Assembly: GCF_017901175.1 (NCBI RefSeq)
Contig: NZ_CP072793.1
Span: 2,666,001 to 2,730,000, forward strand
Length of the DNA stretch: 64,000 nucleotides
Direction: 5' to 3'
Source of the DNA: Thiothrix unzii
Lineage (GTDB): Bacteria; Pseudomonadota; Gammaproteobacteria; Thiotrichales; Thiotrichaceae
The notes below the pieces were generated by a model. The model ran no database searches. It worked only from the letters and a program-made list of their open reading frames with translations, and was not told where the DNA came from. Within the stretch, counting starts at the first letter, position 1. The number at the start of each line of letters is the position of its first letter. Made by a program: the position numbers and the translations under genes. This document shows, piece by piece, positions 1 through 64,000 of this stretch.

Positions 1-2
1 AC

Positions 3-776
3 TCACAGCACATACCTCGCACGCGGCATCAGGCGTTGAAACAACCAACGCCCAGCAAACAACAAGCCGCTTGCCAGCAACATTAATCCCAGCCAGGTTT
101 CCCAACGAAACCGCCCTTCGAGCAGTGCGTCACGGTAGCCCTGCACCAATTGCGCTACCGGATTTAACAGCAAACCAACTTTCAGGGATTCAGGGACTAA
201 TTCCGGCGGGTAAACCACCGCAGAAATCAATAGCGATACCCCCAACAACGGCGGCATCAATTGACGCAAATCGCGTAAAAACACCCCCAACACTGCCAGC
301 CAATAACTCAGAGCCAAACTCAGCAGCAAGCGGGCGACAACAAACGGCAGATAAAATACCCAGCCCCACGGCTGCCATTGCCCATGAATCAGCAACCACG
401 CCAGCAATAAGCCCAGTGAAATGGCTTCCAACCCCAGCGAAACCGCGACGGGTAACAACGGCAGCAATGCTGGTGACAACGCCGAATGCAGCAATAATTC
501 ACGCCGCTCCACCAGCAAACCGGGGGCGCGTGTCACCACTTCCGCCAAGGCATTAAAGGCCATTAACCCGGCGAATAAATACGCTGCAAACTGCCCATCG
601 GTGTGGTGTTCACCAAAACGCAATTGCAATACTTCGCCAAACACCAGCGCGTAAACCAGCAACATCAACAACGGCTGAATCACCAACCACGCCGCACCTA
701 AGACCGTTCCGGTGTAACGCTCTTGGATGTCACGCCGCAGTAATTGCCAAAACAGTGTTAGGGGTAACGTGTTCAC
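3..776 (-). CDS. ABC-2 type polysaccharide export permease
   Basis: A 257-residue integral membrane protein with about six hydrophobic segments. The N-terminus (FWQLLRRDIQERYTGTVLG, then AWLVIQPLLMLLVYALVF) is typical of the Wzm/KpsM/TagG permeases that pass polysaccharide or lipid-linked polymer across the inner membrane with a separate ATPase. The ATPase is not in the window and may lie beyond position 1. The start codon overlaps the stop of the upstream foldase gene by 4 bases (ATGA), so the two are probably translated together. The family call is firm. The exported polymer cannot be told from the sequence. Confidence 0.85.
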   Translation of the reverse strand: MNTLPLTLFWQLLRRDIQERYTGTVLGAAWLVIQPLLMLLVYALVFGEVLQLRFGEHHTDGQFAAYLFAGLMAFNALAEVVTRAPGLLVERRELLLHSALSPALLPLLPVAVSLGLEAISLGLLLAWLLIHGQWQPWGWVFYLPFVVARLLLSLALSYWLAVLGVFLRDLRQLMPPLLGVSLLISAVVYPPELVPESLKVGLLLNPVAQLVQGYRDALLEGRFRWETWLGLMLLASGLLFAGRWLFQRLMPRARYVL

Positions 777-1537
777 ATTGCGGCTGCCTGCGGCGGCGGT
801 GCGGCTTTATCCAGTTGTTGCTGGAATTGTGTGCGGAATTTTTCCATCACCACTTTGCGTTGTGTATCGCGGTAAGCCTGCTGCAATTCGCTAATGATTT
901 CCGCTTTTACCTCATCAAAACTGCGCACTTCCGGGGCTTTGCGGTCAAGGTAATGCAGCAAATAGGCACGGTTTTCATCCATCACAATGTCGCTGAACGG
1001 CTTTTCCGGGGTGAGTTGTTCCGCAGCCGCGTACAGTACATCGGACTTTTGTCCGGTGGAAAACCATTGACTATCGCCTTCGGTAAGCTTGCGTTCGGGA
1101 TCGCTGCTGTGAGCCAACACCGCTGCTTTAAAATCGAGCTTCCCCGCAAGGATTTGCGAGCGCAGGTTTTCCAATTGGCTACGGGCAGCCGCCGCTGCAC
1201 CACTGGCAAAGCTGCTTTCCAGCACTCTGACCCGCAACCGTAGCGGTAACTGGTACTGTTTTTCTTTACGCACCTGATACAGCTCTTCGGCACGCGCAGT
1301 AAAGTCCGGCATCCCTTCTTCGAGAGCCGCATTCAAGGCTAAACGGGCAATTTGTTCTTCGCGAAATGCCGCGACTTGCTTTTCCAGTTCGGGACTTTTA
1401 TCCAAGCCCAAGGCCAAGCCCTTTTGCAGCAAAGTATCACGGATAAATAAGGTTTCAGGCGATACGGTAGGTTCCGCCGCTCCTGAAACGCAGGGAATGA
1501 TGGCGCACAATAGTGCAGCTAGGTATTTACGCAGCAT
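773..1537 (-). CDS. Periplasmic PpiC/parvulin-type peptidyl-prolyl isomerase
   Basis: About 254 residues. An N-terminal signal sequence (MLRKYLAALLCAIIPCVSGA) is followed by a SurA-like helical region and a parvulin domain with the typical tract FKAAVLAHSSDPERKLTEGDSQWFS region. Such proteins fold exported substrates; in exopolysaccharide clusters an EpsD-type isomerase is common, which suits the overlapping exporter permease. A TTG start at 1570 is possible, but it abuts the terminator hairpin of the upstream gene and gives a poor signal peptide, so the ATG at 1537 is preferred. The C-terminus is alanine/proline rich (PPPQAAAM). Confidence 0.75.
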   Translation of the reverse strand: MLRKYLAALLCAIIPCVSGAAEPTVSPETLFIRDTLLQKGLALGLDKSPELEKQVAAFREEQIARLALNAALEEGMPDFTARAEELYQVRKEKQYQLPLRLRVRVLESSFASGAAAAARSQLENLRSQILAGKLDFKAAVLAHSSDPERKLTEGDSQWFSTGQKSDVLYAAAEQLTPEKPFSDIVMDENRAYLLHYLDRKAPEVRSFDEVKAEIISELQQAYRDTQRKVVMEKFRTQFQQQLDKAAPPPQAAAM

Positions 1538-1570
1538 AGTTATCAACACAATGAGCAAGCCAAAAACCAA

Positions 1571-1595
1571 ACAGGGGTGGAAAGCCCACCCCTGT
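1571..1595 (-). terminator. Rho-independent terminator of the 512-residue secreted protein gene
   Basis: A perfect 10-bp stem (ACAGGGGTGG with CCACCCCTGT) and a 5-base loop, followed on the minus strand by TTGGTTTTTGG. It lies 15 bases after the stop codon at 1610. Confidence 0.7.
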
Positions 1596-1609
1596 ACCCC
1601 AAGCGCGAA

Positions 1610-3148
1610 TTAATCGCGTTGGATTTTGTGCGGTAATGCGTCGCCGAAACGGGCGTGCGCATTTTCGCTGACGTTACCTTCAACGAAGGCTGCGCCGAGG
1701 GCTGGAACACCTTTATAGATGCTGCTACCCGCTGAGTAAGTGGCTGGTGTTTCGCCGTAGCCTTTACCCACTGGATTACCCGCTGACAAATCGTAAGTCG
1801 GGAATGACAAGCGTGCCCAACCGTAAACGAATGGCCCGACGCTGATGTCCTGAGCCACTGGGCTGGACAGCACGGTGCGACTTAAAGCAGCGTCACTTTG
1901 TGCGGTTGACTTAAAGCTCAACACGTTAACTTCACGCAGCAGTTTACTGGTTTGATCCACCTCATCCACACCGCCACCTGCCGGTGGTGAGAAACCAAAC
2001 TCCAGTTCACCGCCTGCAACCGCAACAGGACGACCTTCTTCACGGTCGAAGATACCGTTTTCAAAAGTAGCGGTAATGTCTTGTGCACCGTTGTGAATGC
2101 CGTGCTTCTTCATTGGGAAGCTGACTACCCAATCCGTGTGACCGTCGTAACCGAAGGCCGGATCAAGGAAGTATTCGTTCATCAAGTGTGGAGCCAACAA
2201 TACATGCGCAATCGGATAAGGGTTGCTACCACAGTTAATACCCGCCGAATCTTTACAGGTATCTTTAGCCGTTTTACCCCAGGTAGTTTGCACCAGTTGT
2301 GCGCCACCCGCGTTATTGATCATTACGCTACTGCTAGCCACGTCGCCCGATGCCAGTGATGGCAACAGATACTCTTCGGTGTGGTCAGGACGGTGGTGTT
2401 GTGCAACCGTGCTGTAGTTATCAATTGCGATAGGATCTACCGCAAACGCAGAACCTTCACCGACGTTGATAACGGCTGAAGAGCCGAACAAACCGCCACT
2501 CGGTGCTGACATACCTTCGCCTTTAGCGAATTTACCCACCGGCACATCGTTTTTGTCGAGTATCTTCAACGGTGATTTATCGGTGTACTGCCAGGCGGTT
2601 TCGACGGTTTTACAGTTCGCTGGCGTGCCATTTTTGTGCAGAACACCCGCAGCAACCGTTTCATCCGTTACCACGCCCATTTCAATGACTTCGACATAAC
2701 CTTCGCGGGTATCTTCCGGCGCGACCCCAATCCCGGTAAACGGCTGTGGTTTGCTGGCACATTCACCCGCACTACAATTCACCAAAATAGGTAAGGTACA
2801 AGAGCGGTCAGCCGTACTGATTGTGCCCACCGTTTTACCGTCTTTGCTTGCACCCGGTTGAATGCTGCCCGTCCATACGTCTTCTGGGGACATATAGATA
2901 TTGAAGTCCATAACGTCCTGGCTACCCTTCCCTTCGCGGAAACGGATTTTGACGGCTTTGGTCTGATCGGTGGAGTTCACAAGGTTGATGTTGGTTACGT
3001 AACCATCACGCGCATTGTAGTAAGGGAATAGCAGAACTTGCCCCGTACCGTCCGGGTTAACATGCACTGCCTGTGCACTGGTCATAACACCCGCGACCCC
3101 CAAAATACCAACAGCAACACTGATGGCGATTTTATTTTTGTTGAACAC
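1610..3148 (-). CDS. Secreted protein of unknown function, 512 residues
   Basis: A GTG start preceded by a near-perfect ribosome binding site (AGGAGG, 8 bases upstream), suggesting high expression. The first 27 residues form a Sec signal peptide ending SAQA. The mature protein opens with VHVNPDGTGQVLLFPYYNAR and has several cysteines in the first half (CTLPILVNCSAGEC) suggesting disulfides. There is no membrane anchor or lipobox. I do not recognise a named domain; the opening motif resembles a group of exported hypothetical proteins in gammaproteobacteria. It lies directly downstream of the type II secretion genes but has its own leader and terminator. It might be a substrate of that system; this is inference from position only. 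Confidence 0.7.
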   Translation of the reverse strand: MFNKNKIAISVAVGILGVAGVMTSAQAVHVNPDGTGQVLLFPYYNARDGYVTNINLVNSTDQTKAVKIRFREGKGSQDVMDFNIYMSPEDVWTGSIQPGASKDGKTVGTISTADRSCTLPILVNCSAGECASKPQPFTGIGVAPEDTREGYVEVIEMGVVTDETVAAGVLHKNGTPANCKTVETAWQYTDKSPLKILDKNDVPVGKFAKGEGMSAPSGGLFGSSAVINVGEGSAFAVDPIAIDNYSTVAQHHRPDHTEEYLLPSLASGDVASSSVMINNAGGAQLVQTTWGKTAKDTCKDSAGINCGSNPYPIAHVLLAPHLMNEYFLDPAFGYDGHTDWVVSFPMKKHGIHNGAQDITATFENGIFDREEGRPVAVAGGELEFGFSPPAGGGVDEVDQTSKLLREVNVLSFKSTAQSDAALSRTVLSSPVAQDISVGPFVYGWARLSFPTYDLSAGNPVGKGYGETPATYSAGSSIYKGVPALGAAFVEGNVSENAHARFGDALPHKIQRD

Positions 3149-3246
3149 TTGCGTGCCTCCTGTTCTATCTTTTATATATTGTTGACGGAGTAATCGTTGA
3201 TTGAATGCAATTATACGTGATCTTATTCATTAGTTTGATAGACCAC

Positions 3247-3654
3247 CTATTGTTTTACGTACCGCCAGTCCGAAAACCAGCCCTGTTTTACCCATGTTTC
3301 CGACACTCGGTCGGTCGTGTCCACGGGAGTTGATAAACCGCGCATTTTCATGGTGACGGTAACATCAACAGCAACCTGACAACGCTCGCCCGATGCTTCG
3401 CATTTCACTTCATTAACCTTGGCGCGACTCCACAACCCCGTGCCGTGCACTTTATTTTTAAAGTGTTCATACGGGGTAGTTTGCTGAAATGCATCGCTGT
3501 AATAGTGGTAAGCCGTTTGTGCATCCCCTGAAATCAGGGAGTCCCAACGTTGTTGCGCCGCTGTAGCGATACGCGCCTCCGTCGACCACTCACACCCCGA
3601 CAGCATCACTGCCGCGCCCAAGCACAACGCATAAGCACCTGCTTTAATTGACAT
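3247..3654 (-). CDS. Small lipoprotein, NTF2-like
   Basis: 135 residues with a clear lipobox (AAVMLSGC, cysteine 21). The rest of the chain (QQRWDSLISGDAQTAYHYYSDAFQ, with YEHFKNKV and a terminal WFSDWRYVKQ) has the look of an NTF2/SnoaL-like alpha-beta fold. Its start lies 11 bases inside the end of gspD, so it is the last gene of the type II secretion operon and probably a membrane-anchored accessory. No specific function is recognised. The C-terminal WRYVKQ and two cysteines (C-x6-C) are notable. Confidence 0.7.
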   Translation of the reverse strand: MSIKAGAYALCLGAAVMLSGCEWSTEARIATAAQQRWDSLISGDAQTAYHYYSDAFQQTTPYEHFKNKVHGTGLWSRAKVNEVKCEASGERCQVAVDVTVTMKMRGLSTPVDTTDRVSETWVKQGWFSDWRYVKQ

Positions 3655-5938
3655 ATTGCCCCCTTAATTGCGGAATGAATTTATCGCCATCCATCAGCCG
3701 TTGCATCCGTTCACGCATTTCTTCGCCGGTTTTCACCAAATCACGCTGATCTTTAATCGCCGTTGGGGTAATCAGCACCAGCAATTCCGTGCGTTTGCCG
3801 CCGCTGCTGCTACCACTGAAAGCACTGCCCACAATCGGCAATTTGGATAAACCGGGAACCCCATTTTTACCGGTGGAACTGTTGTCGCGAATCAAACCGC
3901 CCAACACAATGGTTTCACCGCTTTTGACCGCGACGTTACTTTTAATATTACGTTGCAAGAAACTGCGATTGCCGGTTGCCGCATCAATTTCGCCGGTATC
4001 GGTAATATCCTGCTGAATATCCATTTTGACCAAACCGTTGGAATTAACGTGCGGGGTCACTTGCAATGACACCCCAGTATCCTTGTACTGCACCGTGGTC
4101 GAAGAACCACCTGTGGAATCGTTCAACTTGCCAGTAAAGATCGGTTGCTGATCACCGACGCGAATCGACGCGGTTTGATTATCCAATACTAAAATCGACG
4201 GTGATGACAATACCCGCACCTTGGATTCACGTGCCAAAGCATTGACCACGCCCAAAACATTGGAAGCCGCACCACTGGTAGCAAATGAGAAACCGGTTGG
4301 TGGCACAAAACCCGATTCGGTTGCCGCTGCACGTCCTAAACCGTTGCTACCAACCGTATTGCCACTATTTCTAAAGTACCACTGCAAGCCGTATTCCAAA
4401 CCGTCGGTGAGCGTGACTTCCATAATGGATGCCTCCACCTGAACCTGCATCGGCATAATGTCAATGCGCTTGAGCGATTCCAAAATCTGCTGATAATTGT
4501 CGTTAGTTGCCATGATCATCAGGGAATTGTTGGTTTTATCCGCAACAATCCGCACTTCAGCATCTGGGTTAATGGTGACACCGCCATCAGTGGAACTACC
4601 CAACATGGTTTTCGCAGGTTCGGCACTAGCCGCTGGCGTACCTTGCGCGTCCGCACCAGCAACGGGTTGCCCATCTGCACCAACTGAAGCTGGAGTCAAA
4701 CCGGGTGCAAGGCTGCTGGTATTCGCATCACCCGGCAATTTACTGCTGGAGCTTTTTTTACCGCCAAACACCTGATTCAGCATTTCTGCCAAATGTTCGG
4801 CACTGCCGTTTTGCACATGGTAAACAAACAATTGCTGCCCTGCGGTGGGGCTAACCTGATCAAAACGATCCACCCAATCCTTCATATCTTTGAGGTAATC
4901 AGGATTCGCAGAAATAATCATAATGCTGTTCATGTGCTCAATCGGCATGATTTTAATCATACCCGCCATCGGGCTATTGCCGCTTTCACCGAACAGCGCA
5001 TCAAGATTTTTCGCCACAATAGCGGCTTCGACATTTTTAACGCGGTATAAACCTACGGACATGCCTTTCAACACATCCACGTCAAAGGTTTTAATCGTGG
5101 CACTTAAATTAGCCAGCTCGGAACTCGTGCCAGCCAACACCAGCATATTACGGTTCGGGTCAACCCGCACAAACGCATCGGGACTCGCAATCGGTTCCAG
5201 AATTTTCTGCATTTCTGCCGCCGGAATGTAGCGCAGAGTAATGACCTGCATACTGTAACCCGGCTTAATCGAGCCAGTGGAAGGCATTAAGCCGCGCCCT
5301 TTGATATTCGCACGCGCAGCCACCCGGAAGTTGCCAGTATCATCTTTGTAAAGCACCGCCCCTTGGGTTTGCAGCAATGATTCCAACGTTGGAATCAAGG
5401 CATCGCGATCAATGGGATCAGTGGAACTGATGGTCACTTCGCCTTCGACACCCGGCTCAACGGTGTAGGTTTGCTTTAAAATATCACCCAGCACCACCTT
5501 CACCACTTCACGGATGCTGGCTCGTTCAAAGTTGAGAGCCACACCTTCGCCGCCTTTACTTTTACCGGAACTCGCCACGGCGGGACGTTTCACATCGGAA
5601 CGGTAATAATCCTGACTACCGAGGATCAACTCCACATCATCGGTTTTATTGGCATTGCCAGCAGGCGCAGTAGCGGAAGGTTGCATTGCATCCCACGCTG
5701 GTGTTGTCGTTGCAGGTGCGGCAGTTTGGTAATTCGCAGGTTGCACCTTGGGCGCACTAGCCGGTCGCAGCACGGGATGGCTGTAAGTTGCATCGTTTAA
5801 TTCTTTGATTGCGGCACTGCGTTGAAAACCACCGGATTTGGTGTTGTCACGATAGCCTGGGCTGCCTTTAATGGAAGTGCACGCGGACATGACGACCGCC
5901 ACACTAACCAACCCAATGATATTGCCCTTGTAATTCAC
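3644..5938 (-). CDS. gspD: Type II secretion outer-membrane secretin GspD
   Basis: 764 residues. The protein begins with a lipobox (SVAVVMSAC, cysteine 20), then an N0 domain (ALNFERASIREVVKVVLGDI), several N1-N3 modules (repeats of the VRVDPNRNMLVLAG type, with low-complexity linkers rich in Ala/Gly/Thr in N3), and a C-terminal secretin domain with VRVLSSPSILVLDNQTASIRVG and LQVTPHVNSNG. It forms the multimeric outer-membrane pore. The gene is in one operon with gspL, gspM and the GspC-like gene; the cytoplasmic ATPase, GspF and pseudopilins are not in the window. A 129-bp gap separates it from the upstream gene. Confidence 0.95.
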   Translation of the reverse strand: MNYKGNIIGLVSVAVVMSACTSIKGSPGYRDNTKSGGFQRSAAIKELNDATYSHPVLRPASAPKVQPANYQTAAPATTTPAWDAMQPSATAPAGNANKTDDVELILGSQDYYRSDVKRPAVASSGKSKGGEGVALNFERASIREVVKVVLGDILKQTYTVEPGVEGEVTISSTDPIDRDALIPTLESLLQTQGAVLYKDDTGNFRVAARANIKGRGLMPSTGSIKPGYSMQVITLRYIPAAEMQKILEPIASPDAFVRVDPNRNMLVLAGTSSELANLSATIKTFDVDVLKGMSVGLYRVKNVEAAIVAKNLDALFGESGNSPMAGMIKIMPIEHMNSIMIISANPDYLKDMKDWVDRFDQVSPTAGQQLFVYHVQNGSAEHLAEMLNQVFGGKKSSSSKLPGDANTSSLAPGLTPASVGADGQPVAGADAQGTPAASAEPAKTMLGSSTDGGVTINPDAEVRIVADKTNNSLMIMATNDNYQQILESLKRIDIMPMQVQVEASIMEVTLTDGLEYGLQWYFRNSGNTVGSNGLGRAAATESGFVPPTGFSFATSGAASNVLGVVNALARESKVRVLSSPSILVLDNQTASIRVGDQQPIFTGKLNDSTGGSSTTVQYKDTGVSLQVTPHVNSNGLVKMDIQQDITDTGEIDAATGNRSFLQRNIKSNVAVKSGETIVLGGLIRDNSSTGKNGVPGLSKLPIVGSAFSGSSSGGKRTELLVLITPTAIKDQRDLVKTGEEMRERMQRLMDGDKFIPQLRGQYVN

Positions 5939-6067
5939 AAGCTAACCCCATTCTTATTATTTTATCTCGCGACATCGCTGCGGAAATCCGAAACGATGCA
6001 TAGCCCCAGTCATACTAATATTTTTCTTATCGGATAAAAAGTACAGCTTATCGGATAAATAATACTG

Positions 6068-6916
6068 CTACTTTTTCTGCACGGCCTCAACCGGCACGGC
6101 TTGCGCATCACCGCTCAAGCTTCCCCAGCGTGAAGCCATCAAACGTTGACGCGCTTCTAATGCATCTTTCACCGATAACGCTGGCGGTTGTTTCGCCGTA
6201 TCAGCCGGGAAAGGCAGCCCCAAACCATTATTCGTTGCCGCCATATCCATCACCGGCTCAACCGGCGGCGGAGTCAATGGCGGCGGCACTACACCTGCTT
6301 GAGGTGCTTTTGCGCCCACTGCCACTTGTGCAGCAGCGGCAGCATTCACCGGCGGTTTAGTCGCTGCTTGTTGCTGTAACATTTTCGCTTTAGCCTGCGC
6401 CACCTGCGGATTTTCTTGCGGCACGGCGAAATCCCCAATCAGTGGAATCTCTTGGGTCTCAGTACCTTGCGCCAACAGTAAACGATCAGGATCAAGCCCC
6501 GTCACTTTCCACGCTCCCCAGCTATCGCCCTTGCGCAAGTGCGTACTTTTGCCTTCCGCATCCTGCATAATGCCGAACAAATGATCGCCGACATCAATAA
6601 TCCCAATCAAACGCCCTTCTGGTAGCGAGGTATCTACTGGCACAGTTTCCACCACAGGGGTTTCCACTTTGGGTGCTTCCGGCATTTTGCGCGACTCCCA
6701 AAACAACGGTGCTTGTACCATTTGCGGGTAAGCATCCATCGCAGGTGCGTCTAATACGCTCGCATCGGGAATTTTCACGCTGACATCGCTGCTGGCGCGC
6801 GCCTGAGTTTCATCCTGCATTTTGAGGTTAAATAAACTCCAGCCTGCCAACCCCAGCAAACCCACACTACTCATTAACAGTAACGCTTGAATCGGCGGAT
6901 TAATCAGCTTTCTCAT
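6068..6916 (-). CDS. gspC: GspC-like inner-membrane HR-domain protein of type II secretion
   Basis: 282 residues: a short cytoplasmic tail, one transmembrane helix (about residues 8-29), a linker with the PLFWESRKMP motif, and a beta-rich HR-type domain (EGRLIGIIDVGDHLFGIM, GDSWGAWKVTGLD, EIPLIGDFAVP). This is the layout of GspC/GspN proteins that touch the N0 domain of the secretin. The C-terminal 120 residues are Ala/Pro rich and replace the PDZ domain of classical GspC. It overlaps gspM by 17 bases. The family call is good; whether it is named GspC or GspN is uncertain. Confidence 0.7.
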   Translation of the reverse strand: MRKLINPPIQALLLMSSVGLLGLAGWSLFNLKMQDETQARASSDVSVKIPDASVLDAPAMDAYPQMVQAPLFWESRKMPEAPKVETPVVETVPVDTSLPEGRLIGIIDVGDHLFGIMQDAEGKSTHLRKGDSWGAWKVTGLDPDRLLLAQGTETQEIPLIGDFAVPQENPQVAQAKAKMLQQQAATKPPVNAAAAAQVAVGAKAPQAGVVPPPLTPPPVEPVMDMAATNNGLGLPFPADTAKQPPALSVKDALEARQRLMASRWGSLSGDAQAVPVEAVQKK

Positions 6917-7505
6917 GGCTCACCTCCCCACCGCGCCAATAGGTCGAAATTTTCACTTCGGCTTTGACAGTTTGTTGTTGCGGATTTTTATCATCCAACG
7001 GTTTAATGTCTAAACTTTCCACAAACATCAGCGGACGCGCCCGGTAAGCCTGATGCAAAACTTCGCGCAACAGTTCCGGGCTACTTTGAAACACCGCTTT
7101 TACCATGACGCGCTGGTAGGTTGCCGCTTGCTCTTGCTCTGAAACCGCTTGATCTTCCACCACTTCGGAACTCACCAATACCCCGTTATCGCGGGTAATG
7201 ACAGTTGCCAGATGTTTCTGCAATTCTTTTGCGACTTGCGCGGCGGTCATGCCTGCGGGGTAAAACAATTTATCCAAACCCTGTTGCTGCACCCGCTCGT
7301 ATTCGGCAGTAAACTCTGGGGTTGCCTCGGCAATTTGGCGGAAACGCGCCAACTGTTGATAGCCATTTTCAATGCGTTGCCCGTAATCAGCACTAGCTTG
7401 CGCCAACGGAATCACCACCATCACCAGCAGCGTTAACACCAGCAACAGCAATAAACTCCACGCCAGCAGCGTCTGATGTTTTTTCAACAAGCCTTCATTC
7501 CACAT
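6900..7505 (-). CDS. gspM: Type II secretion protein GspM
   Basis: 201 residues with a single N-terminal membrane helix (about residues 13-36), a coiled-coil stretch (YGQRIENGYQQLARFRQIAE) and a periplasmic ferredoxin-like domain ending VESLDIKPLDDKN. This matches the GspM/PilO family, which pairs with GspL in the inner-membrane platform. It lies between gspL (11-base overlap) and the GspC-like gene (17-base overlap), the expected operon position. Confidence 0.8.
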   Translation of the reverse strand: MWNEGLLKKHQTLLAWSLLLLLVLTLLVMVVIPLAQASADYGQRIENGYQQLARFRQIAEATPEFTAEYERVQQQGLDKLFYPAGMTAAQVAKELQKHLATVITRDNGVLVSSEVVEDQAVSEQEQAATYQRVMVKAVFQSSPELLREVLHQAYRARPLMFVESLDIKPLDDKNPQQQTVKAEVKISTYWRGGEVSHEKAD

Positions 7506-8547
7506 GCGCTACCTCCAAGGTTGCTTCGATATGGAAACGGTCATTACCGTTATCTTTATTGCGGGTTACAGGCGATTTAAAACGCACATTCGAAAACTCG
7601 TCCGACTCTTCCAATAGGTCAATCAAGGTTAATGCCTTACCTGATTCACCACGAATTTCCAACTGTTTGCCATCCAGACTCAGGCGTTCGAGCCAAGTAT
7701 GACCGGGAATTTCAGCGGATAATTTTTCCACCACATCCAACGCAATCGGTGAGGTTTTGCGCTTTTCTTCCAGAAACTTCAGGGCATCTTCCGCTGCCAT
7801 TAACTTGTCGCGAATCTCTAATTGCCCAGCGGATGTTTGGCGTAACTCGCTCAATGCAACATCAATTTGCGTCACCCGACGGTACTTGTAGGCCAACGGA
7901 GCCAGCAAGCTCAACGCCAGAGTGATTAAGAAAGCGTACAACGGAATTTTCGACCAACCTGTATTGAGTGCCGCCTGTTGATCGTGCATTAAGTTAACGC
8001 GGTTGGTGGTATCCGCCACCGAAATAACATCAACTTTACTGACACCCAAACCTTCCAACTGACGTAACCATTGCGTCACCGAATGGCGCGGAATCACATG
8101 AATATCCGCCAGCACTTCTTTGCGCTGTTTATCGTGTTGCAGGGGGTGCGCGTCGAAGTACGCATTATCGGCGGTAAAAGGCGTTAAACGGTCAAGCTGA
8201 TAACCCACCACTTGCCGCAGATTTTCTTTGGCCGCTTCAGGGAAATGGCGTTGCATGTGCAGCACCTGACTCGCACCCAAACGCAATTCGACATGATAAG
8301 GCTTGTGGCGTTGCGCTGCCGGAACGCAATCCAGCGAGGCCACGGCATCACCTAACACCAGTTCCCCACAGGTTTGCTGTTTACCATCTTGCAGCCATGC
8401 CACATCCACATGCTGGCTATCGCGCAGATGCAAGATCAAGCGTGGCAAATCGCTACGAAACCACTTACGCACGGCATCGGGCAGGCTTTGGTACAAACCC
8501 TCGCCCCACCAGCGTAAGAAAGATTGAATGTTTGGCATGAATGACAT
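7495..8547 (-). CDS. gspL: Type II secretion protein GspL/PilN-like
   Basis: 350 residues. The N-terminal half is an actin-like cytoplasmic domain (LPRLILHLRDSQHVDVAWLQDG; RHFPEAAKENLRQVVGYQLDRLTPF is the signature helix). A membrane helix at about residues 200-220 is followed by a PilN-like coiled coil and periplasmic domain (GHTWLERLSLDGKQLEIRGESG). This is the inner-membrane partner of GspM and of the secretion ATPase. It is the first gene of the operon; its promoter must lie in the 175 bp between it and the divergent tRNA-Ser gene. Confidence 0.8.
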   Translation of the reverse strand: MSFMPNIQSFLRWWGEGLYQSLPDAVRKWFRSDLPRLILHLRDSQHVDVAWLQDGKQQTCGELVLGDAVASLDCVPAAQRHKPYHVELRLGASQVLHMQRHFPEAAKENLRQVVGYQLDRLTPFTADNAYFDAHPLQHDKQRKEVLADIHVIPRHSVTQWLRQLEGLGVSKVDVISVADTTNRVNLMHDQQAALNTGWSKIPLYAFLITLALSLLAPLAYKYRRVTQIDVALSELRQTSAGQLEIRDKLMAAEDALKFLEEKRKTSPIALDVVEKLSAEIPGHTWLERLSLDGKQLEIRGESGKALTLIDLLEESDEFSNVRFKSPVTRNKDNGNDRFHIEATLEVAHVE

Positions 8548-8687
8548 GTTGTTATATTTTTATCTTAGAAGCCCAGCCACAAGCCTAACCCATCCACCAC
8601 CCCCTGTCGAACTTGACCCGACCAACTGTATATTTAAGCGGTAACGCTCTAATCCGCAGTTTACAAGCTGCCTAGCGTGGGGTACGA

Positions 8688-8717
8688 TTGCGCCCTTGAT
8701 TTTGCCCTGTGTAAAAT
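8688..8717 (+). promoter_or_regulatory. Probable sigma-70 promoter of tRNA-Ser
   Basis: TTGCGC and TAAAAT separated by 18 bases; the -10 box ends 6 bases before the first base of the tRNA, where transcription would start. Seen in sequence; no experimental support. Confidence 0.45.
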
Positions 8718-8722
8718 CCTGC

Positions 8723-8810
8723 GGAAAAGTGTCCGAGTGGTCGAAGGAGCACGCCTGGAAAGTGTGTATACGGTAACGTATCAAGGGTTCGAATCCCTTC
8801 TTTTCCGCCA
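8723..8810 (+). tRNA. tRNA-Ser(GGA)
   Basis: 88 bases with encoded CCA. The acceptor stem GGAAAAG pairs with CTTTTCC. The anticodon stem CACGC/GTGTG closes a loop CTGGAAA with anticodon GGA. The long variable arm (about GTATACGGTAACGTA) and the T-arm GGGTTCGAATCCC are typical of class II tRNA-Ser. Its 3' end is the integration target of the element that follows. Confidence 0.95.
8792..8803 (+). repeat. Putative attL core (12-bp direct repeat in the tRNA T-arm/acceptor)
   Basis: The sequence AATCCCTTCTTT recurs at 23528-23539 at the far end of the element, just before a second terminator. Tyrosine integrases of this class recombine at tRNA 3' ends. The repeat is short, so the exact crossover is tentative. 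Confidence 0.5.
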
Positions 8811-8817
8811 TCTTACT

Positions 8818-8839
8818 GTTTCATGGTGTTCCATGATGT
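8818..8839 (+). repeat. Arm-type direct repeat, copy 1
   Basis: A 22-bp sequence (GTTTCATGGTGTTCCATG...) that recurs at 8881-8902 with 19 of 22 bases identical, the two copies flanking a terminator hairpin. Close to attL and upstream of the integrase, so these may be integrase or excisionase binding sites (inference). Confidence 0.5.
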
Positions 8840-8843
8840 ACCA

Positions 8844-8880
8844 AAAGCCCTTACAGGCCGCAATCTGTAAGGGCTTTTTT
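8844..8880 (+). terminator. Rho-independent terminator after tRNA-Ser
   Basis: Stem AAAGCCCTTACAG / CTGTAAGGGCTTT with an 8-base loop (GCCGCAAT) and a run of T. It ends in the same AAAGCCC...GGGCTTTTTT form as the terminator at 23548-23585, suggesting that both element ends supply a terminator for the tRNA. Confidence 0.85.
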
Positions 8881-8902
8881 GTTTCATAGTGTTCCATTGT
8901 GT
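8881..8902 (+). repeat. Arm-type direct repeat, copy 2
   Basis: Second copy of the 22-bp repeat at 8818-8839 (3 differences). Confidence 0.5.
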
Positions 8903-8920
8903 GTCATTCCATCCCATATC

Positions 8921-8942
8921 AAAGTTTGTATTATTGTTTGTA
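8921..8942 (+). repeat. GTTTGTA double repeat, left copy
   Basis: AAAGTTTGTAT followed by four bases and GTTTGTA; a matching sequence lies at 23447-23468 near the right end in the same orientation. Probably protein-binding sites of the recombination complex (inference from position and repetition). Confidence 0.45.
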
Positions 8943-8973
8943 TCCTTACTTACCCCCACAGAGGATACAAACA

Positions 8974-10302
8974 ATGGTGAATGCACCCAACCTTAGAGCC
9001 TTATCCCGCAAGCTAACCGATACCAAAGTTAAGGCCAGCAAACCCAAGCCCGATGGTAGACCAGAAAACCTAACAGACGGCGGCGGGCTATACCTACACG
9101 TCAAAACCGGAACCAATGGCAGGAAGCCCGGTAAGTTTTGGCGGTACAACTACCGCATAGAAGGGCGCATGAAAACGCTGTCTATCGGCGTATACCCCAC
9201 CGTAACGCTACAACTCGCACGGGAACGCCACGACGAAGCACGGGCATTGTTAGCACGGGGCATAGATCCCGCGATTTACAAAAAGGAACTGCAAAACGCC
9301 AACAGTGAAGCAGACAGCAACACCTTTGAAGCGGTAGCACGGGAATGGTTTATTAAACACCTCAGTGACAAATCAGAAACCCACCGCACCCGTACCACCA
9401 GCTACCTAGAACGGGATGTGTTCCCCTTTATTGGTAAACGTCCAATAACCGAGATTACCCCGCGTGAACTAATCAGCGTCATTGAACGCATCTCAAAGCG
9501 GATTACCCACAACACCCATATCAGGGTATTGGGAACCATAGGACAGATATTCCGCTACGCCTTCGCTACTGGAAGGGCAACCCTAGACCCGACCGCAAGC
9601 CTGAAAGGATTTTTCAAACAGGAAGAGGAAACCCAACATTTCCCGGCACTCACCACACCAACGGAAGTGGGCAGACTGTTAAGGGCGATAGATCACTATC
9701 CGGGGCAGTTTTACAGTATTTGCGCTTTGAAGTTATCCGCGTTGGTGATGTTACGACCGGGGGAATTGATCGAAGCGGAATGGGCAGAAATCGACGTTGA
9801 AGCACAAACATGGACAATCGAAGTTAGACGGCTGAAAGCCAAAATGTCGATTAAGCGTAATAACGACCCCAAGCGGAAACACATCATCCCCTTGTCACAC
9901 CAAGCATTAGCCATCTTTGAAGAGCTTAAGCAACACTCAGGCGGTAAGAAGTACGTTTTTCAGGGAATGCCACACAACCACGATAACCCCATGAGCCGCG
10001 CCACGGTGAATATGGCGTTACGGCGGATGGGGTTTAAAGGGCAAATGACCGCGCACGGCTTTAGGGGCATGGCATCCACCTTGCTTAACCAAATGCGGGA
10101 TAAGGACGGGCGCAGAATGTGGGATGCTGACGCAATAGAACGCCAACTAACCCACCAAGACCATAACGTAATAAGGTCGGCTTATAACCGTGCCGATTAT
10201 CTTGATGAACGCCGCGATATGCTCCAATCATGGGCGGATTACCTTGATGAACTTCGAGCCACAACAGGGCAGGTTCTCACCTTCAAAACCAAAGCGGTGT
10301 AA
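8974..10302 (+). CDS. P4-type tyrosine integrase
   Basis: 442 residues. The N-terminal DUF4102 arm-binding domain (LTDGGGLYLHVKT..., KFWRYNYRIEGRMKTLSIGVYP, ARERHDEARALLARGIDP) is followed by a SAM-like core-binding domain and the catalytic domain with Arg in MLRPGELIEAEW, the HxxR box in TAHGFRGMAS, His in LTHQDHN and the Tyr nucleophile in IRSAYNRADY. It catalyses integration and excision at the adjacent tRNA-Ser. The ATG at 8974 has a GAGG-type ribosome binding site; an upstream GTG at 8899 would add a 25-residue tail from repeat DNA and is not favoured. Confidence 0.95.
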   Translation: MVNAPNLRALSRKLTDTKVKASKPKPDGRPENLTDGGGLYLHVKTGTNGRKPGKFWRYNYRIEGRMKTLSIGVYPTVTLQLARERHDEARALLARGIDPAIYKKELQNANSEADSNTFEAVAREWFIKHLSDKSETHRTRTTSYLERDVFPFIGKRPITEITPRELISVIERISKRITHNTHIRVLGTIGQIFRYAFATGRATLDPTASLKGFFKQEEETQHFPALTTPTEVGRLLRAIDHYPGQFYSICALKLSALVMLRPGELIEAEWAEIDVEAQTWTIEVRRLKAKMSIKRNNDPKRKHIIPLSHQALAIFEELKQHSGGKKYVFQGMPHNHDNPMSRATVNMALRRMGFKGQMTAHGFRGMASTLLNQMRDKDGRRMWDADAIERQLTHQDHNVIRSAYNRADYLDERRDMLQSWADYLDELRATTGQVLTFKTKAV

Positions 10303-10321
10303 TCACACAAACCATCACCAT

Positions 10322-10346
10322 AGCCGGGAACATACCCGGCTTTTTT
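10322..10346 (+). terminator. Terminator after the integrase gene
   Basis: AGCCGGG / CCCGGCT stem with a 6-base loop followed by TTTTTT, 20 bases after the stop codon. Confidence 0.85.
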
Positions 10347-10375
10347 ACGCCCATTGTCACCAGTAGTAAAAATGC

Positions 10376-10581
10376 TGCGACAGTTGCGACAGTTGCGACA
10401 CTTAGCGACAGACAGAGGGTAGGATAACCATATTGGTTGATAATTAATCATTTTAAAAAACATATAAGTTATTAATTTTAATAATATTATTATATTTACT
10501 ATCAATATTTAGTACCTAAGCACATGGCTATTCATCCCCAAACACATTGCGACTGCGACAGTTGCGACAGTTGCGACACTT
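10376..10581. other. Candidate replication origin: two iteron arrays bracketing A/T-rich DNA
   Basis: Two arrays of the 9-bp unit TGCGACAGT lie at 10376-10403 and 10548-10581 in the same orientation, each with three head-to-tail units, the last ending CACTT. Between them, about 10430-10520, is almost pure A/T (many TAATATTATTATA-like runs), the expected form of an unwinding element. The second array is a perfect 35-bp inverted repeat of 23357-23391 at the other end of the element. In phage P4 the primase/helicase binds iterons at ori and at a distant crr; the same division of labour is inferred here. There is no gene in this stretch. Confidence 0.6.
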
Positions 10582-10640
10582 AATTTTTAAGCAGGGTATG
10601 ACAGCACATCCAAGATGTGAAAACGTGCCTTAATACTGGT

Positions 10641-10748
10641 ATGTTTACCAACATGGAAAAAGCAGAAACCCCTTATCAGTTCACCACGCCGTCACAAGTT
10701 TGGTCGGATTTTGTAGCGGACATTCTCAAAGAAAGAGGCAAGCCATGA
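10641..10748 (+). pseudogene. Truncated TumE-like toxin C-terminus
   Basis: A 35-residue reading frame ending EKAETPYQFTTPSQVWSDF then VADILKERGKP. The ExPYxF...FxADI pattern is what I expect at the C-terminal end of TumE (DUF6516) toxins, whose usual length is about 100 residues. The N-terminal part is missing; the iteron array sits where it should be. The frame overlaps the antitoxin-like gene by 4 bases (ATGA), the normal TumE-TumA arrangement. It may survive only as a translated leader for the downstream gene. Confidence 0.45.
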
Positions 10749-11116
10749 GATACGCAATTATTAAAATTGAACCCGAATTAGCGGCTGATCTGCTGGCAAT
10801 GGGCGCGGCGTTTGACGATGCGTTAAGCACTGGCAACTATCAGGGCGAAGTGTTCAGCTTTGAAACACCCGGCGCATTATTCGCAGCCATTACCCCAAAA
10901 CGTTGGGATGTGCTGAACCGCTTGCAAGGTAAGCAACCCATGAGCATTCGTGAGTTAGCCAAGCAACTGGGGCGCGATGTGAAAAACGTACACACAGACG
11001 CAATCAAGCTGCTAGACATAGGTTTACTAGAGCGTGACGACGCGGGGCGGATATATTCACCCTTCGCAGAAATCAAAACCGAATTCACCCTAAGAGGTGA
11101 GGCGCAAGCCGCTTAA
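10745..11116 (+). CDS. HTH regulator, TumA-like antitoxin (HVO_A0114 type)
   Basis: 123 residues with a winged-helix region (RWDVLNRLQGKQPMSIRELA, KQLGRDVKNVHTDAIKLLDI, GLLERDDAGRIYSPF). The family pairs with small TumE/DUF6516 toxins. The ATG at 10745 overlaps the stop of the broken toxin frame and has an AGAGG ribosome binding site; an upstream in-frame start at 10700 lies inside that frame. With the toxin truncated, the protein is probably an orphan repressor or has been recruited for control of the element, possibly of the origin next to it (inference). Confidence 0.7.
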   Translation: MRYAIIKIEPELAADLLAMGAAFDDALSTGNYQGEVFSFETPGALFAAITPKRWDVLNRLQGKQPMSIRELAKQLGRDVKNVHTDAIKLLDIGLLERDDAGRIYSPFAEIKTEFTLRGEAQAA

Positions 11117-11185
11117 ATTACAAGGTGGAAAAGTGACAACGGATTACCAGCGATTCACCCCGGCGAATTCCTCGCTGAAATTTAA
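11117..11185 (+). pseudogene. HigA-like antitoxin fragment
   Basis: In one frame with no start codon the DNA reads GLPAIHPGEFLAEI and then a stop. IHPGEFLAE is the hallmark N-terminal motif of HigA/VapI antitoxins, which run to about 100 residues. The remainder is lost. Short match, so only suggestive. Confidence 0.35.
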
Positions 11186-11276
11186 GCAAGCGCAGCAAGA
11201 AACCGGCGCGGCATTGAATGAAGTCCAATTGATAGCCGCTTAAACCCACTCAAGACCACGAACCAAACCCCATCAG

Positions 11277-11299
11277 AGCCGCACACGTTGCGGCTTTTT
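11277..11299 (+). terminator. Terminator after the TumA-like gene
   Basis: Stem AGCCGCA / TGCGGCT, loop CACGT, followed by TTTTA. Also faces the convergent HAD-like gene. Confidence 0.75.
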
Positions 11300-11362
11300 A
11301 ATGCCCACCACATCACTAGCGGCAATGAGCGTTAGAAAAGACCGCATCATTGACAAAATCAT

Positions 11363-11731
11363 TCACATTTTGCGCAAAGCGGCTGGGACATAGCGGGGAG
11401 TTATTTCTAGCATAGCGGTATCGCCTGAAAAGCTTTTTCTACCTAACCATTGTTCAGGCATGAGGGGTATTGTTTCAGGACGATCATCAATCCAAATGTC
11501 TGGGCTGAATCCAAAGCGGCGTGCAATCTCCCTTTTTGGCTGGTGATTGCAAAATACAACAGGCATGTACTCACCTATTGTCCGGCTTAGTTCCTGCTTA
11601 TTCTTTGCGGTAGCACCGCGAGAAGTGACGCAGACAAATTCATACCCCATGCCTTTGAACAAATGAACAAAATCAGGCCAAGCGGCGGGGTGACTCGTCC
11701 AAGTATTGTCATAATCTAGTGCTATTAACAT
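11363..11731 (-). CDS. Small HAD-superfamily hydrolase
   Basis: 122 residues. The N-terminal LIALDYDNTWT carries the HAD nucleophile motif DxDxT; a Thr/Ser follows in FVCVTSRG, a basic region in NHQPKREIARRFGF, and an acidic motif in DIWIDDRPE. There is no cap domain, as in small phage-borne HAD phosphatases. The ATG at 11731 has a strong AGGAAGG site 8 bases upstream; the longer frame to 11800 lacks one. It is transcribed against its neighbours. The substrate is unknown; nucleotide or polynucleotide 5'/3' phosphate trimming is one possibility. Confidence 0.7.
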   Translation of the reverse strand: MLIALDYDNTWTSHPAAWPDFVHLFKGMGYEFVCVTSRGATAKNKQELSRTIGEYMPVVFCNHQPKREIARRFGFSPDIWIDDRPETIPLMPEQWLGRKSFSGDTAMLEITPRYVPAALRKM

Positions 11732-12043
11732 GCTGTTCACCTTCCTGTTTCCAATCCAAAAACATTTCCAATATTCCACTAATTCAAAAGACGCGGGCAT
11801 ACGCGAGAAAGAGTGCGATTTTAGATGGAAATGACATTAATTATCAATTGTAACTTATTGAATTTAATAAGTAAATATAGAAAAAACCCTCACACCGATA
11901 TGACAGAAATTATTGAGTGTGAATAGCATGATCTGATGAAAAGCAAGTGGCAATTGGCATTCCAAGAACACCACCGCAGTAACACTAAAACGGTTTTTCT
12001 GGTCTTTCCGTGGAAAGGACTGGACAATGTGATTTTTTACAAT

Positions 12044-12067
12044 ATCAACGTCGTGATGACGTGGAGA
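12044..12067 (+). promoter_or_regulatory. Conserved leader hairpin, copy 1
   Basis: ACGTC-GTGAT-GACGT followed by GGAG (the ribosome binding site) 8-10 bases before the start codon at 12074. The same block occurs at 12283-12306 and, with paired changes that keep the stem, at 14227-14250. Probably a translational operator or a protein-binding palindrome. The 240 bp upstream of it, back to the HAD gene, hold no other recognisable feature. Confidence 0.55.
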
Positions 12068-12073
12068 CAAACG

Positions 12074-12268
12074 ATGACCGACATTCAAGCTCAGATCAAA
12101 TCCGCCATTGACCAAGCCGACAAACACCGTGACAGCGGCGGCAACTTGAGCCAAGACGACCGCGCCGCGCTGGTTGAGATGCAGGCTCAACTATCCGACA
12201 AAATCCGCGAAATGATGCAGTTAAACGAAAGTTTGATGAATGCAATACGCCCAGTGGCAAGACTTTAA
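12074..12268 (+). CDS. Small helical protein, paralogue 1
   Basis: 64 residues, MTDIQAQIKSAIDQADKHRD..., mostly helical. Similar in pattern to the 65-residue product of the next gene (MT-I-x-Q-[IV], A-[IL]-[DN]-[QK]-A-[DE], then D-[DN]-x-AL-x-x-MQA-[QD]-L). The start is set by the GTGGAG site in the repeated leader; a longer frame from 11936 reads through that leader. The function is unknown. Confidence 0.6.
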   Translation: MTDIQAQIKSAIDQADKHRDSGGNLSQDDRAALVEMQAQLSDKIREMMQLNESLMNAIRPVARL

Positions 12269-12282
12269 CTTTTACCCTATCA

Positions 12283-12306
12283 ATCAACGTCGTGATGACG
12301 TGGAGA
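12283..12306 (+). promoter_or_regulatory. Conserved leader hairpin, copy 2
   Basis: Identical core to copy 1 (ATCAACGTCGTGATGACG then TGGAGA), placed just before the start codon at 12313. Confidence 0.55.
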
Positions 12307-12312
12307 TAAGAC

Positions 12313-12510
12313 ATGACTACGATCAAGAACCAAGTAACTGCCGCGCTCAATAAAGCAGAGCATGGTAAACGTAATGGGGTATTACACCCCGACGACAACA
12401 CCGCCTTAGCAAATATGCAAGCCGACCTCACCGCAAAAATCGCCGAACTCGAAGCAGAAAACCACCGGATTGGTGTTTATTTTTCAGAGCTAAAAGGCCA
12501 TTACTCGTAA
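12313..12510 (+). CDS. Small helical protein, paralogue 2
   Basis: 65 residues, MTTIKNQVTAALNKAEHGKR..., ending in a short coiled-coil (ANMQADLTAKIAELEAENHR). It appears to be a tandem duplicate of the preceding gene, leader included. The function is unknown. Confidence 0.6.
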   Translation: MTTIKNQVTAALNKAEHGKRNGVLHPDDNTALANMQADLTAKIAELEAENHRIGVYFSELKGHYS

Positions 12511-12525
12511 TTAAGGTGGTGTATT

Positions 12526-13248
12526 ATGTTTGACCCGATTGAAATCAAAACCGACAACGTAACGTTGTTTGCCAATCCCTTACTGCAAGCCCACTTTACA
12601 CGGTTTTACGCGCTGGAAATGGAAATTGAAACCAGCAGTCACCCGCGAAAATGGGCGGCAAAGCAAAAAACAGGTGAACGTGAACAACTGGTTAATGACT
12701 TAAACAGTGATTACCTTGTATCGCCTCAAATAATGGCGGACTTGAAAAGCAAGCAGGAAGATTTGCGCCAAGGCGTTGAAAATTCCAAAGCGAATATTGA
12801 GACGCAAAATCAAATCATTGTTGAATATGAGCAATCATTAACGGACTCTACCGACAATTACGCGGCGGCGGTCATTAACGAAAATCAAACCGCCATTGTC
12901 GCAATTGAGGAACAGAACGCAGAAACAACGCGACAAATACGCCTTGCTCAAGTCCGTAAAAATGCAAATCAATTGGTGGTTGATAAAATCCCTAAATACA
13001 TTTATGTCATTACCGGCATGATTAATGCTTTGGACGTTTTGGAAGTCCGCCGTAATTATCAGGTAGAAGTTGCTGCTTTTGCCGCTACCCGTGCCGCTTT
13101 TATCACTGCATTTAAGGATTACATCCAGCGATGTGAAAACATTTGTCCCGGCGTGAAACGATTTGACGCAAGATATAACCCAGAAGAAACCGTCAGAGTC
13201 CTGTTACAGGACTTGGGTTATAGTCCCTCTCAATTGTTAATCCGTTAA
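12526..13248 (+). CDS. Unknown coiled-coil protein, 240 residues
   Basis: Begins MFDPIEIKTDNVTLFANPLL. A glutamine/glutamate-rich central region (about residues 75-140, with LKSKQEDLRQGVENSKANIE) is predicted to be a coiled coil. There is no signal peptide or membrane helix and no recognised domain. It has its own GGTGG-type site and lies 15 bases after the small paralogue gene, so is probably co-transcribed. Size and helical content would suit a structural or scaffold-like protein, but nothing shows this. Confidence 0.55.
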   Translation: MFDPIEIKTDNVTLFANPLLQAHFTRFYALEMEIETSSHPRKWAAKQKTGEREQLVNDLNSDYLVSPQIMADLKSKQEDLRQGVENSKANIETQNQIIVEYEQSLTDSTDNYAAAVINENQTAIVAIEEQNAETTRQIRLAQVRKNANQLVVDKIPKYIYVITGMINALDVLEVRRNYQVEVAAFAATRAAFITAFKDYIQRCENICPGVKRFDARYNPEETVRVLLQDLGYSPSQLLIR

Positions 13249-13269
13249 CCAGTTTCATCGTGGTCATTT

Positions 13270-13288
13270 CCCCGTCATTACGACGGGG
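13270..13288 (+). promoter_or_regulatory. Hairpin in the leader of the ClpP-like gene
   Basis: CCCCGTC-ATTAC-GACGGGG, a perfect 7-bp stem followed by ACTTTTAAGGAT. It may be a weak terminator of the preceding gene or a leader structure; the AAGGA after it is the ribosome binding site for 13307. Confidence 0.5.
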
Positions 13289-13306
13289 ACTTTTAAGGAT
13301 ACGATC

Positions 13307-13999
13307 ATGGGTAATTTTAAAAACTCACTTGATGATTTTTGCACGTTCGGGAAATCCGTTAATAATCATCCCATTACCGCCAAGGACAGCGGCAAAAGCG
13401 CGGAAATCAATTTGTACGGTGTGATTGGTGGATACACTGCCAACCTTGCCCAATTCAAGCGCGATCTGGATGCAGCAGGCAAGGCTGATAACATCACCAT
13501 CTGCCTGAATACGATTGGTGGTTCTTTTGCAGACGGCTTGCCAATTCATAACCTGATTAAACAACACCCCGCGTTCATCACCGTTAAGATCATGGGTTAC
13601 GCACTGTCTATTGGTTCGGTCATTATGTTGGCTGCTAATCGTGTGGAATGTGCAGAAAACGGCTTAGTGATGATTCACCGGGCGCAAGGCTTTACCTACG
13701 GTGACGCAGCCGACCACCAGAAAAACGCTGAAATTTTGCAAAAGCATGAACAGGCAGTTATCCCCGCGTATGCACGACGGCTAGGCAAAACCGAAGGCCA
13801 AGTATTGGCACTGCTACAGGAAGAAACGTGGTACACCGCGAAAGAGGCAAAAGCGGCGGGGTTAGTGGATGCGATAACAAATAAAGCGGATATGGACAAA
13901 GCCGAAGAAACCGCAGGTATGCAGGGCGAAGGCTTGAAACTGATTAACGCTTATCGCAACCGACCGGCAACATTAATACAGCGAGGGCATTATTCGTGA
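13307..13999 (+). CDS. ClpP-like serine protease (phage head-maturation type)
   Basis: 230 residues. Core motifs of the Clp/crotonase fold: LNTIGGSFADGLPIHNLIK, the nucleophile region MGYALSIGSVIMLAA (Ser in ALS), the His in GLVMIHRAQGFTYG and an Asp in AKAAGLVDAI, so the Ser-His-Asp triad looks intact. In tailed phages such proteins cleave the scaffold or capsid during prohead maturation. Here no capsid, portal or terminase gene is nearby, which is unusual. It might act on a helper phage capsid or on other substrates. The following gene overlaps its stop by 4 bases. Confidence 0.85.
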   Translation: MGNFKNSLDDFCTFGKSVNNHPITAKDSGKSAEINLYGVIGGYTANLAQFKRDLDAAGKADNITICLNTIGGSFADGLPIHNLIKQHPAFITVKIMGYALSIGSVIMLAANRVECAENGLVMIHRAQGFTYGDAADHQKNAEILQKHEQAVIPAYARRLGKTEGQVLALLQEETWYTAKEAKAAGLVDAITNKADMDKAEETAGMQGEGLKLINAYRNRPATLIQRGHYS

Positions 14000-14214
14000 G
14001 TAGTGGCGTTTACAAAGTTTTTCGGGATGAAATCGTAAATTCAACCTTTCAAGACTACCCGACCGCTTGCAAAGCAGCGCGATTAAAAGCGTTACGGGAT
14101 GAGCATTCTGATTATACGGTGGTTAATTACCAAGACGGTAAAAATCACCTGATGTACAAGGTAAAGACGCATAACGGGTTATTGATTTATACCCCATTAT
14201 CTTTATCGAGATAG
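13996..14214 (+). CDS. Small unknown protein, 72 residues
   Basis: A GTG start overlapping the stop of the ClpP-like gene by 4 bases (GTGA), so translationally coupled. Basic and aromatic (VYKVFRDEIVNSTFQDYPTA). No recognised domain. The coupling suggests a partner or specificity factor of the protease (inference). Confidence 0.5.
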   Translation: MSSGVYKVFRDEIVNSTFQDYPTACKAARLKALRDEHSDYTVVNYQDGKNHLMYKVKTHNGLLIYTPLSLSR

Positions 14215-14226
14215 TTTTAAACCTCA

Positions 14227-14250
14227 ATCAATGTCGTGATGACATGGAGC
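14227..14250 (+). promoter_or_regulatory. Conserved leader hairpin, copy 3 (covarying)
   Basis: ATGTC-GTGAT-GACAT then GGAG: compared with the other copies one stem pair changed from C-G to T-A on both sides, keeping the palindrome. It precedes the interrupted frame at 14257. Confidence 0.55.
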
Positions 14251-14256
14251 AAATCA

Positions 14257-14397
14257 ATGAATACAACCTATCGTCAAGCCCAATAATGGGCAAACCATCA
14301 CCGCCCACACGTAGAGCGTCGGGCGCGTTCTGCCCACGGTGCGTACAGTGCCAACCTTGCCCATGAATGGTGCGAACTTATGAGAACGATCTTGTAA
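14257..14397 (+). pseudogene. Small ORF interrupted by one in-frame stop
   Basis: After the leader hairpin the frame reads MNTTYRQAQ, a TAA at 14284-14286, then WANHHRPHVERRARSAHGAY and on to a second stop at 14395, 46 codons in all including the stop. Presumably a nonsense-mutated relative of the other leader-controlled small genes, although the residue pattern is different. An authentic 9-residue peptide is also possible. Confidence 0.35.
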
Positions 14398-14451
14398 CAC
14401 TTGCAAAATGCCTTGGCTTGTCCGACATTCGGGCAGTCAGGGACAAACAAT

Positions 14452-14482
14452 AAAAAAAGGGAAGCTGGCGGGCTTCCCTTTT
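14452..14482. terminator. Bidirectional terminator before the A/T-rich cargo gene
   Basis: AAAAGGGAAG / CTTCCCTTTT with an 8-base loop (CTGGCGGG); A-tract on the left and T-tract on the right. Confidence 0.8.
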
Positions 14483-14528
14483 GCGTTCCCTGTATGGATT
14501 TTTCGACGATCTGACAGGAAGCAGCAGT

Positions 14529-15401
14529 ATGAATGAAAACAGTCATTATAAGCAAGTAAGAACTTGGCTGAAGTTGAGAGGTTTTACTGATAAACATTGT
14601 GATTACCTTATTGATAAAGATAAAAAAGTTGTAAAAAGAAACAACAGAATACGAGATGGACTAATTAAAGATCACACTCAAGTGATTACTGTTGGCAATA
14701 GAAGTAACACTGTAACTCTTTCAATAATTAGAGAAACAGAGTTGACTGAATTGATAGATGCAATTGAAGCATCAAATTATAATGTTCTAGATGAATTTAT
14801 TTCTTTATCAAAAAAAGTACAGCAAGAAATGGAAATTTCAAGTATCGCACTGCTTGTTGAACCGTTTAGAGAAATATTTGAAGAAGATGGTACTAGCATT
14901 AGGTATGACTTAGCCACATCTATAGTTGAAAGAAAAATCAAACCAGTGTTATTTCCTTGGCACAATCCAAACTGTCATATTTTAGTTGGTGATGAACCTT
15001 TTTTCAGTGGGTTTGATATTAAAGAACAAATCATGGCTTATGCTCAAATAGCTAATGAATATAAAGGCTGCGCAGTAATTAACATTAACGATCTTAATAA
15101 TATTAGTTGGATAGAAAAAGAATGGGCAAATATTTGCAAGAGTTACTTAGAGCAATGTACAGATACTAAAAAAGTCAAATCAAGAAATATAAAGCCTTCC
15201 ACACTTGCCCTGTATAAGAAATGGTATGAACGTCTACTAGCAATCAAGCAAGAGTGTGAAAACAAGGATGAATACTTTTCTGAAAATAACGCACACGAAC
15301 AAATTGCAGGCGAAGAGAAAAAAGACACCAGTACCATAGACAAGGGAATCAGGGCTTACCTAGCCACCGTGGAATGTTCGGAAATTTCCGAAAATTCCTA
15401 A
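14529..15401 (+). CDS. A/T-rich cargo gene, unknown function, 290 residues
   Basis: Base composition is clearly more A/T-rich than every neighbour, with AAA/ATT-rich codon use, so it was probably acquired separately. The ATG at 14529 has an AGGAAG site; the longer frame from 14481 begins inside the terminator. The protein is soluble and Lys/Glu/Asn rich with no recognised motif (KHCDYLIDKDKKVVKRNN near residue 20; VERKIKPVLFPWHNPNCHIL near residue 140). It stands alone between two terminators at a place where satellites often carry anti-phage genes; that role is a guess from position only. Confidence 0.65.
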   Translation: MNENSHYKQVRTWLKLRGFTDKHCDYLIDKDKKVVKRNNRIRDGLIKDHTQVITVGNRSNTVTLSIIRETELTELIDAIEASNYNVLDEFISLSKKVQQEMEISSIALLVEPFREIFEEDGTSIRYDLATSIVERKIKPVLFPWHNPNCHILVGDEPFFSGFDIKEQIMAYAQIANEYKGCAVININDLNNISWIEKEWANICKSYLEQCTDTKKVKSRNIKPSTLALYKKWYERLLAIKQECENKDEYFSENNAHEQIAGEEKKDTSTIDKGIRAYLATVECSEISENS

Positions 15402-15442
15402 ACTTCCGGTTTCTCTCCTGCTAAAAATCACTCAGACACAAA

Positions 15443-15466
15443 AAACCGGAAGGGGCAACCATCCGG
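15443..15466 (+). terminator. Possible terminator after the cargo gene
   Basis: CCGGA / TCCGG stem with an 11-base loop (AGGGGCAACCA) and CTTCATT after it; weak. Confidence 0.4.
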
Positions 15467-15539
15467 GCTTCATTGCTTAATTTTTATGACTGATAGGAGT
15501 CCATTATATGGGCTACAGCAACGCTTTGCCTAAAAACCC

Positions 15540-15764
15540 CTACTTACCCGCTTTGGTGAGTTCTTCCCGTATCAGTTCCCGGACTTGTACAGCGGTAAGC
15601 GGTTGTTCATCGGCGGATAGCTCCAAGAATGAAGCTTCAAGCCTTAGCAGCATTTCAGCATTCAGCGACCTACCGGCTGCTTTCGCGGCGGCATCAAGTT
15701 TTTCCCTAAGTTCTTTGGTAAGCCTTACGGGGTATGGGTGGATTCGTTGATCTTCTTTACTCAT
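15540..15764 (-). CDS. Arc-family ribbon-helix-helix repressor A
   Basis: 74 residues: MSKEDQRIHPYPVRLTKEL, then REKLDAAAKAAGRSLNAEML and a helical tail. PYPVRL is the beta strand that enters the DNA groove and RSLNAEML the helix-turn-helix typical of Arc/Mnt proteins. It is divergent from a related gene at 15883. A longer frame up to 15836 is possible but would run through the operator-like repeats, so the ATG at 15764 is preferred although no strong ribosome binding site is visible. Confidence 0.75.
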   Translation of the reverse strand: MSKEDQRIHPYPVRLTKELREKLDAAAKAAGRSLNAEMLLRLEASFLELSADEQPLTAVQVRELIREELTKAGK

Positions 15765-15796
15765 GACGTGATTCTGTATCGTGACTCCATTTCTAT

Positions 15797-15873
15797 CAAG
15801 GATAATGATGGATAGAAGTTGTATCCATTTTTCCATTACTGTAATCTATAGACTTGGATAGAAAAGGATAGGA
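15797..15873. promoter_or_regulatory. Operator region between two divergent Arc-like genes
   Basis: Contains a perfect inverted repeat ATGGATA-GAAGTTG-TATCCAT (15808-15828) and direct repeats TTGGATAG / AAGGATAG spaced 10 bases apart (15854 and 15864). Repeated GGATA half-sites between divergent repressor genes are the expected form of a mutual-repression switch. Confidence 0.55.
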
Positions 15874-15882
15874 TTTTAAGCA

Positions 15883-16044
15883 ATGACCAGTGAACGAGTA
15901 AAACCGTACCCAGTACGCCTTGATCATGAACTTTCTCAATGGGTGAAGGAACGGGCAAAGGCTGGCGATAGATCAATGAACGCGGAACTTGTCCGCATTG
16001 TGAGACAAGCAAAGGAGGCAGAAGAACAGAAACACGCGGCGTAA
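15883..16044 (+). CDS. Arc-family ribbon-helix-helix repressor B
   Basis: 53 residues, MTSERVKPYPVRLDHELSQW then VKERAKAGDRSMNAELVRIV and a charged tail. The PYPVRL...RSxNAE pattern is shared with the divergent repressor at 15540-15764, so the two are paralogues. No other frame competes here. Probably the Cro/CI-like pair of the element. Confidence 0.75.
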   Translation: MTSERVKPYPVRLDHELSQWVKERAKAGDRSMNAELVRIVRQAKEAEEQKHAA

Positions 16045-16055
16045 GCCATAACGAA

Positions 16056-16079
16056 CAAACCCCGCATGGTGCGGGGCTT
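16056..16079 (+). terminator. Terminator after repressor B
   Basis: CCCCGCA / TGCGGGG stem with a 3-base loop, followed by CTTAT (short T-run). Confidence 0.6.
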
Positions 16080-16147
16080 ATCCGGGCTGAAAGGTGCGTC
16101 AACACCCAAACAGCCCATTTACTGACACGATTTAGAGAACTCAGCAA

Positions 16148-16390
16148 ATGAAAGCTAATGTTATCACAACGCCTAACGGCACAAACAAGACCTATGAATC
16201 TGACATCTTGATTACTGTTACAGGTATCAAACCCGGCGCGGATAGCGCGATCCTCAGCGAATATCTGGCGAACTTCCTGCACTGCCAAGGCTTACAAGTT
16301 GAGATTGCAGGCCATGCCGTCCAACACGGGAACCACTACCCGCAAGCCGTCACCATTCGCACCGCTACCCGCGTGGGAGGTGCAGCGTGA
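16148..16390 (+). CDS. Small unknown protein, 80 residues
   Basis: MKANVITTPNGTNKTYESDI... with no recognised domain. It is the first gene of a chain of tiny genes linked by 4-base overlaps. A GTG start of the next gene overlaps its stop (GTGA). Confidence 0.5.
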   Translation: MKANVITTPNGTNKTYESDILITVTGIKPGADSAILSEYLANFLHCQGLQVEIAGHAVQHGNHYPQAVTIRTATRVGGAA

Positions 16391-16752
16391 ATAAGCAAGA
16401 ACATAACCAACTAGAAGAGATTCACCGCCATATCTATGGCTACTCGGCCTTAATCGGTGTTGCTCTCAATGCTTTGGAATATCAAAGCACGCTGAATGAC
16501 GACATGGAAACAGCACATATTGAGCTGGTTTTGAGAAACCTTCATTACGACCTTGCGGCGCAATGTGAAGGTATTGAAAAAATGCTCGAAGCAGCACAAG
16601 CAAAGTTCCAAGCCGATGCACAAGCAGAACAAGCACGTAAGGAAAAAGAGTGGACGGATTCACGCCTAGCCGACATCCCACCCGGCGCAGTTGAAGCGTT
16701 TCAGGCAGTTAATGCGGTTTACCGCGCACATTCAAAGGGGAAAAAGGCATGA
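16387..16752 (+). CDS. Small helical protein, 121 residues
   Basis: Highly helical, with an Ala/Gln/Lys/Glu coiled-coil tract (KFQADAQAEQARKEKEW). Starts with GTG overlapping the previous stop and ends in ATGA overlapping the next start. The function is unknown. Confidence 0.55.
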   Translation: MNKQEHNQLEEIHRHIYGYSALIGVALNALEYQSTLNDDMETAHIELVLRNLHYDLAAQCEGIEKMLEAAQAKFQADAQAEQARKEKEWTDSRLADIPPGAVEAFQAVNAVYRAHSKGKKA

Positions 16753-16928
16753 TCACCAACACCCTACCCTTTGAACAACGTCTGAAAATGGCACAAGCCG
16801 TTATTGACGCTCACCTGCAACGTGCCAAGCCTGCACACCGTCAAATCCTCCTAAACAGCATGTGGGCGCGTTGGATTAACCGCAACGTGATGAACCACAA
16901 GCCGACATTGCGTGAGGTGAAGCCATGA
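16749..16928 (+). CDS. Small unknown protein, 59 residues
   Basis: MITNTLPFEQRLKMAQAVID then AHLQRAKPAHRQIL..., basic. Linked by ATGA overlaps on both sides, which is the main evidence that it is translated. Confidence 0.5.
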   Translation: MITNTLPFEQRLKMAQAVIDAHLQRAKPAHRQILLNSMWARWINRNVMNHKPTLREVKP

Positions 16929-17143
16929 GCCGCGAACTTGATCAAATCGACCTCTTTGCAGGCACACCGGATACAACCGTATCCACCCCACCGGCTGAGT
17001 TGAAATCTGTAACAGAAATCAAACCGACCGCTTGCCCACCGCGCACGATTTACAGCGTGGAGCGTTTGCCCAACGGTTACACCCGCATTACCCAACACGG
17101 GCGCGTGACCTTTAACGGGTTAATTGGGAGGGCTTCAGCATGA
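16925..17143 (+). CDS. Small unknown protein, 72 residues
   Basis: Acidic N-terminus MSRELDQIDLFAGTPD followed by a proline/threonine linker and a short beta-like C-terminus (RLPNGYTRITQHGRVTFNG). Coupled by ATGA at both ends. Not recognised. Confidence 0.5.
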   Translation: MSRELDQIDLFAGTPDTTVSTPPAELKSVTEIKPTACPPRTIYSVERLPNGYTRITQHGRVTFNGLIGRASA

Positions 17144-17394
17144 AACACCAACCTATCCCCGTTTTTCGTGCCGACGTTCCCCCATTGGGCGAAACCTACA
17201 GCGGCGCAACCGTTCAAGCCGTTCAAACCGGCGAAATAATCACACTCGACATTGAGTTTTACCGGGCCACTAAAACCCGTGTTGTGATGACGTGGGGGCA
17301 AGCAAAAGCACTCACCGAACAACTGAAGGACGCAACGGCAGCAGCGGCGGCGTGCCGCGTAGCGCGTGAATCCGTGGGGGTGAATCATGGTTAA
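17140..17394 (+). CDS. Small unknown protein, 84 residues
   Basis: VPPLGETYSGATVQAVQTGE followed by a strand-rich section (ITLDIEFYRATKTRVVMTWG) and an alanine-rich helix. Coupled to neighbours by overlaps of 4 and 8 bases. Not recognised. Confidence 0.5.
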   Translation: MKHQPIPVFRADVPPLGETYSGATVQAVQTGEIITLDIEFYRATKTRVVMTWGQAKALTEQLKDATAAAAACRVARESVGVNHG

Positions 17395-17557
17395 CCTGAA
17401 CCAGCAATACAAAATCATCGTGGCCTACCGCGACGAATCCGAAACCGAACCGCAATGGATAACGTTCACCGGCACGGATAAGGAAGAGGTGCGCGGACGG
17501 TTTGAGGAATTCGCCATCTTCAACCACTGCTATTCAGTGCGTGAGGTGAATCCATGA
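17387..17557 (+). CDS. Small unknown protein, 56 residues
   Basis: MVNLNQQYKIIVAYRDESET then EPQWITFTGTDKEEVRGRFE..., one compact alpha/beta unit. It overlaps the genes before and after it, which argues for real translation. Confidence 0.5.
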   Translation: MVNLNQQYKIIVAYRDESETEPQWITFTGTDKEEVRGRFEEFAIFNHCYSVREVNP

Positions 17558-17763
17558 GCAACCACGAACAACACCTAAAAGCCGAAATTGCCCAACTGGA
17601 AGCAAAGCACTTTGCCCTGTTGGAGCGTCACGGTTACGCCTTGGAAAGCTTGCGCCGCATGGTGGAGATATTGGAATTCATGGGGCAGGAAAAGTGCATA
17701 GACGTAAAAATTGCGAAACGCTTCCTTGAAAGTCAGGAGGTGCAACAATGCGAAACGCACTAA
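17554..17763 (+). CDS. Small coiled-coil protein, 69 residues
   Basis: HEQHLKAEIAQLEAKHFALL begins a heptad-like helix; the C-terminus reads FLESQEVQQCETH. The next gene's ATG lies 16 bases inside its end and has an AGGAGG site there. Not recognised. Confidence 0.5.
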   Translation: MSNHEQHLKAEIAQLEAKHFALLERHGYALESLRRMVEILEFMGQEKCIDVKIAKRFLESQEVQQCETH

Positions 17764-18011
17764 ACACCATTCAGCAGTTAAAGCTCTTCAAGCACGCCAC
17801 CAACGGCCTAGCACTGGGATTTGTCGGGCTGTATGTCGTGGCTTTCGCCAGCATTGCCAGCAATGGCAACCACATCTACACGATTTATCGGTTCTTTCCC
17901 GTGGTTGCATCGTTGGCAATCGCCCTATCAATGTGGCGGCTACCGGATAACAGCCTGTTAAGGTTGTTTTATCTGGCGGGTTTATTCGCTATTTCATGGT
18001 TGGGGGTGTGA
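17748..18011 (+). CDS. Small membrane protein, 87 residues
   Basis: Three hydrophobic stretches (about residues 20-40, 47-62 and 69-86) separated by short loops. The site AGGAGGTGCAACA precedes the ATG. Encoded immediately before the large membrane protein, it may be its partner (inference). Confidence 0.6.
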   Translation: MRNALNTIQQLKLFKHATNGLALGFVGLYVVAFASIASNGNHIYTIYRFFPVVASLAIALSMWRLPDNSLLRLFYLAGLFAISWLGV

Positions 18012-18012
18012 T

Positions 18013-19728
18013 GTGAACCTATCAAACGCTTATACCCTCTCGCAAGATTTGAGCGAAAACACCCAAAAGCTGGAAACGCATCAAGAGGACTTGAAGGGCA
18101 TTAAAACCAGTCAGAAGGTTTTCACGATTGCCACCTATTTTATTTACTTCTCGTTCACCAGCGTTATTTTTGCCGGGGTGACGGTGTGGAACCTGCAAGA
18201 TTACATCTTTGGGAATTACACCAACGTTATCGGCATGACATGGGCACTGGTAACGGTGTTTGCTGTACCACTGGCGTTGTCGCTGGCAAAGCATTTCAAC
18301 TACAAGGCGATTGCTAAAAACAGCGTAGAGCGCAACCACCGTGGGCAGGTAATCATTCACGCGATTATCAGCCTTGCGTTGATTAGTGGGCTTTACTACG
18401 AGGCGATTAGCGCAAGCTCTAACCTACAGGCCAAGGCGTTTCATTCGGTGGAAACCAGCAAAGCAGGCGCGGCTATCCTGAATACCACCGTGGGCAGTTC
18501 ATCCACTGGGGCAATTGCCGGGTTAATCGCTGATGCTGAATTTAAGCTTGTGGCTTGCCAGCGCAAACTGGCAGAGGGCAAGACGAAAGACTGTGACAAC
18601 AGTACCGCCAAGGTTTCCAGCCTGAAACAGCAAGCGCAGGCCGAACGGGAAAGCGTAGCAACTGCCAATGTCGCAGCAATTGGGGCAAAGCAGGCAGCGT
18701 TAAGCAAGGAACGCGACGAACACGCCCTACCCGCAGCCAAGTACGCGGCTGAACTGGTGGATATGTCCAACGATGCGGGAACCATGATTATTGTCATTAT
18801 TGCCGCCTTGTTTTTTGAGCTGATTCACATTACCACGATATTCAATGAGGCACGGGCATTACGCGGCATTGATACCTACAGTTTCTCGCTGAAAGGTTTG
18901 AATGGTGAGTATTTCCGGGCAACGGGTAAGACCTTCGATTCTGGCGACTTCAAAGACAATCGCACCATTGATTTGTCCGACAAGCCATTAAATGTCCCAA
19001 TGGATGACCAAGGCGCGGACTTTGAAATCAGAACCAAAGGCACGCCATACGCTGACAATAAAACCGGTTTCGGATTTATTCCCCAAACTGCCAAGCTATT
19101 TAAATGGCAGGCCGACGAAGTGCAGGCGGAAAAGCCCGGATTCGGGTTTATCCCTGCCCGTTCCAACCAAGACCAAGACGCTGAAAACCGCCGCAAGTAT
19201 CCGCAGGAGATTCTATACCCCACCGGCAAAGGCAAGACGGCGGACGACTACGCATTGATTCCGCGTGAGGACTTCAAACGCACTAATCCAGCCGTACCGG
19301 GCCACACTTACCGCGATGAATTGCGCACCGGTTCCAGCGATTACCGGGATATGCCGCTAGATGCAACCACTACCCCACCGGCTGAAAAACCACTTCAGGA
19401 AACCACCACGAAACCCTTAGCTAAGGGTTCTGAAGTGGTTGAGGCCAAACCCTTAGCTAAGGGTTCTGAAGGCACTGAAAGCCTTTACGGTGAATGGGTT
19501 GCAGCGGTGCGGATAGGTGAGTGTAAACCCTCTGTTGAACCTACATGGCATTGGGTGCAAAAGCGCATTGCTCCAACCGAAACGGGCAGTAAAACCAACG
19601 ACCGCACCCGCATAAGTAATATGCAAAAAGCATTCTTTAGCCGTGCGATCCGCGAAGGGCTGATGCAGGTAAACCCGATTTACCGTAACGGCGGTAAAAA
19701 GTACATCTGGAGAGGAACCCACGCATGA
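18013..19728 (+). CDS. Large unknown membrane protein with coiled-coil ectodomain, 571 residues
   Basis: GTG start one base after the previous stop. Three membrane helices (about residues 35-58, 70-92 and 110-132) are followed by a roughly 120-residue Ala/Lys/Gln-rich coiled coil with two cysteines (LVACQRKLAEGKTKDC), a fourth helix near residue 260 (MIIVIIAALFFELIHITTIF) and a long cytoplasmic tail. The tail contains two GFGFIP motifs, a KPLAKGSE repeat encoded by a DNA palindrome, and a C-terminal folded unit resembling a short winged-helix (RISNMQKAFFSRAIREGLMQ). No family is recognised; mobile-element membrane proteins with this topology are generally uncharacterised. Confidence 0.6.
   Translation: MNLSNAYTLSQDLSENTQKLETHQEDLKGIKTSQKVFTIATYFIYFSFTSVIFAGVTVWNLQDYIFGNYTNVIGMTWALVTVFAVPLALSLAKHFNYKAIAKNSVERNHRGQVIIHAIISLALISGLYYEAISASSNLQAKAFHSVETSKAGAAILNTTVGSSSTGAIAGLIADAEFKLVACQRKLAEGKTKDCDNSTAKVSSLKQQAQAERESVATANVAAIGAKQAALSKERDEHALPAAKYAAELVDMSNDAGTMIIVIIAALFFELIHITTIFNEARALRGIDTYSFSLKGLNGEYFRATGKTFDSGDFKDNRTIDLSDKPLNVPMDDQGADFEIRTKGTPYADNKTGFGFIPQTAKLFKWQADEVQAEKPGFGFIPARSNQDQDAENRRKYPQEILYPTGKGKTADDYALIPREDFKRTNPAVPGHTYRDELRTGSSDYRDMPLDATTTPPAEKPLQETTTKPLAKGSEVVEAKPLAKGSEGTESLYGEWVAAVRIGECKPSVEPTWHWVQKRIAPTETGSKTNDRTRISNMQKAFFSRAIREGLMQVNPIYRNGGKKYIWRGTHA
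19388..19465. repeat. Nested palindromes inside the 571-residue gene
   Basis: The perfect palindrome AACCCTTAGCTAAGGGTT lies at 19412-19429 and again at 19448-19465. The first copy is enclosed by AACCACTTCAG (19388-19398) and its exact inverse CTGAAGTGGTT (19430-19440). The insertion keeps the reading frame and encodes KPLAKGSE twice. Confidence 0.7.
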
Positions 19729-19922
19729 CCATAGAAAACACATCCAAACCAATAAAGCCTATTTATTACTGGCTTGATGGGTACTGGATAACCGACAAGG
19801 AAGAGGCCGATTTAATGGACGAAATAAACGCTTTTGGTAGCACGCACGGCACGGCATTTTTCCCGGCTGATGCTTCACCCGAATTGATTGATTCGGAAAT
19901 CGCCGCGCTTTTGGCGGCATAA
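19725..19922 (+). CDS. Small acidic unknown protein, 65 residues
   Basis: MTIENTSKPIKPIYYWLDGY then WITDKEEADLMDEINAFGST..., strongly acidic. Its ATG overlaps the stop of the preceding gene (ATGA). Small acidic proteins of mobile elements often inhibit host enzymes, but nothing specific supports that here. Confidence 0.5.
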   Translation: MTIENTSKPIKPIYYWLDGYWITDKEEADLMDEINAFGSTHGTAFFPADASPELIDSEIAALLAA

Positions 19923-19980
19923 CCCCCACCGGGCAGGGCGCAAGCCTTGCCAACTTTTACGACCTGAAAAGGATATGCAA

Positions 19981-20241
19981 ATGATAGACAGAGGAAAGCT
20001 AAGAGTTACCAACTTTGACGACTACAAGCGCAGGATTCGTCAGACCAAACCTGATGCGGTCTTTACCGACCGTTGGTTAAGTATCAGCGAATTCTGCGAA
20101 AAGGTTGGAATGAGCCGTTCAACGTATTACCGCAAATCAGCAGCAAATGAGCTACCCGCGTGCGTGCGTTGGGGGAATACCGCGAAGTGGTTGGAATCAG
20201 ACGTAGATCAATGGATGCAATCCATGAAGGATGTTTTATGA
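19981..20241 (+). CDS. AlpA-like excisionase/regulator
   Basis: 86 residues with a MerR-like helix-turn-helix (RWLSISEFCEKVGMSRSTYY, then KSAANELPACVRWGNTAKWL and ESDVDQWMQSM). This matches the AlpA family, which in P4-like elements activates integrase or aids excision. The ATG at 19981 follows AAAAGGAT at good spacing; an ATG six bases earlier is also possible. It overlaps the primase gene by 4 bases, so regulation and replication are coupled. Confidence 0.75.
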   Translation: MIDRGKLRVTNFDDYKRRIRQTKPDAVFTDRWLSISEFCEKVGMSRSTYYRKSAANELPACVRWGNTAKWLESDVDQWMQSMKDVL

Positions 20242-21290
20242 GTACCACACAAAGAAAAGCCCCTAGTGTTACCAGCACCAGAGGCGATTCAAAATTCAAC
20301 GATTTGAGCCGTAATTATAGCGCAACTGCTGAAAAACAACCACCTACAACGCTGACAAGTGCCGAGATTTTGCGGAATTTTCAGCAAGTTATGATTGAAA
20401 ATATCAAACACGCACCTGATGACATTCAGGCCACCGGCAAGCTTGAACGCTTTTCCTGTAACGGCAAAGCCGACGATTTAGCAGGGTGGTATGTCTGTCA
20501 TGAATACCACCTGATGCACAATAACCAAGCTTGTTGGGGCATGATTGGCATTTTTGGCGACTGGCGCAACGGCTTAACCTTCAAGTGGGATAGTTTCAGC
20601 GAGTTCTACGCTTTAAGCCGTGCACAACGCCAAGAGCTTGAACGCAAACAACAAGAACAGGTTGCCCAACGTCAAGCCGAACGCGCCGCCAAAGCAGCCA
20701 ACGCCCACCGCCAAGCCGTCAAAATGTGGCTATCTGCCCAACCCGCCAACACCGCACACCCTTACCTTATGCGTAAACAGGTTGGGGCATGGGGTATCCG
20801 TCAATTGGGCGAACTGTTACTAATCCCCTTGTGTGACCTTGACGGCACGTTACACAGTGTCCAAACCATCACCCCGGACGGTTCCAAACGCTTTTTAACC
20901 GGCACACCCAAGCGCGGTATGTTCCACCTCATTGGTGACTCGCTAACACATCCCGAAGGGGTGTATTTGTGTGAGGGTTACGCCACTGGTGCAAGCCTTT
21001 ATCAGGCGTATGGTTTGCCGGTATTAGTGGGATTTGATGCGGGAAACCTGCTACCTGTTGCCACCGCCTACCGCCAACGTTTTGCACACACACCCTTGAC
21101 GGTATGCGCGGATAATGACCGCAAAACACCGGGCAACCCCGGCTTAACCAAAGCGCGGGAAGTAGCCGCGACTTTACCCTGCGTGGGCTTGATCGTGCCA
21201 GAGTTCCCCGACTCTGCACCCTTGACCCTATCCGATTTCAACGATTTGACCGCATTGCTGGGAAGCAACGCACACAAGGAAACCACCTGA
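20238..21290 (+). CDS. Toprim-domain primase
   Basis: 350 residues. A charged N-terminal region is followed at about residues 130-180 by a Gln/Arg/Ala-rich helix and then a region (HPYLMRKQVGAWGIRQLGEL, LLIPLCDLDGTLHSVQTITP) that precedes a Toprim catalytic domain with GVYLCEGYATGASLYQAYGL (Glu) and LTVCADNDR (Asp-x-Asp). This is the pattern of phage and satellite primases that make RNA primers for element replication. It overlaps the DUF3987 gene by one base, and the pair together would match the primase-helicase of P4 split into two chains. Confidence 0.85.
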   Translation: MSTTQRKAPSVTSTRGDSKFNDLSRNYSATAEKQPPTTLTSAEILRNFQQVMIENIKHAPDDIQATGKLERFSCNGKADDLAGWYVCHEYHLMHNNQACWGMIGIFGDWRNGLTFKWDSFSEFYALSRAQRQELERKQQEQVAQRQAERAAKAANAHRQAVKMWLSAQPANTAHPYLMRKQVGAWGIRQLGELLLIPLCDLDGTLHSVQTITPDGSKRFLTGTPKRGMFHLIGDSLTHPEGVYLCEGYATGASLYQAYGLPVLVGFDAGNLLPVATAYRQRFAHTPLTVCADNDRKTPGNPGLTKAREVAATLPCVGLIVPEFPDSAPLTLSDFNDLTALLGSNAHKETT

Positions 21291-22873
21291 TGAACACCAC
21301 TCCTATGACTCCAACCACGGGCAAACCAGCCTTATCGGTTGTTAATGGCTTTATCCGTACCGAAAAGCCAACCGTCAACGGCTGGGAAACCCCTGAAAGC
21401 TTGATCGTTGGCACAGAAAGCGCGAAATACCCGCTTCATGCTCTCCCTGGCATTGTCGGGCAAGCAGTGCGTGAAGTGGTGGAAATCGTCAAATGCCCAC
21501 CGGCACTAGCCGCCAACTCAGCCTTATCCGTGCTATCGGTAGCGGCACAAGGGTTAGCCAATGTGCAACCCCTTCGCAGCCTGAAACCGTCACCCTTAAG
21601 CCTGTATTTGCTGTCTATTGGTGAATCTGGTGAACGTAAAACCACGGCTGATAACTTCTTTTCGGATGTGCTGGATACGTGGGCGCATCAAAAACAGCAA
21701 GAACGTGAAACCGACTTGATCAAAGGCAGGGCAGCATTAGCCGCATGGGAAAGTGAAATCACCGGTATCAAGCAGGCGATTACCCAAGCAGGGCGCAAGG
21801 GTGAAAACACCCGCGAACTGCAAGAACGTCTTGAACTGGCAGAAGCCACCAAACCTAAACCGATTCACACCCCTGATATGGTGTTTGAAGATTCCACCCC
21901 TGAATCCATTGCTTATGACCTTGCCCATAAATGGCCTAGCGCGGGTATTTTGTCAGGTGAAGCTGGCGTGGTGTTTGGTGGTCATGGGATGAAAGCCGAT
22001 AACATTACCCGCAACGTTGCCACCCTGAATAAGCTGTGGGAAGGCGGTTCCTTGTCGATCAAGCGGCGCGGCGTAGACGGCAGCTTTAACGTGCGCAACG
22101 TGCGCTTGTCGATGGGGTTAGCGGTACAGCCTAGCGTGATTCGTGACTTTTACGAAACCAATGGGGAAATAGCACGGGGTTCAGGTTTTGCCGCACGCTT
22201 TCTGTTAGCGTGGCCTGCATCCACCCAAGGGAACCGCTTCCTAAGCCTTGAAGAAGCCACCCGCAACCACCCCAAAAACAGCCTGAACTTGTTTTATGCC
22301 AAGTTGCATGAAGTACTCGAACGCCAGTACCAGAATGCACAACACGGCGCACTGGAAAACCTCCCAACTTTGCAGTTTTCCCACGACGCGCTGAAAATCT
22401 GGTTAGAGTATTTCAATAGCGTAGAAGCTGAATTAAGGGCAGGTGGTGACATGGAGTATTACCGTGATATTGCCAGCAAATCAGCCGACAACGCCGCACG
22501 ACTGGCAGGCTTGTTTCATGTATTCAACGGTGCGGATGTTCTCGACACCATCACCGGGGCAACAATGGAAGCCGCCACCACCTTAGCAAGCTGGCACTTG
22601 TACGAATCACGCCGGTTCTTTGGTGAAATTGCCGTACCCACCGACTTATCCAACGCCATTAAGTTGGATGACTGGCTTATCAGCTATTGCCGACAGAACC
22701 ACACCGACACCATCACCCGGCGCGACATCCAGCGGTTAGCACCCAACAAAGTACGCAACGGCAACGACCTAGACAAAGCACTAGGCGAACTTGAAGACGC
22801 AAACCGCATCCGGTTAACCATTGAAGGCCGTAAGCACATCATTGATGTGAATCCGGCACTGTTGAGAGGGTAG
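21290..22873 (+). CDS. DUF3987/YfjI-type replication protein
   Basis: 527 residues with an N-terminal segment (PLHALPGIVGQAVREVVEIV, KCPPALAANSALSVLSVAAQ) and a Walker A-like loop GESGERKTTAD, then the family region FEDSTPESIAYDLAHKWPSA and SGEAGVVFGGHGM. Members occur in prophages and islands next to Toprim primases and are thought to act as DNA helicases or replication initiators. The C-terminus has a winged-helix-like part (ITRRDIQRLAPNKVRNGNDL). It is the probable binder of the TGCGACAGT arrays (inference). Confidence 0.8.
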   Translation: MNTTPMTPTTGKPALSVVNGFIRTEKPTVNGWETPESLIVGTESAKYPLHALPGIVGQAVREVVEIVKCPPALAANSALSVLSVAAQGLANVQPLRSLKPSPLSLYLLSIGESGERKTTADNFFSDVLDTWAHQKQQERETDLIKGRAALAAWESEITGIKQAITQAGRKGENTRELQERLELAEATKPKPIHTPDMVFEDSTPESIAYDLAHKWPSAGILSGEAGVVFGGHGMKADNITRNVATLNKLWEGGSLSIKRRGVDGSFNVRNVRLSMGLAVQPSVIRDFYETNGEIARGSGFAARFLLAWPASTQGNRFLSLEEATRNHPKNSLNLFYAKLHEVLERQYQNAQHGALENLPTLQFSHDALKIWLEYFNSVEAELRAGGDMEYYRDIASKSADNAARLAGLFHVFNGADVLDTITGATMEAATTLASWHLYESRRFFGEIAVPTDLSNAIKLDDWLISYCRQNHTDTITRRDIQRLAPNKVRNGNDLDKALGELEDANRIRLTIEGRKHIIDVNPALLRG

Positions 22874-22876
22874 GCA

Positions 22877-23086
22877 ATGGCATTACGTGACTGGCTCGTA
22901 TGGGAAGCCCCAAACAACGCAACCGCACCCAGCCCAGTGTGGCAGGGTAAACGTTTACGTGACCGGCTGGAATGGAACACAACACCATCACCAGACCTCG
23001 AAGCACTGGCAGAACGCGCCGCGATTATGGAACACGACGGCGGACTACCCCGCCAAACAGCGGAACACCTCGCAAGGCTTAAGTGA
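22877..23086 (+). CDS. Small unknown protein at the end of the replication operon, 69 residues
   Basis: MALRDWLVWEAPNNATAPSP then VWQGKRLRDRLEWNTTP..., ending in a helix with RQTAEHLARLK. It starts 3 bases after the DUF3987 stop and is followed by a terminator, so is the last gene of the operon. Not recognised. Confidence 0.5.
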   Translation: MALRDWLVWEAPNNATAPSPVWQGKRLRDRLEWNTTPSPDLEALAERAAIMEHDGGLPRQTAEHLARLK

Positions 23087-23101
23087 ATCCTCACCACCGC
23101 A

Positions 23102-23128
23102 GAAACCGGGCAATGACCCGGTTTTTTT
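23102..23128 (+). terminator. Terminator of the replication operon
   Basis: AAACCGGG / CCCGGTTT stem with loop CAATGA and a run of seven T. Confidence 0.85.
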
Positions 23129-23142
23129 ATGCCCGCTTTTTA

Positions 23143-23393
23143 CTGTCGCAACTGTCGCAACTGTCGCAACTTCACTTGCGACACTCGATAGGCTATGCCA
23201 AAAAGCCATAACCATTTAAAAACAATAACTTAAGAAAGTCAGGTGGTGAAGTGTCGCAACTGTCGCAACTGTCGCAACCCTCTGTGCGACATTAGCCAAA
23301 CCATACGCCAACATCATAAGCATTTAAAAACAGTCACTTAGGGAAATCAGGTGGTGAAGTGTCGCAACTGTCGCAACTGTCGCAGTCGCAAAC
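23143..23393. repeat. Right iteron arrays in 108-bp tandem repeats
   Basis: Three arrays of the inverted unit (ACTGTCGCA) start at 23143, 23251 and 23359, exactly 108 bp apart. The spacers share CATTTAAAAACA...ACTTA...AGGTGGTGAA. The third array (23357-23391) is a perfect 35-bp inverted repeat of the left array at 10547-10581. No gene fits here; the arrays are the likely distant partner of the left origin. Confidence 0.8.
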
Positions 23394-23446
23394 CGTTTAT
23401 CTGATGAAGCAGGGATAAACCCTAAAAATAGGTGCATGGACTTCTA

Positions 23447-23468
23447 AAAGTTTGTATCTTAGTTTGTA
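23447..23468 (+). repeat. GTTTGTA double repeat, right copy
   Basis: AAAGTTTGTAT, four bases, GTTTGTA; same form and orientation as 8921-8942. Lies about 60 bases inside the putative right attachment site. Confidence 0.45.
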
Positions 23469-23527
23469 CAAAAAGCAGGAAGCGCGGAATTAATAGCGCA
23501 AGAACAGCTAGTTGCACCGATAATTGC

Positions 23528-23539
23528 AATCCCTTCTTT
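23528..23539 (+). repeat. Putative attR core
   Basis: AATCCCTTCTTT, identical to bases 8792-8803 of tRNA-Ser. Confidence 0.5.
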
Positions 23540-23547
23540 CTATTTAG

Positions 23548-23585
23548 AAAGCCCTGTCGGTGAATAACTGACAGGGCTTTTTTTT
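23548..23585 (+). terminator. Terminator outside attR, probably the original tRNA-Ser terminator
   Basis: AAAGCCCTGTC / GACAGGGCTTT stem, 11-base loop and eight T. No gene of the element points into it apart from those already terminated at 23102; it makes sense as the tRNA terminator displaced by the insertion. The 130 bp that follow up to 23710 hold only the promoter and leader of the next gene. Confidence 0.8.
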
Positions 23586-23710
23586 ATCTCATCAAATCTT
23601 CACTTCGTCGGGCAATTCTTGCCATTCATCCCCCGCCGCTCTATCGTTTCACCCAATTCTGTTTTACCTAAAACCGGCAAAGACAATAAAACAATAACGG
23701 GAATGTGACT

Positions 23711-24556
23711 ATGAAATTCATTCTGCCTGCCTTGATTGCAGCAACCTTGGCTAACACCCCTGCTTATGCCGTAGAGACTGCCGTATCCATTCCCGTTGGT
23801 GCACTGAAAACCGCTCCCGTAGTGGACGGGGTTGCCGATGACTGGAAAGACATCAACGGTGTTGAAATCTCATTAACCTACCTCGGCAAACCGGAATTAA
23901 CCAAAACTGTCACGCTAAAAGCGGGCATTTTCGGCGACGAAGTATTTTTCTACAGCACATGGGAAGACAGCACCGAAGACACCCTGCACAAACCACACAT
24001 CTGGGATGAAACCAAACAAAAATACGTTGAAGGTTCTCAACGTGAAGACCGGTTCGCCATCGAATTTGCAATGGAAGGTAACTACGATGCCAATTGGCTT
24101 TCCGGCAAAGAATTTAAATCCGATATGTGGAACTGGAAAGCAGGTCGCACCAACCCCATCGGTATTGCTCACGACAAAATGACCATCATCAGCCAACAAG
24201 CGATGCAGGAATCCTATAAAGCCAGCCTGCCTGATGGCTCGGCACTCTATATCCAACGCCCGACCGATGCAGGTGATGAACCTTATGAAACCAAACGCTA
24301 TTTCAAAAAACAGCAAGACTTAATGCCAAAATATCTACCAAAGACCGAACTCCTGCCCAGCATGGCGGATATTAAAGCCAAAGGTGTATGGAAGAACGGA
24401 TACTGGCATTTGGAACAAAGCCGCAAACTCAATACCGAACAACCTGATGATGTCCATTTCAAGCGCGATACGCTGGTGAAGGGTGGAATCGCCGTATTCG
24501 ACCATGACGATAACGAGCGTCACTACACCTCATCGACACTGACATTCAAATTCTGA
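23711..24556 (+). CDS. Periplasmic haem-binding protein, ethylbenzene-dehydrogenase-gamma type
   Basis: 281 residues with a Sec signal (MKFILPALIAATLANTPAYA). The mature part (PVVDGVADDWKDINGVEISL, LKAGIFGDEVFFYSTWEDST, REDRFAIEFAM, SDMWNWKAGRTNP) is the EB_dh/cytochrome-c-552-like haem domain found in gamma subunits of DMSO-reductase enzymes and in free haem proteins. No CXXCH is present, so haem would be b-type. It lies 17 bases before a hybrid histidine kinase and no molybdenum enzyme is nearby, so it may be a sensory partner (inference). Confidence 0.7.
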   Translation: MKFILPALIAATLANTPAYAVETAVSIPVGALKTAPVVDGVADDWKDINGVEISLTYLGKPELTKTVTLKAGIFGDEVFFYSTWEDSTEDTLHKPHIWDETKQKYVEGSQREDRFAIEFAMEGNYDANWLSGKEFKSDMWNWKAGRTNPIGIAHDKMTIISQQAMQESYKASLPDGSALYIQRPTDAGDEPYETKRYFKKQQDLMPKYLPKTELLPSMADIKAKGVWKNGYWHLEQSRKLNTEQPDDVHFKRDTLVKGGIAVFDHDDNERHYTSSTLTFKF

Positions 24557-24573
24557 CACCAACAGGCAAACCG

Positions 24574-26901
24574 ATGCGCTTTTTTACTAACCTGCGACTG
24601 CTACAACTCATCGACAGTGCCCTGCTCATCCTCTTGCTGGGGGTCATTGCCGTATTGCTGTGGTTTAGCCTGAGTGACGTTTCCAACAAAGCTCAACAAA
24701 ATCAACAACACGCCACGGTATCGCTGCAATCCGCTTACGACGCTTTCCAGCAGCAAATCAAGTTAGAAACCCAGATTGACGAGCAACGTGACGCACTTAA
24801 TACACTTAACGATGCCTTATTCAGCTTCGCCAGCAACCCCAACAGTGACCGCAGCGGTTTAGCGCACCTGCAAACCTTATCCCAACGACTACAAGAAGAA
24901 AGTGAACAGCTATTGCAGGTATGGCCGAGCAATGCAGACGCCGAACTCAAAGCGCAATTTGAAGAAGTCACAGGCATTATGACTGGACTCGCTTATGAAC
25001 TGGAAAGCTTATCACCGGGACACTGGAAACAACTGGCACAGGATGCCCAAGACACCACCCGCGATGCCCAAGAACTGATAGAAGAGCTGGAAACATTGGA
25101 CGATGCCATGGCGCAACAAGTCACAGCGGCAATCCAGCAATCTATCGCCAGCAATACCGACAACACCGCACAAATGGCAACCCGACTGGAAACCATCAAA
25201 CACCGTACCCTTTGGTTTACCGCCGCATTAATCCTTAGTTTGCTTGTCAGTCGTGCTTATTTCTCTGGCACTTTCAAACAACTACTGGAAACCGCCCGCA
25301 ACGCACAACACGTCGCAGAAGATGCCGTGAAAACCAAAGCACGTTTTCTTGCCACCATGAGCCATGAAATCCGCACCCCGATGAACGGAGTCATTGGCAT
25401 GACACGTTTGTTAATGAATACGCCGATGAGCAAAAAGCAATCAGAGTTTGTGGAAAGCATTCATCTCAGCGGCGAACATTTGCTTACGGTCATTAATGAC
25501 GTGCTGGATTTTTCCAAAATGGAAGCGGGCAAGCTGGATTTGAAACGTGAACCGCTCGAACTCCGTGCCTGTATTGAAGACGTACTCAACCTGCTCACCT
25601 CCAAAGCCTTGGAGAAAGATTTAGAGCTGGCTTACGCCGTGGGGCCATCCATTCCGCTGTTTATTGAAGGGGACATGGTGCGCCTGCGCCAAGTTCTCAC
25701 CAATCTGCTCGGCAATGCCATCAAGTTTACCGACAGCGGTGAAATCACCGTATTTGTCATGTTACGCAACCAAGTCGATGGTGAATACGAGCTGGAATTC
25801 CAGATCAATGACACCGGCCCCGGTATTCCGGCAGAACGCTTGGAAAGCATTTTTGAGCAATTCAGCCGCGCCGAAGAAACCCTTTCCCACCGTCACGAAG
25901 GCACAGGTTTAGGTTTAGCCATTTCACGGCGTTTGGTGGAAATGATGGAAGGACGCATCTGGGCAGAAAGCACCCTCGGTGTGGGTAGCCATTTCCACTT
26001 CACCCTCAAAACCCGTCAAGCCGCTGGCAAGCTCAAGCCGTTTTTACACCCCAATATCCCCGAAATTGTCGGCAAACGCATTTTGGTGGTGGAAAACAAT
26101 CCTGCCAGTAGTCAGGCACTGAGCGACTTTTGTTCCGGTTGGGGCGCGAAAGTGGATAGCGTGAAATCTGTCAGTGATGCGATTGGCTGGATCGCCGTCG
26201 GGCGCACTTATGACATCGCACTGGTGGATAGCAATTTACCGGGGGATACGCCGTTAGAATTTGCTAAATACGTGCGCAACCGTTACGACAAACAGACATT
26301 ACCATTGATTCTGATTGCGCCACCGAATGATCGCCACCCCAAAGACACGGTGCGCGAATTATACAATCTGTATTTAACCAAACCCATTACCCGCAGCCGT
26401 TTGTTCGACAGCTTAATGACGGTATTGGGCGAACTCAATTTACTCACCATTCGCCCTGAAATCACCCAAAACAAACTGGGTGAACGCCTGCCATTACGCA
26501 TCTTACTGGCGGAAGACAATCCGATTAACCAAATTGTCGCCACCTCCATCCTTGATGAAATGGCTTACAAAGCCGACGTGGCGGAAAACGGGCGCGAAGT
26601 CATTGAGATGTTGCGCAAAAAACCTTATCACGTCATTTTCATGGATATGCAAATGCCCGAAATGGATGGCTTGGAAGCCACGCGCCGCATCCGTGAAGAA
26701 TTCCCGGCAGATCGCCAACCGGTGATTATCGCCATGACTGCGAATGCGATGGACTCCGGCAAACAGGAATGTCTCGCTGCGGGTATGAACGATTACATTA
26801 GTAAACCCATCTTGCCCGAAACCGTGGAAGCCGCACTGCAACACTGGTGCAGCAAAACCGCTATCGCCACAGGAAACCACCATGCAACTGCTCACGCCTG
26901 A
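24574..26901 (+). CDS. Hybrid sensor histidine kinase with two receiver domains
   Basis: 775 residues. Two membrane helices (about residues 10-31 and 211-229) enclose a roughly 180-residue helical periplasmic sensor. Then come HisKA (FLATMSHEIRTPMNGVIGMT), HATPase (NLLGNAIKFTDSG, NDTGPGIP, GTGLGLAISRRL), receiver 1 (RILVVENNPASS, phospho-acceptor Asp in IALVDSNLPGD, but the usual acidic pair is EN) and an intact receiver 2 (ILLAEDNPINQ, VIFMDMQMPEMDG, MTANA, YISKPI). The phosphorelay would go on to the separate Hpt protein encoded next. The output regulator is not in the window. Confidence 0.92.
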   Translation: MRFFTNLRLLQLIDSALLILLLGVIAVLLWFSLSDVSNKAQQNQQHATVSLQSAYDAFQQQIKLETQIDEQRDALNTLNDALFSFASNPNSDRSGLAHLQTLSQRLQEESEQLLQVWPSNADAELKAQFEEVTGIMTGLAYELESLSPGHWKQLAQDAQDTTRDAQELIEELETLDDAMAQQVTAAIQQSIASNTDNTAQMATRLETIKHRTLWFTAALILSLLVSRAYFSGTFKQLLETARNAQHVAEDAVKTKARFLATMSHEIRTPMNGVIGMTRLLMNTPMSKKQSEFVESIHLSGEHLLTVINDVLDFSKMEAGKLDLKREPLELRACIEDVLNLLTSKALEKDLELAYAVGPSIPLFIEGDMVRLRQVLTNLLGNAIKFTDSGEITVFVMLRNQVDGEYELEFQINDTGPGIPAERLESIFEQFSRAEETLSHRHEGTGLGLAISRRLVEMMEGRIWAESTLGVGSHFHFTLKTRQAAGKLKPFLHPNIPEIVGKRILVVENNPASSQALSDFCSGWGAKVDSVKSVSDAIGWIAVGRTYDIALVDSNLPGDTPLEFAKYVRNRYDKQTLPLILIAPPNDRHPKDTVRELYNLYLTKPITRSRLFDSLMTVLGELNLLTIRPEITQNKLGERLPLRILLAEDNPINQIVATSILDEMAYKADVAENGREVIEMLRKKPYHVIFMDMQMPEMDGLEATRRIREEFPADRQPVIIAMTANAMDSGKQECLAAGMNDYISKPILPETVEAALQHWCSKTAIATGNHHATAHA

Positions 26902-27202
26902 AACTTTACGCAGCTTACCGGCTGTTATTTTACCCAAACTGATCAGCCTGTTTAGTAGCACGACTCCGCCATTACTGACAGAAATCCGTCAACATGCCAC
27001 GCAAGGCGAATGGCAGGCAATGGCGCAAGCAGCTCACAAGCTCAAAGGTTCATGCGTCAGTTTAGGGGCGGAACCGATGGCAAATATCTGTAAATCGTTG
27101 CAGCACAAAGGTGAAGCAAACGATTCCAGCGGTGTTGATGAAGAGATCGCCACGTTAACGGCGTTGTATCCGTTAACGTTGGCAGCTTTGCAGGCGATGT
27201 GA
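26882..27202 (+). CDS. Hpt phosphotransfer protein
   Basis: 106 residues with AAHKLKGSCVSLGAEPMANI, the Hpt signature around the phospho-accepting histidine. It overlaps the kinase gene by 20 bases, so is made with it and most likely receives phosphate from receiver 2. It ends right against argS, which is convergent (1-base gap). Confidence 0.85.
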   Translation: MQLLTPETLRSLPAVILPKLISLFSSTTPPLLTEIRQHATQGEWQAMAQAAHKLKGSCVSLGAEPMANICKSLQHKGEANDSSGVDEEIATLTALYPLTLAALQAM

Positions 27203-28960
27203 TTACATCCGTTCCATCACTTCGATACCCAAGAGCGCAAGCCCGGTTTGCAAGGTTTGCGCGGTCACTTGCGCTAGGTGCAAGCGGCTGTCGCGCACCT
27301 CAGCATCCACGCCCTCTTTCAGAATGGGGCAAGCCTCGTAAAAGCTCATAAAGTTACCCGCCAGTTCGTACAAATAGGTACACAAATGGTTGGGCAAACC
27401 TTCTTTCGCCACGCTATCAGTGACTTCGGTAAATTGCAGTAACTTCACTGCCAACACCCGCTCGGCTGACGCTTGCAGCACGATTGACGCATTACCCGTT
27501 TCCAATTGCGCACGCCGGAAAATACTTTTAATCCGGGCGTAAGCGTATTGCAGATACGGCGCGGTATTGCCCTCGAAACTGAGCATGGTTTCCCAGTTAA
27601 AAATGTAATCAGAGTTACGGTTTTTCGACAAATCCGCGTATTTGACCGCGCCAATGCCCACGGTATGCGCAATCGCACGGCGTTCCGTTTCGTCTAATGT
27701 TGGGTTCTTTTCTGTCACCAGCGCGAAAGCACGTTCTTCAGCCTCCGTTAGCAACTCCACCAATTTCACTGTGCCACCCGTGCGGGTTTTAAACGGCTTG
27801 CCATCTTCGCCGAGCATATTGCCAAACGGCATGTGTTCCAGTGAAATATCAGTGCGCACAAAGCCTGCTTTGCGTGCCAAGGTAAACACTTGCTGAAAAT
27901 GCAACGACTGACGCGCATCGGTGAAATACAAGGCACGGTCAATATTCAGCACACTACTGCGATAACGCAATGCTGCCAAATCGGTGGTGGCATACAAATA
28001 ACCACCGCCTGTTTTCTGCACAATAATTGGCGTAATGCTGCCATCCTTGTTTTTGAACTCCTCAAGGAAAACGCACTGCGCACCTTGGTCTTCCACCAAC
28101 AAACCACTAGCCTGCAAATCACTGACCACTTGTGCTAAATCCGCGTTGTAAGCACTTTCCGGTTTCACATCTGCCCGCGTCAGACTTACGCCTAAACGCT
28201 CATACACCGCTTCGCAATGGTGCAGGGAAATGTCGATAAACTGCTGCCACCAAGCCAGACATTCCGCATCACCGGATTGCAGCTTCACCACGTAATCACG
28301 CGCCGTATCGGCAAATTGCGGTTCATCATCGAAACGCTTTTTAGCCTCGCGGTAAAAGGTTTCAAGGTCAGCCAATTGCGGAGCAACACCACTCACTCCA
28401 CCGTGTTGTTCCGCCATGCTCACCATGTGCGCAATTAGCATCCCGAACTGCGTTCCCCAATCCCCAACGTGATTTTGACGAATCACCTTATGGCCTTGGA
28501 ACTCCAGCACCCGTGCCACCGCATCGCCGATAATGGTGGAACGCAAATGACCGACGTGCATTTCTTTCGCCAGATTCGGGCCGGAATAGTCGATCACTAT
28601 GGTTTGGGCTTCGACTTCGCTCAGCCTACGAGCCACAGATCCCTGAGCGGAGCCGAAGGGAACAAGCATTTCTGCCAGCCACACATTCTTCAAATGGATA
28701 TTGATGAAACCCGGCCCCGCCACTTCCAGCTTTTCCGCCAGATCGGATAAATCCAGCGTTTCCAGCAAGCGGGTAGCGAGTTCACGCGGATTCAGTTTCA
28801 ACTGCTTGGCTGCCGCCATTACCCCATTGGCCTGATAATCGCCAAATTCCGGGCGTGCGGAAGGTTTCACAATGGCGGTGACATTGGCAGGTGCGCCGAG
28901 GGCGTGCAGCGCGGCGGTTATACGATCATCAAGCAGTTGGCGAATATTCATCTGGCTCAC
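27203..28960 (-). CDS. argS: Arginyl-tRNA synthetase
   Basis: 585 residues, class I synthetase attaching arginine to tRNA-Arg. The N-terminal additional domain, the HIGH-like motif ([20 protein letters not shown]) and the C-terminal anticodon-binding domain ending [12 protein letters not shown] are all present; family members lack a standard KMSKS. Residues about 99-118 ([20 protein letters not shown]) do not belong to the family and are encoded by a palindromic repeat inserted in frame just before the catalytic core. Confidence 0.95.
28609..28662. repeat. Palindromic repeat inserted in frame in argS
   Basis: CTTCGACTTCGCTCAG and the near-inverse CTGAGCGGAGCCGAAGGG flank a 17-base centre. 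This is the common CCCTTCGGCTCCGCTCAGG type of dispersed repeat. Length keeps the reading frame. Confidence 0.7.
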
Positions 28961-29014
28961 AACAGTGGAATCAAAACGGGGATTTTATGCGGCTTGCCGC
29001 GTAGAATCCACCTT

Positions 29015-29746
29015 ATGAACACCGCACATCTCCATCTAGCTGACGGTCGCCGCGTGGATTACCTGATCCAGACATCGGCGCGGGCGCGTTGTGTACGCAT
29101 GAAGCTCTCCGCGCAGCAAGGTTTAGTCGTGGTAAAACCCGCCACAACGCCACACCATTACGTCACCGAATGGGTCAATAGCAAAGCCGCGTGGATTGCC
29201 AAACACTGGCAGCCTCAAGTTATCGCCCCCGCTACCCCACAAGATTTACCCGAACGCATTGAATTATTGGCACTGGGCGAAACCTTTCAGGTGATTTATC
29301 AAGCAGAAGCCAGTAATGGCGTAACCTTACGCAGCGAGCCTGAGCGGATATTGCGTATCAGCGGCTTAATAGAGGAACACACGTTATGCCATCAAGTATT
29401 GCGACGGTGGTTACAACGTTATGCTAAACAACGTTTAGGGGAATGGTTGACGCAATTAGCGCAGGAAACCGGACTGAGTTACCAAGCCTACAGCGTGAAG
29501 GGGCAGCGCAGCCGTTGGGGAAGTTGTTCTAACCAAGGCAATATCAATCTCAATTACAAGCTGCTGTTATTGCCGCCTGCATGGGCGCGTTACACCATGA
29601 TCCATGAGTTGTGCCACACGGTCGAGTTAAATCATTCCAAACGGTTTTGGGCATTAGTGACGCAATTCGCGCCAGATTACCCGGAGATTCACCATGCAAT
29701 GCGCGGCGCAATGGCGGAGTTACCGCATTGGGTACAAGTGGATTAA
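29015..29746 (+). CDS. YgjP-like (DUF45) zinc metalloprotease
   Basis: 243 residues. C-terminal zinc motif MIHELCHTVELNHSKRFWAL (HExxH followed by H), preceded by GQRSRWGSCSNQGNINLNYK, both hallmarks of the YgjP/DUF45 group. The cellular substrate is not established. The ATG at 29015 gives the family's usual length; the frame extending to 28904 overlaps argS and is not favoured. Divergent from argS, whose start is 54 bp upstream. Confidence 0.85.
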   Translation: MNTAHLHLADGRRVDYLIQTSARARCVRMKLSAQQGLVVVKPATTPHHYVTEWVNSKAAWIAKHWQPQVIAPATPQDLPERIELLALGETFQVIYQAEASNGVTLRSEPERILRISGLIEEHTLCHQVLRRWLQRYAKQRLGEWLTQLAQETGLSYQAYSVKGQRSRWGSCSNQGNINLNYKLLLLPPAWARYTMIHELCHTVELNHSKRFWALVTQFAPDYPEIHHAMRGAMAELPHWVQVD

Positions 29747-29761
29747 ACAGAAATCGCCTGA

Positions 29762-30133
29762 TTAGGCGTTGTCGTTATCGACTAACATGACCCGCGCAAT
29801 CGCGGTTTCGCGGTCAATTTCAAAGCGTAATGTGCAATATTCCGGCTGCTCACACACGGGGGTCGGGTCATCTGAACAACAGCTTCCGGCAATCACACCG
29901 CTGTAAAAAATACCGGCCTTGACTTGCAATTGAGTCGCGGTAGCGGCAGTTTCCATCACCAAAACGGTAAGCGTGGTTTCAGCACTGACATGACTGCTGT
30001 GTGCCAGCCCCGCCTGAAGCGGTAGCTGGCTGGGATCCAAGGCTTGCACCTCAGCAGCAAACGTTACGGCGAAAGCAGGCGTTCCCCAAGCGGCGACACT
30101 GTTACTTAACACCATAACGTTACTATCCACCAT
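29762..30133 (-). CDS. Unknown cysteine-containing protein, 123 residues
   Basis: No signal peptide is visible. The C-terminal half has a cysteine cluster (GSCCSDDPTPVCEQPEYC). The ATG shares its base with the TGA of the upstream helicase gene (TGATG), so the two are translationally coupled. No known domain. Confidence 0.5.
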   Translation of the reverse strand: MVDSNVMVLSNSVAAWGTPAFAVTFAAEVQALDPSQLPLQAGLAHSSHVSAETTLTVLVMETAATATQLQVKAGIFYSGVIAGSCCSDDPTPVCEQPEYCTLRFEIDRETAIARVMLVDNDNA

Positions 30134-32097
30134 CAATCGTTACGCTTCGGCTTACCCTTGTCTTTATCAGACGCAGGTTTTCTGCTAATCGTAGACGGTT
30201 TCGGACGACTAGGTGGACGCTCACCGCCAGCAGATTTTTCAGCACGCGGGCGGCGATCCGGGCGTTCACCCGTTTTACCTGCTTCACGACGACGCGGCGG
30301 CGCGGAACCGCTACCACCACCAAACGAACGACCACGCCCGCCACCGTCACGCTCTGGACGACGACCGCCGCCGCCACCACCGCTGGTACGGCTTGGTGAA
30401 TAATCCGCAGCCGATTCACCCGCTGGTTCAATATTGAGCATTTGCCCTGCAACGCGCGTGCGGCGCAAATCGCCCAGAATGTCTTTCGGCATTCCTGCTG
30501 GCAAATCCACCAAGCTAAAATCGTCCTGAATGTCGATATGCCCAATGTAACGGCTATCTAAGCCCGCTTCATTCGCAATCGCACCAACGATATTGCCCGG
30601 TTTCACCCCATGAGTGCGCCCGACAGCAATGCGGAAACGTTCCATAGGAATGGTTTCTTCATCGCTGCTAAAGGCCGAATTGGCTTTACGCTTACCCGGT
30701 TTACGCTGATCCTGCTCACGTTCACGCGCGGAATCCGGGTTATAAGCCGGGTGATTTTTCTTCTCTTCAAGCAACAACGGCGCATCGCCCTGCACCAGTT
30801 TCGCCAGTGCTGCGGCAATCTCAATCGCAGGAACATTGTGTTCACGCTCATAAGCTTCCAACAGTTGCGAGAAGAAATCCAAACCCTCTTCTGCCAAAGT
30901 ATCGGTAATCCGTTGATTGAACAGTGAAATCCGCCGATTATTGATAATCTCGGTGGAAGGCAATTCCATCAAGTCAATCGGTTTGCGGGTAGCACGTTCA
31001 ATCGCACGCAGCAAATGACGTTCACGCGGGGACACGAACAAAATCGCATCACCACTACGCCCTGCACGCCCGGTACGCCCGATACGGTGGACGTAGGATT
31101 CGGTATCCGTCGGAATGTCATAGTTAATGACATGGCTAATGCGTTCCACATCCAAACCACGTGCAGCAACGTCGGTAGCGATCAGGATGTCGATTTTGCC
31201 TTTCTTCAACTGATCAATGGTACGTTCACGCACATTCTGCGGAATATCACCATTGAGCGCGACCGCACTGTAACCGCGTGCTTGCAGGCGATCAGCCAGC
31301 TCCACGGTTTCCGTTTTGGTGCGCACGAAAATAATCACCGCATCAAATGGCTCGGCTTCGAGGATGCGGGTCAGTGCATCCAACTTGTGCAAACCACTGA
31401 CTAACCAATAACGCTGACGAATAGTGTCCGCCGTCGTGGTTTTAACCTTGATTTTGACCTCCGCCGGATTGGTCAGATAACTCTGCGCAATGCGGTGAAT
31501 CGCAGGCGGCATAGTCGCCGAGAACAACGCGATTTGACGGGTTGGCGGGGTTTGCTCCATGATCCATTCGATGTCTTCGATGAAGCCCATGCGCAACATT
31601 TCGTCGGCTTCGTCCAGCACCAAAGCTTGCAAACCATCGAGTTTCAGTGAGCCACGACGCAAGTGATCCATCACGCGCCCTGGTGTACCGACGACGACTT
31701 GCACGCCGCGTTCCAATTGACGGAATTGGGTACGGTAATCCTGCCCGCCGTAAATCGGCATAACGTGGAAACCGGGGAGCTTACCCGCGTATTTCTGGAA
31801 CGCTTCAGCCACCTGAATCGCGAGTTCGCGGGTTGGTGCAAGCACCAGAATTTGTGGCCCGGTTTTGCTCATGTCCAAACGTGAGAGCAACGGCAGGGCG
31901 AAGGCGGCAGTTTTGCCAGTGCCGGTTTGCGCTTGACCTAATACGTCGCGCCCCTCCAGCAAATAAGGAATGGTTTCAGCCTGAATAGCTGAAGGTGTTT
32001 CATAGCCGAGGTCTTGAACTGCTTGCAGGACAGGGGCGGCGAGGCCGAAATCGGCGAAAATGGGGGAAGTATTTATTTCTGGGGACATGGGACGCAT
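30133..32097 (-). CDS. deaD: DEAD-box RNA helicase (DeaD/CsdA type)
   Basis: 654 residues. Motifs in order: Q motif region (FADFGLAAPVLQAVQDLGYE), AQTGTGKTAAF, PTRELAIQ, LDEADEML, FSATMP, and C-terminal HRIGRTGRAGR. A DbpA-type RNA-binding domain follows (ERFRIAVGRTHGVKPGNIVG and DIQDDFSLVDLPAGMPKDIL), then a long Arg/Gly/Pro-rich tail. These proteins unwind RNA duplexes in ribosome assembly and cold adaptation. The start used gives MRPMSPEINTS; a second ATG lies three codons on. Confidence 0.93.
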   Translation of the reverse strand: MRPMSPEINTSPIFADFGLAAPVLQAVQDLGYETPSAIQAETIPYLLEGRDVLGQAQTGTGKTAAFALPLLSRLDMSKTGPQILVLAPTRELAIQVAEAFQKYAGKLPGFHVMPIYGGQDYRTQFRQLERGVQVVVGTPGRVMDHLRRGSLKLDGLQALVLDEADEMLRMGFIEDIEWIMEQTPPTRQIALFSATMPPAIHRIAQSYLTNPAEVKIKVKTTTADTIRQRYWLVSGLHKLDALTRILEAEPFDAVIIFVRTKTETVELADRLQARGYSAVALNGDIPQNVRERTIDQLKKGKIDILIATDVAARGLDVERISHVINYDIPTDTESYVHRIGRTGRAGRSGDAILFVSPRERHLLRAIERATRKPIDLMELPSTEIINNRRISLFNQRITDTLAEEGLDFFSQLLEAYEREHNVPAIEIAAALAKLVQGDAPLLLEEKKNHPAYNPDSAREREQDQRKPGKRKANSAFSSDEETIPMERFRIAVGRTHGVKPGNIVGAIANEAGLDSRYIGHIDIQDDFSLVDLPAGMPKDILGDLRRTRVAGQMLNIEPAGESAADYSPSRTSGGGGGGRRPERDGGGRGRSFGGGSGSAPPRRREAGKTGERPDRRPRAEKSAGGERPPSRPKPSTISRKPASDKDKGKPKRND

Positions 32098-32212
32098 AAA
32101 GTCAAGAGGAAACCGGGCATTATGCGGTAGTTGGCGATTTAGATAAACCTTTATTTCTGGATAGTGGTCGGATAGTCGCTGAAACCCACCTTATGCGGAT
32201 ATTCTTTGAGCG

Positions 32213-32737
32213 TCATCGCCGTAACAACACATAAACCGCGCCCGTCCCACCATCCACCGGACGTGCCGAATGGAACGCCAGTACCCTGTCGTGCTGGCGC
32301 AACCAATGATTAATTTTCGTTTTTAGCACCGGCCCACGATGATCGGAACGGTTGCCCTTGCCATGAATAATCCGCACGCAATCCCCCATTCCCGGCTGAA
32401 TCGTGTGCAAGAAAGCCAGCATCATTTGTTTGGCCTGAAGCGCGTTTAGACCATGCAGATCCAATTCCGCAGCGGTGCGGTATTGCCCTGCACGTAATTT
32501 ACGAAACACTTTAAGCTGGATGCCGGGGCGGTAATAACTCAGCATATCACCCGGTTGTAACTCGGTCGGATCATAAGCATCGGAAAGCATATCGCGAATA
32601 ACTTGCTGTTCGTCTTCCAATGTCTTAAGCGGTATAGCGGGCGGTTTTCGGGTATGATGGCGCACGTGATTGACAGGGTGTAATGGCGTTACATCCTGCA
32701 ATTCATCCCGAAATAACGATAGGTCGTCAATGCCCAT
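32213..32737 (-). CDS. Smr-domain protein
   Basis: 174 residues. An N-terminal linker (LFRDELQDVTPLHPVNHVRH) is followed by the Smr domain with AELDLHGLNALQAKQMMLAF, VRIIHGKGNRSDHRGPVLK and a terminal GAVYVLLRR. Smr domains are nuclease-like; their bacterial roles are ill defined. The start codon shares bases with the divergent surE start (the word CATG reads as ATG on both strands); a second ATG two codons upstream (32743) is also possible. Confidence 0.85.
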   Translation of the reverse strand: MGIDDLSLFRDELQDVTPLHPVNHVRHHTRKPPAIPLKTLEDEQQVIRDMLSDAYDPTELQPGDMLSYYRPGIQLKVFRKLRAGQYRTAAELDLHGLNALQAKQMMLAFLHTIQPGMGDCVRIIHGKGNRSDHRGPVLKTKINHWLRQHDRVLAFHSARPVDGGTGAVYVLLRR

Positions 32738-33500
32738 GAACATACTGCTCAGTAATGATGATGGTTTTCTAGCCCCCGGTATCAACCAGTTGCGTGAAGC
32801 GTTGTTAAATGTTGCCCATGTTACCACAGTCGCACCGGATCGGGATTGCAGCGGCGCGAGTAACTCCTTAACCCTGCGTAACCCGTTACGGATGACTACC
32901 CACGGCGAAAACTTTTACAGTGTGAATGGCACGCCCACCGACTGCGTACACCTTGGGTTGGGATTGTACGCGCATGACCCTGACATGGTTATTTCCGGCA
33001 TCAATGCTGGGCCTAATATGGGGGATGATGTGTTGTATTCGGGAACAGTCGCCGCCGCAATGGAAGGGCGTTTTTTGGGCCATCCCGCGTTAGCAGTATC
33101 ATTGGCTTGTCACCACCATGACACCGAACGCCATTACGCCACGGCGGTTGCGGTCGTCTTACAGTTATTGCAATACGTGCAAAACTACCCCGATCAAAGT
33201 CACATGATATTAAACGTCAATGTCCCCAATGTAACGCTGGAACAATTACGCGGCTGGCGCATGACTCGCTTGGGAAACCGCCATCGTTCTGAGCCAGTGA
33301 TTCGCACCCAAGACCCGCGCGGACGTGAAATTTTCTGGATCGGGCCACCGGGTGATGCGGCGGATGCCGGTGACGGCACGGATTTTCACGCAATTAGCCA
33401 ACAGTGCGTTTCCATTACCCCGATTCATGCCGATTTAACCCGCCATCAGGCATTAGCGGATTCCCAACGCTGGTTGGAGGCTTGTCATGTCAAAGCGTGA
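32736..33500 (+). CDS. surE: 5'/3'-nucleotidase SurE
   Basis: 254 residues. Metal ligands in MNILLSNDDGFLAPG, Ser in DRDCSGASNSLT and Asn in SGINAGPNMGDDVLYSGTVA, as in all SurE enzymes that remove phosphate from nucleotides and short RNA. The ATG at 32736 is fixed by the conserved N-terminus. Followed by pcm with a 14-base overlap, the usual stationary-phase pair. Confidence 0.95.
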   Translation: MNILLSNDDGFLAPGINQLREALLNVAHVTTVAPDRDCSGASNSLTLRNPLRMTTHGENFYSVNGTPTDCVHLGLGLYAHDPDMVISGINAGPNMGDDVLYSGTVAAAMEGRFLGHPALAVSLACHHHDTERHYATAVAVVLQLLQYVQNYPDQSHMILNVNVPNVTLEQLRGWRMTRLGNRHRSEPVIRTQDPRGREIFWIGPPGDAADAGDGTDFHAISQQCVSITPIHADLTRHQALADSQRWLEACHVKA

Positions 33501-34161
33501 ACTCGACATTCAGGGCATTGGCATGACCTCCCAACGTACCCGCAACCGCTTGGTGGAACGTTTATACGAACGCGGCATTCGTAACGAAGCTGTGTTAAAA
33601 GCGATTAGCATCACCCCACGCCATTTGTTCGTGGATGAAGCAATGGCGACCCGTGCTTACGAAGACACTGCGTTACCGATTGGTTATGGGCAAACCATTT
33701 CGCAGCCTTACATCGTGGCGCGGATGACGGAGCTGTTACTTGCCAACACCCCAACACCGCGCAAAATCCTCGAAGTTGGTACAGGGTCAGGCTATCAAGC
33801 CGCGATTCTTGCCGCACTTGTCGCGGAAGTGTTTACCGTGGAGCGCATTGAACCGCTTTACCGCAGTACTCAAGCTTTGCTACGTGACCTCGGACACCGC
33901 AATATCCGCACCCGCTTAAGTGACGGCAGTTGGGGCTGGGAACACGAAGCTCCATTCGATGCCATTATTGCCACCGCCGCGCCGGAAAACGTGCCGCCCG
34001 CATTATTAGCGCAATTGGCTATTGGTGGCATTTTGGTTATTCCGACGGGTAAACAAGGGCAAAGCCAAGTTTTACAAACCATTACCCGCGACGATGCGGA
34101 CAAATATTCAACAACACAGCATGAACCCGTGTTATTTGTTCCATTAATTAGCGGGCATTAA
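33487..34161 (+). CDS. pcm: Protein-L-isoaspartate O-methyltransferase
   Basis: 224 residues. The SAM-binding motif ILEVGTGSGYQAAILAALV and the region TISQPYIVARMTELL mark it as Pcm, which repairs isoaspartyl residues in aged proteins. Overlaps surE by 14 bases. The start MSKRELDIQGIGMTSQRTRN also allows an inner ATG twelve codons on. Confidence 0.95.
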   Translation: MSKRELDIQGIGMTSQRTRNRLVERLYERGIRNEAVLKAISITPRHLFVDEAMATRAYEDTALPIGYGQTISQPYIVARMTELLLANTPTPRKILEVGTGSGYQAAILAALVAEVFTVERIEPLYRSTQALLRDLGHRNIRTRLSDGSWGWEHEAPFDAIIATAAPENVPPALLAQLAIGGILVIPTGKQGQSQVLQTITRDDADKYSTTQHEPVLFVPLISGH

Positions 34162-34286
34162 CAGAAAATCGAGAATGATGTTTGCCAATTGAGAAACTTT
34201 TTCTTACAGTTAAGTCCAAACCTTTGAAGCAAACGCCTTCACGAGTGTCCTCGCCTCCCCCGATTTAATAGTGATAAGGTGAAATC

Positions 34287-34925
34287 ATGGAAAGAAAGAT
34301 GAAACTGGCAGCCGCTATCTCCCTGCTGGGCTTAACCAGCGTCGCGTGCGCCCCCAACCCTTACTGGCAATACCCCGGCAGCCAGAACCGCAGCACCGCA
34401 ACGACCACACGGACAGCACCCCAAGGCGGTGTTACCCATAACCATTGCGGCAAAGTGCATACACACACATTACCACCACAAGGTTTAGCGCATCACCACG
34501 GTGATGGTTGCATGGCAGGCAGTAATACAGCGACAGTAGCACCACCACCCAGCAATACTTACACTTACAACCCGCCTGTTAGTACAAATCCGTATACCAG
34601 CAGCACGCCTGTGAACAACTACAATGCTTACAGTGCGCCAAAACCACTGGAAACGAGTACCAGTGGTACGTATTACTACGATTACACTGGTGCGAACAAT
34701 TACACGACACCAACTGGCGGCACGACCAATACCACCAGCTCAAGCACGACAACCACTGCACCGAGTGCTTATGCGGGTGGTGATACCTACACTGTGCAAA
34801 AAGGTGACACCGTATTCCAGGTTATGCGCAATACCGGGGTTTACTGGAAAGACATTATTCGTCTGAATAACCTGCAAGCCCCTGATCACACCATCCATGC
34901 AGGTCAAACTTTGCGCTTGAAATAA
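34287..34925 (+). CDS. LysM-domain lipoprotein, NlpD-like but without peptidase domain
   Basis: 212 residues. A lipobox (LGLTSVAC) after a short signal, a Thr/Asn/Tyr-rich linker with a His-rich segment (HNHCGKVHTHTLPPQGLAHH), and one C-terminal LysM domain (DTYTVQKGDTVFQVMRNTGV, NLQAPDHTIHAGQTLRLK) for peptidoglycan binding. In many gammaproteobacteria surE-pcm is followed by nlpD-rpoS; this gene occupies that place but lacks the M23 domain and no rpoS follows. Confidence 0.8.
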   Translation: MERKMKLAAAISLLGLTSVACAPNPYWQYPGSQNRSTATTTRTAPQGGVTHNHCGKVHTHTLPPQGLAHHHGDGCMAGSNTATVAPPPSNTYTYNPPVSTNPYTSSTPVNNYNAYSAPKPLETSTSGTYYYDYTGANNYTTPTGGTTNTTSSSTTTTAPSAYAGGDTYTVQKGDTVFQVMRNTGVYWKDIIRLNNLQAPDHTIHAGQTLRLK

Positions 34926-34939
34926 GCCACTACAGCCAT

Positions 34940-34968
34940 AAAAAAACCCGCGAATAACGCGGGTTTTT
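34940..34968. terminator. Bidirectional terminator between the LysM gene and tlpA-like gene
   Basis: AAAAACCCGCG / CGCGGGTTTTT with loop AATAA; serves both convergent genes. Confidence 0.9.
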
Positions 34969-34991
34969 CGAGCACACTACACGAAAACGTG

Positions 34992-35522
34992 TTAACAAAC
35001 GCCGGTCAGGCAAGACTCATCTTTTTCCTTAGCGACGGAAGAACGCTTGTCTTGGCGAATGTAATTCTGCAATTGGCTGGCTGAAATCGCACCCATGTGG
35101 GTATCCACCACTTTACCTTGCGGATCGACGATAAACGTTGTCGGCACACCATAAATCAAACCCAAAGCAAACATGGTGCTATCTTGGGTAGGAACCACTG
35201 GAAATGCTAAGTGACGGCTGGTGGCAAATTCCTTCAACTCGTCCGTCGGCGTTTCGCCTGCTTCCATCCCCAACACGACCACTTTGTCTTTGTTACGTTT
35301 GGCAATGCTGTTTAATGCCGGTAATTCAGCCACGCACGGCCCGCAGTAGGTTGCCCAATAATTGACAATAACCCACTTGCCACGGTACTGAGAAAACTGG
35401 TGTTGTTTCCCGTCAACGTCACGGAAAGAAAAATTGGGTACCTGACTGGTAGCAGCTACAGCGGTAGCAGATGCCAACAATAAGACAGATAACGCGATTG
35501 CCCGTTTAAAAAATTTCATCAC
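34992..35522 (-). CDS. TlpA/ResA-like periplasmic thioredoxin
   Basis: 176 residues with a signal peptide (ALSVLLLASATAVAA) and a thioredoxin fold carrying WATYCGPCVAELP, YGVPTTFIVDPQGK. It reduces periplasmic disulfides, for example in cytochrome maturation. An unusual C-terminal tail ends DESCLTGVC, adding two more cysteines. No redox partner is encoded nearby. Confidence 0.85.
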   Translation of the reverse strand: MMKFFKRAIALSVLLLASATAVAATSQVPNFSFRDVDGKQHQFSQYRGKWVIVNYWATYCGPCVAELPALNSIAKRNKDKVVVLGMEAGETPTDELKEFATSRHLAFPVVPTQDSTMFALGLIYGVPTTFIVDPQGKVVDTHMGAISASQLQNYIRQDKRSSVAKEKDESCLTGVC

Positions 35523-35663
35523 TCACCCTCAACTTTTGGTTGACTCGATATACACACAACAAAATGTCAGCAATCTTGTTCTAGAAGAAGTATTTTTTAT
35601 TGTAGAACAGTTTTCGTAAATATCCAGCCTGACCACCAAATCAGCGCATAAAAATACGCCAAT

Positions 35664-35738
35664 CCAGCACTTTCAAGACAATCTTCTTAAGCAAAACTTG
35701 CACTCTAACCACCCTTAAAGCGTAAGGGTAAGTGCTGG
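35664..35738. repeat. Inverted repeats in the 310-bp gap 35523-35832
   Basis: CCAGCACTT (35664-35672) with AAGTGCTGG (35730-35738), and a perfect hairpin ACCCTTA-AAGCG-TAAGGGT (35711-35729) just inside the right arm. The gap otherwise holds the tlpA-like leader and A/T-rich DNA with no gene; these structures may end the transcript of the 35833 gene. Confidence 0.4.
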
Positions 35739-35832
35739 TAAAAGCCAATGCAAGTGGTATTTTTACGACAAATTTCTGCTACATTACTGACAAAAATCAA
35801 AATCTCACTTAATAACGCGATCCTTAAAACGC

Positions 35833-37344
35833 TTATGAATCACGCTTATTAGCACGTGAAACACGTAATGCCGCAACACCACCCAACAACAGTGCCAGAG
35901 CAATTTGCGCCCATTGCGTTAACGTCGGTACTGCGATGTGAGTTGGTTGTGGGGGCGTGCTAGGCTTGCTGGCTGGATCTAACGGATCAGTGCCTGCAAC
36001 CTTTTCCTCCATGTTGCCATAACCATCGCCGTCAGAATCGTTGTTTGGATCACCATCCTTAGCATCACGCTCATTCATAACACCGTCGTTGTCGGCATCA
36101 AGGATGCTGGATTCTAAAGCATCAATTTTTTCATCACCATCGGTGTCCTTCGGATTGTTGATGTCAGCACCCACCTCTGCGCCATCCTCTTCACCATCGC
36201 CATCGGTATCTGCTTTTTTCGGATCAGTGCCTAATGTGCCTTCTTCCGTATTAGTCAAACCATCAGCGTCATCGTCCGTGGATGTGCTAGGCTTGCTGGC
36301 TGGATCTAACGGATCAGTGCCTGCAACCTTTTCCTCCATGTTGCCATAACCATCACCGTCAGAATCGTTGTTTGGATTACCGTCTTCCGCATCACGCTCG
36401 TTCACAACACCATCATTGTCGGCATCAAGAATACTGGATTCTAACGCATCAATTTTAGTGTCTTTATCCGTATCCTGCGGGTTGTTCAGATCGGAACCCA
36501 CTTCGGTTTTGTCGTTTTTGCCGTCGTCATCCGTATCCGCTTTCAATGGATCCGTTTTAGTGACTTTTACTTCCTCGCGATCACTTAAACCGTCATTATC
36601 GCTATCGGCTTTTTTCGGATCAGTGCCTAATGTGCCTTCTTCAGCGTTGGTCAAACCATCGCTATCATCATCGGCACTACCATCCGGGTCTTCTGAGCAG
36701 TTTACTGCACCACCGTAACTGCCTAAATAATGGTTTTCATTGGAAGTCCACATGGGATCATTAGCATTACGCCTCCATCCTTTATTGATAAAGAAGTTTG
36801 CTACATTACGGCTATTAAGCTCTGCCATAACGTTAAATAAATCATCATCAGGCATTACTTCAACACCTGACAAACAACCACTTGCCGCCGCGAAACTGAA
36901 TGCTTCAACTTCTTGCATCGACTGCAAGGCAAAAACATTCAATTGCCTAATATCCATAATGAACGTCAAATAATCGAAGTCGGCATTATCGACCTGGCAC
37001 TCGCGCGTTGAACTGCAACTACCGTCATCTTCTTCTGCGCGTACTTCTTCAACCGTCCATGTCGTTTTATCAACAGACTGGATACTATTGTCCGTAAAAG
37101 CGAAGCGATCCGCCCCCGTCAAATGCGGAACACGCACCGTCACTGTCGCACCGCTGTAACTTTCATCCGGCAAAGGTGTACTCGTAGGTTGCAGGAATAC
37201 ATGGTAACGGCTGTCTGTGGCATCCCATGCAATACGGTATTTAACCCCATCACCTGCTCCTGCTGCCAAGGCTGGTTGCCACGCCTGCATCAAAATTAGT
37301 AACACGCCCCCGCTACATAGCAATTTTGTTATTGTTGTTTTCAT
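35833..37344 (-). CDS. Surface protein with Ca-binding DxDxDG repeats and IPTL-CTERM-like anchor
   Basis: 503 residues. A Sec signal is followed by a roughly 190-residue N-terminal domain shared with the two upstream genes (VKYRIAWDATDSRYHVFLQP, FSFAAASGCLSGVEVMPDDD). A tract of thrombospondin-3-like repeats follows (DSDGDGYGNMEEKVAGTDPL twice, DADNDGV, DTDGDG). The C-terminus VPTLTQWAQIALALLLGGVA plus a basic tail is the IPTL-CTERM sorting signal. Probably a calcium-binding, surface-sorted structural or adhesive protein; the exact role is unknown. Confidence 0.75.
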   Translation of the reverse strand: MKTTITKLLCSGGVLLILMQAWQPALAAGAGDGVKYRIAWDATDSRYHVFLQPTSTPLPDESYSGATVTVRVPHLTGADRFAFTDNSIQSVDKTTWTVEEVRAEEDDGSCSSTRECQVDNADFDYLTFIMDIRQLNVFALQSMQEVEAFSFAAASGCLSGVEVMPDDDLFNVMAELNSRNVANFFINKGWRRNANDPMWTSNENHYLGSYGGAVNCSEDPDGSADDDSDGLTNAEEGTLGTDPKKADSDNDGLSDREEVKVTKTDPLKADTDDDGKNDKTEVGSDLNNPQDTDKDTKIDALESSILDADNDGVVNERDAEDGNPNNDSDGDGYGNMEEKVAGTDPLDPASKPSTSTDDDADGLTNTEEGTLGTDPKKADTDGDGEEDGAEVGADINNPKDTDGDEKIDALESSILDADNDGVMNERDAKDGDPNNDSDGDGYGNMEEKVAGTDPLDPASKPSTPPQPTHIAVPTLTQWAQIALALLLGGVAALRVSRANKRDS

Positions 37345-37425
37345 TGTATTTACCAGCCATTCAATTATTGTTATCTGTCAATCTAAGCAATGACTGGATC
37401 AAAAGGCCAGTCATTGCGGGTTCAA

Positions 37426-40400
37426 TTACGGCAACTGTTGCCAAATGATGAAGTTTGTAATCAGATCCGTATTCTTTGGATGCAATAACACATTCGCCAA
37501 GAGTACGTTTATATCATTACGCCGCCCTGAATAAATCGTATCACCATCCAGATTAAAGTCTGTCGACAGATAGCCGGACAGAATGTAGTTAATGGTTGGC
37601 TCCGCGCTTCCTTTTTCAATTTGCGTATTCCAGACATTAAATAACACCACCGAGGTATCATTAATCGGACCACTAGCAACCACACGCGTATTCATATCCG
37701 CATTACCGCCCCACAACAGTGCCACATCATTCGTGCCATCTCTATTCATATCCACTAACAAACGCGCGTGGGTTCCCCATGTTGCGGTGCTGGGTTTCCC
37801 AAAATCCACGGCAGCAATCGGTGAGTTTGCTAAAGCGATGGGGGCAGCCGTCATTACTCCCAAGTGGTTACGATGACGTGCTGTCACGTAATAGTTTCCT
37901 TTAGTCAAGCCTTGGAAGCTCAAGGTGGTTTCCCCGGTTGCCGCATCCATCACATCACCGTCACGCTGTAGTAAAACAGCCTTACGCGCCTTTATGGTGG
38001 TTGGCGTGGTTGCATCACGGATTTCCACTAATATCCAATCGACAGGAGCGTTGTTACCTGTGGTGGTTAACAGACTGGGTTTTACCGTTTCTGTTCCTGT
38101 ATAACCAAAGGCAACATCCACGTAAGGCTGATTGCTTGGTATTAAATTGCGCGTGCGTAAATTATCGAGCATGGTTTGCGTAGTGCTGTCATAAGGGCCT
38201 TGCAACAGCAGTTTCAACTGCAACTTCACTTCCAGTACGGTAGCATCGTCGGAATCCACTTCATCCTTGATACCGTCTTTATCCGCATCCGCCGTTGCAG
38301 ATTCTTTCCAGTCGGGCTTGCCATCGCCGTCGGTGTCTTTGCACTTACCATTCACTAACGGTGAACATTCAGCCGCATCGGTTTTCCCGTCACCATCGGT
38401 ATCGGTGCTGGAATCATCTGTTGCTGAATCGCCTTTTTGTACGCCGGTTGTACCTTCATTCACGCTCGGTGTATTGGTATTGTCGGAATCTGCATCATTC
38501 GGATCAGTACCCAGCGCGGTTTCCACACTGTCTTCAACGCCATCACCATCGTCATCGAGATCAACATCGTTGCTTTGACCGTCACCGTCTTGATCACATT
38601 TGGGAGAGTTTATGCTAGGCACGCAAGCATTGGCGTTATCCACGTCTTGCTCGTCTTTAATACCGTCACCGTCACTGTCTAAAATCGCCGATTCTTGCCA
38701 ATCAGGAATACCATCTGCATCGCTGTCTTTACACTTACCGCCCACTAATGGCGCACATTCGCTGGCATCGGGCTTACCGTCTGCATCGGTATCCGTTTTG
38801 GAATCATCCCCGGCGGAAGCCCCTTGTTGCGTACCGCCCATGCCTTCATTAACGGCTGGTGTATTGGTATTGTCAGAGTCCGCATCGTTCGGATTAGTAC
38901 CCAAAGCTACTTCGACGGTATCGTCAACACCATCAGCATCATCATCCGTATCAACATCATTGGATTGACCATCACCGTCTTGATCGCACTTAGCGGCTTT
39001 AGGATCTGGAACGCAAGCATTGGCATTGTCAGTATCCTGTTCGTCTTTAATCCCATCATTATCACTATCCAGAATCGCCGATTCCTGCCAGTCGGGTTTA
39101 CCATCCCCATCGCTGTCTTTACATTTGCCAGCAACTAACGGGGCGCACTCATTCGCATCGGTTTTGCCATCGCCATCGGTATCGGTTTTGGAATCGTCAC
39201 CAGCGGAACTACCTTTTTGAACGCCGCTAGTACCCTCATTCACAGGCGTGGTGTTGGTATTGTCAGAATCTGCATCATTTGGATCAGTGCCCAGTGCCGT
39301 CTCTACCGTATCGTCGACACCATCATTATCATCATCCATGTCAGCATCATTGGTTTGACCGTCACCGTCTTGGTCACATTTGGCAGCTTTCGGGTTTGGA
39401 ACACACGCATTGGCATTATCACTGTCTTGTTCATCTTTCAGCCCGTCATTATCGCTGTCCAAAATGGCGGATTCCTGCCAATCGGGTTTACCATCACCAT
39501 CACTGTCTTTGCACTTGCCAGCGGATAGCGGCTCACACTCGCTGGCATCGGCTTTGCCGTCACCATCGGTATCGGTTTTAGAATCGTCACCCGCAGAACT
39601 ACCTTGTTGAACGCCACTAGTGCCTTCATTCACGGATGCGGTATTGGTATTATCAGAATCCGCATCGTTCGGGTCTGTACCCAGTGCGACTTCGGTCGTA
39701 TCTGCTACACCATCACCATCATCATCGGTATCCGCATCATTAGTTTTGCCATCACCGTCTTGGTCACACTTCGCCGCTTTAGGATCAGGCACGCAAGCAT
39801 TATTGTCATCGGCATCTAATTCATCGACAACACCGTCACTGTCTTTATCCACCTTGGTGGATTCCAGCACATCATTTTTGCCATCACCATCAGCGTCCGC
39901 AGCAACTGGGGCTGCCGTGCCGTATTCCGCACCGTCTTTTTTACCATCACCATCGGTATCAGGATTGCGCGGATCAGAACCAATGATTTCCTCAATTCCG
40001 TCTTTCAAGCCATCGCTGTCGCTGTCGAAACTTTTACTACAATCAGCCGGGCCACCAACAACGCTGCGGTAGTTATTATCCGACATGCTGCCCCAACCCA
40101 TATTGGTAAAGTGATTACCGGGATTAGTGCTCGTTGCATTTTGCCCCCCAGGAATATTGTTAGGATCGAAAGGATCGTCATCAGGCATAATCTCTACCAA
40201 ACCGATACAACCTGCGGCATTGGTAAAACTGAACACCTCTTGTTCTTGATTCGCACGCCACGCAAAAATACCGCGATTATTGCCTTTAATAGTCAATTCA
40301 AAGGACATGTAATCTTTATCTGGATTTTCCTTAGGCGCGTCCACCCGCGACTCATCACCATCACCCGACCATGAAGTATTAGTGACTGCACTCAGCAAAT

Positions 40401-40638
40401 CTGATACCGCAAAACGGTTTAACCCCTCAGTATGTGGCGCACGCACCGTCACCTGAGCCGTCAACGACTGATCAGGTGACGGGGTTTTCGTTGGGGTCAT
40501 ATATACCCGGTAACGATCAGCGTACACATCCCAACGGATACGGTAATCCAAAGTTTGTTCCGCCCACGCAGCTTGCCCCAAGGACAACAACGTGAACGCA
40601 CTCAGCGCGAGATACTTGCGTAGTATTCTGGACGACAT
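37426..40638 (-). CDS. Giant secreted Ca-binding repeat protein, 1070 residues
   Basis: Signal peptide, then the shared N-terminal domain (LDYRIRWDVYADRYRVYMTP, FSFTNAAGCIGLVEIMPDDD), then four tandem modules of about 130 residues, each starting ACVPxPKAAKCDQDGDG and made of DxDxDG loops that bind calcium. The C-terminal domain (LLQRDGDVMDAATGETTLSF, VTARHRNHLGVMTAAPIALA, FNLDGDTIYSGRRNDINVLL) resembles those of large exported proteins in Bacteroidetes and some proteobacteria. There is no anchor at the C-terminus, unlike the neighbour. Likely a sheath, adhesin or matrix protein (inference). Confidence 0.75.
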   Translation of the reverse strand: MSSRILRKYLALSAFTLLSLGQAAWAEQTLDYRIRWDVYADRYRVYMTPTKTPSPDQSLTAQVTVRAPHTEGLNRFAVSDLLSAVTNTSWSGDGDESRVDAPKENPDKDYMSFELTIKGNNRGIFAWRANQEQEVFSFTNAAGCIGLVEIMPDDDPFDPNNIPGGQNATSTNPGNHFTNMGWGSMSDNNYRSVVGGPADCSKSFDSDSDGLKDGIEEIIGSDPRNPDTDGDGKKDGAEYGTAAPVAADADGDGKNDVLESTKVDKDSDGVVDELDADDNNACVPDPKAAKCDQDGDGKTNDADTDDDGDGVADTTEVALGTDPNDADSDNTNTASVNEGTSGVQQGSSAGDDSKTDTDGDGKADASECEPLSAGKCKDSDGDGKPDWQESAILDSDNDGLKDEQDSDNANACVPNPKAAKCDQDGDGQTNDADMDDDNDGVDDTVETALGTDPNDADSDNTNTTPVNEGTSGVQKGSSAGDDSKTDTDGDGKTDANECAPLVAGKCKDSDGDGKPDWQESAILDSDNDGIKDEQDTDNANACVPDPKAAKCDQDGDGQSNDVDTDDDADGVDDTVEVALGTNPNDADSDNTNTPAVNEGMGGTQQGASAGDDSKTDTDADGKPDASECAPLVGGKCKDSDADGIPDWQESAILDSDGDGIKDEQDVDNANACVPSINSPKCDQDGDGQSNDVDLDDDGDGVEDSVETALGTDPNDADSDNTNTPSVNEGTTGVQKGDSATDDSSTDTDGDGKTDAAECSPLVNGKCKDTDGDGKPDWKESATADADKDGIKDEVDSDDATVLEVKLQLKLLLQGPYDSTTQTMLDNLRTRNLIPSNQPYVDVAFGYTGTETVKPSLLTTTGNNAPVDWILVEIRDATTPTTIKARKAVLLQRDGDVMDAATGETTLSFQGLTKGNYYVTARHRNHLGVMTAAPIALANSPIAAVDFGKPSTATWGTHARLLVDMNRDGTNDVALLWGGNADMNTRVVASGPINDTSVVLFNVWNTQIEKGSAEPTINYILSGYLSTDFNLDGDTIYSGRRNDINVLLANVLLHPKNTDLITNFIIWQQLP

Positions 40639-40705
40639 GGATAAGCTCTCTCGATAATTTTTATAATGTAGCGATCAGGAATATCAAACCCATAATCACA
40701 CTAGC

Positions 40706-41335
40706 TTATTTAGCGCACTTAATCATCGCGCCGTCATTACCCTGGTAATTGTTTTGACTAACATCCCCCCAACCCAAGTTGGCAAAATGATTGCCCGGAT
40801 TGGTATTAGCCGAGTTAGGTGCGACGTTAAATGGATCAGCATTACCCATCAAGGTCACGTCATTGACGCAACCGCCCTCATTTTGAAAGCTAAAAACAAG
40901 CTGTTCCGTATTCGCTTTCCATGCAAAGTTGCGTGCACTACCGCCCTTTAAACCCACAAAAGAAAAGGAAATGTAGTCGTGTGCAACATCTTCGCTGGGC
41001 GCGTTCACCCGTGATGCTTCCACCCATTCAGCACCCTTTACCGCACTGGTCAACTGTGCGACCTGAAACGCAGGCTCATGCGGCACTTTAATAGTGACTT
41101 GCCCGCTCAAACTCAGATCAGGCTTAGGTGTGACCGTAGGCTTCATTAAAACTTGATAAGTTTTACCGTCAGCCGCTAACGCCAAACGGTAAGTCAACAC
41201 CTGCCAAGGTTTACCGGGAGCTTCAGCAGCACTCACTGGTGGCGGCTCTTGTGCCATTGCGTAGGATGAAAACAGCCCCAATTCAACAACGCTCAACACC
41301 AAGAAAAGTGCCCATGAAGGCTTATGCATTATCAT
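40706..41335 (-). CDS. Secreted single-domain paralogue of the surface-protein family
   Basis: 209 residues: a signal peptide (ALFLVLSVVELGLFSSYAMA) and only the shared N-terminal domain (LTYRLALAADGKTYQVLMKP, FSFQNEGGCVNDVTLMGNAD, HFANLGWGDVSQNNYQGNDG), ending in a cysteine. The ATG at 41335 has a GAGAGG site. It defines the boundaries of the domain found in the two longer downstream neighbours. Confidence 0.7.
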   Translation of the reverse strand: MIMHKPSWALFLVLSVVELGLFSSYAMAQEPPPVSAAEAPGKPWQVLTYRLALAADGKTYQVLMKPTVTPKPDLSLSGQVTIKVPHEPAFQVAQLTSAVKGAEWVEASRVNAPSEDVAHDYISFSFVGLKGGSARNFAWKANTEQLVFSFQNEGGCVNDVTLMGNADPFNVAPNSANTNPGNHFANLGWGDVSQNNYQGNDGAMIKCAK

Positions 41336-41495
41336 TGTTTGCCTCTCGAAACATCGCATGTTTTGATTTTTATATAGGATGATTGTAAAACGTTTCGGAT
41401 AAAATGAAACTTTTTAATGACAAACGGCAAGCACCCGTTGCGCAACAAGCACTTGCCCTCCCCTTGTAAACCTAAAAGCCTTATTTCCTAGCCTG

Positions 41496-42641
41496 TTACT
41501 CAGCTATCCCCGCCAACACTGAATGCAACTCACGTCCCCACGCGGATGGCATTGCATAACCTTGATACACCTGCTCCCCGGCTTCGCGCAAATGCTCACC
41601 AAGACGCATAATGTGCGGGTAAGGCTGCTGCAACGAAAATCCCATGATCTCGTCCAGCAACAATGATTCCATCAAAAAATGGTAAGCATCAATCACTTCC
41701 TGCTGCGGATGTTGGTAATAAAAAGGACGCGGTAACTCATCCGCATAAATGCCGGGGTACTGTGGTGCGAAATACTTGGCGGTTACTGCGCGGTAAATGT
41801 CCGGGGTTTTGCGAATCCCCTCGCTGGGCAGTCCGAAATAACCGGCAATTTTACGATTAAAGCCTTCCGCCGCCCGATTGATCAAAGTCATGCGCTCGTG
41901 TGCCAAGCTTGACGAACGATCTCCGGTTGCTGAAATGTAACGCCAACCAAAGCCCACTCGCTCAAACAACAAGTACATCAGCTCTTCACTGGTGCGCCCA
42001 CACCGCTCATAAAACGGGTGCAATAACGCAAAATAATACTGCGCAAAACTCACCAAACAATGAATCGAAGTTTCATCCACAGTTTGCAGCAAACTTTCCA
42101 CTTTATTCGCATACACTGCTAACAAAGGTGGCAAGTTCGCGGGTGTCGGTGCGTTAAAACGAAAATCCCCAAATCCGGCTTGAATACCACGCACTTCGCC
42201 CGCGATGCTTTGCACATTTTCCGCGTACAAGCGTTTATGCTGCGACGGATAAAGCATCATTGCCTCATTCCCCGCCATGCCAAGAAAATGCACGCAACGC
42301 AGTTGATCAATAAATGCATCGCGGTATTCCGCCACAATTTGCGGCAACAAGGCATGAAAACGTGCTGATAAAAACTGATCACGGGAATCGACTGCCGTGC
42401 GTGAATAACAATTACTCACGGCTAATCCCTGTGCTGAGCGATAAGGAAAGCGGCTATCCAACGGATACAAATGTTTCACATCGCATTCCGTCAACGCCGG
42501 GGACAACGCAGTACCCTGCCATACCTTATCGAAGAAACAGTGCGCTGAAACTAACGCACCTCTGAATTGCGCTGAATTCTGGAAAAATACCTCCCAAAAC
42601 TGCACGAATTTACGCCGAACATCCTTGTCGTCCGTATCCAT
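41496..42641 (-). CDS. Fic-like protein with degenerate motif
   Basis: 381 residues. The central helix region FAQYYFALLHPFYERCGRTS then EELMYLLFERVGFG aligns with the Fic core HPFxx[DE]GNGR, but reads HPFYERCGR: Gly-Asn of the phosphate-binding loop is Arg-Cys. An upstream segment (GDFRFNAPTPANLPPLLAVY) also matches the Fic fold. True Fic enzymes move AMP or other groups to proteins. With this loop it may be inactive or use another substrate. A GTG three codons upstream is possible, but AGGGAG sits better before this ATG. It has no obvious operon partner. Confidence 0.65.
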   Translation of the reverse strand: MDTDDKDVRRKFVQFWEVFFQNSAQFRGALVSAHCFFDKVWQGTALSPALTECDVKHLYPLDSRFPYRSAQGLAVSNCYSRTAVDSRDQFLSARFHALLPQIVAEYRDAFIDQLRCVHFLGMAGNEAMMLYPSQHKRLYAENVQSIAGEVRGIQAGFGDFRFNAPTPANLPPLLAVYANKVESLLQTVDETSIHCLVSFAQYYFALLHPFYERCGRTSEELMYLLFERVGFGWRYISATGDRSSSLAHERMTLINRAAEGFNRKIAGYFGLPSEGIRKTPDIYRAVTAKYFAPQYPGIYADELPRPFYYQHPQQEVIDAYHFLMESLLLDEIMGFSLQQPYPHIMRLGEHLREAGEQVYQGYAMPSAWGRELHSVLAGIAE

Positions 42642-42775
42642 TGATGACACTCCCTCGCCATTGTTACCGTTACGTTACACAACCTATGGGAGGAGTATAG
42701 AAAGCTTTTTGCCAAAATCATGACCGCTTGTCATACAAATGTCACAAATCGCCATAAAGTATCAATAGCGTGCAT

Positions 42776-43393
42776 TTAACGCTGTTGCCGCTGCCGTTGT
42801 TGCCGCCATTGCCACAGTCTTTCGCCCAATAACGCCAGTAACAACACCGTGTAAACCAGCGGCATGTCGGTGCGGGCTTTGCTATCGGCTAACCACCAAA
42901 AGTGCAGCACCCCTAACAAGCTCAATGGGTAAATCAAGCGGTGTAGCCGTTGCCAATCGCGTCCCAGCCGCCGTATTGCCGCCTTAAACGAAGTCGCCGC
43001 CAACGGAACCATTAACACAAAAGCCAGCATCCCCACAGTAATGAACGGACGTTCAAGGATGTCATACCCGATTTCCGGCCAGTCGAAAAACTGATCCAGC
43101 CACAAATAACTTAACAAGTGCAGCGTGCCGTAAAAAAATGCAAACAACCCCAACATACGCCGCAACCGCAAACCCTGCCCCCAGCCAATCTGACGACGCA
43201 AGGTTGACAATAACAAGGTCAACAGTAAAAACCGCAAACCCCATTCCCCCAAACTGCGGGTAATGGTTTCAATCGGATTCGCCCCTAGCGTATCGTGCCA
43301 CACGCCCCAGCCCAGCAAGGCTAGCGGCAATAACGCCAACACGAATACTGCCGGTTTAAACCCACGGCTGAAATACGGCTCAGGTAGTTGCAT
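42776..43393 (-). CDS. msrQ: MsrQ, haem-binding membrane subunit of the periplasmic methionine sulfoxide reductase
   Basis: 205 residues with six hydrophobic helices and the family's histidines in FFYGTLHLLSYL, WQRLHRLIYPLSLLGVLHFW. MsrQ passes electrons from the quinone pool to MsrP. Its start touches the stop of msrP by one base. Confidence 0.92.
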   Translation of the reverse strand: MQLPEPYFSRGFKPAVFVLALLPLALLGWGVWHDTLGANPIETITRSLGEWGLRFLLLTLLLSTLRRQIGWGQGLRLRRMLGLFAFFYGTLHLLSYLWLDQFFDWPEIGYDILERPFITVGMLAFVLMVPLAATSFKAAIRRLGRDWQRLHRLIYPLSLLGVLHFWWLADSKARTDMPLVYTVLLLALLGERLWQWRQQRQRQQR

Positions 43394-44292
43394 TAGAAAT
43401 TCTTCCGTAAATCCATGCCGCTGTACAAACTCGCCACCTGCTCGGCGTACCCATTGAACGCCAAGGTATCGCGCTTACGAAACTCACCGATGCGACGTTC
43501 CTTACGCTGACTCCAGCGCGGGTGATCGACGTCCGGGTTTACGTTGGCATAAAACCCGTACTCATCGGGGGCAGAACGCCCCCAACTGGTGTGCGGCTCT
43601 TGCTCCACAAAGCTGATTCTGACAATCGACTTAATGCTTTTAAACCCGTATTTCCAAGGCACGACCAAACGCAGCGGCGCACCGTTTTGCCCCGGCAACG
43701 CCTTACCGTACAAACCGGTGGCAATAAAACTTAACGGGTGCATTGCCTCATCAATGCGCAAACCTTCGGTGTAAGGCCATTCCAACACTTGGCGTTTTTG
43801 CCCCGGCATTTGCTTTGGGTCAACCAAGGTTTCAAAACGCACGTATTTGGCTTGAGAAGTCGGTTCAAAACGCTTGAGTAAATCCGCCAAAGGGAAACCC
43901 AACCAAGGAATTACCATCGACCAGCCTTCCACGCACCGCAAACGGTAAATGCGCTCTTGATCGGGATGTGGCTTGAGGATGTCTTCTAACGTTAATTTAC
44001 CGGGCTTGGCACATGCACCATCGACGGTAACGCTCCAAGGCGAGGTTTTCAACAAATGGGCGTGTTTTGCCGGATCTTCCTTACCCGTACCAAACTCATA
44101 AAAATTGTTGTATTGGGTAATGTCATCATAAGGGGTGGAAGCTTCATCTGTCGCAGCATTCGCCAATAACGGTAAACCAGCGGCACTCAGCAAACCAATA
44201 CCACCCAAGGTTTTAAGAAATTCACGACGGCGTTGGTAAATCGCGTAATCGGTCACTTGCGCTTCGGAAATGGTGGGACGTTTGATCAACAT
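43393..44292 (-). CDS. msrP: MsrP, periplasmic methionine sulfoxide reductase (molybdoenzyme)
   Basis: 299 residues. A Tat signal ([11 protein letters not shown]) leads to a sulfite-oxidase-fold domain with the molybdenum-binding Cys in [13 protein letters not shown]. It repairs oxidised methionine in the envelope using electrons from MsrQ. The ATG at 44292 has an AGGAG site; an upstream start (44346) would put 18 residues before the Tat motif. The long upstream region 44347-44736 may hold its control sites. Confidence 0.95.
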
Positions 44293-44538
44293 GATGCGGT
44301 TCTCCTGTTTTTTAGTATTACGTACTGAAAACAGGTTTGGATGCAAACACCCTTAAAAAAACCAGCACCGCATGAGGGGACACACGGTGCAATTGGGCTT
44401 TCCAGAGATTTAATTTTGTTATACGACCAAAGACAAAGCGGGAAAGGGCTGGGTTCCCGCGTAACCACTTCCTGTGTTTTTTATAATTTCGGACTTCCTG
44501 TCACGGGTTTTCATCATCTGTCTCTAGTTGGGCTGATT

Positions 44539-44593
44539 CTGTCACAAGCTGAACGAAATGTGAATGAAAACTTAACGAAAGCTGAACAAAAAG
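44539..44593. repeat. Five tandem 11-bp repeats
   Basis: Blocks CTGTCACAAGC, TGAACGAAATG, TGAATGAAAAC, TTAACGAAAGC, TGAACAAAAAG follow one another with exact 11-bp spacing, the helical spacing used by OmpR/PhoB-type regulators and by origin repeats. They lie in the gene-free stretch upstream of msrP. Confidence 0.6.
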
Positions 44594-44675
44594 ATTTAAT
44601 ACCCGATAAGCTCAGCCGACTGATTAAAAAACAACCTATCACGGAAAATTGATTCAGATCAAACCACTTATACCT

Positions 44676-44729
44676 TCATCCACAATGTTATCCACAGGGT
44701 TATTCACGGATTCTGGGGATAAATCCACA
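44676..44729. promoter_or_regulatory. Cluster of DnaA-box-like sites
   Basis: TCATCCACA (44676), TTATCCACA (44688, perfect) and TTATTCACG (44700) are spaced 12 bp apart. TTATCCCCA on the minus strand (44714-44722) and AAATCCACA (44721) follow. The gap 44347-44736 contains no convincing gene. Could be a DnaA titration site, a DnaA-controlled promoter or part of an origin. Confidence 0.6.
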
Positions 44730-44736
44730 ACACAAA

Positions 44737-45837
44737 TTAAGAAAGAAACACCCAATCCATCGGCGAACTACGCAAAGTCAGTTGCTCACCGTTCAATTCC
44801 AGCACTTCACTTAACTTCACAAAGTCCTGATCGCTCACCACAAACAAGTAAGGATTCCCGTCTTCCAACAGTTTGTTAACGGCAAAACGGGTATTTTTGT
44901 TGTCAAAGGTGTACGGCTTACCCGCACGAATTGCATCCCAATATTGCTGCAACTGCTGGCGATACCACGTTTTTGCTGCTTTACGAAACAAATACGGGTA
45001 AATCGGCAAACTGTCAGTAAGTTGTTGCAGGTCAGTGATTTGCACTCCCGCCAACGTCTGATCGTGAAACCACAAATTATGCATCACAGTAGTAGCAGCT
45101 TTTTGGGGATTTTTTGCCAAATACGCTTGTTTGCGTCGCGCACTGGTTTGCGCCAACTTGGTTCCGCTGATCAAAATATCCCGCAATCGTCCCGCCAACG
45201 TCATAAAGAAATACGGATAAACCAAACCTTCCTTGAGCAATTGGTAGTTGACGCTTTGCTTCAGACGCTCGGCTAATTGGGCTTTACTGAGATCTGTCCC
45301 GTCCGGGGTATCGGTGTCACCGGGAAAAACCCAAGCAATTGGTCGCCCGTTTTTCTCCACTTCACTGGTCACAATGTAACCGGGAATCACGTCTTGTAAC
45401 TTGTCTTTCACCCAAACTTCTTGTCCATCGCGGATAAAGCACGCTTTGTCGATCCAGGTATTTTTACCCCACGACCGCCATTCAGCCTTACCAACCCCCA
45501 ACAACTCCATGAATTTCGCGGTGGCTGCTTGCGCAATCGCGGGCGGTTGATGATAACCACCGGGGCTGGGTTTGGTTTGCAAGGCGGTTTCTTTGCCTTT
45601 GACATCAGCGGGCGTTGGCGGACTTTCCGGGGAATAATGGGTTTCCAGCGCGTCAATACCTTGCAAACGCAATTGCACCGCGCCTTCACCTGCCTGCAAC
45701 TTAGTGTCAAACAAGTCTTTATTGTCACCACCAAGTGCTTCCCAATGCGCGGCGTTACGCGCCCGAAACATCATGGAATCGCCATCTGGTGAAAACCCGA
45801 CAACGTGAAAAGAACCCTTGATCAGTGTGTATTTCAT
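44737..45837 (-). CDS. Staphylococcal-nuclease-like protein
   Basis: 366 residues, no signal peptide. The N-terminal part (FHVVGFSPDGDSMMFRARN, then VQLRLQGIDALETHY) resembles the SNase fold, in which RLxGIDAPE is a signature; an additional region with FIRDGQEVWVKDKL and ITDLQQLTDSLPIYPYLFRK follows. The usual compact enzyme is half this length. Function unproven. It is transcribed toward the DnaA-box cluster. Confidence 0.55.
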   Translation of the reverse strand: MKYTLIKGSFHVVGFSPDGDSMMFRARNAAHWEALGGDNKDLFDTKLQAGEGAVQLRLQGIDALETHYSPESPPTPADVKGKETALQTKPSPGGYHQPPAIAQAATAKFMELLGVGKAEWRSWGKNTWIDKACFIRDGQEVWVKDKLQDVIPGYIVTSEVEKNGRPIAWVFPGDTDTPDGTDLSKAQLAERLKQSVNYQLLKEGLVYPYFFMTLAGRLRDILISGTKLAQTSARRKQAYLAKNPQKAATTVMHNLWFHDQTLAGVQITDLQQLTDSLPIYPYLFRKAAKTWYRQQLQQYWDAIRAGKPYTFDNKNTRFAVNKLLEDGNPYLFVVSDQDFVKLSEVLELNGEQLTLRSSPMDWVFLS

Positions 45838-45952
45838 ACGCGCTCCCTTGCCTTTGGTGTAAATGGACGTTTATTAAACACCAATAGCTCACAAAAAACA
45901 CCCGTGGCTGTAGTATGATTTCACCTTAAAACCTGCCCACAAGGATTTAGTC

Positions 45953-46567
45953 ATGTTGTTTGCCGCCCTTACTGCCACTCTCGAAACCGCGTTCAATGCA
46001 TGGCTGGCGTTGGATGCCCAAACACACGGCAATGCCCGCAGCCGTTTGCAGGCGTTACAAGGTAAGCTGATTTGCCTGCACATCAGCAACCCGGATGTGC
46101 AACTGTACTTTTTGCCCACGGCTGATCAGGTGCGTGTAACCACCCGTTACGCCGCCGCACCGGATGTCACCATACACGGTAGTGCCTTGGGGTTAATGCG
46201 GCTGTCTGCCAGCAACGATGCCGGTAAAGCCATGTTGGAACACGGTATTAAAATCGACGGCGACATGGGATTGGGCAATCACTTTAGTCAGATCTTGCGC
46301 GAAATCGACGTGGATTGGGAAGAACTGCTGTCGCGTGCCGTTGGCGATGTTGTGGCGCATCACTTAGGTCAAGTAGTACGCAATGCCCAAGGTTGGCTGG
46401 GCGATTCGTCCCATGCGATGCGTTTAAATACCCAAGAATATTTGCAGGAAGAGGCGCGAGTGGTTCCCGCCGATGCGGAAATTCGCCAATATTTGGATGC
46501 GGTCGATACCCTGCGTGCGGATACCGACCGTTTGGAAGCGCGGCTTAAACGCTTAGAAAAGCCTTAA
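45953..46567 (+). CDS. ubiJ: UbiJ, ubiquinone biosynthesis accessory factor
   Basis: 204 residues: an SCP2-type lipid-binding domain (SNPDVQLYFLPTADQVRVTT, GLMRLSASNDAGKAML) and a C-terminal coiled coil (YLDAVDTLRADTDRLEARLK). UbiJ scaffolds the soluble complex that makes ubiquinone. The usual neighbours ubiE and ubiB are not beside it in this window. Confidence 0.85.
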   Translation: MLFAALTATLETAFNAWLALDAQTHGNARSRLQALQGKLICLHISNPDVQLYFLPTADQVRVTTRYAAAPDVTIHGSALGLMRLSASNDAGKAMLEHGIKIDGDMGLGNHFSQILREIDVDWEELLSRAVGDVVAHHLGQVVRNAQGWLGDSSHAMRLNTQEYLQEEARVVPADAEIRQYLDAVDTLRADTDRLEARLKRLEKP

Positions 46568-46573
46568 TGCCGC

Positions 46574-48193
46574 TCATTTCAGCAAGCACACACCCGGTTT
46601 ACTGGCATTGCATACCCGCCCTTCAACACGCGGTGCGATGCCCGCACTCCCTGCCTGCTGCAAGGCTTCCAGCACTTTGTCCTTGAGTTCAAGGCGGGGC
46701 TGGTCGGGGGCAACAATGAGATTTTCGCCCAACATCCGATAACCATCCTGATCACCACTGGCATCCAGCAAATAATCGTTGGTGACTGCCAGCAAGGTTT
46801 CGTCCGCCTGAATCGGACGCAACCCCTGCGGGGTGATCAAACTCAATTGCTCCGCCGTACCGGTTGCCGGATTGTGCTTAAATGCAAAGCCGCTAACTTG
46901 TAGCCAACGCCCATTACCCGTCCAATCGGTGATGGCGTGATTCACTACTGCTTGCAATTGCGCCCCACTCAAGCGAATCATCGCCAAACGGGTGGGATAA
47001 GCAAACAAGGTATCGAGGTGTCTACGGTTCAATTCACCCGCTGGAATATTTTGGTTTAAACGCATTCCACCCGCATTCAAAAACGCAATCTGCGCCCCCT
47101 GATCGGCAAAACTGGTGCGGGCAGTATCTGCCAACCAGTTACCGAGATTGGTTTCAAAGCGGCGAATGGTTAATTCTTCAGCGATCAAATCCACCGCCGT
47201 TTTCCCCAACACTTGGGTCAAACAAGCGTTGGATTCACCTCTTTCACCGCAAAAACCTTCGGCAAAACGTGCATCCCACTGGTTAATTCGTGCGACCACC
47301 CCAGCATCTGGGGTGTATTTACCCGGCAAATCGACAAAGGTGACAGATGACTGTTTGGGATTTGCCGCATCTAAACGGACGACGGCAGCACTCATCGCAT
47401 CCGCATCGGCCTTGACAATGCGTCGCCCGTTAACTTGCACACTTTGACGGTCGTGCTCATGCCCACCCGCAATCAAATCGGGCGCGTCATCGCCCAATTG
47501 TTCCAGCAGCGCACGATCTTCTTTCAGGGTTAAATGGGTTAATGCAATCACCACCTGCGCCCCTTGCTGGCGCAATGCCCGACTGGTGGTGCGCACCGCC
47601 TGCATTGGCGGAATGAAACGACGGATGTAGTCTGCCCCTTTTACATCCGTCGTTGCACTCAATACCCCGACCTTGACCCCATTCAGCGTGATTAACTTAC
47701 TGGGCAATAAATTATCGGCTTGCACCATCTGTCGCCCCGGTTCAATGCTTTTAAACTCAACGTTGGTTCCCAGCCATGCAAACTGTGATTCTGTAATCCG
47801 GCTTTGCAGCAACTGCGCGTGTTTCAGTTTACCTTTCTCAAATTCGTGATTGCCAAAGGTAATAAACATATGCTCATCAAAGGCTGCCCCATCACCATCG
47901 AGGTAATTTAATACGTCGACCATTTGCTCACCGTCGTAACGCTGGCTCAATAACGAGGGAAACAGGAAATCCCCCGCGTGCAGCATCAACACCTCACCTT
48001 CGGATTGCTCCAAACTGGCACGCAAATGACGCACGTAAGGCAAATTATCTAGGCGGTAGACATCGTTAATGACCAGAATGGTCAACGGTTTTTCAGGAGT
48101 AACGCCTTCATCGGCATCTTCAGACGACCAAGGCAACACGCTACAAGCGGTCAGCCAAGGCAATAACAGGCAGGTCAGCAGCAAGCGTTTCAT
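46574..48193 (-). CDS. UshA/5'-nucleotidase-family lipoprotein
   Basis: 539 residues. A lipobox (LLLPWLTAC) precedes a metallophosphatase domain (VINDVYRLDN, MLHAGDFLFPSLL, GNHEFEKGK, GGHEHDRQS) and a C-terminal 5'-nucleotidase domain (AFLNAGGMRLNQNIPAG, FAYPTRLAMIRLSGAQL). It hydrolyses nucleotides or related phosphates in the periplasm. The ATG at 48193 fits the signal; a longer frame to 48250 is not favoured. The first motif lacks the usual His after Asp (ND-V-Y). Confidence 0.85.
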   Translation of the reverse strand: MKRLLLTCLLLPWLTACSVLPWSSEDADEGVTPEKPLTILVINDVYRLDNLPYVRHLRASLEQSEGEVLMLHAGDFLFPSLLSQRYDGEQMVDVLNYLDGDGAAFDEHMFITFGNHEFEKGKLKHAQLLQSRITESQFAWLGTNVEFKSIEPGRQMVQADNLLPSKLITLNGVKVGVLSATTDVKGADYIRRFIPPMQAVRTTSRALRQQGAQVVIALTHLTLKEDRALLEQLGDDAPDLIAGGHEHDRQSVQVNGRRIVKADADAMSAAVVRLDAANPKQSSVTFVDLPGKYTPDAGVVARINQWDARFAEGFCGERGESNACLTQVLGKTAVDLIAEELTIRRFETNLGNWLADTARTSFADQGAQIAFLNAGGMRLNQNIPAGELNRRHLDTLFAYPTRLAMIRLSGAQLQAVVNHAITDWTGNGRWLQVSGFAFKHNPATGTAEQLSLITPQGLRPIQADETLLAVTNDYLLDASGDQDGYRMLGENLIVAPDQPRLELKDKVLEALQQAGSAGIAPRVEGRVCNASKPGVCLLK

Positions 48194-48301
48194 AATTAGG
48201 CCATTCGTTAACTTCGTTATCGTCGCATTATAGGCCATTACACTCGCCACCGTCAGTATCGCGGAAAGCCGGTAGACTCTCCGCGATGAAGTCGCTATTT
48301 A

Positions 48302-49204
48302 TTACCAAGCAACGAATTCGGTCACTTTATCCACCAATTCATCCGCGTATAAATCGAGGAAGAAGTGATCCGCACCATCCACCGTTGCTACGCTGAGATT
48401 ATCTTGCTTAACGCCTTCCAACTTCGCAGGCAGATCAGCCACCACTTCGTCTTCCGAACCCATCACAATCAGCATCGGCTTTTTGATTTTCGGTAACAGA
48501 CTTGGGGTATTCAAACGCGCATCATCTTGGTAATAACCCAGCACTGCTTTTGCGGTAGCCTTGGCTTTTTCGCAGTACACGAAACCGGGAACTTCCATAA
48601 CGCTATCGCCTTTACCCGCATCGACTAATTTTTTAGCCTCCGCAACAATATCAGCAAGCGGTTTGCCGTAACGTTCCGCGTATTCTTTCGCCGCTTTCTC
48701 TGGGTCAGCGGTGGCAGGCGCAACAGTAATCACTTTAGTCAGCAACTCTGAATCTTTTTCAGCAGCATACCATGCGACTTGGTTGCCGCCACGCGAATGC
48801 CCCAGTAATGCCACTTTAGTAGCACCTTGTTGTTTCAACCATTGCATCCACGTCTCCAGTTCTGCCACTGCATCGGCGTGTTGGTGACGGTGTTCGATGG
48901 TGCAATCCAACATATCCGAAGCGCGTTTGTCGATGGCGTAGCTCAGGTTGGCACGCAAGGTGTTATAGCCTTTGTCTTTCAACAAATCGCTCAACGATTG
49001 CATGATTTCCATCTTGTTGTGCGCCAGCGTGCCGTGCAACATCAAGATCACCCCGTCTTTAGCGGTTTTACCTTCGGCTAAAGTCAATTCACCACGTAGA
49101 GTTAAATCACCTTGCTTCACGGTGATTTCTTCCGCGTATGCCGGAGCAAACAGTACACCTAAAGCCAACGCCACAGTCATCGTTATGCGAGAAAAAACGC
49201 TCAT
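48302..49204 (-). CDS. Secreted alpha/beta hydrolase
   Basis: 300 residues with a signal peptide (VALALGVLFAPAYA). Oxyanion region MLHGTLAH, nucleophile elbow LLGHSRGGNQ, Asp in MGSEDEVV and His in DGADHFFL give a complete catalytic triad. The substrate is unknown; an esterase or lipase role is likely. The ATG at 49204 sits 6 bases after AGGAGG. Confidence 0.8.
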   Translation of the reverse strand: MSVFSRITMTVALALGVLFAPAYAEEITVKQGDLTLRGELTLAEGKTAKDGVILMLHGTLAHNKMEIMQSLSDLLKDKGYNTLRANLSYAIDKRASDMLDCTIEHRHQHADAVAELETWMQWLKQQGATKVALLGHSRGGNQVAWYAAEKDSELLTKVITVAPATADPEKAAKEYAERYGKPLADIVAEAKKLVDAGKGDSVMEVPGFVYCEKAKATAKAVLGYYQDDARLNTPSLLPKIKKPMLIVMGSEDEVVADLPAKLEGVKQDNLSVATVDGADHFFLDLYADELVDKVTEFVAW

Positions 49205-49231
49205 TATCATCCTCCTGCCGAGTTAAACGGG

Positions 49232-50395
49232 TTAAATGCCCATCGCTTGTTTAGCGATTTGGTATTTTACAAAATCCAAACGGTTCACCAACGATAACCC
49301 TGTATTACGCAGTATTTTCCAAGGGGCTAAGGTATTCCCAAAGAGCAGGCGGAAACCTTCCATCGCCTTTTGCGTCAACACATTATCACCGCGCCGCGCC
49401 CGCTCATAAGCACGCAACACTGCCACACTACCCACATCGCCACTGCTTTTTAATAATTGTTCAGCTAAACCCAACGCGTCTTTGATACCCAGATTCACGC
49501 CCTGCCCCGCCAATGGGTGAATCGTGTGCGCGGCATCGCCCACCAAAGCAAGGCGTGGCTGAATGTAAGGTTCCGCATGACGACCACGCAATGAAAACGC
49601 CGCACGCTCCCCGACTGCCGTAACCTCACCCAAACGGTAATCCAACGCTTGCGCTACTTCCCGGCAAAAATCCGCATCACTCAGCAGCAACATCGCATCG
49701 GCACGGTCAGCGGGTAATGTCCACACAATTGAACTGCTGCCATCGCTTAACGGCAAAAACGCCAGCGGCCCAGACGGCATAAAACGTTGCCAAGCGGTGT
49801 CTTGGTGAGACAGTTCCGTCTGCACCACACACACCAAACCTTTTTGCCCGTAATCATTGGTTGCTAAACTGATTCCCGCCAATTGGCGCACTTTCGATTG
49901 CGCACCATCTGCGCCGACCAGCAATTGCGCTTGTAACGTTGTGCCGCTGTGTAACTGCACTTTCACGCTATCCGCACCGACTTCAAATGCCGCCAGTTTA
50001 TCGGGGCAGTATAAATCCACATTATCCAGTGCTTGAATCGCATCCAGTAACGCGCACTGAATCACACGATTTTCCACAATATGCCCTAAATCTGCCTCGC
50101 CCAGATCCGCCGCATCAAAACGGATTTGCCCCGAACCCGTCGCATCCCACACCTGCATCGCCTCGTAAGCGCACGCCCGTCGCGCCACCACGCCTTGCCA
50201 CGCTCCCGCATTCACCAGCGCACGTTGTGACGCACGGCTAATCGCAGAAACCCGCAAGTCGTAAGGGTCGGTTGCCGCAAACGGCGCGGGTGCATGGGCT
50301 TCCAACACTGCCACGCGCTTACCGGCGTTGCCCAATAAACAAGCGAGGGTGGAACCCACCATACCGCCCCCGGCGATGATGATGTCGTATTGCAT
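49232..50395 (-). CDS. UbiH/UbiI-family FAD monooxygenase
   Basis: 387 residues. FAD motif YDIIIAGGGMVGSTLACLLG, the DG loop LLVGADGAQSKVRQLAG and the GD motif RLALVGDAAHTIHPLAGQGV mark an aromatic hydroxylase of ubiquinone biosynthesis. Which position on the ring it hydroxylates (UbiH, UbiI or UbiF) cannot be told from the sequence. The ATG at 50395 has a GAGGAC site and is 10 bp after dxs, suggesting co-transcription. Confidence 0.85.
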   Translation of the reverse strand: MQYDIIIAGGGMVGSTLACLLGNAGKRVAVLEAHAPAPFAATDPYDLRVSAISRASQRALVNAGAWQGVVARRACAYEAMQVWDATGSGQIRFDAADLGEADLGHIVENRVIQCALLDAIQALDNVDLYCPDKLAAFEVGADSVKVQLHSGTTLQAQLLVGADGAQSKVRQLAGISLATNDYGQKGLVCVVQTELSHQDTAWQRFMPSGPLAFLPLSDGSSSIVWTLPADRADAMLLLSDADFCREVAQALDYRLGEVTAVGERAAFSLRGRHAEPYIQPRLALVGDAAHTIHPLAGQGVNLGIKDALGLAEQLLKSSGDVGSVAVLRAYERARRGDNVLTQKAMEGFRLLFGNTLAPWKILRNTGLSLVNRLDFVKYQIAKQAMGI

Positions 50396-50405
50396 AATGC
50401 TGTCC

Positions 50406-52241
50406 TCAAGGTTGATGTGCGCGTATCCGCTGCACAATACTCGGCGCATCCAAACCGCACGCCGCCAATTGCTCTTCGCGCTGTGCATGATCAATGTAAC
50501 TGTCAGGCAAACCCAAATTCAATACCGCCACGTTTAAGCCAGCCGCGTGTAAACATTCGTTCACCGCACTACCTGCCCCACCCATAACCGCATTGTCTTC
50601 GAGCGTCACCAATAAACTGTGAGTTTGCGCCAATTCGCGCACCATTGCCTCATCCAACGGCTTCACAAAGCGCATATTGATCAAAGTTGCGTTCAGTGAT
50701 TCAGCCACCGCACGCGCGGTATCCAACAAGGAACCAAATAACAAGATGGCAATGCCTTCACCACTACGCAAGCGCAACGCCTTACCCAACGGAATCGCCG
50801 TCATGCCGGTTTGCGGCATCATGCCCACACCCTTGCCACGCGGGTAACGCACCGCCGTCGGTACGTCTAAACAAAACGCGGTGTAAAGCATTTGCCGACA
50901 TTCATCTTCGTCCGCCGGAGCCATGACCACCATATTGGGAATACAGCGCAAATACGATAGATCGTAATTACCCGAATGCGTCGGGCCATCCGCCCCCACC
51001 AAGCCCGCGCGGTCAATCGCAAACACTACGGGTAAATTTTGCACCGCCACATCGTGCAACAACTGATCGTAAGCACGCTGCAAAAAAGTCGAATAAATCG
51101 CCACGACCGGTTTCAAGCCTTCACACGCCAGCCCTGCTGCCAACGTTACCGCATGTTGTTCCGCAATCCCCACATCGAAATACCGCTCAGGAAATTGCTC
51201 GGCAAACGCCACCAGCCCCGACCCTTCACACATGGCCGGAGTAACGCCCACCAAACGCGGATCTTGTGCCGCCATGTCGCACAACCACTGCCCAAACACC
51301 TGGGTATAGGTCGGCGTTGAAACCTTGTTACTCGCTACCAAACCCGTCGCCAAATTAAACGGCGATACCCCGTGATAGGCGCACGGGTCTTCTTCCGCTG
51401 GCTCGTAACCTTTACCTTTTTGGGTCAGCACGTGTAATAAGCGCGGGCCTTTGATTTTTTGCAGGTTGCGCAACACATGCACCATTTCCTGCACATCATG
51501 ACCGTCAATCGGACCAAAATATTTAAAGCCCATTTCCTCAAACAACGTACCGGGTAACACCATGCCCTTCATGTGTTCTTCGGTGAGTTTCGCCAGTTTC
51601 GATAAAGAACGGCTGCTGGAAAGCACTTTTTTGCCACCTTCACGCATGGTGGAATACATCCGACCAGACAGCAGGCGCGTTAAATATTTACGCAAAGCCC
51701 CTACGTTGGGTGAAATCGACATTTCATTGTCGTTCAGCACCACCAGTAGATTCGCGTCCAAGTCACCGGCATGGTTTAACGCCTCATACGCCATCCCCGC
51801 CGTCATCGCACCGTCACCAATCACCGCAATCGCTTGGTAATCTTCGCCTTTGTGCTGGGCTGCCAACGCCATCCCCAACGCCGCGCTGATAGACGTGCTG
51901 GAATGCCCCACCCCAAAGGTATCGTATTCACTTTCACAACGCTTGGGGAAACCCGCCAAGCCACCTTGCTGGCGGATGCTATCCATACGCTCACGCCGCC
52001 CCGTCAAGATTTTATGCGGGTAAGCCTGATGCCCCACGTCCCACACCAAACGGTCTTGCGGCGTATTGAACACATAATGCAACGCCACCGTTAATTCCAC
52101 CGTTCCCAAATTGGAGGAAAAATGCCCACCTCCGGTCGAAACCGAGGTTAACAAAAACTGGCGTAACTCATCGCATAAGACAGGTAACGCCTCTATACCC
52201 AGCTCGCGCAAATCAGCGGGAGCATTTATTTTCTCAAGCAC
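50406..52241 (-). CDS. dxs: 1-deoxy-D-xylulose-5-phosphate synthase
   Basis: 611 residues. Thiamine-diphosphate motif ([20 protein letters not shown] then NDNE), [13 protein letters not shown] and [18 protein letters not shown]. First enzyme of the methylerythritol phosphate pathway to isoprenoids. It is followed by the ubiquinone hydroxylase gene and preceded by ispA, so isoprenoid and quinone synthesis are grouped here. Confidence 0.97.
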
Positions 52242-52305
52242 CTGACGATACCCCTCAAGGTAGGATTTTGGTTGTTAGCATTGTGGTAAGTATCCGTCGT
52301 TTTTA

Positions 52306-53199
52306 TCATCGTAGTCGCTTCACGGTAAAATCAGCTATTTCGCGCAGCGCGTGTGCGCCATCACCAAACGGCTCTAATGCGTGCAACGCCTCTGTGTGTA
52401 AATCGTGTAATTTCGCTTTAGCAGCAGCCATGCCAATAATAGAAGGGTAAGTTGGCTTGCCTGCGGCGGCATCTGCACCACGGGTTTTACCCAAAGTTTG
52501 GGTGTCGCTTTCCACATCCAAAATATCGTCTTGCACTTGGAAGGCCAGCCCTAAACATTTGGCAAAATGATCAAGGCGTTGCACCGCCAAGGCATCCACC
52601 ACTTCGAGACTGTAAGCCGCCAACAATACGCTGGCACGAATTAACGCCCCGGTTTTGTGGATGTGCATATTTTCCAGCTCGATTTCGCCCAACACCTTGC
52701 CGACTGCTGCCAGATCAATCGCCTGACCGCCCACCATACCGCGTGAACCAGCCGCTTGCGCCAGCAATTCAATCATGCGCAAACGTTGCGCAGGGGATGC
52801 GTGTTGTTTCGGGTGTGCCGCCAACAATTGAAACGCCAACGCCTGCAAACCATCACCCACTAAAATCGCCGTCGCCTCATCAAAGGCTTTATGACAAGTC
52901 GGTTTACCGCGTCGCAAATCGTCATCGTCCATCGCGGGTAAATCATCATGCACCAACGAATACACGTGGATTAACTCCACCGCCGCCGCTGGAATATCTA
53001 AATGCACCTGAGCAATGCCTAACGCCTCACCTGCTGCGTACACCAGCAACGGGCGCATCCGCTTACCACCGTCCAGCACACTGTAACGCATCGCCTCATG
53101 TAAACGCGACGGGTGTGTAGCAGCCGCAGGCAACACGCTGTCTAATACCGTTTCAATGCGATCTTGCCAACCTTGCAGGCGCGTATGCACATTTAACAT
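52306..53199 (-). CDS. ispA: Farnesyl diphosphate synthase
   Basis: 297 residues with both aspartate-rich motifs (HDDLPAMDDDDLRRG and FQVQDDILDVESD). Makes farnesyl or geranylgeranyl diphosphate for quinones and cell-wall lipid. The ATG overlaps the xseB stop (TGATG) and has a GGGAGAAG site, so it is coupled to xseB. Confidence 0.95.
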   Translation of the reverse strand: MLNVHTRLQGWQDRIETVLDSVLPAAATHPSRLHEAMRYSVLDGGKRMRPLLVYAAGEALGIAQVHLDIPAAAVELIHVYSLVHDDLPAMDDDDLRRGKPTCHKAFDEATAILVGDGLQALAFQLLAAHPKQHASPAQRLRMIELLAQAAGSRGMVGGQAIDLAAVGKVLGEIELENMHIHKTGALIRASVLLAAYSLEVVDALAVQRLDHFAKCLGLAFQVQDDILDVESDTQTLGKTRGADAAAGKPTYPSIIGMAAAKAKLHDLHTEALHALEPFGDGAHALREIADFTVKRLR

Positions 53200-53453
53200 C
53201 AAACTTCTCCCAATGCTGGGAAATCACGCTCCTGCCCATCCGCCGTGAGCAAGGTCACGCGCTGTTCGGCTGCCTTCAAAGCACTTTGGCACTGGCGAGT
53301 TAACTGCACCCCGCGCTCAAATGCCTGCAACGAATCATCCAGTGTCAAATCACCACTTTCCATGCGCTGCACCAACGCTTCCAATTCCGCAATCGCCGTC
53401 TCAAAATTCGCTGGCTGCACCGCTGCGGCGGCATCCGTTTGCTTTTTTGGCAT
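53199..53453 (-). CDS. xseB: Exodeoxyribonuclease VII small subunit
   Basis: 84 residues (from ATG at 53453): [20 protein letters not shown] then [20 protein letters not shown] is the family signature. The subunit partners XseA in single-strand DNA degradation. A frame reaching 53522 adds 23 residues not seen in the family. Confidence 0.9.
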
Positions 53454-53601
53454 CACTTGACCCTGCCCCGATAACCGTAAATGCGCTAGTAAAGCGTAAC
53501 TGTCGCCGGGGGGCAAGTCCACACACGCAATCTTTGGGGAACTTGGCAGAAATGCACTAGACTAACCAGCTTACGACTATCCGTAACGGAGAACTGCATT
53601 C

Positions 53602-54366
53602 GTGTCCAACATAACCAACAAAACCTTAGGCAGCTTAGTGTGCGTATTCCTGCTGCTCCCTAATGCATGGGCGGAAACCTTTCAACATGCACCGATCAAC
53701 CCCATTCCACCCGTCACCGCACCCACACCGGCTACACCTCCAAGCGCACCCAGCGTAACTGCATCACCTGCACCCGTGGCTTCACCCGCTGCGGTAACAA
53801 CCGCACCCGGCGTGGCGCGTTCAGCTTTCACTTCGGCGATTGCGGCGCGTGAACCCACCAATCAGTTAACCCGCATTAACGCCGGGCAACAAGTGTATTA
53901 CTTCACCGAGCTAGTGGGTTTACAAGGGCGCGTGGTTAATCACCGCTGGGAACGCGATGGCGCATTTCAATTGGGTTTGCAATTCCCGGTAACGGGCAGC
54001 CCTTGGCGGGTACATTCCAGCAAAAACATTTCCCCTAACTTGCCCGGTACATGGACAGTGACTGTCCAAAACGACGATGGCACTATTCTCAAGCGCGAAA
54101 CCCTCATCGTTGATCCGGTCGTGACAAATGCCGTGCCTACACCGATGATTCCGCCGCCAGCGCAACCCTTAACGGCTATTCCACCGGAACTGCAACGCCA
54201 ACCAGCGGAACGTCCGGCAACACCGGCGAGTACATCAGTACCTACAGCAACAACACCTGCCGCCACGGTTACGCCACCAGCAGTAGTTCCACCTGCCGCA
54301 CCAACGCCTGCTGTGCCTCCATCAAGTAGCGATAAACGCCCCATTTGGGAAACATTGTCGCGTTAA
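53602..54366 (+). CDS. Exported DUF2914 protein
   Basis: 254 residues. A signal peptide (LGSLVCVFLLLPNAWA), a Pro/Ala/Thr-rich linker, a folded core (NAGQQVYYFTELVGLQGRVV then NHRWERDGAFQLGL, GTWTVTVQNDDG) typical of DUF2914, and another proline-rich tail. The function of the domain is unknown. Divergent from xseB/ispA. Confidence 0.75.
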   Translation: MSNITNKTLGSLVCVFLLLPNAWAETFQHAPINPIPPVTAPTPATPPSAPSVTASPAPVASPAAVTTAPGVARSAFTSAIAAREPTNQLTRINAGQQVYYFTELVGLQGRVVNHRWERDGAFQLGLQFPVTGSPWRVHSSKNISPNLPGTWTVTVQNDDGTILKRETLIVDPVVTNAVPTPMIPPPAQPLTAIPPELQRQPAERPATPASTSVPTATTPAATVTPPAVVPPAAPTPAVPPSSSDKRPIWETLSR

Positions 54367-54378
54367 CCCCCTAAAACG

Positions 54379-54403
54379 ACAAACGGGCTAATCGCCCGTT
54401 TGT
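54379..54403. terminator. Bidirectional terminator between DUF2914 and zapD genes
   Basis: ACAAACGGGC / GCCCGTTTGT with loop TAATC; it lies between the two convergent stops. Confidence 0.85.
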
Positions 54404-54426
54404 TGCTTCACAATCCCGCTCATGCA

Positions 54427-55248
54427 TTAGAAATTACACAAGACCAAGGTAAATTGAATGTCTTTCTTAATTTGTTTACCACGATCTGCCATCATATCCG
54501 CATTCACAAACCGCAAGGTAAAGCGTTGTTTGCCCGCACTGATTTCCGGGAAACAATCCAAGCTGACGGGTAATTCCACCCGCATCATCTGATAAGGTTT
54601 ACGCCCTTCCAAAGTTGATTGGAAGAAACCGTCCTTACCCACTTCATCGCTACGTTCACCAAAATCGCGGATTATGTCCAAAATATCGTGCGCTGCTGCG
54701 TTCGCCGCCTCATAAGGGGCTGACCATTCCTGCAAATCTTCTAAACGCACCGCAATAGCCTGATCTTGCCAGTAATTAAACAATGGCAAATCGAACCCAT
54801 TGATACCACCCGGCAAGGTGGAACGCTGCCGCAAGCTGTTAAAGAAGGCGTGATTTTTCAGGTGATTACCCAATTGCCCGCGCTGCTGATACAACACATC
54901 GCTGTGATGATTGAGCTTTTCTAAGACCTGATCCAATTTGGCAGCATCCGCAGCTTCGTCACGCAGCAATAAACGTGCGGACTGCCCTACGCGGTCAATT
55001 TCTTTGAGGATTTCACTTTTGACATCTTGTCGCGCTGAAAGATTGTATAAATCCAGCAACAAGTGCAGCGCGGCAACGGTATTTTCAGGGCGGGGGTCAT
55101 CAGAAACATGATATTGAAATCGTGCCATCAACAATTCAAGACGCATAAATAGGCGAATTTTTTCATTGAGAGGCTGTTCGTAACTAATCATGCGGAGTTC
55201 TGACATTCGGCGAATTTCTTCGCTTAACGGTTGCTTGTAGATAGCCAT
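54427..55248 (-). CDS. zapD: Cell division protein ZapD
   Basis: 273 residues from this start. The core begins MISYEQPLNEKIRLFMRLEL and includes DPRPENTVAALHLLLDLYNL and LEDLQEWSAPYEAANAAAHD, typical of ZapD, which bundles FtsZ filaments. Upstream in frame stands MAIYKQPLSEEIRR, a near copy of the core start, so the first residues seem duplicated. If translation begins at the inner ATG (55191), the length (254) would match the family better. Follows coaE as in many gammaproteobacteria. Confidence 0.85.
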   Translation of the reverse strand: MAIYKQPLSEEIRRMSELRMISYEQPLNEKIRLFMRLELLMARFQYHVSDDPRPENTVAALHLLLDLYNLSARQDVKSEILKEIDRVGQSARLLLRDEAADAAKLDQVLEKLNHHSDVLYQQRGQLGNHLKNHAFFNSLRQRSTLPGGINGFDLPLFNYWQDQAIAVRLEDLQEWSAPYEAANAAAHDILDIIRDFGERSDEVGKDGFFQSTLEGRKPYQMMRVELPVSLDCFPEISAGKQRFTLRFVNADMMADRGKQIKKDIQFTLVLCNF

Positions 55249-55308
55249 AGGATACTCGAAGCGCAGCAAGGTTCCCATTATATACCAAGAAAACCACAAA
55301 AAGATCAA

Positions 55309-55914
55309 CTAAGTGGCGGTATTTCCTGCGTATTTGTGGTGTAAGGTGTCAATTTTGTTATTAAAATCAGCCAGTGAACCGACATTTTCAATAATATCAT
55401 CAGCCCGGAATAAACGTTCATCGCGAGGGATTTGTCGCTGCATAATCGACTCAACCAACTCGATAGTACTGCCATCACGCTGGCTAACACGTTCGTGCTG
55501 TTGCGCAGGCAGACAATCAATCACTAACACGCGGTCAAACAAGGTGTCGTAATGCTTTTCAAACAGCAACGGCACATCAACCACCACGTAAGGCGAACCC
55601 GCCGCCATCGCCGCCGTCATATCGCGCACAATCGCCTCACGAATACGCGGGTGCAATATTGCTTCCAACTGCTGTAAATGTGCTGTGTCGTTAAACACTG
55701 TCTGGCGTAACCACGCACGATTTAACGAGCCATCCGCTAACAATGCAGCACCCCCGAATAACTCGGCAATCGCTTGCAAGGCGGGTTGCCCTGCTTGCAC
55801 CACTTCACGCGCTACGATGTCGGCATCAACGATGGGAATACCTAAGTCACGAAATCGCTTTACGGCAGTCGATTTACCGCAGCCAATACCACCTGTTAAA
55901 CCGATTTTCAACAT
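55309..55914 (-). CDS. coaE: Dephospho-CoA kinase
   Basis: 201 residues; P-loop GLTGGIGCGKSTAVKRF and the region YVVVDVPLLFEK. It catalyses the last step of coenzyme A synthesis. About 60 bases before zapD; the pairing is conserved. Confidence 0.95.
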   Translation of the reverse strand: MLKIGLTGGIGCGKSTAVKRFRDLGIPIVDADIVAREVVQAGQPALQAIAELFGGAALLADGSLNRAWLRQTVFNDTAHLQQLEAILHPRIREAIVRDMTAAMAAGSPYVVVDVPLLFEKHYDTLFDRVLVIDCLPAQQHERVSQRDGSTIELVESIMQRQIPRDERLFRADDIIENVGSLADFNNKIDTLHHKYAGNTAT

Positions 55915-55931
55915 GAAATCGCCAACAACGC

Positions 55932-55957
55932 AAAAAGCCAGTTAAGATAACCGGCCT
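55932..55957 (-). terminator. Terminator of rpsT
   Basis: On the minus strand GGCCGGTTA / TAACTGGCT (one G-T pair) with a 4-base loop and a T-run. Confidence 0.6.
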
Positions 55958-55980
55958 TGGTATCTGCGATATAAAGCGAT

Positions 55981-56253
55981 TTAAGCGGAAGCTTGCAGTG
56001 CTTTGATATGGGCATTCAAACGGCTCTTGTGACGTGCCGCTTTATTCTTATGAACGATACCCTTGTCCGCAATGGAGTCGATCACTGGAACAGCAACATT
56101 GAAAGCAGCAATCGCAGCTTCACGATCACCGGCAGCAATAGCCTTCAGAACGTTTTTGACTTGAGTACGCAGACGGGTACGCAGGTGACGATTATGCACG
56201 CGGTTTTTTTCGCTCTGGCGTACACGTTTTTTGGCTGATGCTATGTTAGGCAA
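55981..56253 (-). CDS. rpsT: 30S ribosomal protein S20
   Basis: 90 residues, (M)[20 protein letters not shown]... The conserved N-terminus begins at a TTG codon with GGGAG 8 bases upstream, so TTG is the start; E. coli rpsT likewise uses UUG for autoregulation. The frame extending to 56325 has no homology before this point. Confidence 0.95.
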
Positions 56254-56340
56254 GGGTATTCTCCCGAAAAACCAATCCGAAAATAAGGCGCGTATTGTGC
56301 AGTAATTCACGGCACGCTTCAACACCTTACCACTAAATAT

Positions 56341-57195
56341 TTACTGAATATGCTCAAGAATGCCGTCAAGCTCATCCAAGCTATTGTATTCAATCACTAA
56401 TTTACCTTTACCGCTGCGATTGTAGCGAATCGCCACCTTCGCACCCAAGGTATCTGCCAGACGCTGCTCAAGGCGCACCACATCGGGCGAAGGTTTGAAG
56501 GCTGGAATTTCCACATTGGTGTTTTCCAGCACTTGCTTGATTAACCGCTCGGTATCACGTACTGACAATTGACGCTGTGCCACCAACTTGGCGATTTCTA
56601 CCTGTTTCGCGCCCTGTAAAGCCAGTAACGCACGGGCATGACCCATTTCAAACTGCCCAGCATCTAACAGGGCTTTGACTTCAGGCTGCAACTCTAGCAG
56701 GCGCAGTAAATTCGTTACTGCGACCCGTGAACGCCCCACGGCTTCGGCAGTTTGCTGGTGAGTCAAACCAAACTCATCAATCAAACGGCGTAATGCACCC
56801 GCTTCTTCGAGGGCATTGAGGTCTTCGCGCTGAATATTTTCAATCAGCGACATTGCCGCCGCTGCTTGATCAGGAATATCACGCACCACCGCCGGAATAT
56901 CGTGTAACCCTGCCAGTTGTGCCGCACGCCAGCGACGTTCCCCAGCAATAAGCTCGTATTCACCGCCGTTGAGTTTGCGCACCACGATGGGCTGCACTAA
57001 ACCTTGCGCCTTAATGGAGTCTGCCAGCTCTTGCAGGGCATCCGCATCCATCCGGGTACGCGGCTGGTATTGACCGGGGCGTACCCGCTCAACCGGCAAA
57101 CGCTTGAGTACGGTGTCTTCGGTATCAGTGGACTGACTGCGGGCGGAACTCAGCAACATATCCAAGCCGCGCCCTAACCCCGGCTTCTTAATCAT
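56341..57195 (-). CDS. parB: Chromosome partitioning protein ParB
   Basis: 284 residues. ParB/Srx CTP-binding domain (RPGQYQPRTRMDADALQELA, LIAGERRWRAAQLAGL), helix-turn-helix (LTHQQTAEAVGRSRVAVTNL) and a C-terminal dimer domain. It loads at parS sites. The start overlaps the parA stop by 4 bases. Confidence 0.95.
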   Translation of the reverse strand: MIKKPGLGRGLDMLLSSARSQSTDTEDTVLKRLPVERVRPGQYQPRTRMDADALQELADSIKAQGLVQPIVVRKLNGGEYELIAGERRWRAAQLAGLHDIPAVVRDIPDQAAAAMSLIENIQREDLNALEEAGALRRLIDEFGLTHQQTAEAVGRSRVAVTNLLRLLELQPEVKALLDAGQFEMGHARALLALQGAKQVEIAKLVAQRQLSVRDTERLIKQVLENTNVEIPAFKPSPDVVRLEQRLADTLGAKVAIRYNRSGKGKLVIEYNSLDELDGILEHIQ

Positions 57196-57980
57196 GGATT
57201 AACTCCAGCGGCGGCACTCACATCTTTACGCAACATTTCAGCCGCCAGTGCCAGATACGACAATGCGCCGCGTGAGCTTTTGTCGTAATCCAACGCCGAT
57301 AAACCGTGGCTGGGGGCTTCTGCTAAACGAATATTGCGCGGAATTGAGGTGTTATAAACTTTGTCTTTAAAAAATACGCTAATCTGATCCGATACATCCC
57401 GCGATAAATTGCTGCGTGGGTCATACATAGTGCGCACTAAACCCATGATTTGTAAATCTGGATTCGCTGTTTGCGCAATGCGTTCAATGGTGTCCACCAA
57501 CGCGCTCAAACCTTCCAGTGCGTAGTATTCGCATTGCATCGGAATCAACACGCCATCCGCCGCCACCAGTGCATTCACGGTCAACATATTCAGCGAAGGC
57601 GGGCAATCAATCAAAATGTAATCGTAATTATCACGAATCGGAGCCAACGCCTCACGCAAATGGTATTCGCGCCGCTCCTTGGTCATCAAACTAACTTCAG
57701 CTGCGGTAACATCCGGCGAGCCAGGTAATACGTGCAAGGAACTGTCGGGTAATTTGCGTAAAATTTCGGAAACGTGCGCATCCCCCAACAACACGTCGGT
57801 CAACGATACCTGCTGCCCGTGCTTTTCCAAACCGATGCCGGTCGTCGCATTCCCCTGAGGGTCAATATCAATCAGCAACACCCGCCGCTTCATTGCCGCT
57901 AAGGAGGCTGCCAAGTTGACACTGGTAGTCGTCTTACCAACGCCACCTTTTTGGTTCGTCACCGCAATGACTCGCGTCAT
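57192..57980 (-). CDS. parA: Chromosome partitioning ATPase ParA
   Basis: 262 residues; deviant Walker A NQKGGVGKTTTSVNLA, LLIDIDPQGNATTG and YILIDCPPSLNMLTVNAL. Drives segregation together with ParB. The order mnmG-rsmG-parA-parB is a conserved origin-proximal cluster. Confidence 0.96.
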   Translation of the reverse strand: MTRVIAVTNQKGGVGKTTTSVNLAASLAAMKRRVLLIDIDPQGNATTGIGLEKHGQQVSLTDVLLGDAHVSEILRKLPDSSLHVLPGSPDVTAAEVSLMTKERREYHLREALAPIRDNYDYILIDCPPSLNMLTVNALVAADGVLIPMQCEYYALEGLSALVDTIERIAQTANPDLQIMGLVRTMYDPRSNLSRDVSDQISVFFKDKVYNTSIPRNIRLAEAPSHGLSALDYDKSSRGALSYLALAAEMLRKDVSAAAGVNP

Positions 57981-57983
57981 GGT

Positions 57984-58550
57984 TTACTCTCGCTGTAGTT
58001 CCAACAGATGCCGTTGCGCATCCAAACCGGGTACTTGCAGGGGATGCTCCGCCACGACGCGCCAACCGGTGGGCAGTGCTGCCAACTCATCGGCGGGGTA
58101 ACGTCCCTTCATGGCGTAGAGGATACCACCTTCACACACCTGTTTGCCGGTAAAGGTAACAAAATCATGGAGTGAGGCAAAGGCGCGGCTGATAACTGCG
58201 TCAAAACACACCTCAGGCTGCCAACTTTCGACACGGGTTTGCACCACCTTGACGTTTTTTAAACCTAATTCCAACACCGCTTGCTGCATAAAGCGGGTTT
58301 TTTTGCCATTGGTATCCAGCAAGGTAAATTGCCGCTGTGGTTGCACAATCGCCAACGGAATACCGGGCAAACCTGCACCGCTCCCCACATCAAGGCAGGT
58401 TTCACCGCGCAAAAACGGCGCGACACTCAAGCTATCGTCCAAATGCACAATTTGCATTTGTGCTGGGTCACGCACCGCCGTCAGGTTATAAACCTTGTTC
58501 CAGCGTTGTAATAATTGCAGGTAATGCTGGAGTTGTTGCTGCTGTTCCAC
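57984..58550 (-). CDS. rsmG: 16S rRNA (guanine527-N7)-methyltransferase
   Basis: 188 residues; SAM motif ETCLDVGSGAGLPGIPLAIV and FISRAF-like AVISRAFASLHDF. Slightly short at the N-terminus relative to E. coli. Located between mnmG (2-bp gap) and parA (3-bp gap). Confidence 0.93.
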   Translation of the reverse strand: MEQQQQLQHYLQLLQRWNKVYNLTAVRDPAQMQIVHLDDSLSVAPFLRGETCLDVGSGAGLPGIPLAIVQPQRQFTLLDTNGKKTRFMQQAVLELGLKNVKVVQTRVESWQPEVCFDAVISRAFASLHDFVTFTGKQVCEGGILYAMKGRYPADELAALPTGWRVVAEHPLQVPGLDAQRHLLELQRE

Positions 58551-58552
58551 GC

Positions 58553-60424
58553 TTATCCCGCCTTTTTCAGATAGACCAGCAACAGCGAAATCGCGGCGGG
58601 CGTAATGCCGGGAATGCGTGCCGCCTGCCCCAGCGTGACCGGACGTTGATTTTGCAACTTCTGGCGCACTTCGTTGGAAAGCCCGCGTACCAAGGCGTAG
58701 TCTAAACTATCCGGCAAGCGAGTTTCCTCGTTGCGGCGTTGCTTGTGAATTTCTTCTTGCTGCCGGTCAATGTAACCGGCGTATTTGCATTGAATTTCCA
58801 CTTGTTCCGCAACTTTCTCATCAGCCACTGGCTCGCCCACCGCTGGCAAGCTGGTTAACGCGGCGTAAGTCACATTGGGGCGACGCAATAAGTCATACAA
58901 CTTGTATTCACGCGACAACACATCACCGAACACCCGCTGACTGTCTGCGGCACTCACTGCCGTCGGCTGTAATACCGTGGCGCGTAACCGCTGCTGTTCG
59001 CGTTCAATTGCCTCGCGCTTTTCACAAAAAGCCGCCCAGCGGGTGTCATCCACCAAACCCAACTCGCGCCCGGCTTCGGTTAAACGCAAATCGGCGTTAT
59101 CTTCACGCAATAATAAACGGTGTTCCGCACGGCTGGTGAACATCCGGTAAGGCTCTTTCGTGCCTAGCGTGATTAAATCATCCACCAACACACCGAGGTA
59201 AGCCTGATCGCGACGCGGATACCACCCGTCTTTTTCCTGGGCATACAAACCCGCGTTCAAACCCGCCAGCAAACCTTGTGCAGCCGCCTCTTCATAGCCT
59301 GTTGTGCCGTTGATTTGCCCGGCGAAAAACAAACCTTGCACCGCCTTGGTTTCCAGCGTCGGCTTCAAATCACGCGGGTCAAAGAAATCGTATTCAATCG
59401 CGTAACCGGGGCGGGTAATGTGCGCGTTTTCCAACCCGGCCATCGAGCGCACCAGCGCGTATTGCACATCAAACGGCAAGCTGGTGGAAATACCATTGGG
59501 GTAAACTTCGTGGGTATCTAAGCCTTCCGGCTCAATAAAAATCTGGTGACGGTCTTTATCCGCAAAGCGCACCACCTTGTCTTCAATCGACGGGCAATAG
59601 CGCGGACCAATCCCCTCAATCACCCCGGTATACATCGGCGAACGATCTAAACCGCCACGAATAATCTCGTGCGTCGTGGTATTGGTATAAGTGATGTAGC
59701 ACGAAATTTGTGGTGGATGCTCATCCGCACACCCCAAAAACGAAAACACTGGCGTAGGTGTATCGCCGGGTTGTTCTTCCATTTTACTAAAGTCGATACT
59801 GCGGGCATCAATGCGCGGCGGCGTACCGGTTTTCAAACGATCCACACGAAACGGCAATTCACGCAAACGCTGCGACAACGCCAACGAAGGCGGATCACCC
59901 GCACGTCCACCCGCATGATTGCTCAAACCAATGTGGATTTTCCCGGCAAGAAACGTCCCGGAAGTCAGCACCACGGCACGAGAGGTGAAGCTCAAACCCA
60001 TTTGGGTACGCACCCCCACCACGCGCTCGCCTTCCAGCAATAAATCATCCACCGCCTGTTGAAACAGGTACAAGTTGGGCTGATTTTCAACAATAGTGCG
60101 AATCGCAGATTTGTAACGGATACGATCAGCTTGGGCGCGAGTGGCACGCACCGCCGCGCCTTTACTGGAATTGAGAATGCGGAATTGGATACCACCACGG
60201 TCGGCTGCGTGAGCCATTGCCCCGCCCATCGCATCAATTTCCTTGACCAGATGACCCTTGCCAATACCGCCAATGGCAGGATTACAACTCATTGCACCAA
60301 TGGTTTCGATATTGTGGGTCAACAACAAGGTACGCTGCCCCATACGTGCAGCAGCAAGCGCGGCCTCAGTTCCGGCGTGTCCGCCACCGATGACGATGAC
60401 ATCGAAAGATTGGGGGTAATGCAT
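58553..60424 (-). CDS. mnmG: tRNA uridine-34 5-carboxymethylaminomethyl modification enzyme MnmG
   Basis: 623 residues. FAD motif [40 protein letters not shown] and [15 protein letters not shown]. With MnmE it modifies the wobble base of several tRNAs. First gene of mnmG-rsmG-parA-parB; bioB ends 11 bp upstream of its start. Confidence 0.97.
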
Positions 60425-60435
60425 TGACTATAACC

Positions 60436-61407
60436 TCACAAATACGTGCTGCCCGGCTGTCCTGCTTCAGTTTGAATGCCTAAGCGCGTGAATAATTGCT
60501 GATCGTGGCTTTCGCCCGGATTGTCAGTAGTCAGCAATTTATCGCCGTAAAACATCGAGTTTGCACCCGCAAAAAAGCACCATGCCTGCATTTCATCAGT
60601 CATATCGGTGCGGCCTGCGGACAAGCGCACGTAGGACTTCGGCATCATAATCCGCGCCGCCGCTACCACCCGAATAAACTCGAACGGGTCTAATTTATCC
60701 ACACCTGACAATGGCGTGCCTTCGATTTTCACCAGATCATTAATTGGCACAGATTCAGGGTGAAATTTCATATTCGCCAATTGCTGCAATAAACGCGCAC
60801 GATCCTGACGGGTTTCACCCATACCTAAAATACCACCGGAACACACGTTAATACCGGCGTTACGCACATGATCCAAGGTATCCAGACGATCTTGGTAAGT
60901 GCGTGTAGAAATCACGTTGCCGTAAAACTCCGGCGAGGTATCAAGGTTGTGGTTATAGTAATCCAAACCTGCGTCTTTCAAACGCGACGCTTGACGATCC
61001 GTCAACATGCCCAAGGTTACGCAGGTTTCCATGCCCAACCCCTTGACCGCCTGCACCATTTCGATGACGCGCTCAAGGTTCTTATCAGTAGGATTACGCC
61101 ATGCAGCACCCATACAAAAACGGGTTGCACCTTGGGTTTGTGCGGTTTTAGCGGAGTCGATCACTTCTTGCAACGGCAGTAATTTCTCGCGCTCCAAGGA
61201 GGTATCGTTTTTGGCACTTTGCGAACAATAACCGCAATCTTCTGGGCAAGCCCCGGTTTTGATACTTAGCAAGGTGCTAATTTGCACTTGATTCGCGGCA
61301 AAATGTTCCCGATGCACCTGATGCGCCTTGAACATCAAATCGCTGAATGGCATTGCCAATAAGGCATTAACCTCTTCGATGCGCCAATCGTGACGTAATT
61401 CAGACAT
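60436..61407 (-). CDS. bioB: Biotin synthase
   Basis: 323 residues; radical-SAM cysteines in [14 protein letters not shown], and the family tracts [10 protein letters not shown] and [20 protein letters not shown]. Converts dethiobiotin to biotin. The ATG at 61407 has a GAAGGA site; the frame to 61458 overlaps the next gene and is not favoured. Confidence 0.97.
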
Positions 61408-61417
61408 TTTTATTCCT

Positions 61418-61801
61418 TCAGTGGGGCGATGACTTAGGCGTATCTTGCCATGTTTCACGGTTAATCAGCAGCAATTGACGAATGGACAGCGGCAATAAAA
61501 TAACGATACAGCCAATCCATAATGCCCACCACCAGTTCACAAAAAAATCACCGGGCGCGAACGTCAAAATCGGAACCAAGCCACCCGCCAAACCGTAATA
61601 GTGATAAGCCGCAATTTGGGTATAGTACCCCACTCGTACATTGGGATGATGACGGAACATGGCGTACACCAAAATACCCGCACCAAACCACAAAATAAAC
61701 ACCGGAAAAGGGATCAACACCGAAAGGATATTGCCATAATAAAAGACTTTGGCTGTTTTGCGTGAGCTGGCTGCTTCGACAACCTGTTGATTATCCTGCA
61801 T
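61418..61801 (-). CDS. Unknown inner-membrane protein, 127 residues
   Basis: Three hydrophobic stretches (roughly residues 24-46, 62-80 and 90-110; [20 protein letters not shown] in the middle). It stands between the ribosomal operon terminator and bioB and is probably co-transcribed with bioB. Not recognised. Confidence 0.6.
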
Positions 61802-61823
61802 GGGGCACTCCATCTAAAAACGC

Positions 61824-61848
61824 AAAAAGGCCGAACAATGTCGGCCTT
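61824..61848 (-). terminator. Terminator of the alpha ribosomal operon
   Basis: On the minus strand AAGGCCGAC ATT GTTCGGCCTTTTT: a 7-9 bp stem and T5, 24 bases after rplQ. Confidence 0.8.
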
Positions 61849-61872
61849 CCTGAACACATGCAACAGCAGGAA

Positions 61873-62259
61873 TTATTCCGCTGCGGCTTGCTGCCCAGCA
61901 TCTGCTTCATCAACCAGCGCAACGTAAGCCATCGGCGCATTGTCACCAGCGCGGAAACCGCACTTAATGATACGCAAATAGCCACCTTGACGCTCTTTGA
62001 AGCGCGGGCCGATGTCAGTAAACAACTTACCAACGATTTCTTTATCACGTAAACGTGAGAAAGCGATACGGCGGTTGTGTACAGAATCTTCTTTAGCACG
62101 AGTGATCAGCGGCTCTGCTACACGGCGCAATTCTTTGGCCTTAGGCAGAGTAGTCTTGATCGCTTCATGACGAAGCAGTGAATTTGTCAAAGCTTGCAGC
62201 AAGGCTTTACGGGCACTGCTATCGCGGCTTAATTGACGACCAGTATTACGGTGACGCAT
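61873..62259 (-). CDS. rplQ: 50S ribosomal protein L17
   Basis: 128 residues, [20 protein letters not shown]..., [17 protein letters not shown] at the end. Last gene of the rpsK-rpsD-rpoA-rplQ operon. Confidence 0.97.
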
Positions 62260-62284
62260 TTTCTATATCCTTCAAAACCCGTGG

Positions 62285-63289
62285 TTAAGCCACTTTGCTT
62301 TCACGGTGATCAAGACCTGCGGGTGGCCAGTTATCTAACTTGGTTCCCAAAGTCAAACCATGCTGTGCAAGCACATCTTTAATTTCGGTCAGGGACTTCT
62401 TGCCCAGATTCGGTGTTTTCAGCAACTCAGTTTCAGTACGCTGCACCAGATCACCAATATAGAACAGGTTCTCTGCTTTCAAACAGTTAGCTGAACGTAC
62501 AGTGAGTTCCAAATCATCTACCGGCCGCAATAAAATTGGGTCGATTTCTGGTTGTGACTCTTCACGACGTACAGGCTCTTCAATCCGCAGATCAAAGAAA
62601 ACCGCCAACTGCTGTTGCAGAATCTGCGCCGCCATACCGATGGATTCTTCAGCATTCACAGAACCGTTGGTTTGGATTTCCAAAACCAATTTATCCATGT
62701 CAGTACGCTGTTCAACACGCGCACTGTCTACGTTATAAGCAACGCGCATGATTGGGCTATAACTAGCATCCAATACTAACGTGCCTAATGGCAGCTCTGG
62801 AGAATCCGGGCCGCGACGTACAGAAGCTGGTTGATAGCCACGACCACGGGTAATGGTCAAGCTCATTTCCAGCTCAGTATCGTCTTTGGTAATGTGAGCA
62901 ATAACGTGTGAAGGATCAATGATCTCAACATCGTGATCACGTTCAATATCTGCCGCCGTGACTACGCCCTTACCTTTCTTTTTCAAAGTTAAGGTAGCTT
63001 CGTCACGCGCATTCAAACGAATCGCCAACTTTTTGAGATTCAACAGAATCTCAACCACGTCTTCTTGCACACCTTCAATACTGGTGTACTCATGTACCAC
63101 GCCAGCAATTTGTACTTCGGTAATCGCACTGCCCGGAATAGAGGACAGCAGAATACGACGTAACGCATTACCTAACGTGTGACCGAAGCCACGCTCCAAC
63201 GGCTCAAGCGTAATGCGGAAGGTGTTTAAACCTGCCTCTTGCACTTGAACGTTGCGCGGCTTCAGCAATTCTGTTGTTTTCGAGGTCAT
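62285..63289 (-). CDS. rpoA: RNA polymerase alpha subunit
   Basis: 334 residues. N-terminal dimerisation domain ([20 protein letters not shown]) and C-terminal domain ([40 protein letters not shown]) that contacts promoters and regulators. Standard length. Confidence 0.98.
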
Positions 63290-63315
63290 ACTGGTCTCTC
63301 GAACCTGATCAGTGA

Positions 63316-63936
63316 TTACTTGGAATACAATTCCACAATCAGTGATTCATTGATTTCGGATGGCAGGTCGCTACGGTCTGGCACAGATTTAAATGTGCCT
63401 TTCAGTGCTTTCCCGTCCACGTCAACCCATGCAGGGAAACCGATCTGTTCTGCAACAGTTACAGCGTCCTGAATGCGGGTTTGCTTCTTGGACTTTTCAC
63501 GGATTTCGACAACATCACCCGCCTTCACTTGGTAAGAAGGGATATTGACGGTTTGACCGTTCACACTGATTGCCTTATGGCTAACCAACTGGCGAGATTC
63601 CGCGCGAGTGGAGCCAAAGCCCATGCGATAAACGACGTTATCCAGACGGCATTCTAACAGTTCCAACAAGTTTTCACCGGTGGAGCCTTTGCGACGTGCC
63701 GCTTCTTTAAAGTAGTTACGGAATTGACGTTCCAGCACACCGTAAATACGACGAACTTTCTGTTTTTCACGTAACTGCACACCGTAGTCAGACAAGCGTG
63801 CTTTATTTTCGCCGTGTTGCCCTGGAACTTTATCCAGTTTGCACTTCTTCTCCAGAGAGACACCACGACTCTTGAGGTAAAGGTCAGTGCCTTCACGTCT
63901 GCTGAGTTTGCAGGTAGGGCCAATATAACGTGCCAT
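63316..63936 (-). CDS. rpsD: 30S ribosomal protein S4
   Basis: 206 residues, [20 protein letters not shown]..., S4 RNA-binding domain ([20 protein letters not shown]). In E. coli S4 represses its own operon by binding the leader, which would lie beyond the window. Confidence 0.98.
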
Positions 63937-63948
63937 GATTATCTCCCG

Positions 63949-64000
63949 TTACACACGACGTTTCTTAGGTGGACGGCAACCGTTATGCGGGATAGGCGTA
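63949..64000 (-). CDS. rpsK: 30S ribosomal protein S11, C-terminal end (partial)
   Basis: The minus strand reads TPIPHNGCRPPKKRRV and a stop, the conserved S11 C-terminus. The gene runs off the end of the window. Confidence 0.95.
   Translation of the reverse strand, partial: TPIPHNGCRPPKKRRV

What the first reader, a model, noticed from the sequence alone, without database searches (positions are those of the whole stretch)
10376..23393. Inverted iteron arrays at both ends of the tRNA-Ser element, a probable ori plus distant cis site
The 9-bp unit TGCGACAGT is repeated three times head to tail at 10376 and 10548, flanking about 90 bp of nearly pure A/T, and appears inverted in three arrays at 23143, 23251 and 23359, exactly 108 bp apart. 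One left array and one right array are perfect 35-bp inverted repeats. Satellite P4 uses just such a division (ori and crr bound by its primase/helicase; established). The element encodes a Toprim primase and a DUF3987 protein directly beside the right arrays. That these bind the arrays is inference. The arrangement, with a tandem 108-bp unit on one side only, seems not to be a standard described replicon.
Basis: partly seen in the sequence, partly recalled or inferred. Interest (0 to 1): 0.75.

Follow-up and report, generated by a model that had tools for sequence, protein, structure and literature searches.

The report
Self-matched replication origins of mobile helicases
The repeats at both ends of this mobile DNA element are most likely the landing sites of the element's own replication helicase, and across many bacteria two amino acids of that helicase family change together with the letters of the repeats, which suggests a readable key-and-lock code for starting DNA copying.

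Summary
The arrays are real: five triplets of TGCGACA at 9-bp steps, two left, three right and inverted, in a 14.7-kb integrated element. Such arrays lie just 3' of DUF3987 genes in distant bacteria. DUF3987 is predicted to be an MCM-like AAA+ helicase with a C-terminal winged helix. In 155 DUF3987 clusters not fetched by the motif, R at one winged-helix position (R482 here) goes with GC-G-A units (24 G, 2 T), Q with GC-T-A (26 T, 0 G) (without the loci where I noticed this 23/2 and 21/0). Independent tree contrasts agree. R478 goes with the next CA (not significant on the tree). A sister element with 76%-identical DUF3987 and Q for R482 has the same 2 + 3 layout, all 15 units TGCTACA. Best reading: a self-loading initiator helicase reads its own origin, as SaPI Rep does; both array groups are its sites. 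Nothing was tested at the bench. About half of the R and Q clusters show no such repeats, and 37 of 64 motif hits have no DUF3987 found nearby.

The parts
8723..8810 (+). tRNA-Ser(GGA), integration target; 12-bp attL core 8792-8803
   Evidence: ARAGORN; AATCCCTTCTTT at 8792 and 23528; empty sites in four same-genus genomes
8899..10302 (+). tyrosine integrase with arm-binding domain (P4-like; label recalled)
10376..10400 (+). left array 1, three TGCGACA units at 9-bp steps
10430..10520 (.). A/T-rich stretch between the left arrays (87% A+T), probable melting region
   Evidence: the melting role is inferred
10554..10578 (+). left array 2, three units, 178 bp from array 1
19975..20241 (+). AlpA-like regulator
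20235..21290 (+). Toprim primase-like protein
   Evidence: PF13362; phrog_2249, E 5e-69
21290..22873 (+). DUF3987: predicted MCM-like AAA+ initiator helicase
22625..22870 (+). C-terminal winged-helix domain (residues 446-527) with R478 (22721-22723) and R482 (22733-22735), proposed iteron-reading residues
   Evidence: covariation; fold
22877..23086 (+). 69-aa ORF between DUF3987 and right arrays; kept in the G012 and G004 elements
23144..23168 (-). right array 1, three units, plus a single facing unit at 23177-23183 (+)
23252..23276 (-). right array 2, three units, plus a single facing unit at 23285-23291 (+)
23360..23384 (-). right array 3, three units
23528..23539 (+). attR core AATCCCTTCTTT, followed by a terminator like the one beside the tRNA in empty sites

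Best explanation
The arrays are iterons of a self-initiating replicon. The DUF3987 protein is an MCM-like AAA+ helicase whose C-terminal winged helix binds the 9-bp units; R482 reads the G of TGC-G-ACA and R478 probably the following CA/TG step. After excision at tRNA-Ser the element circularises, bringing the right arrays about 1.7 kb from the left arrays across the att site and the integrase gene. DUF3987 loads on the arrays, opens the A/T-rich stretch between the left pair and unwinds, and the Toprim protein makes primers. The right arrays, in the position usual for the family (directly 3' of DUF3987), are a second loading or control site. Shown: arrays, element borders, covariation, the coherent switch in a sister element. 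Predicted: the helicase and winged-helix fold. Inferred: binding, melting, replication, excision, and which array group is the firing site.
For: 1) Position: 25 of 64 motif-selected loci have a DUF3987 gene with arrays 22-502 bp after its stop, in alpha-, beta- and gammaproteobacteria and others; protein identity to the window's 25-42% outside the Thiothrix group where measured. 2) Co-occurrence: in 274 genomes spread over the class, 30 have DUF3987 and 3 have the triplet (up to 1 mismatch); all 3 are among the 30 and each has a DUF3987 gene beside an array. 3) Covariation in 155 clusters not fetched by the motif: R 70 (24 G, 2 T, 7 C, 1 tie, 36 none), Q 49 (26 T, 0 G, 23 none); Fisher on the 52 G/T calls p 1.5e-12; upstream control R 1 G, 1 T, 1 A, 1 tie of 70, Q 2 T, 1 C of 49. 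Leaving out clusters represented by L085-L114, where I noticed the rule: R 64 (23 G, 2 T, 7 C, 1 tie, 31 none), Q 38 (21 T, 0 G, 17 none), p 7e-11. 4) R482 corrected MI 0.80 bits, next column 0.31, among columns filled in at least 70% (n 65, motif-selected clusters included). 5) Tree of 62 rows from the helicase part alone: 15 changes each; 8 contrasts on supported branches, on average 7.9 agree and none goes the other way, median p 0.008. 6) R478 with CA: 63 of 65 agree, p 4e-15. 7) Sister element G004: DUF3987 75.9% identical, Q for R482, arrays 2 + 3 with 108-bp step, all 15 units TGCTACA. 8) L198/L202: helicase part 372/387 identical, winged helix 39/55, and the 3' repeats differ in step with the winged helix. 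9) G001 keeps the same integrase at the same tRNA but has no DUF3987 in the 40 kb read; its left arrays have collapsed to two units and the A/T stretch is deleted. 10) Fold: MCM helicase and winged helix.
Against: No binding, replication or excision data. 36 of 70 R and 23 of 49 Q clusters show no qualifying repeats within 600 bp 3'. 37 of the 64 motif hits have no DUF3987 frame found in the stretch held; of the other 27, L040 has the arrays inside an over-long frame and L027 at the 5' side of the gene. At 18 of the 37, 20 neighbour proteins were scanned: two are other replication helicases, four match no family, 14 belong to other families. Two R clusters with T are one clade (LQRVTP) in which the alignment may be shifted by one so that Q holds the position; that is my reading after seeing the data. 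Seven R clusters called C are unexplained. N at the position goes with T twice and, in a motif-selected locus, with G once. The R478 rule is not significant once the tree is taken into account (5 contrasts: 3.8 agree, 1.2 do not differ, p 0.125). In the model R478 and R482 sit in helix 477-483, before the helix that usually enters the groove in winged helices (491-503) (the usual role is recalled). GC skew shows no clear turn at the arrays.
Confidence: 0.8

Rival explanations
1. The arrays are sites of another element protein (Toprim primase, AlpA, the HTH protein at 10700 or integrase/excisionase) and serve excision or gene control.
For: The left arrays sit between int and an HTH gene; such proteins bind repeats in other elements (recalled).
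Against: The arrays follow DUF3987 in loci where a search with the window's Toprim, AlpA and integrase found none (e.g. L017, L026, L067), though divergent versions may have been missed. The letter that changes follows a DUF3987 residue; columns of the other proteins were not scanned.
Confidence: 0.07
2. DUF3987 binds the arrays, but for copy-number control, partition or incompatibility, with the firing origin elsewhere.
For: Arrays in two places, and only the left pair encloses the A/T-rich stretch; iterons often have control roles (recalled).
Against: In the family survey arrays lie 3' of the gene and hardly ever in the 600 bp upstream (the rest of those elements was not searched), and an initiator helicase needs a loading site (inference).
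Confidence: 0.1
3. The arrays are simple tandem repeats spread by slippage or a composition bias with no protein partner.
For: A few motif hits are long simple 9-bp repeats (L063, L052).
Against: Absent elsewhere in the host genome, recurrent position and facing geometry, matched change with R482.
Confidence: 0.02

Closest known systems
SaPI Rep and SCCmec Cch2 (self-loading initiator helicases of staphylococcal islands)
   Same: A mobile-element helicase whose C-terminal domain binds short repeats directly 3' of its own gene (PMC7581432, passages).
   Different: Other helicase families (DUF927; D5/Primase_Cterm). DUF3987 is not named in that text. A residue-base rule was not seen in the passages shown.
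Phage P4 alpha protein with ori and crr
   Same: Integrated satellite, similar integrase, initiator-helicase, origin sites in two places (P4 side recalled).
   Different: P4 alpha fuses an archaeo-eukaryotic-type primase to the helicase (recalled); here a Toprim protein and a separate DUF3987 protein.
PLE RepA and ori of Vibrio satellites
   Same: Initiator DNA-binding domain and origin vary together and are swapped as a module (PMC8263062, passages).
   Different: RepA_N domain, about 30-bp semi-palindromic iterons, two replicon types in the passages shown; RepA is an initiator without a helicase domain as far as those passages say.
PICMI satellites (int, alpA, primase called by DUF3987/DUF5906)
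   Same: int, AlpA-like and a DUF3987 protein in a chromosomal element (PMC10803314, passages).
   Different: PICMI sit beside fis; this one sits in tRNA-Ser. The word iteron does not occur in that main text.

Membership tests
DUF3987 (PF13148) | Match over the curated cut-off | tested here: met
   292.8 bits against 27
MCM-like AAA+ helicase | MCM ATPase fold with C-terminal winged helix | tested here: met
Initiator helicase with origin 3' of its gene (SaPI Rep kind) | Repeats directly 3' of the helicase gene | tested here: met
Initiator helicase with origin 3' of its gene (SaPI Rep kind) | C-terminal domain binds the repeats | not testable with these tools
   Indirect: covariation
P4 satellite family | Alpha protein with fused archaeo-eukaryotic-type primase and helicase (feature recalled) | tested here: not met
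   Toprim_3 and DUF3987 in separate proteins; no Prim-Pol hit in either
P4 satellite family | Division into ori and crr, both needed (feature recalled) | not testable with these tools
   Two array groups seen; need for each not tested
PICMI satellite | Insertion beside fis | tested here: not met
   Inserted in tRNA-Ser
Phage satellite | Induced, packaged and moved by a helper phage | not testable with these tools
   Only a ClpP-like head protease hints at it

The most novel reading that the evidence does not exclude
DUF3987 helicases form a large family of self-loading MCM-like initiators whose winged helix carries a readable, evolvable address code (R or Q at 482 for G or T; R478 or not for CA or other). 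The code is switched again and again, by substitution or by swapping winged helix and origin together, so that co-resident elements do not fire each other's origins: three DUF3987 genes of this one genome are followed by three different units, TGCGACA, TGCTAAT and TGCTATT; two more distant DUF3987 matches of the genome gave no unit.
Probability: 0.5. Interest if true: 0.88.

Novelty: new variant of a known kind. Interest (0 to 1): 0.78.

Why it matters
DUF3987 is still labelled a 'protein of unknown function' in Pfam, although predicted to be a helicase (PMC5862659, passages), and is found in 30 of 274 genomes drawn over the class. If right, this gives it a function (initiator helicase), says where its origins lie, and lets origins be predicted from protein sequence and the reverse. 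It offers a natural series for the study of how replication initiators and origins change specificity together and how related mobile elements coexist in one cell.

Full report
What is there. The window lies in a 3.72-Mb genome. A genome of the same genus (G012) has two contigs with the same lengths and array places as records of Thiothrix sp. STA_22, so the host is Thiothrix-like. A tRNA-Ser gene at 8723-8810 is followed by an integrase and, 14.7 kb later, by a 12-bp copy of part of the tRNA end. In four same-genus genomes (G002, G004, G009, G012) the same tRNA is followed at once by a terminator and the gene that stand right of 23540 here, so these are empty sites. The element carries int, a HVO_A0114/MarR-like HTH gene, small unknown genes, AlpA, a Toprim protein and DUF3987.

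The arrays. Five triplets of TGCGACA at 9-bp steps: two left, 178 bp apart around an 87% A+T stretch, and three right in the opposite orientation, 108 bp apart. The dimer pattern (up to one mismatch) occurs nowhere else in the genome.

They belong to DUF3987. An exact scan for the triplet (two free letters) gave 48 stretches in genome contigs and 16 in viral contigs. 27 of the 64 hold a DUF3987 frame. In 25 the gene ends 22-502 bp before the arrays; in L040 the arrays fall inside an over-long frame and in L027 they lie at the 5' side. Identity to the window's protein is 25-42% outside the Thiothrix group where measured. The other 37 have none in the stretch held; at 18 of these, 20 neighbour proteins were scanned: one is a PrimPol-AAA_25 fusion, one a DnaB-like AAA_25 helicase with five units 94 bp 3', four match no family and 14 belong to other families. 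In 274 genomes spread over the class the triplet (up to one mismatch) occurs in 3, all among the 30 with DUF3987; leaving out the window's own genome, two of two by chance is about 1 in 90 (my arithmetic).

The code. DUF3987 loci were gathered by protein or family. Of 199 genes in 176 clusters at 90% identity, 155 clusters have a member not fetched by the motif. The 600 bp 3' of each gene was searched for pairs of GC-K-A at 9-bp spacing with K free. R clusters (70): 24 G, 2 T, 7 C, 1 tie, 36 none. Q clusters (49): 26 T, 0 G, 23 none. The other 36 of the 155 bear other residues. The 600 bp upstream gave 1 G, 1 T, 1 A and 1 tie of 70 R clusters and 2 T and 1 C of 49 Q clusters. I had noticed the rule on L085-L114; without clusters represented by these it stands at R 23 G, 2 T of 64 and Q 21 T, 0 G of 38. 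Over alignment columns filled in at least 70%, R482 stands out (corrected mutual information 0.80 bits; next 0.31, n 65 with motif-selected clusters included). On a tree of 62 rows built without the winged helix both traits need 15 changes; on supported branches there are 8 independent contrasts, of which on average 7.9 agree and none goes the other way. The two R/T clusters are one clade, LQRVTP, where an inserted residue may put Q at the reading position; this is a reading made after the fact. R478 goes with CA after GCKA (63 of 65), but five contrasts on the tree are too few for significance (p 0.125).

Natural experiments. The G004 element sits beside tRNA-Pro, its DUF3987 is 75.9% identical with Q for R482, and it has two left arrays 187 bp apart and three right arrays exactly 108 bp apart, all 15 units TGCTACA. 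L198 and L202 share 372 of 387 helicase residues but only 39 of 55 in the winged helix, and their 3' repeats differ accordingly. G001 keeps the same integrase (99.6%) at the same tRNA and the HTH gene but no DUF3987 in the 40 kb read; a deletion between the two left arrays took out the A/T stretch and left two units. G089 has an element with int, arrays 178 bp apart, then, across a contig break that I take to lie within one element, DUF3987, arrays 108 bp apart and a 15-bp att copy. In G012 DUF3987 lies inverted beside the int-side arrays, as if flipped between inverted arrays (inference).

Mechanism. Inferred: DUF3987 loads at the arrays, melts the A/T stretch and unwinds; the Toprim protein primes. 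In the circle the right arrays lie about 1.7 kb from the left ones across att and int. Across 65 clusters the first array lies a median 59 bp after the stop, and 29 start with a face-to-face pair, 23 of these at nearly the same spacing, which suggests two head-to-head helicase rings; this last step is speculation.

Comparison. The kind of system is known: SaPI Rep and Cch2 are helicases whose C-terminal domain binds repeats directly 3' of their gene (PMC7581432, passages), and PLE RepA and origin vary as a module (PMC8263062, passages). DUF3987 has been predicted to be a helicase of mobile elements (PMC5862659, passages) and is one of two marks of the PICMI primase (PMC10803314, passages). No origin for it turned up in the listings and passages seen. 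So: new variant of a known kind, with a readable code as the new part.

Verdict.

Noticed in passing
13307-13999: ClpP-like head maturation protease over the curated cut-off (152 against 120 bits) in an element where I saw no other capsid gene among the proteins scanned; a 57% homologue lies in a second, tandem element in G089 (L153:6272-6871).
   Followed up: no
12044-12078, 12283-12317, 14227-14261, 17275-17309: A 35-bp repeat (66-89% alike to the reference copy), at least three copies just before or at the start of small ORFs.
   Followed up: no
19411-19435 and 19447-19471: A 25-bp repeat with a palindromic core, twice inside the 571-aa ORF 18013-19728.
   Followed up: no
L060:5257-5299; L011:3225-3249: TGCGACA arrays 3' of other helicases (DnaB-like AAA_25; PrimPol-AAA_25).
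   Followed up: partly
L152:10721-10863: Two arrays 109 bp apart beside a type I restriction gene, with no match to the window's integrase or DUF3987 in the 20 kb: a possible passive element with origin only.
   Followed up: partly
8843-8880; L154 and L151 beside their tRNAs; L152:11057-11093: The same hairpin terminator stands beside the tRNA and integrase in several of these elements.
   Followed up: no
L306 and L297, downstream of DUF3987: A DUF3987 with E near the reading position (RQVQEAK, L306) is followed by TGCGGGAAA repeats, one with Q (RQVQQAK, L297) by TGTAGTAAA repeats, by eye: perhaps further letters of the code.
   Followed up: no
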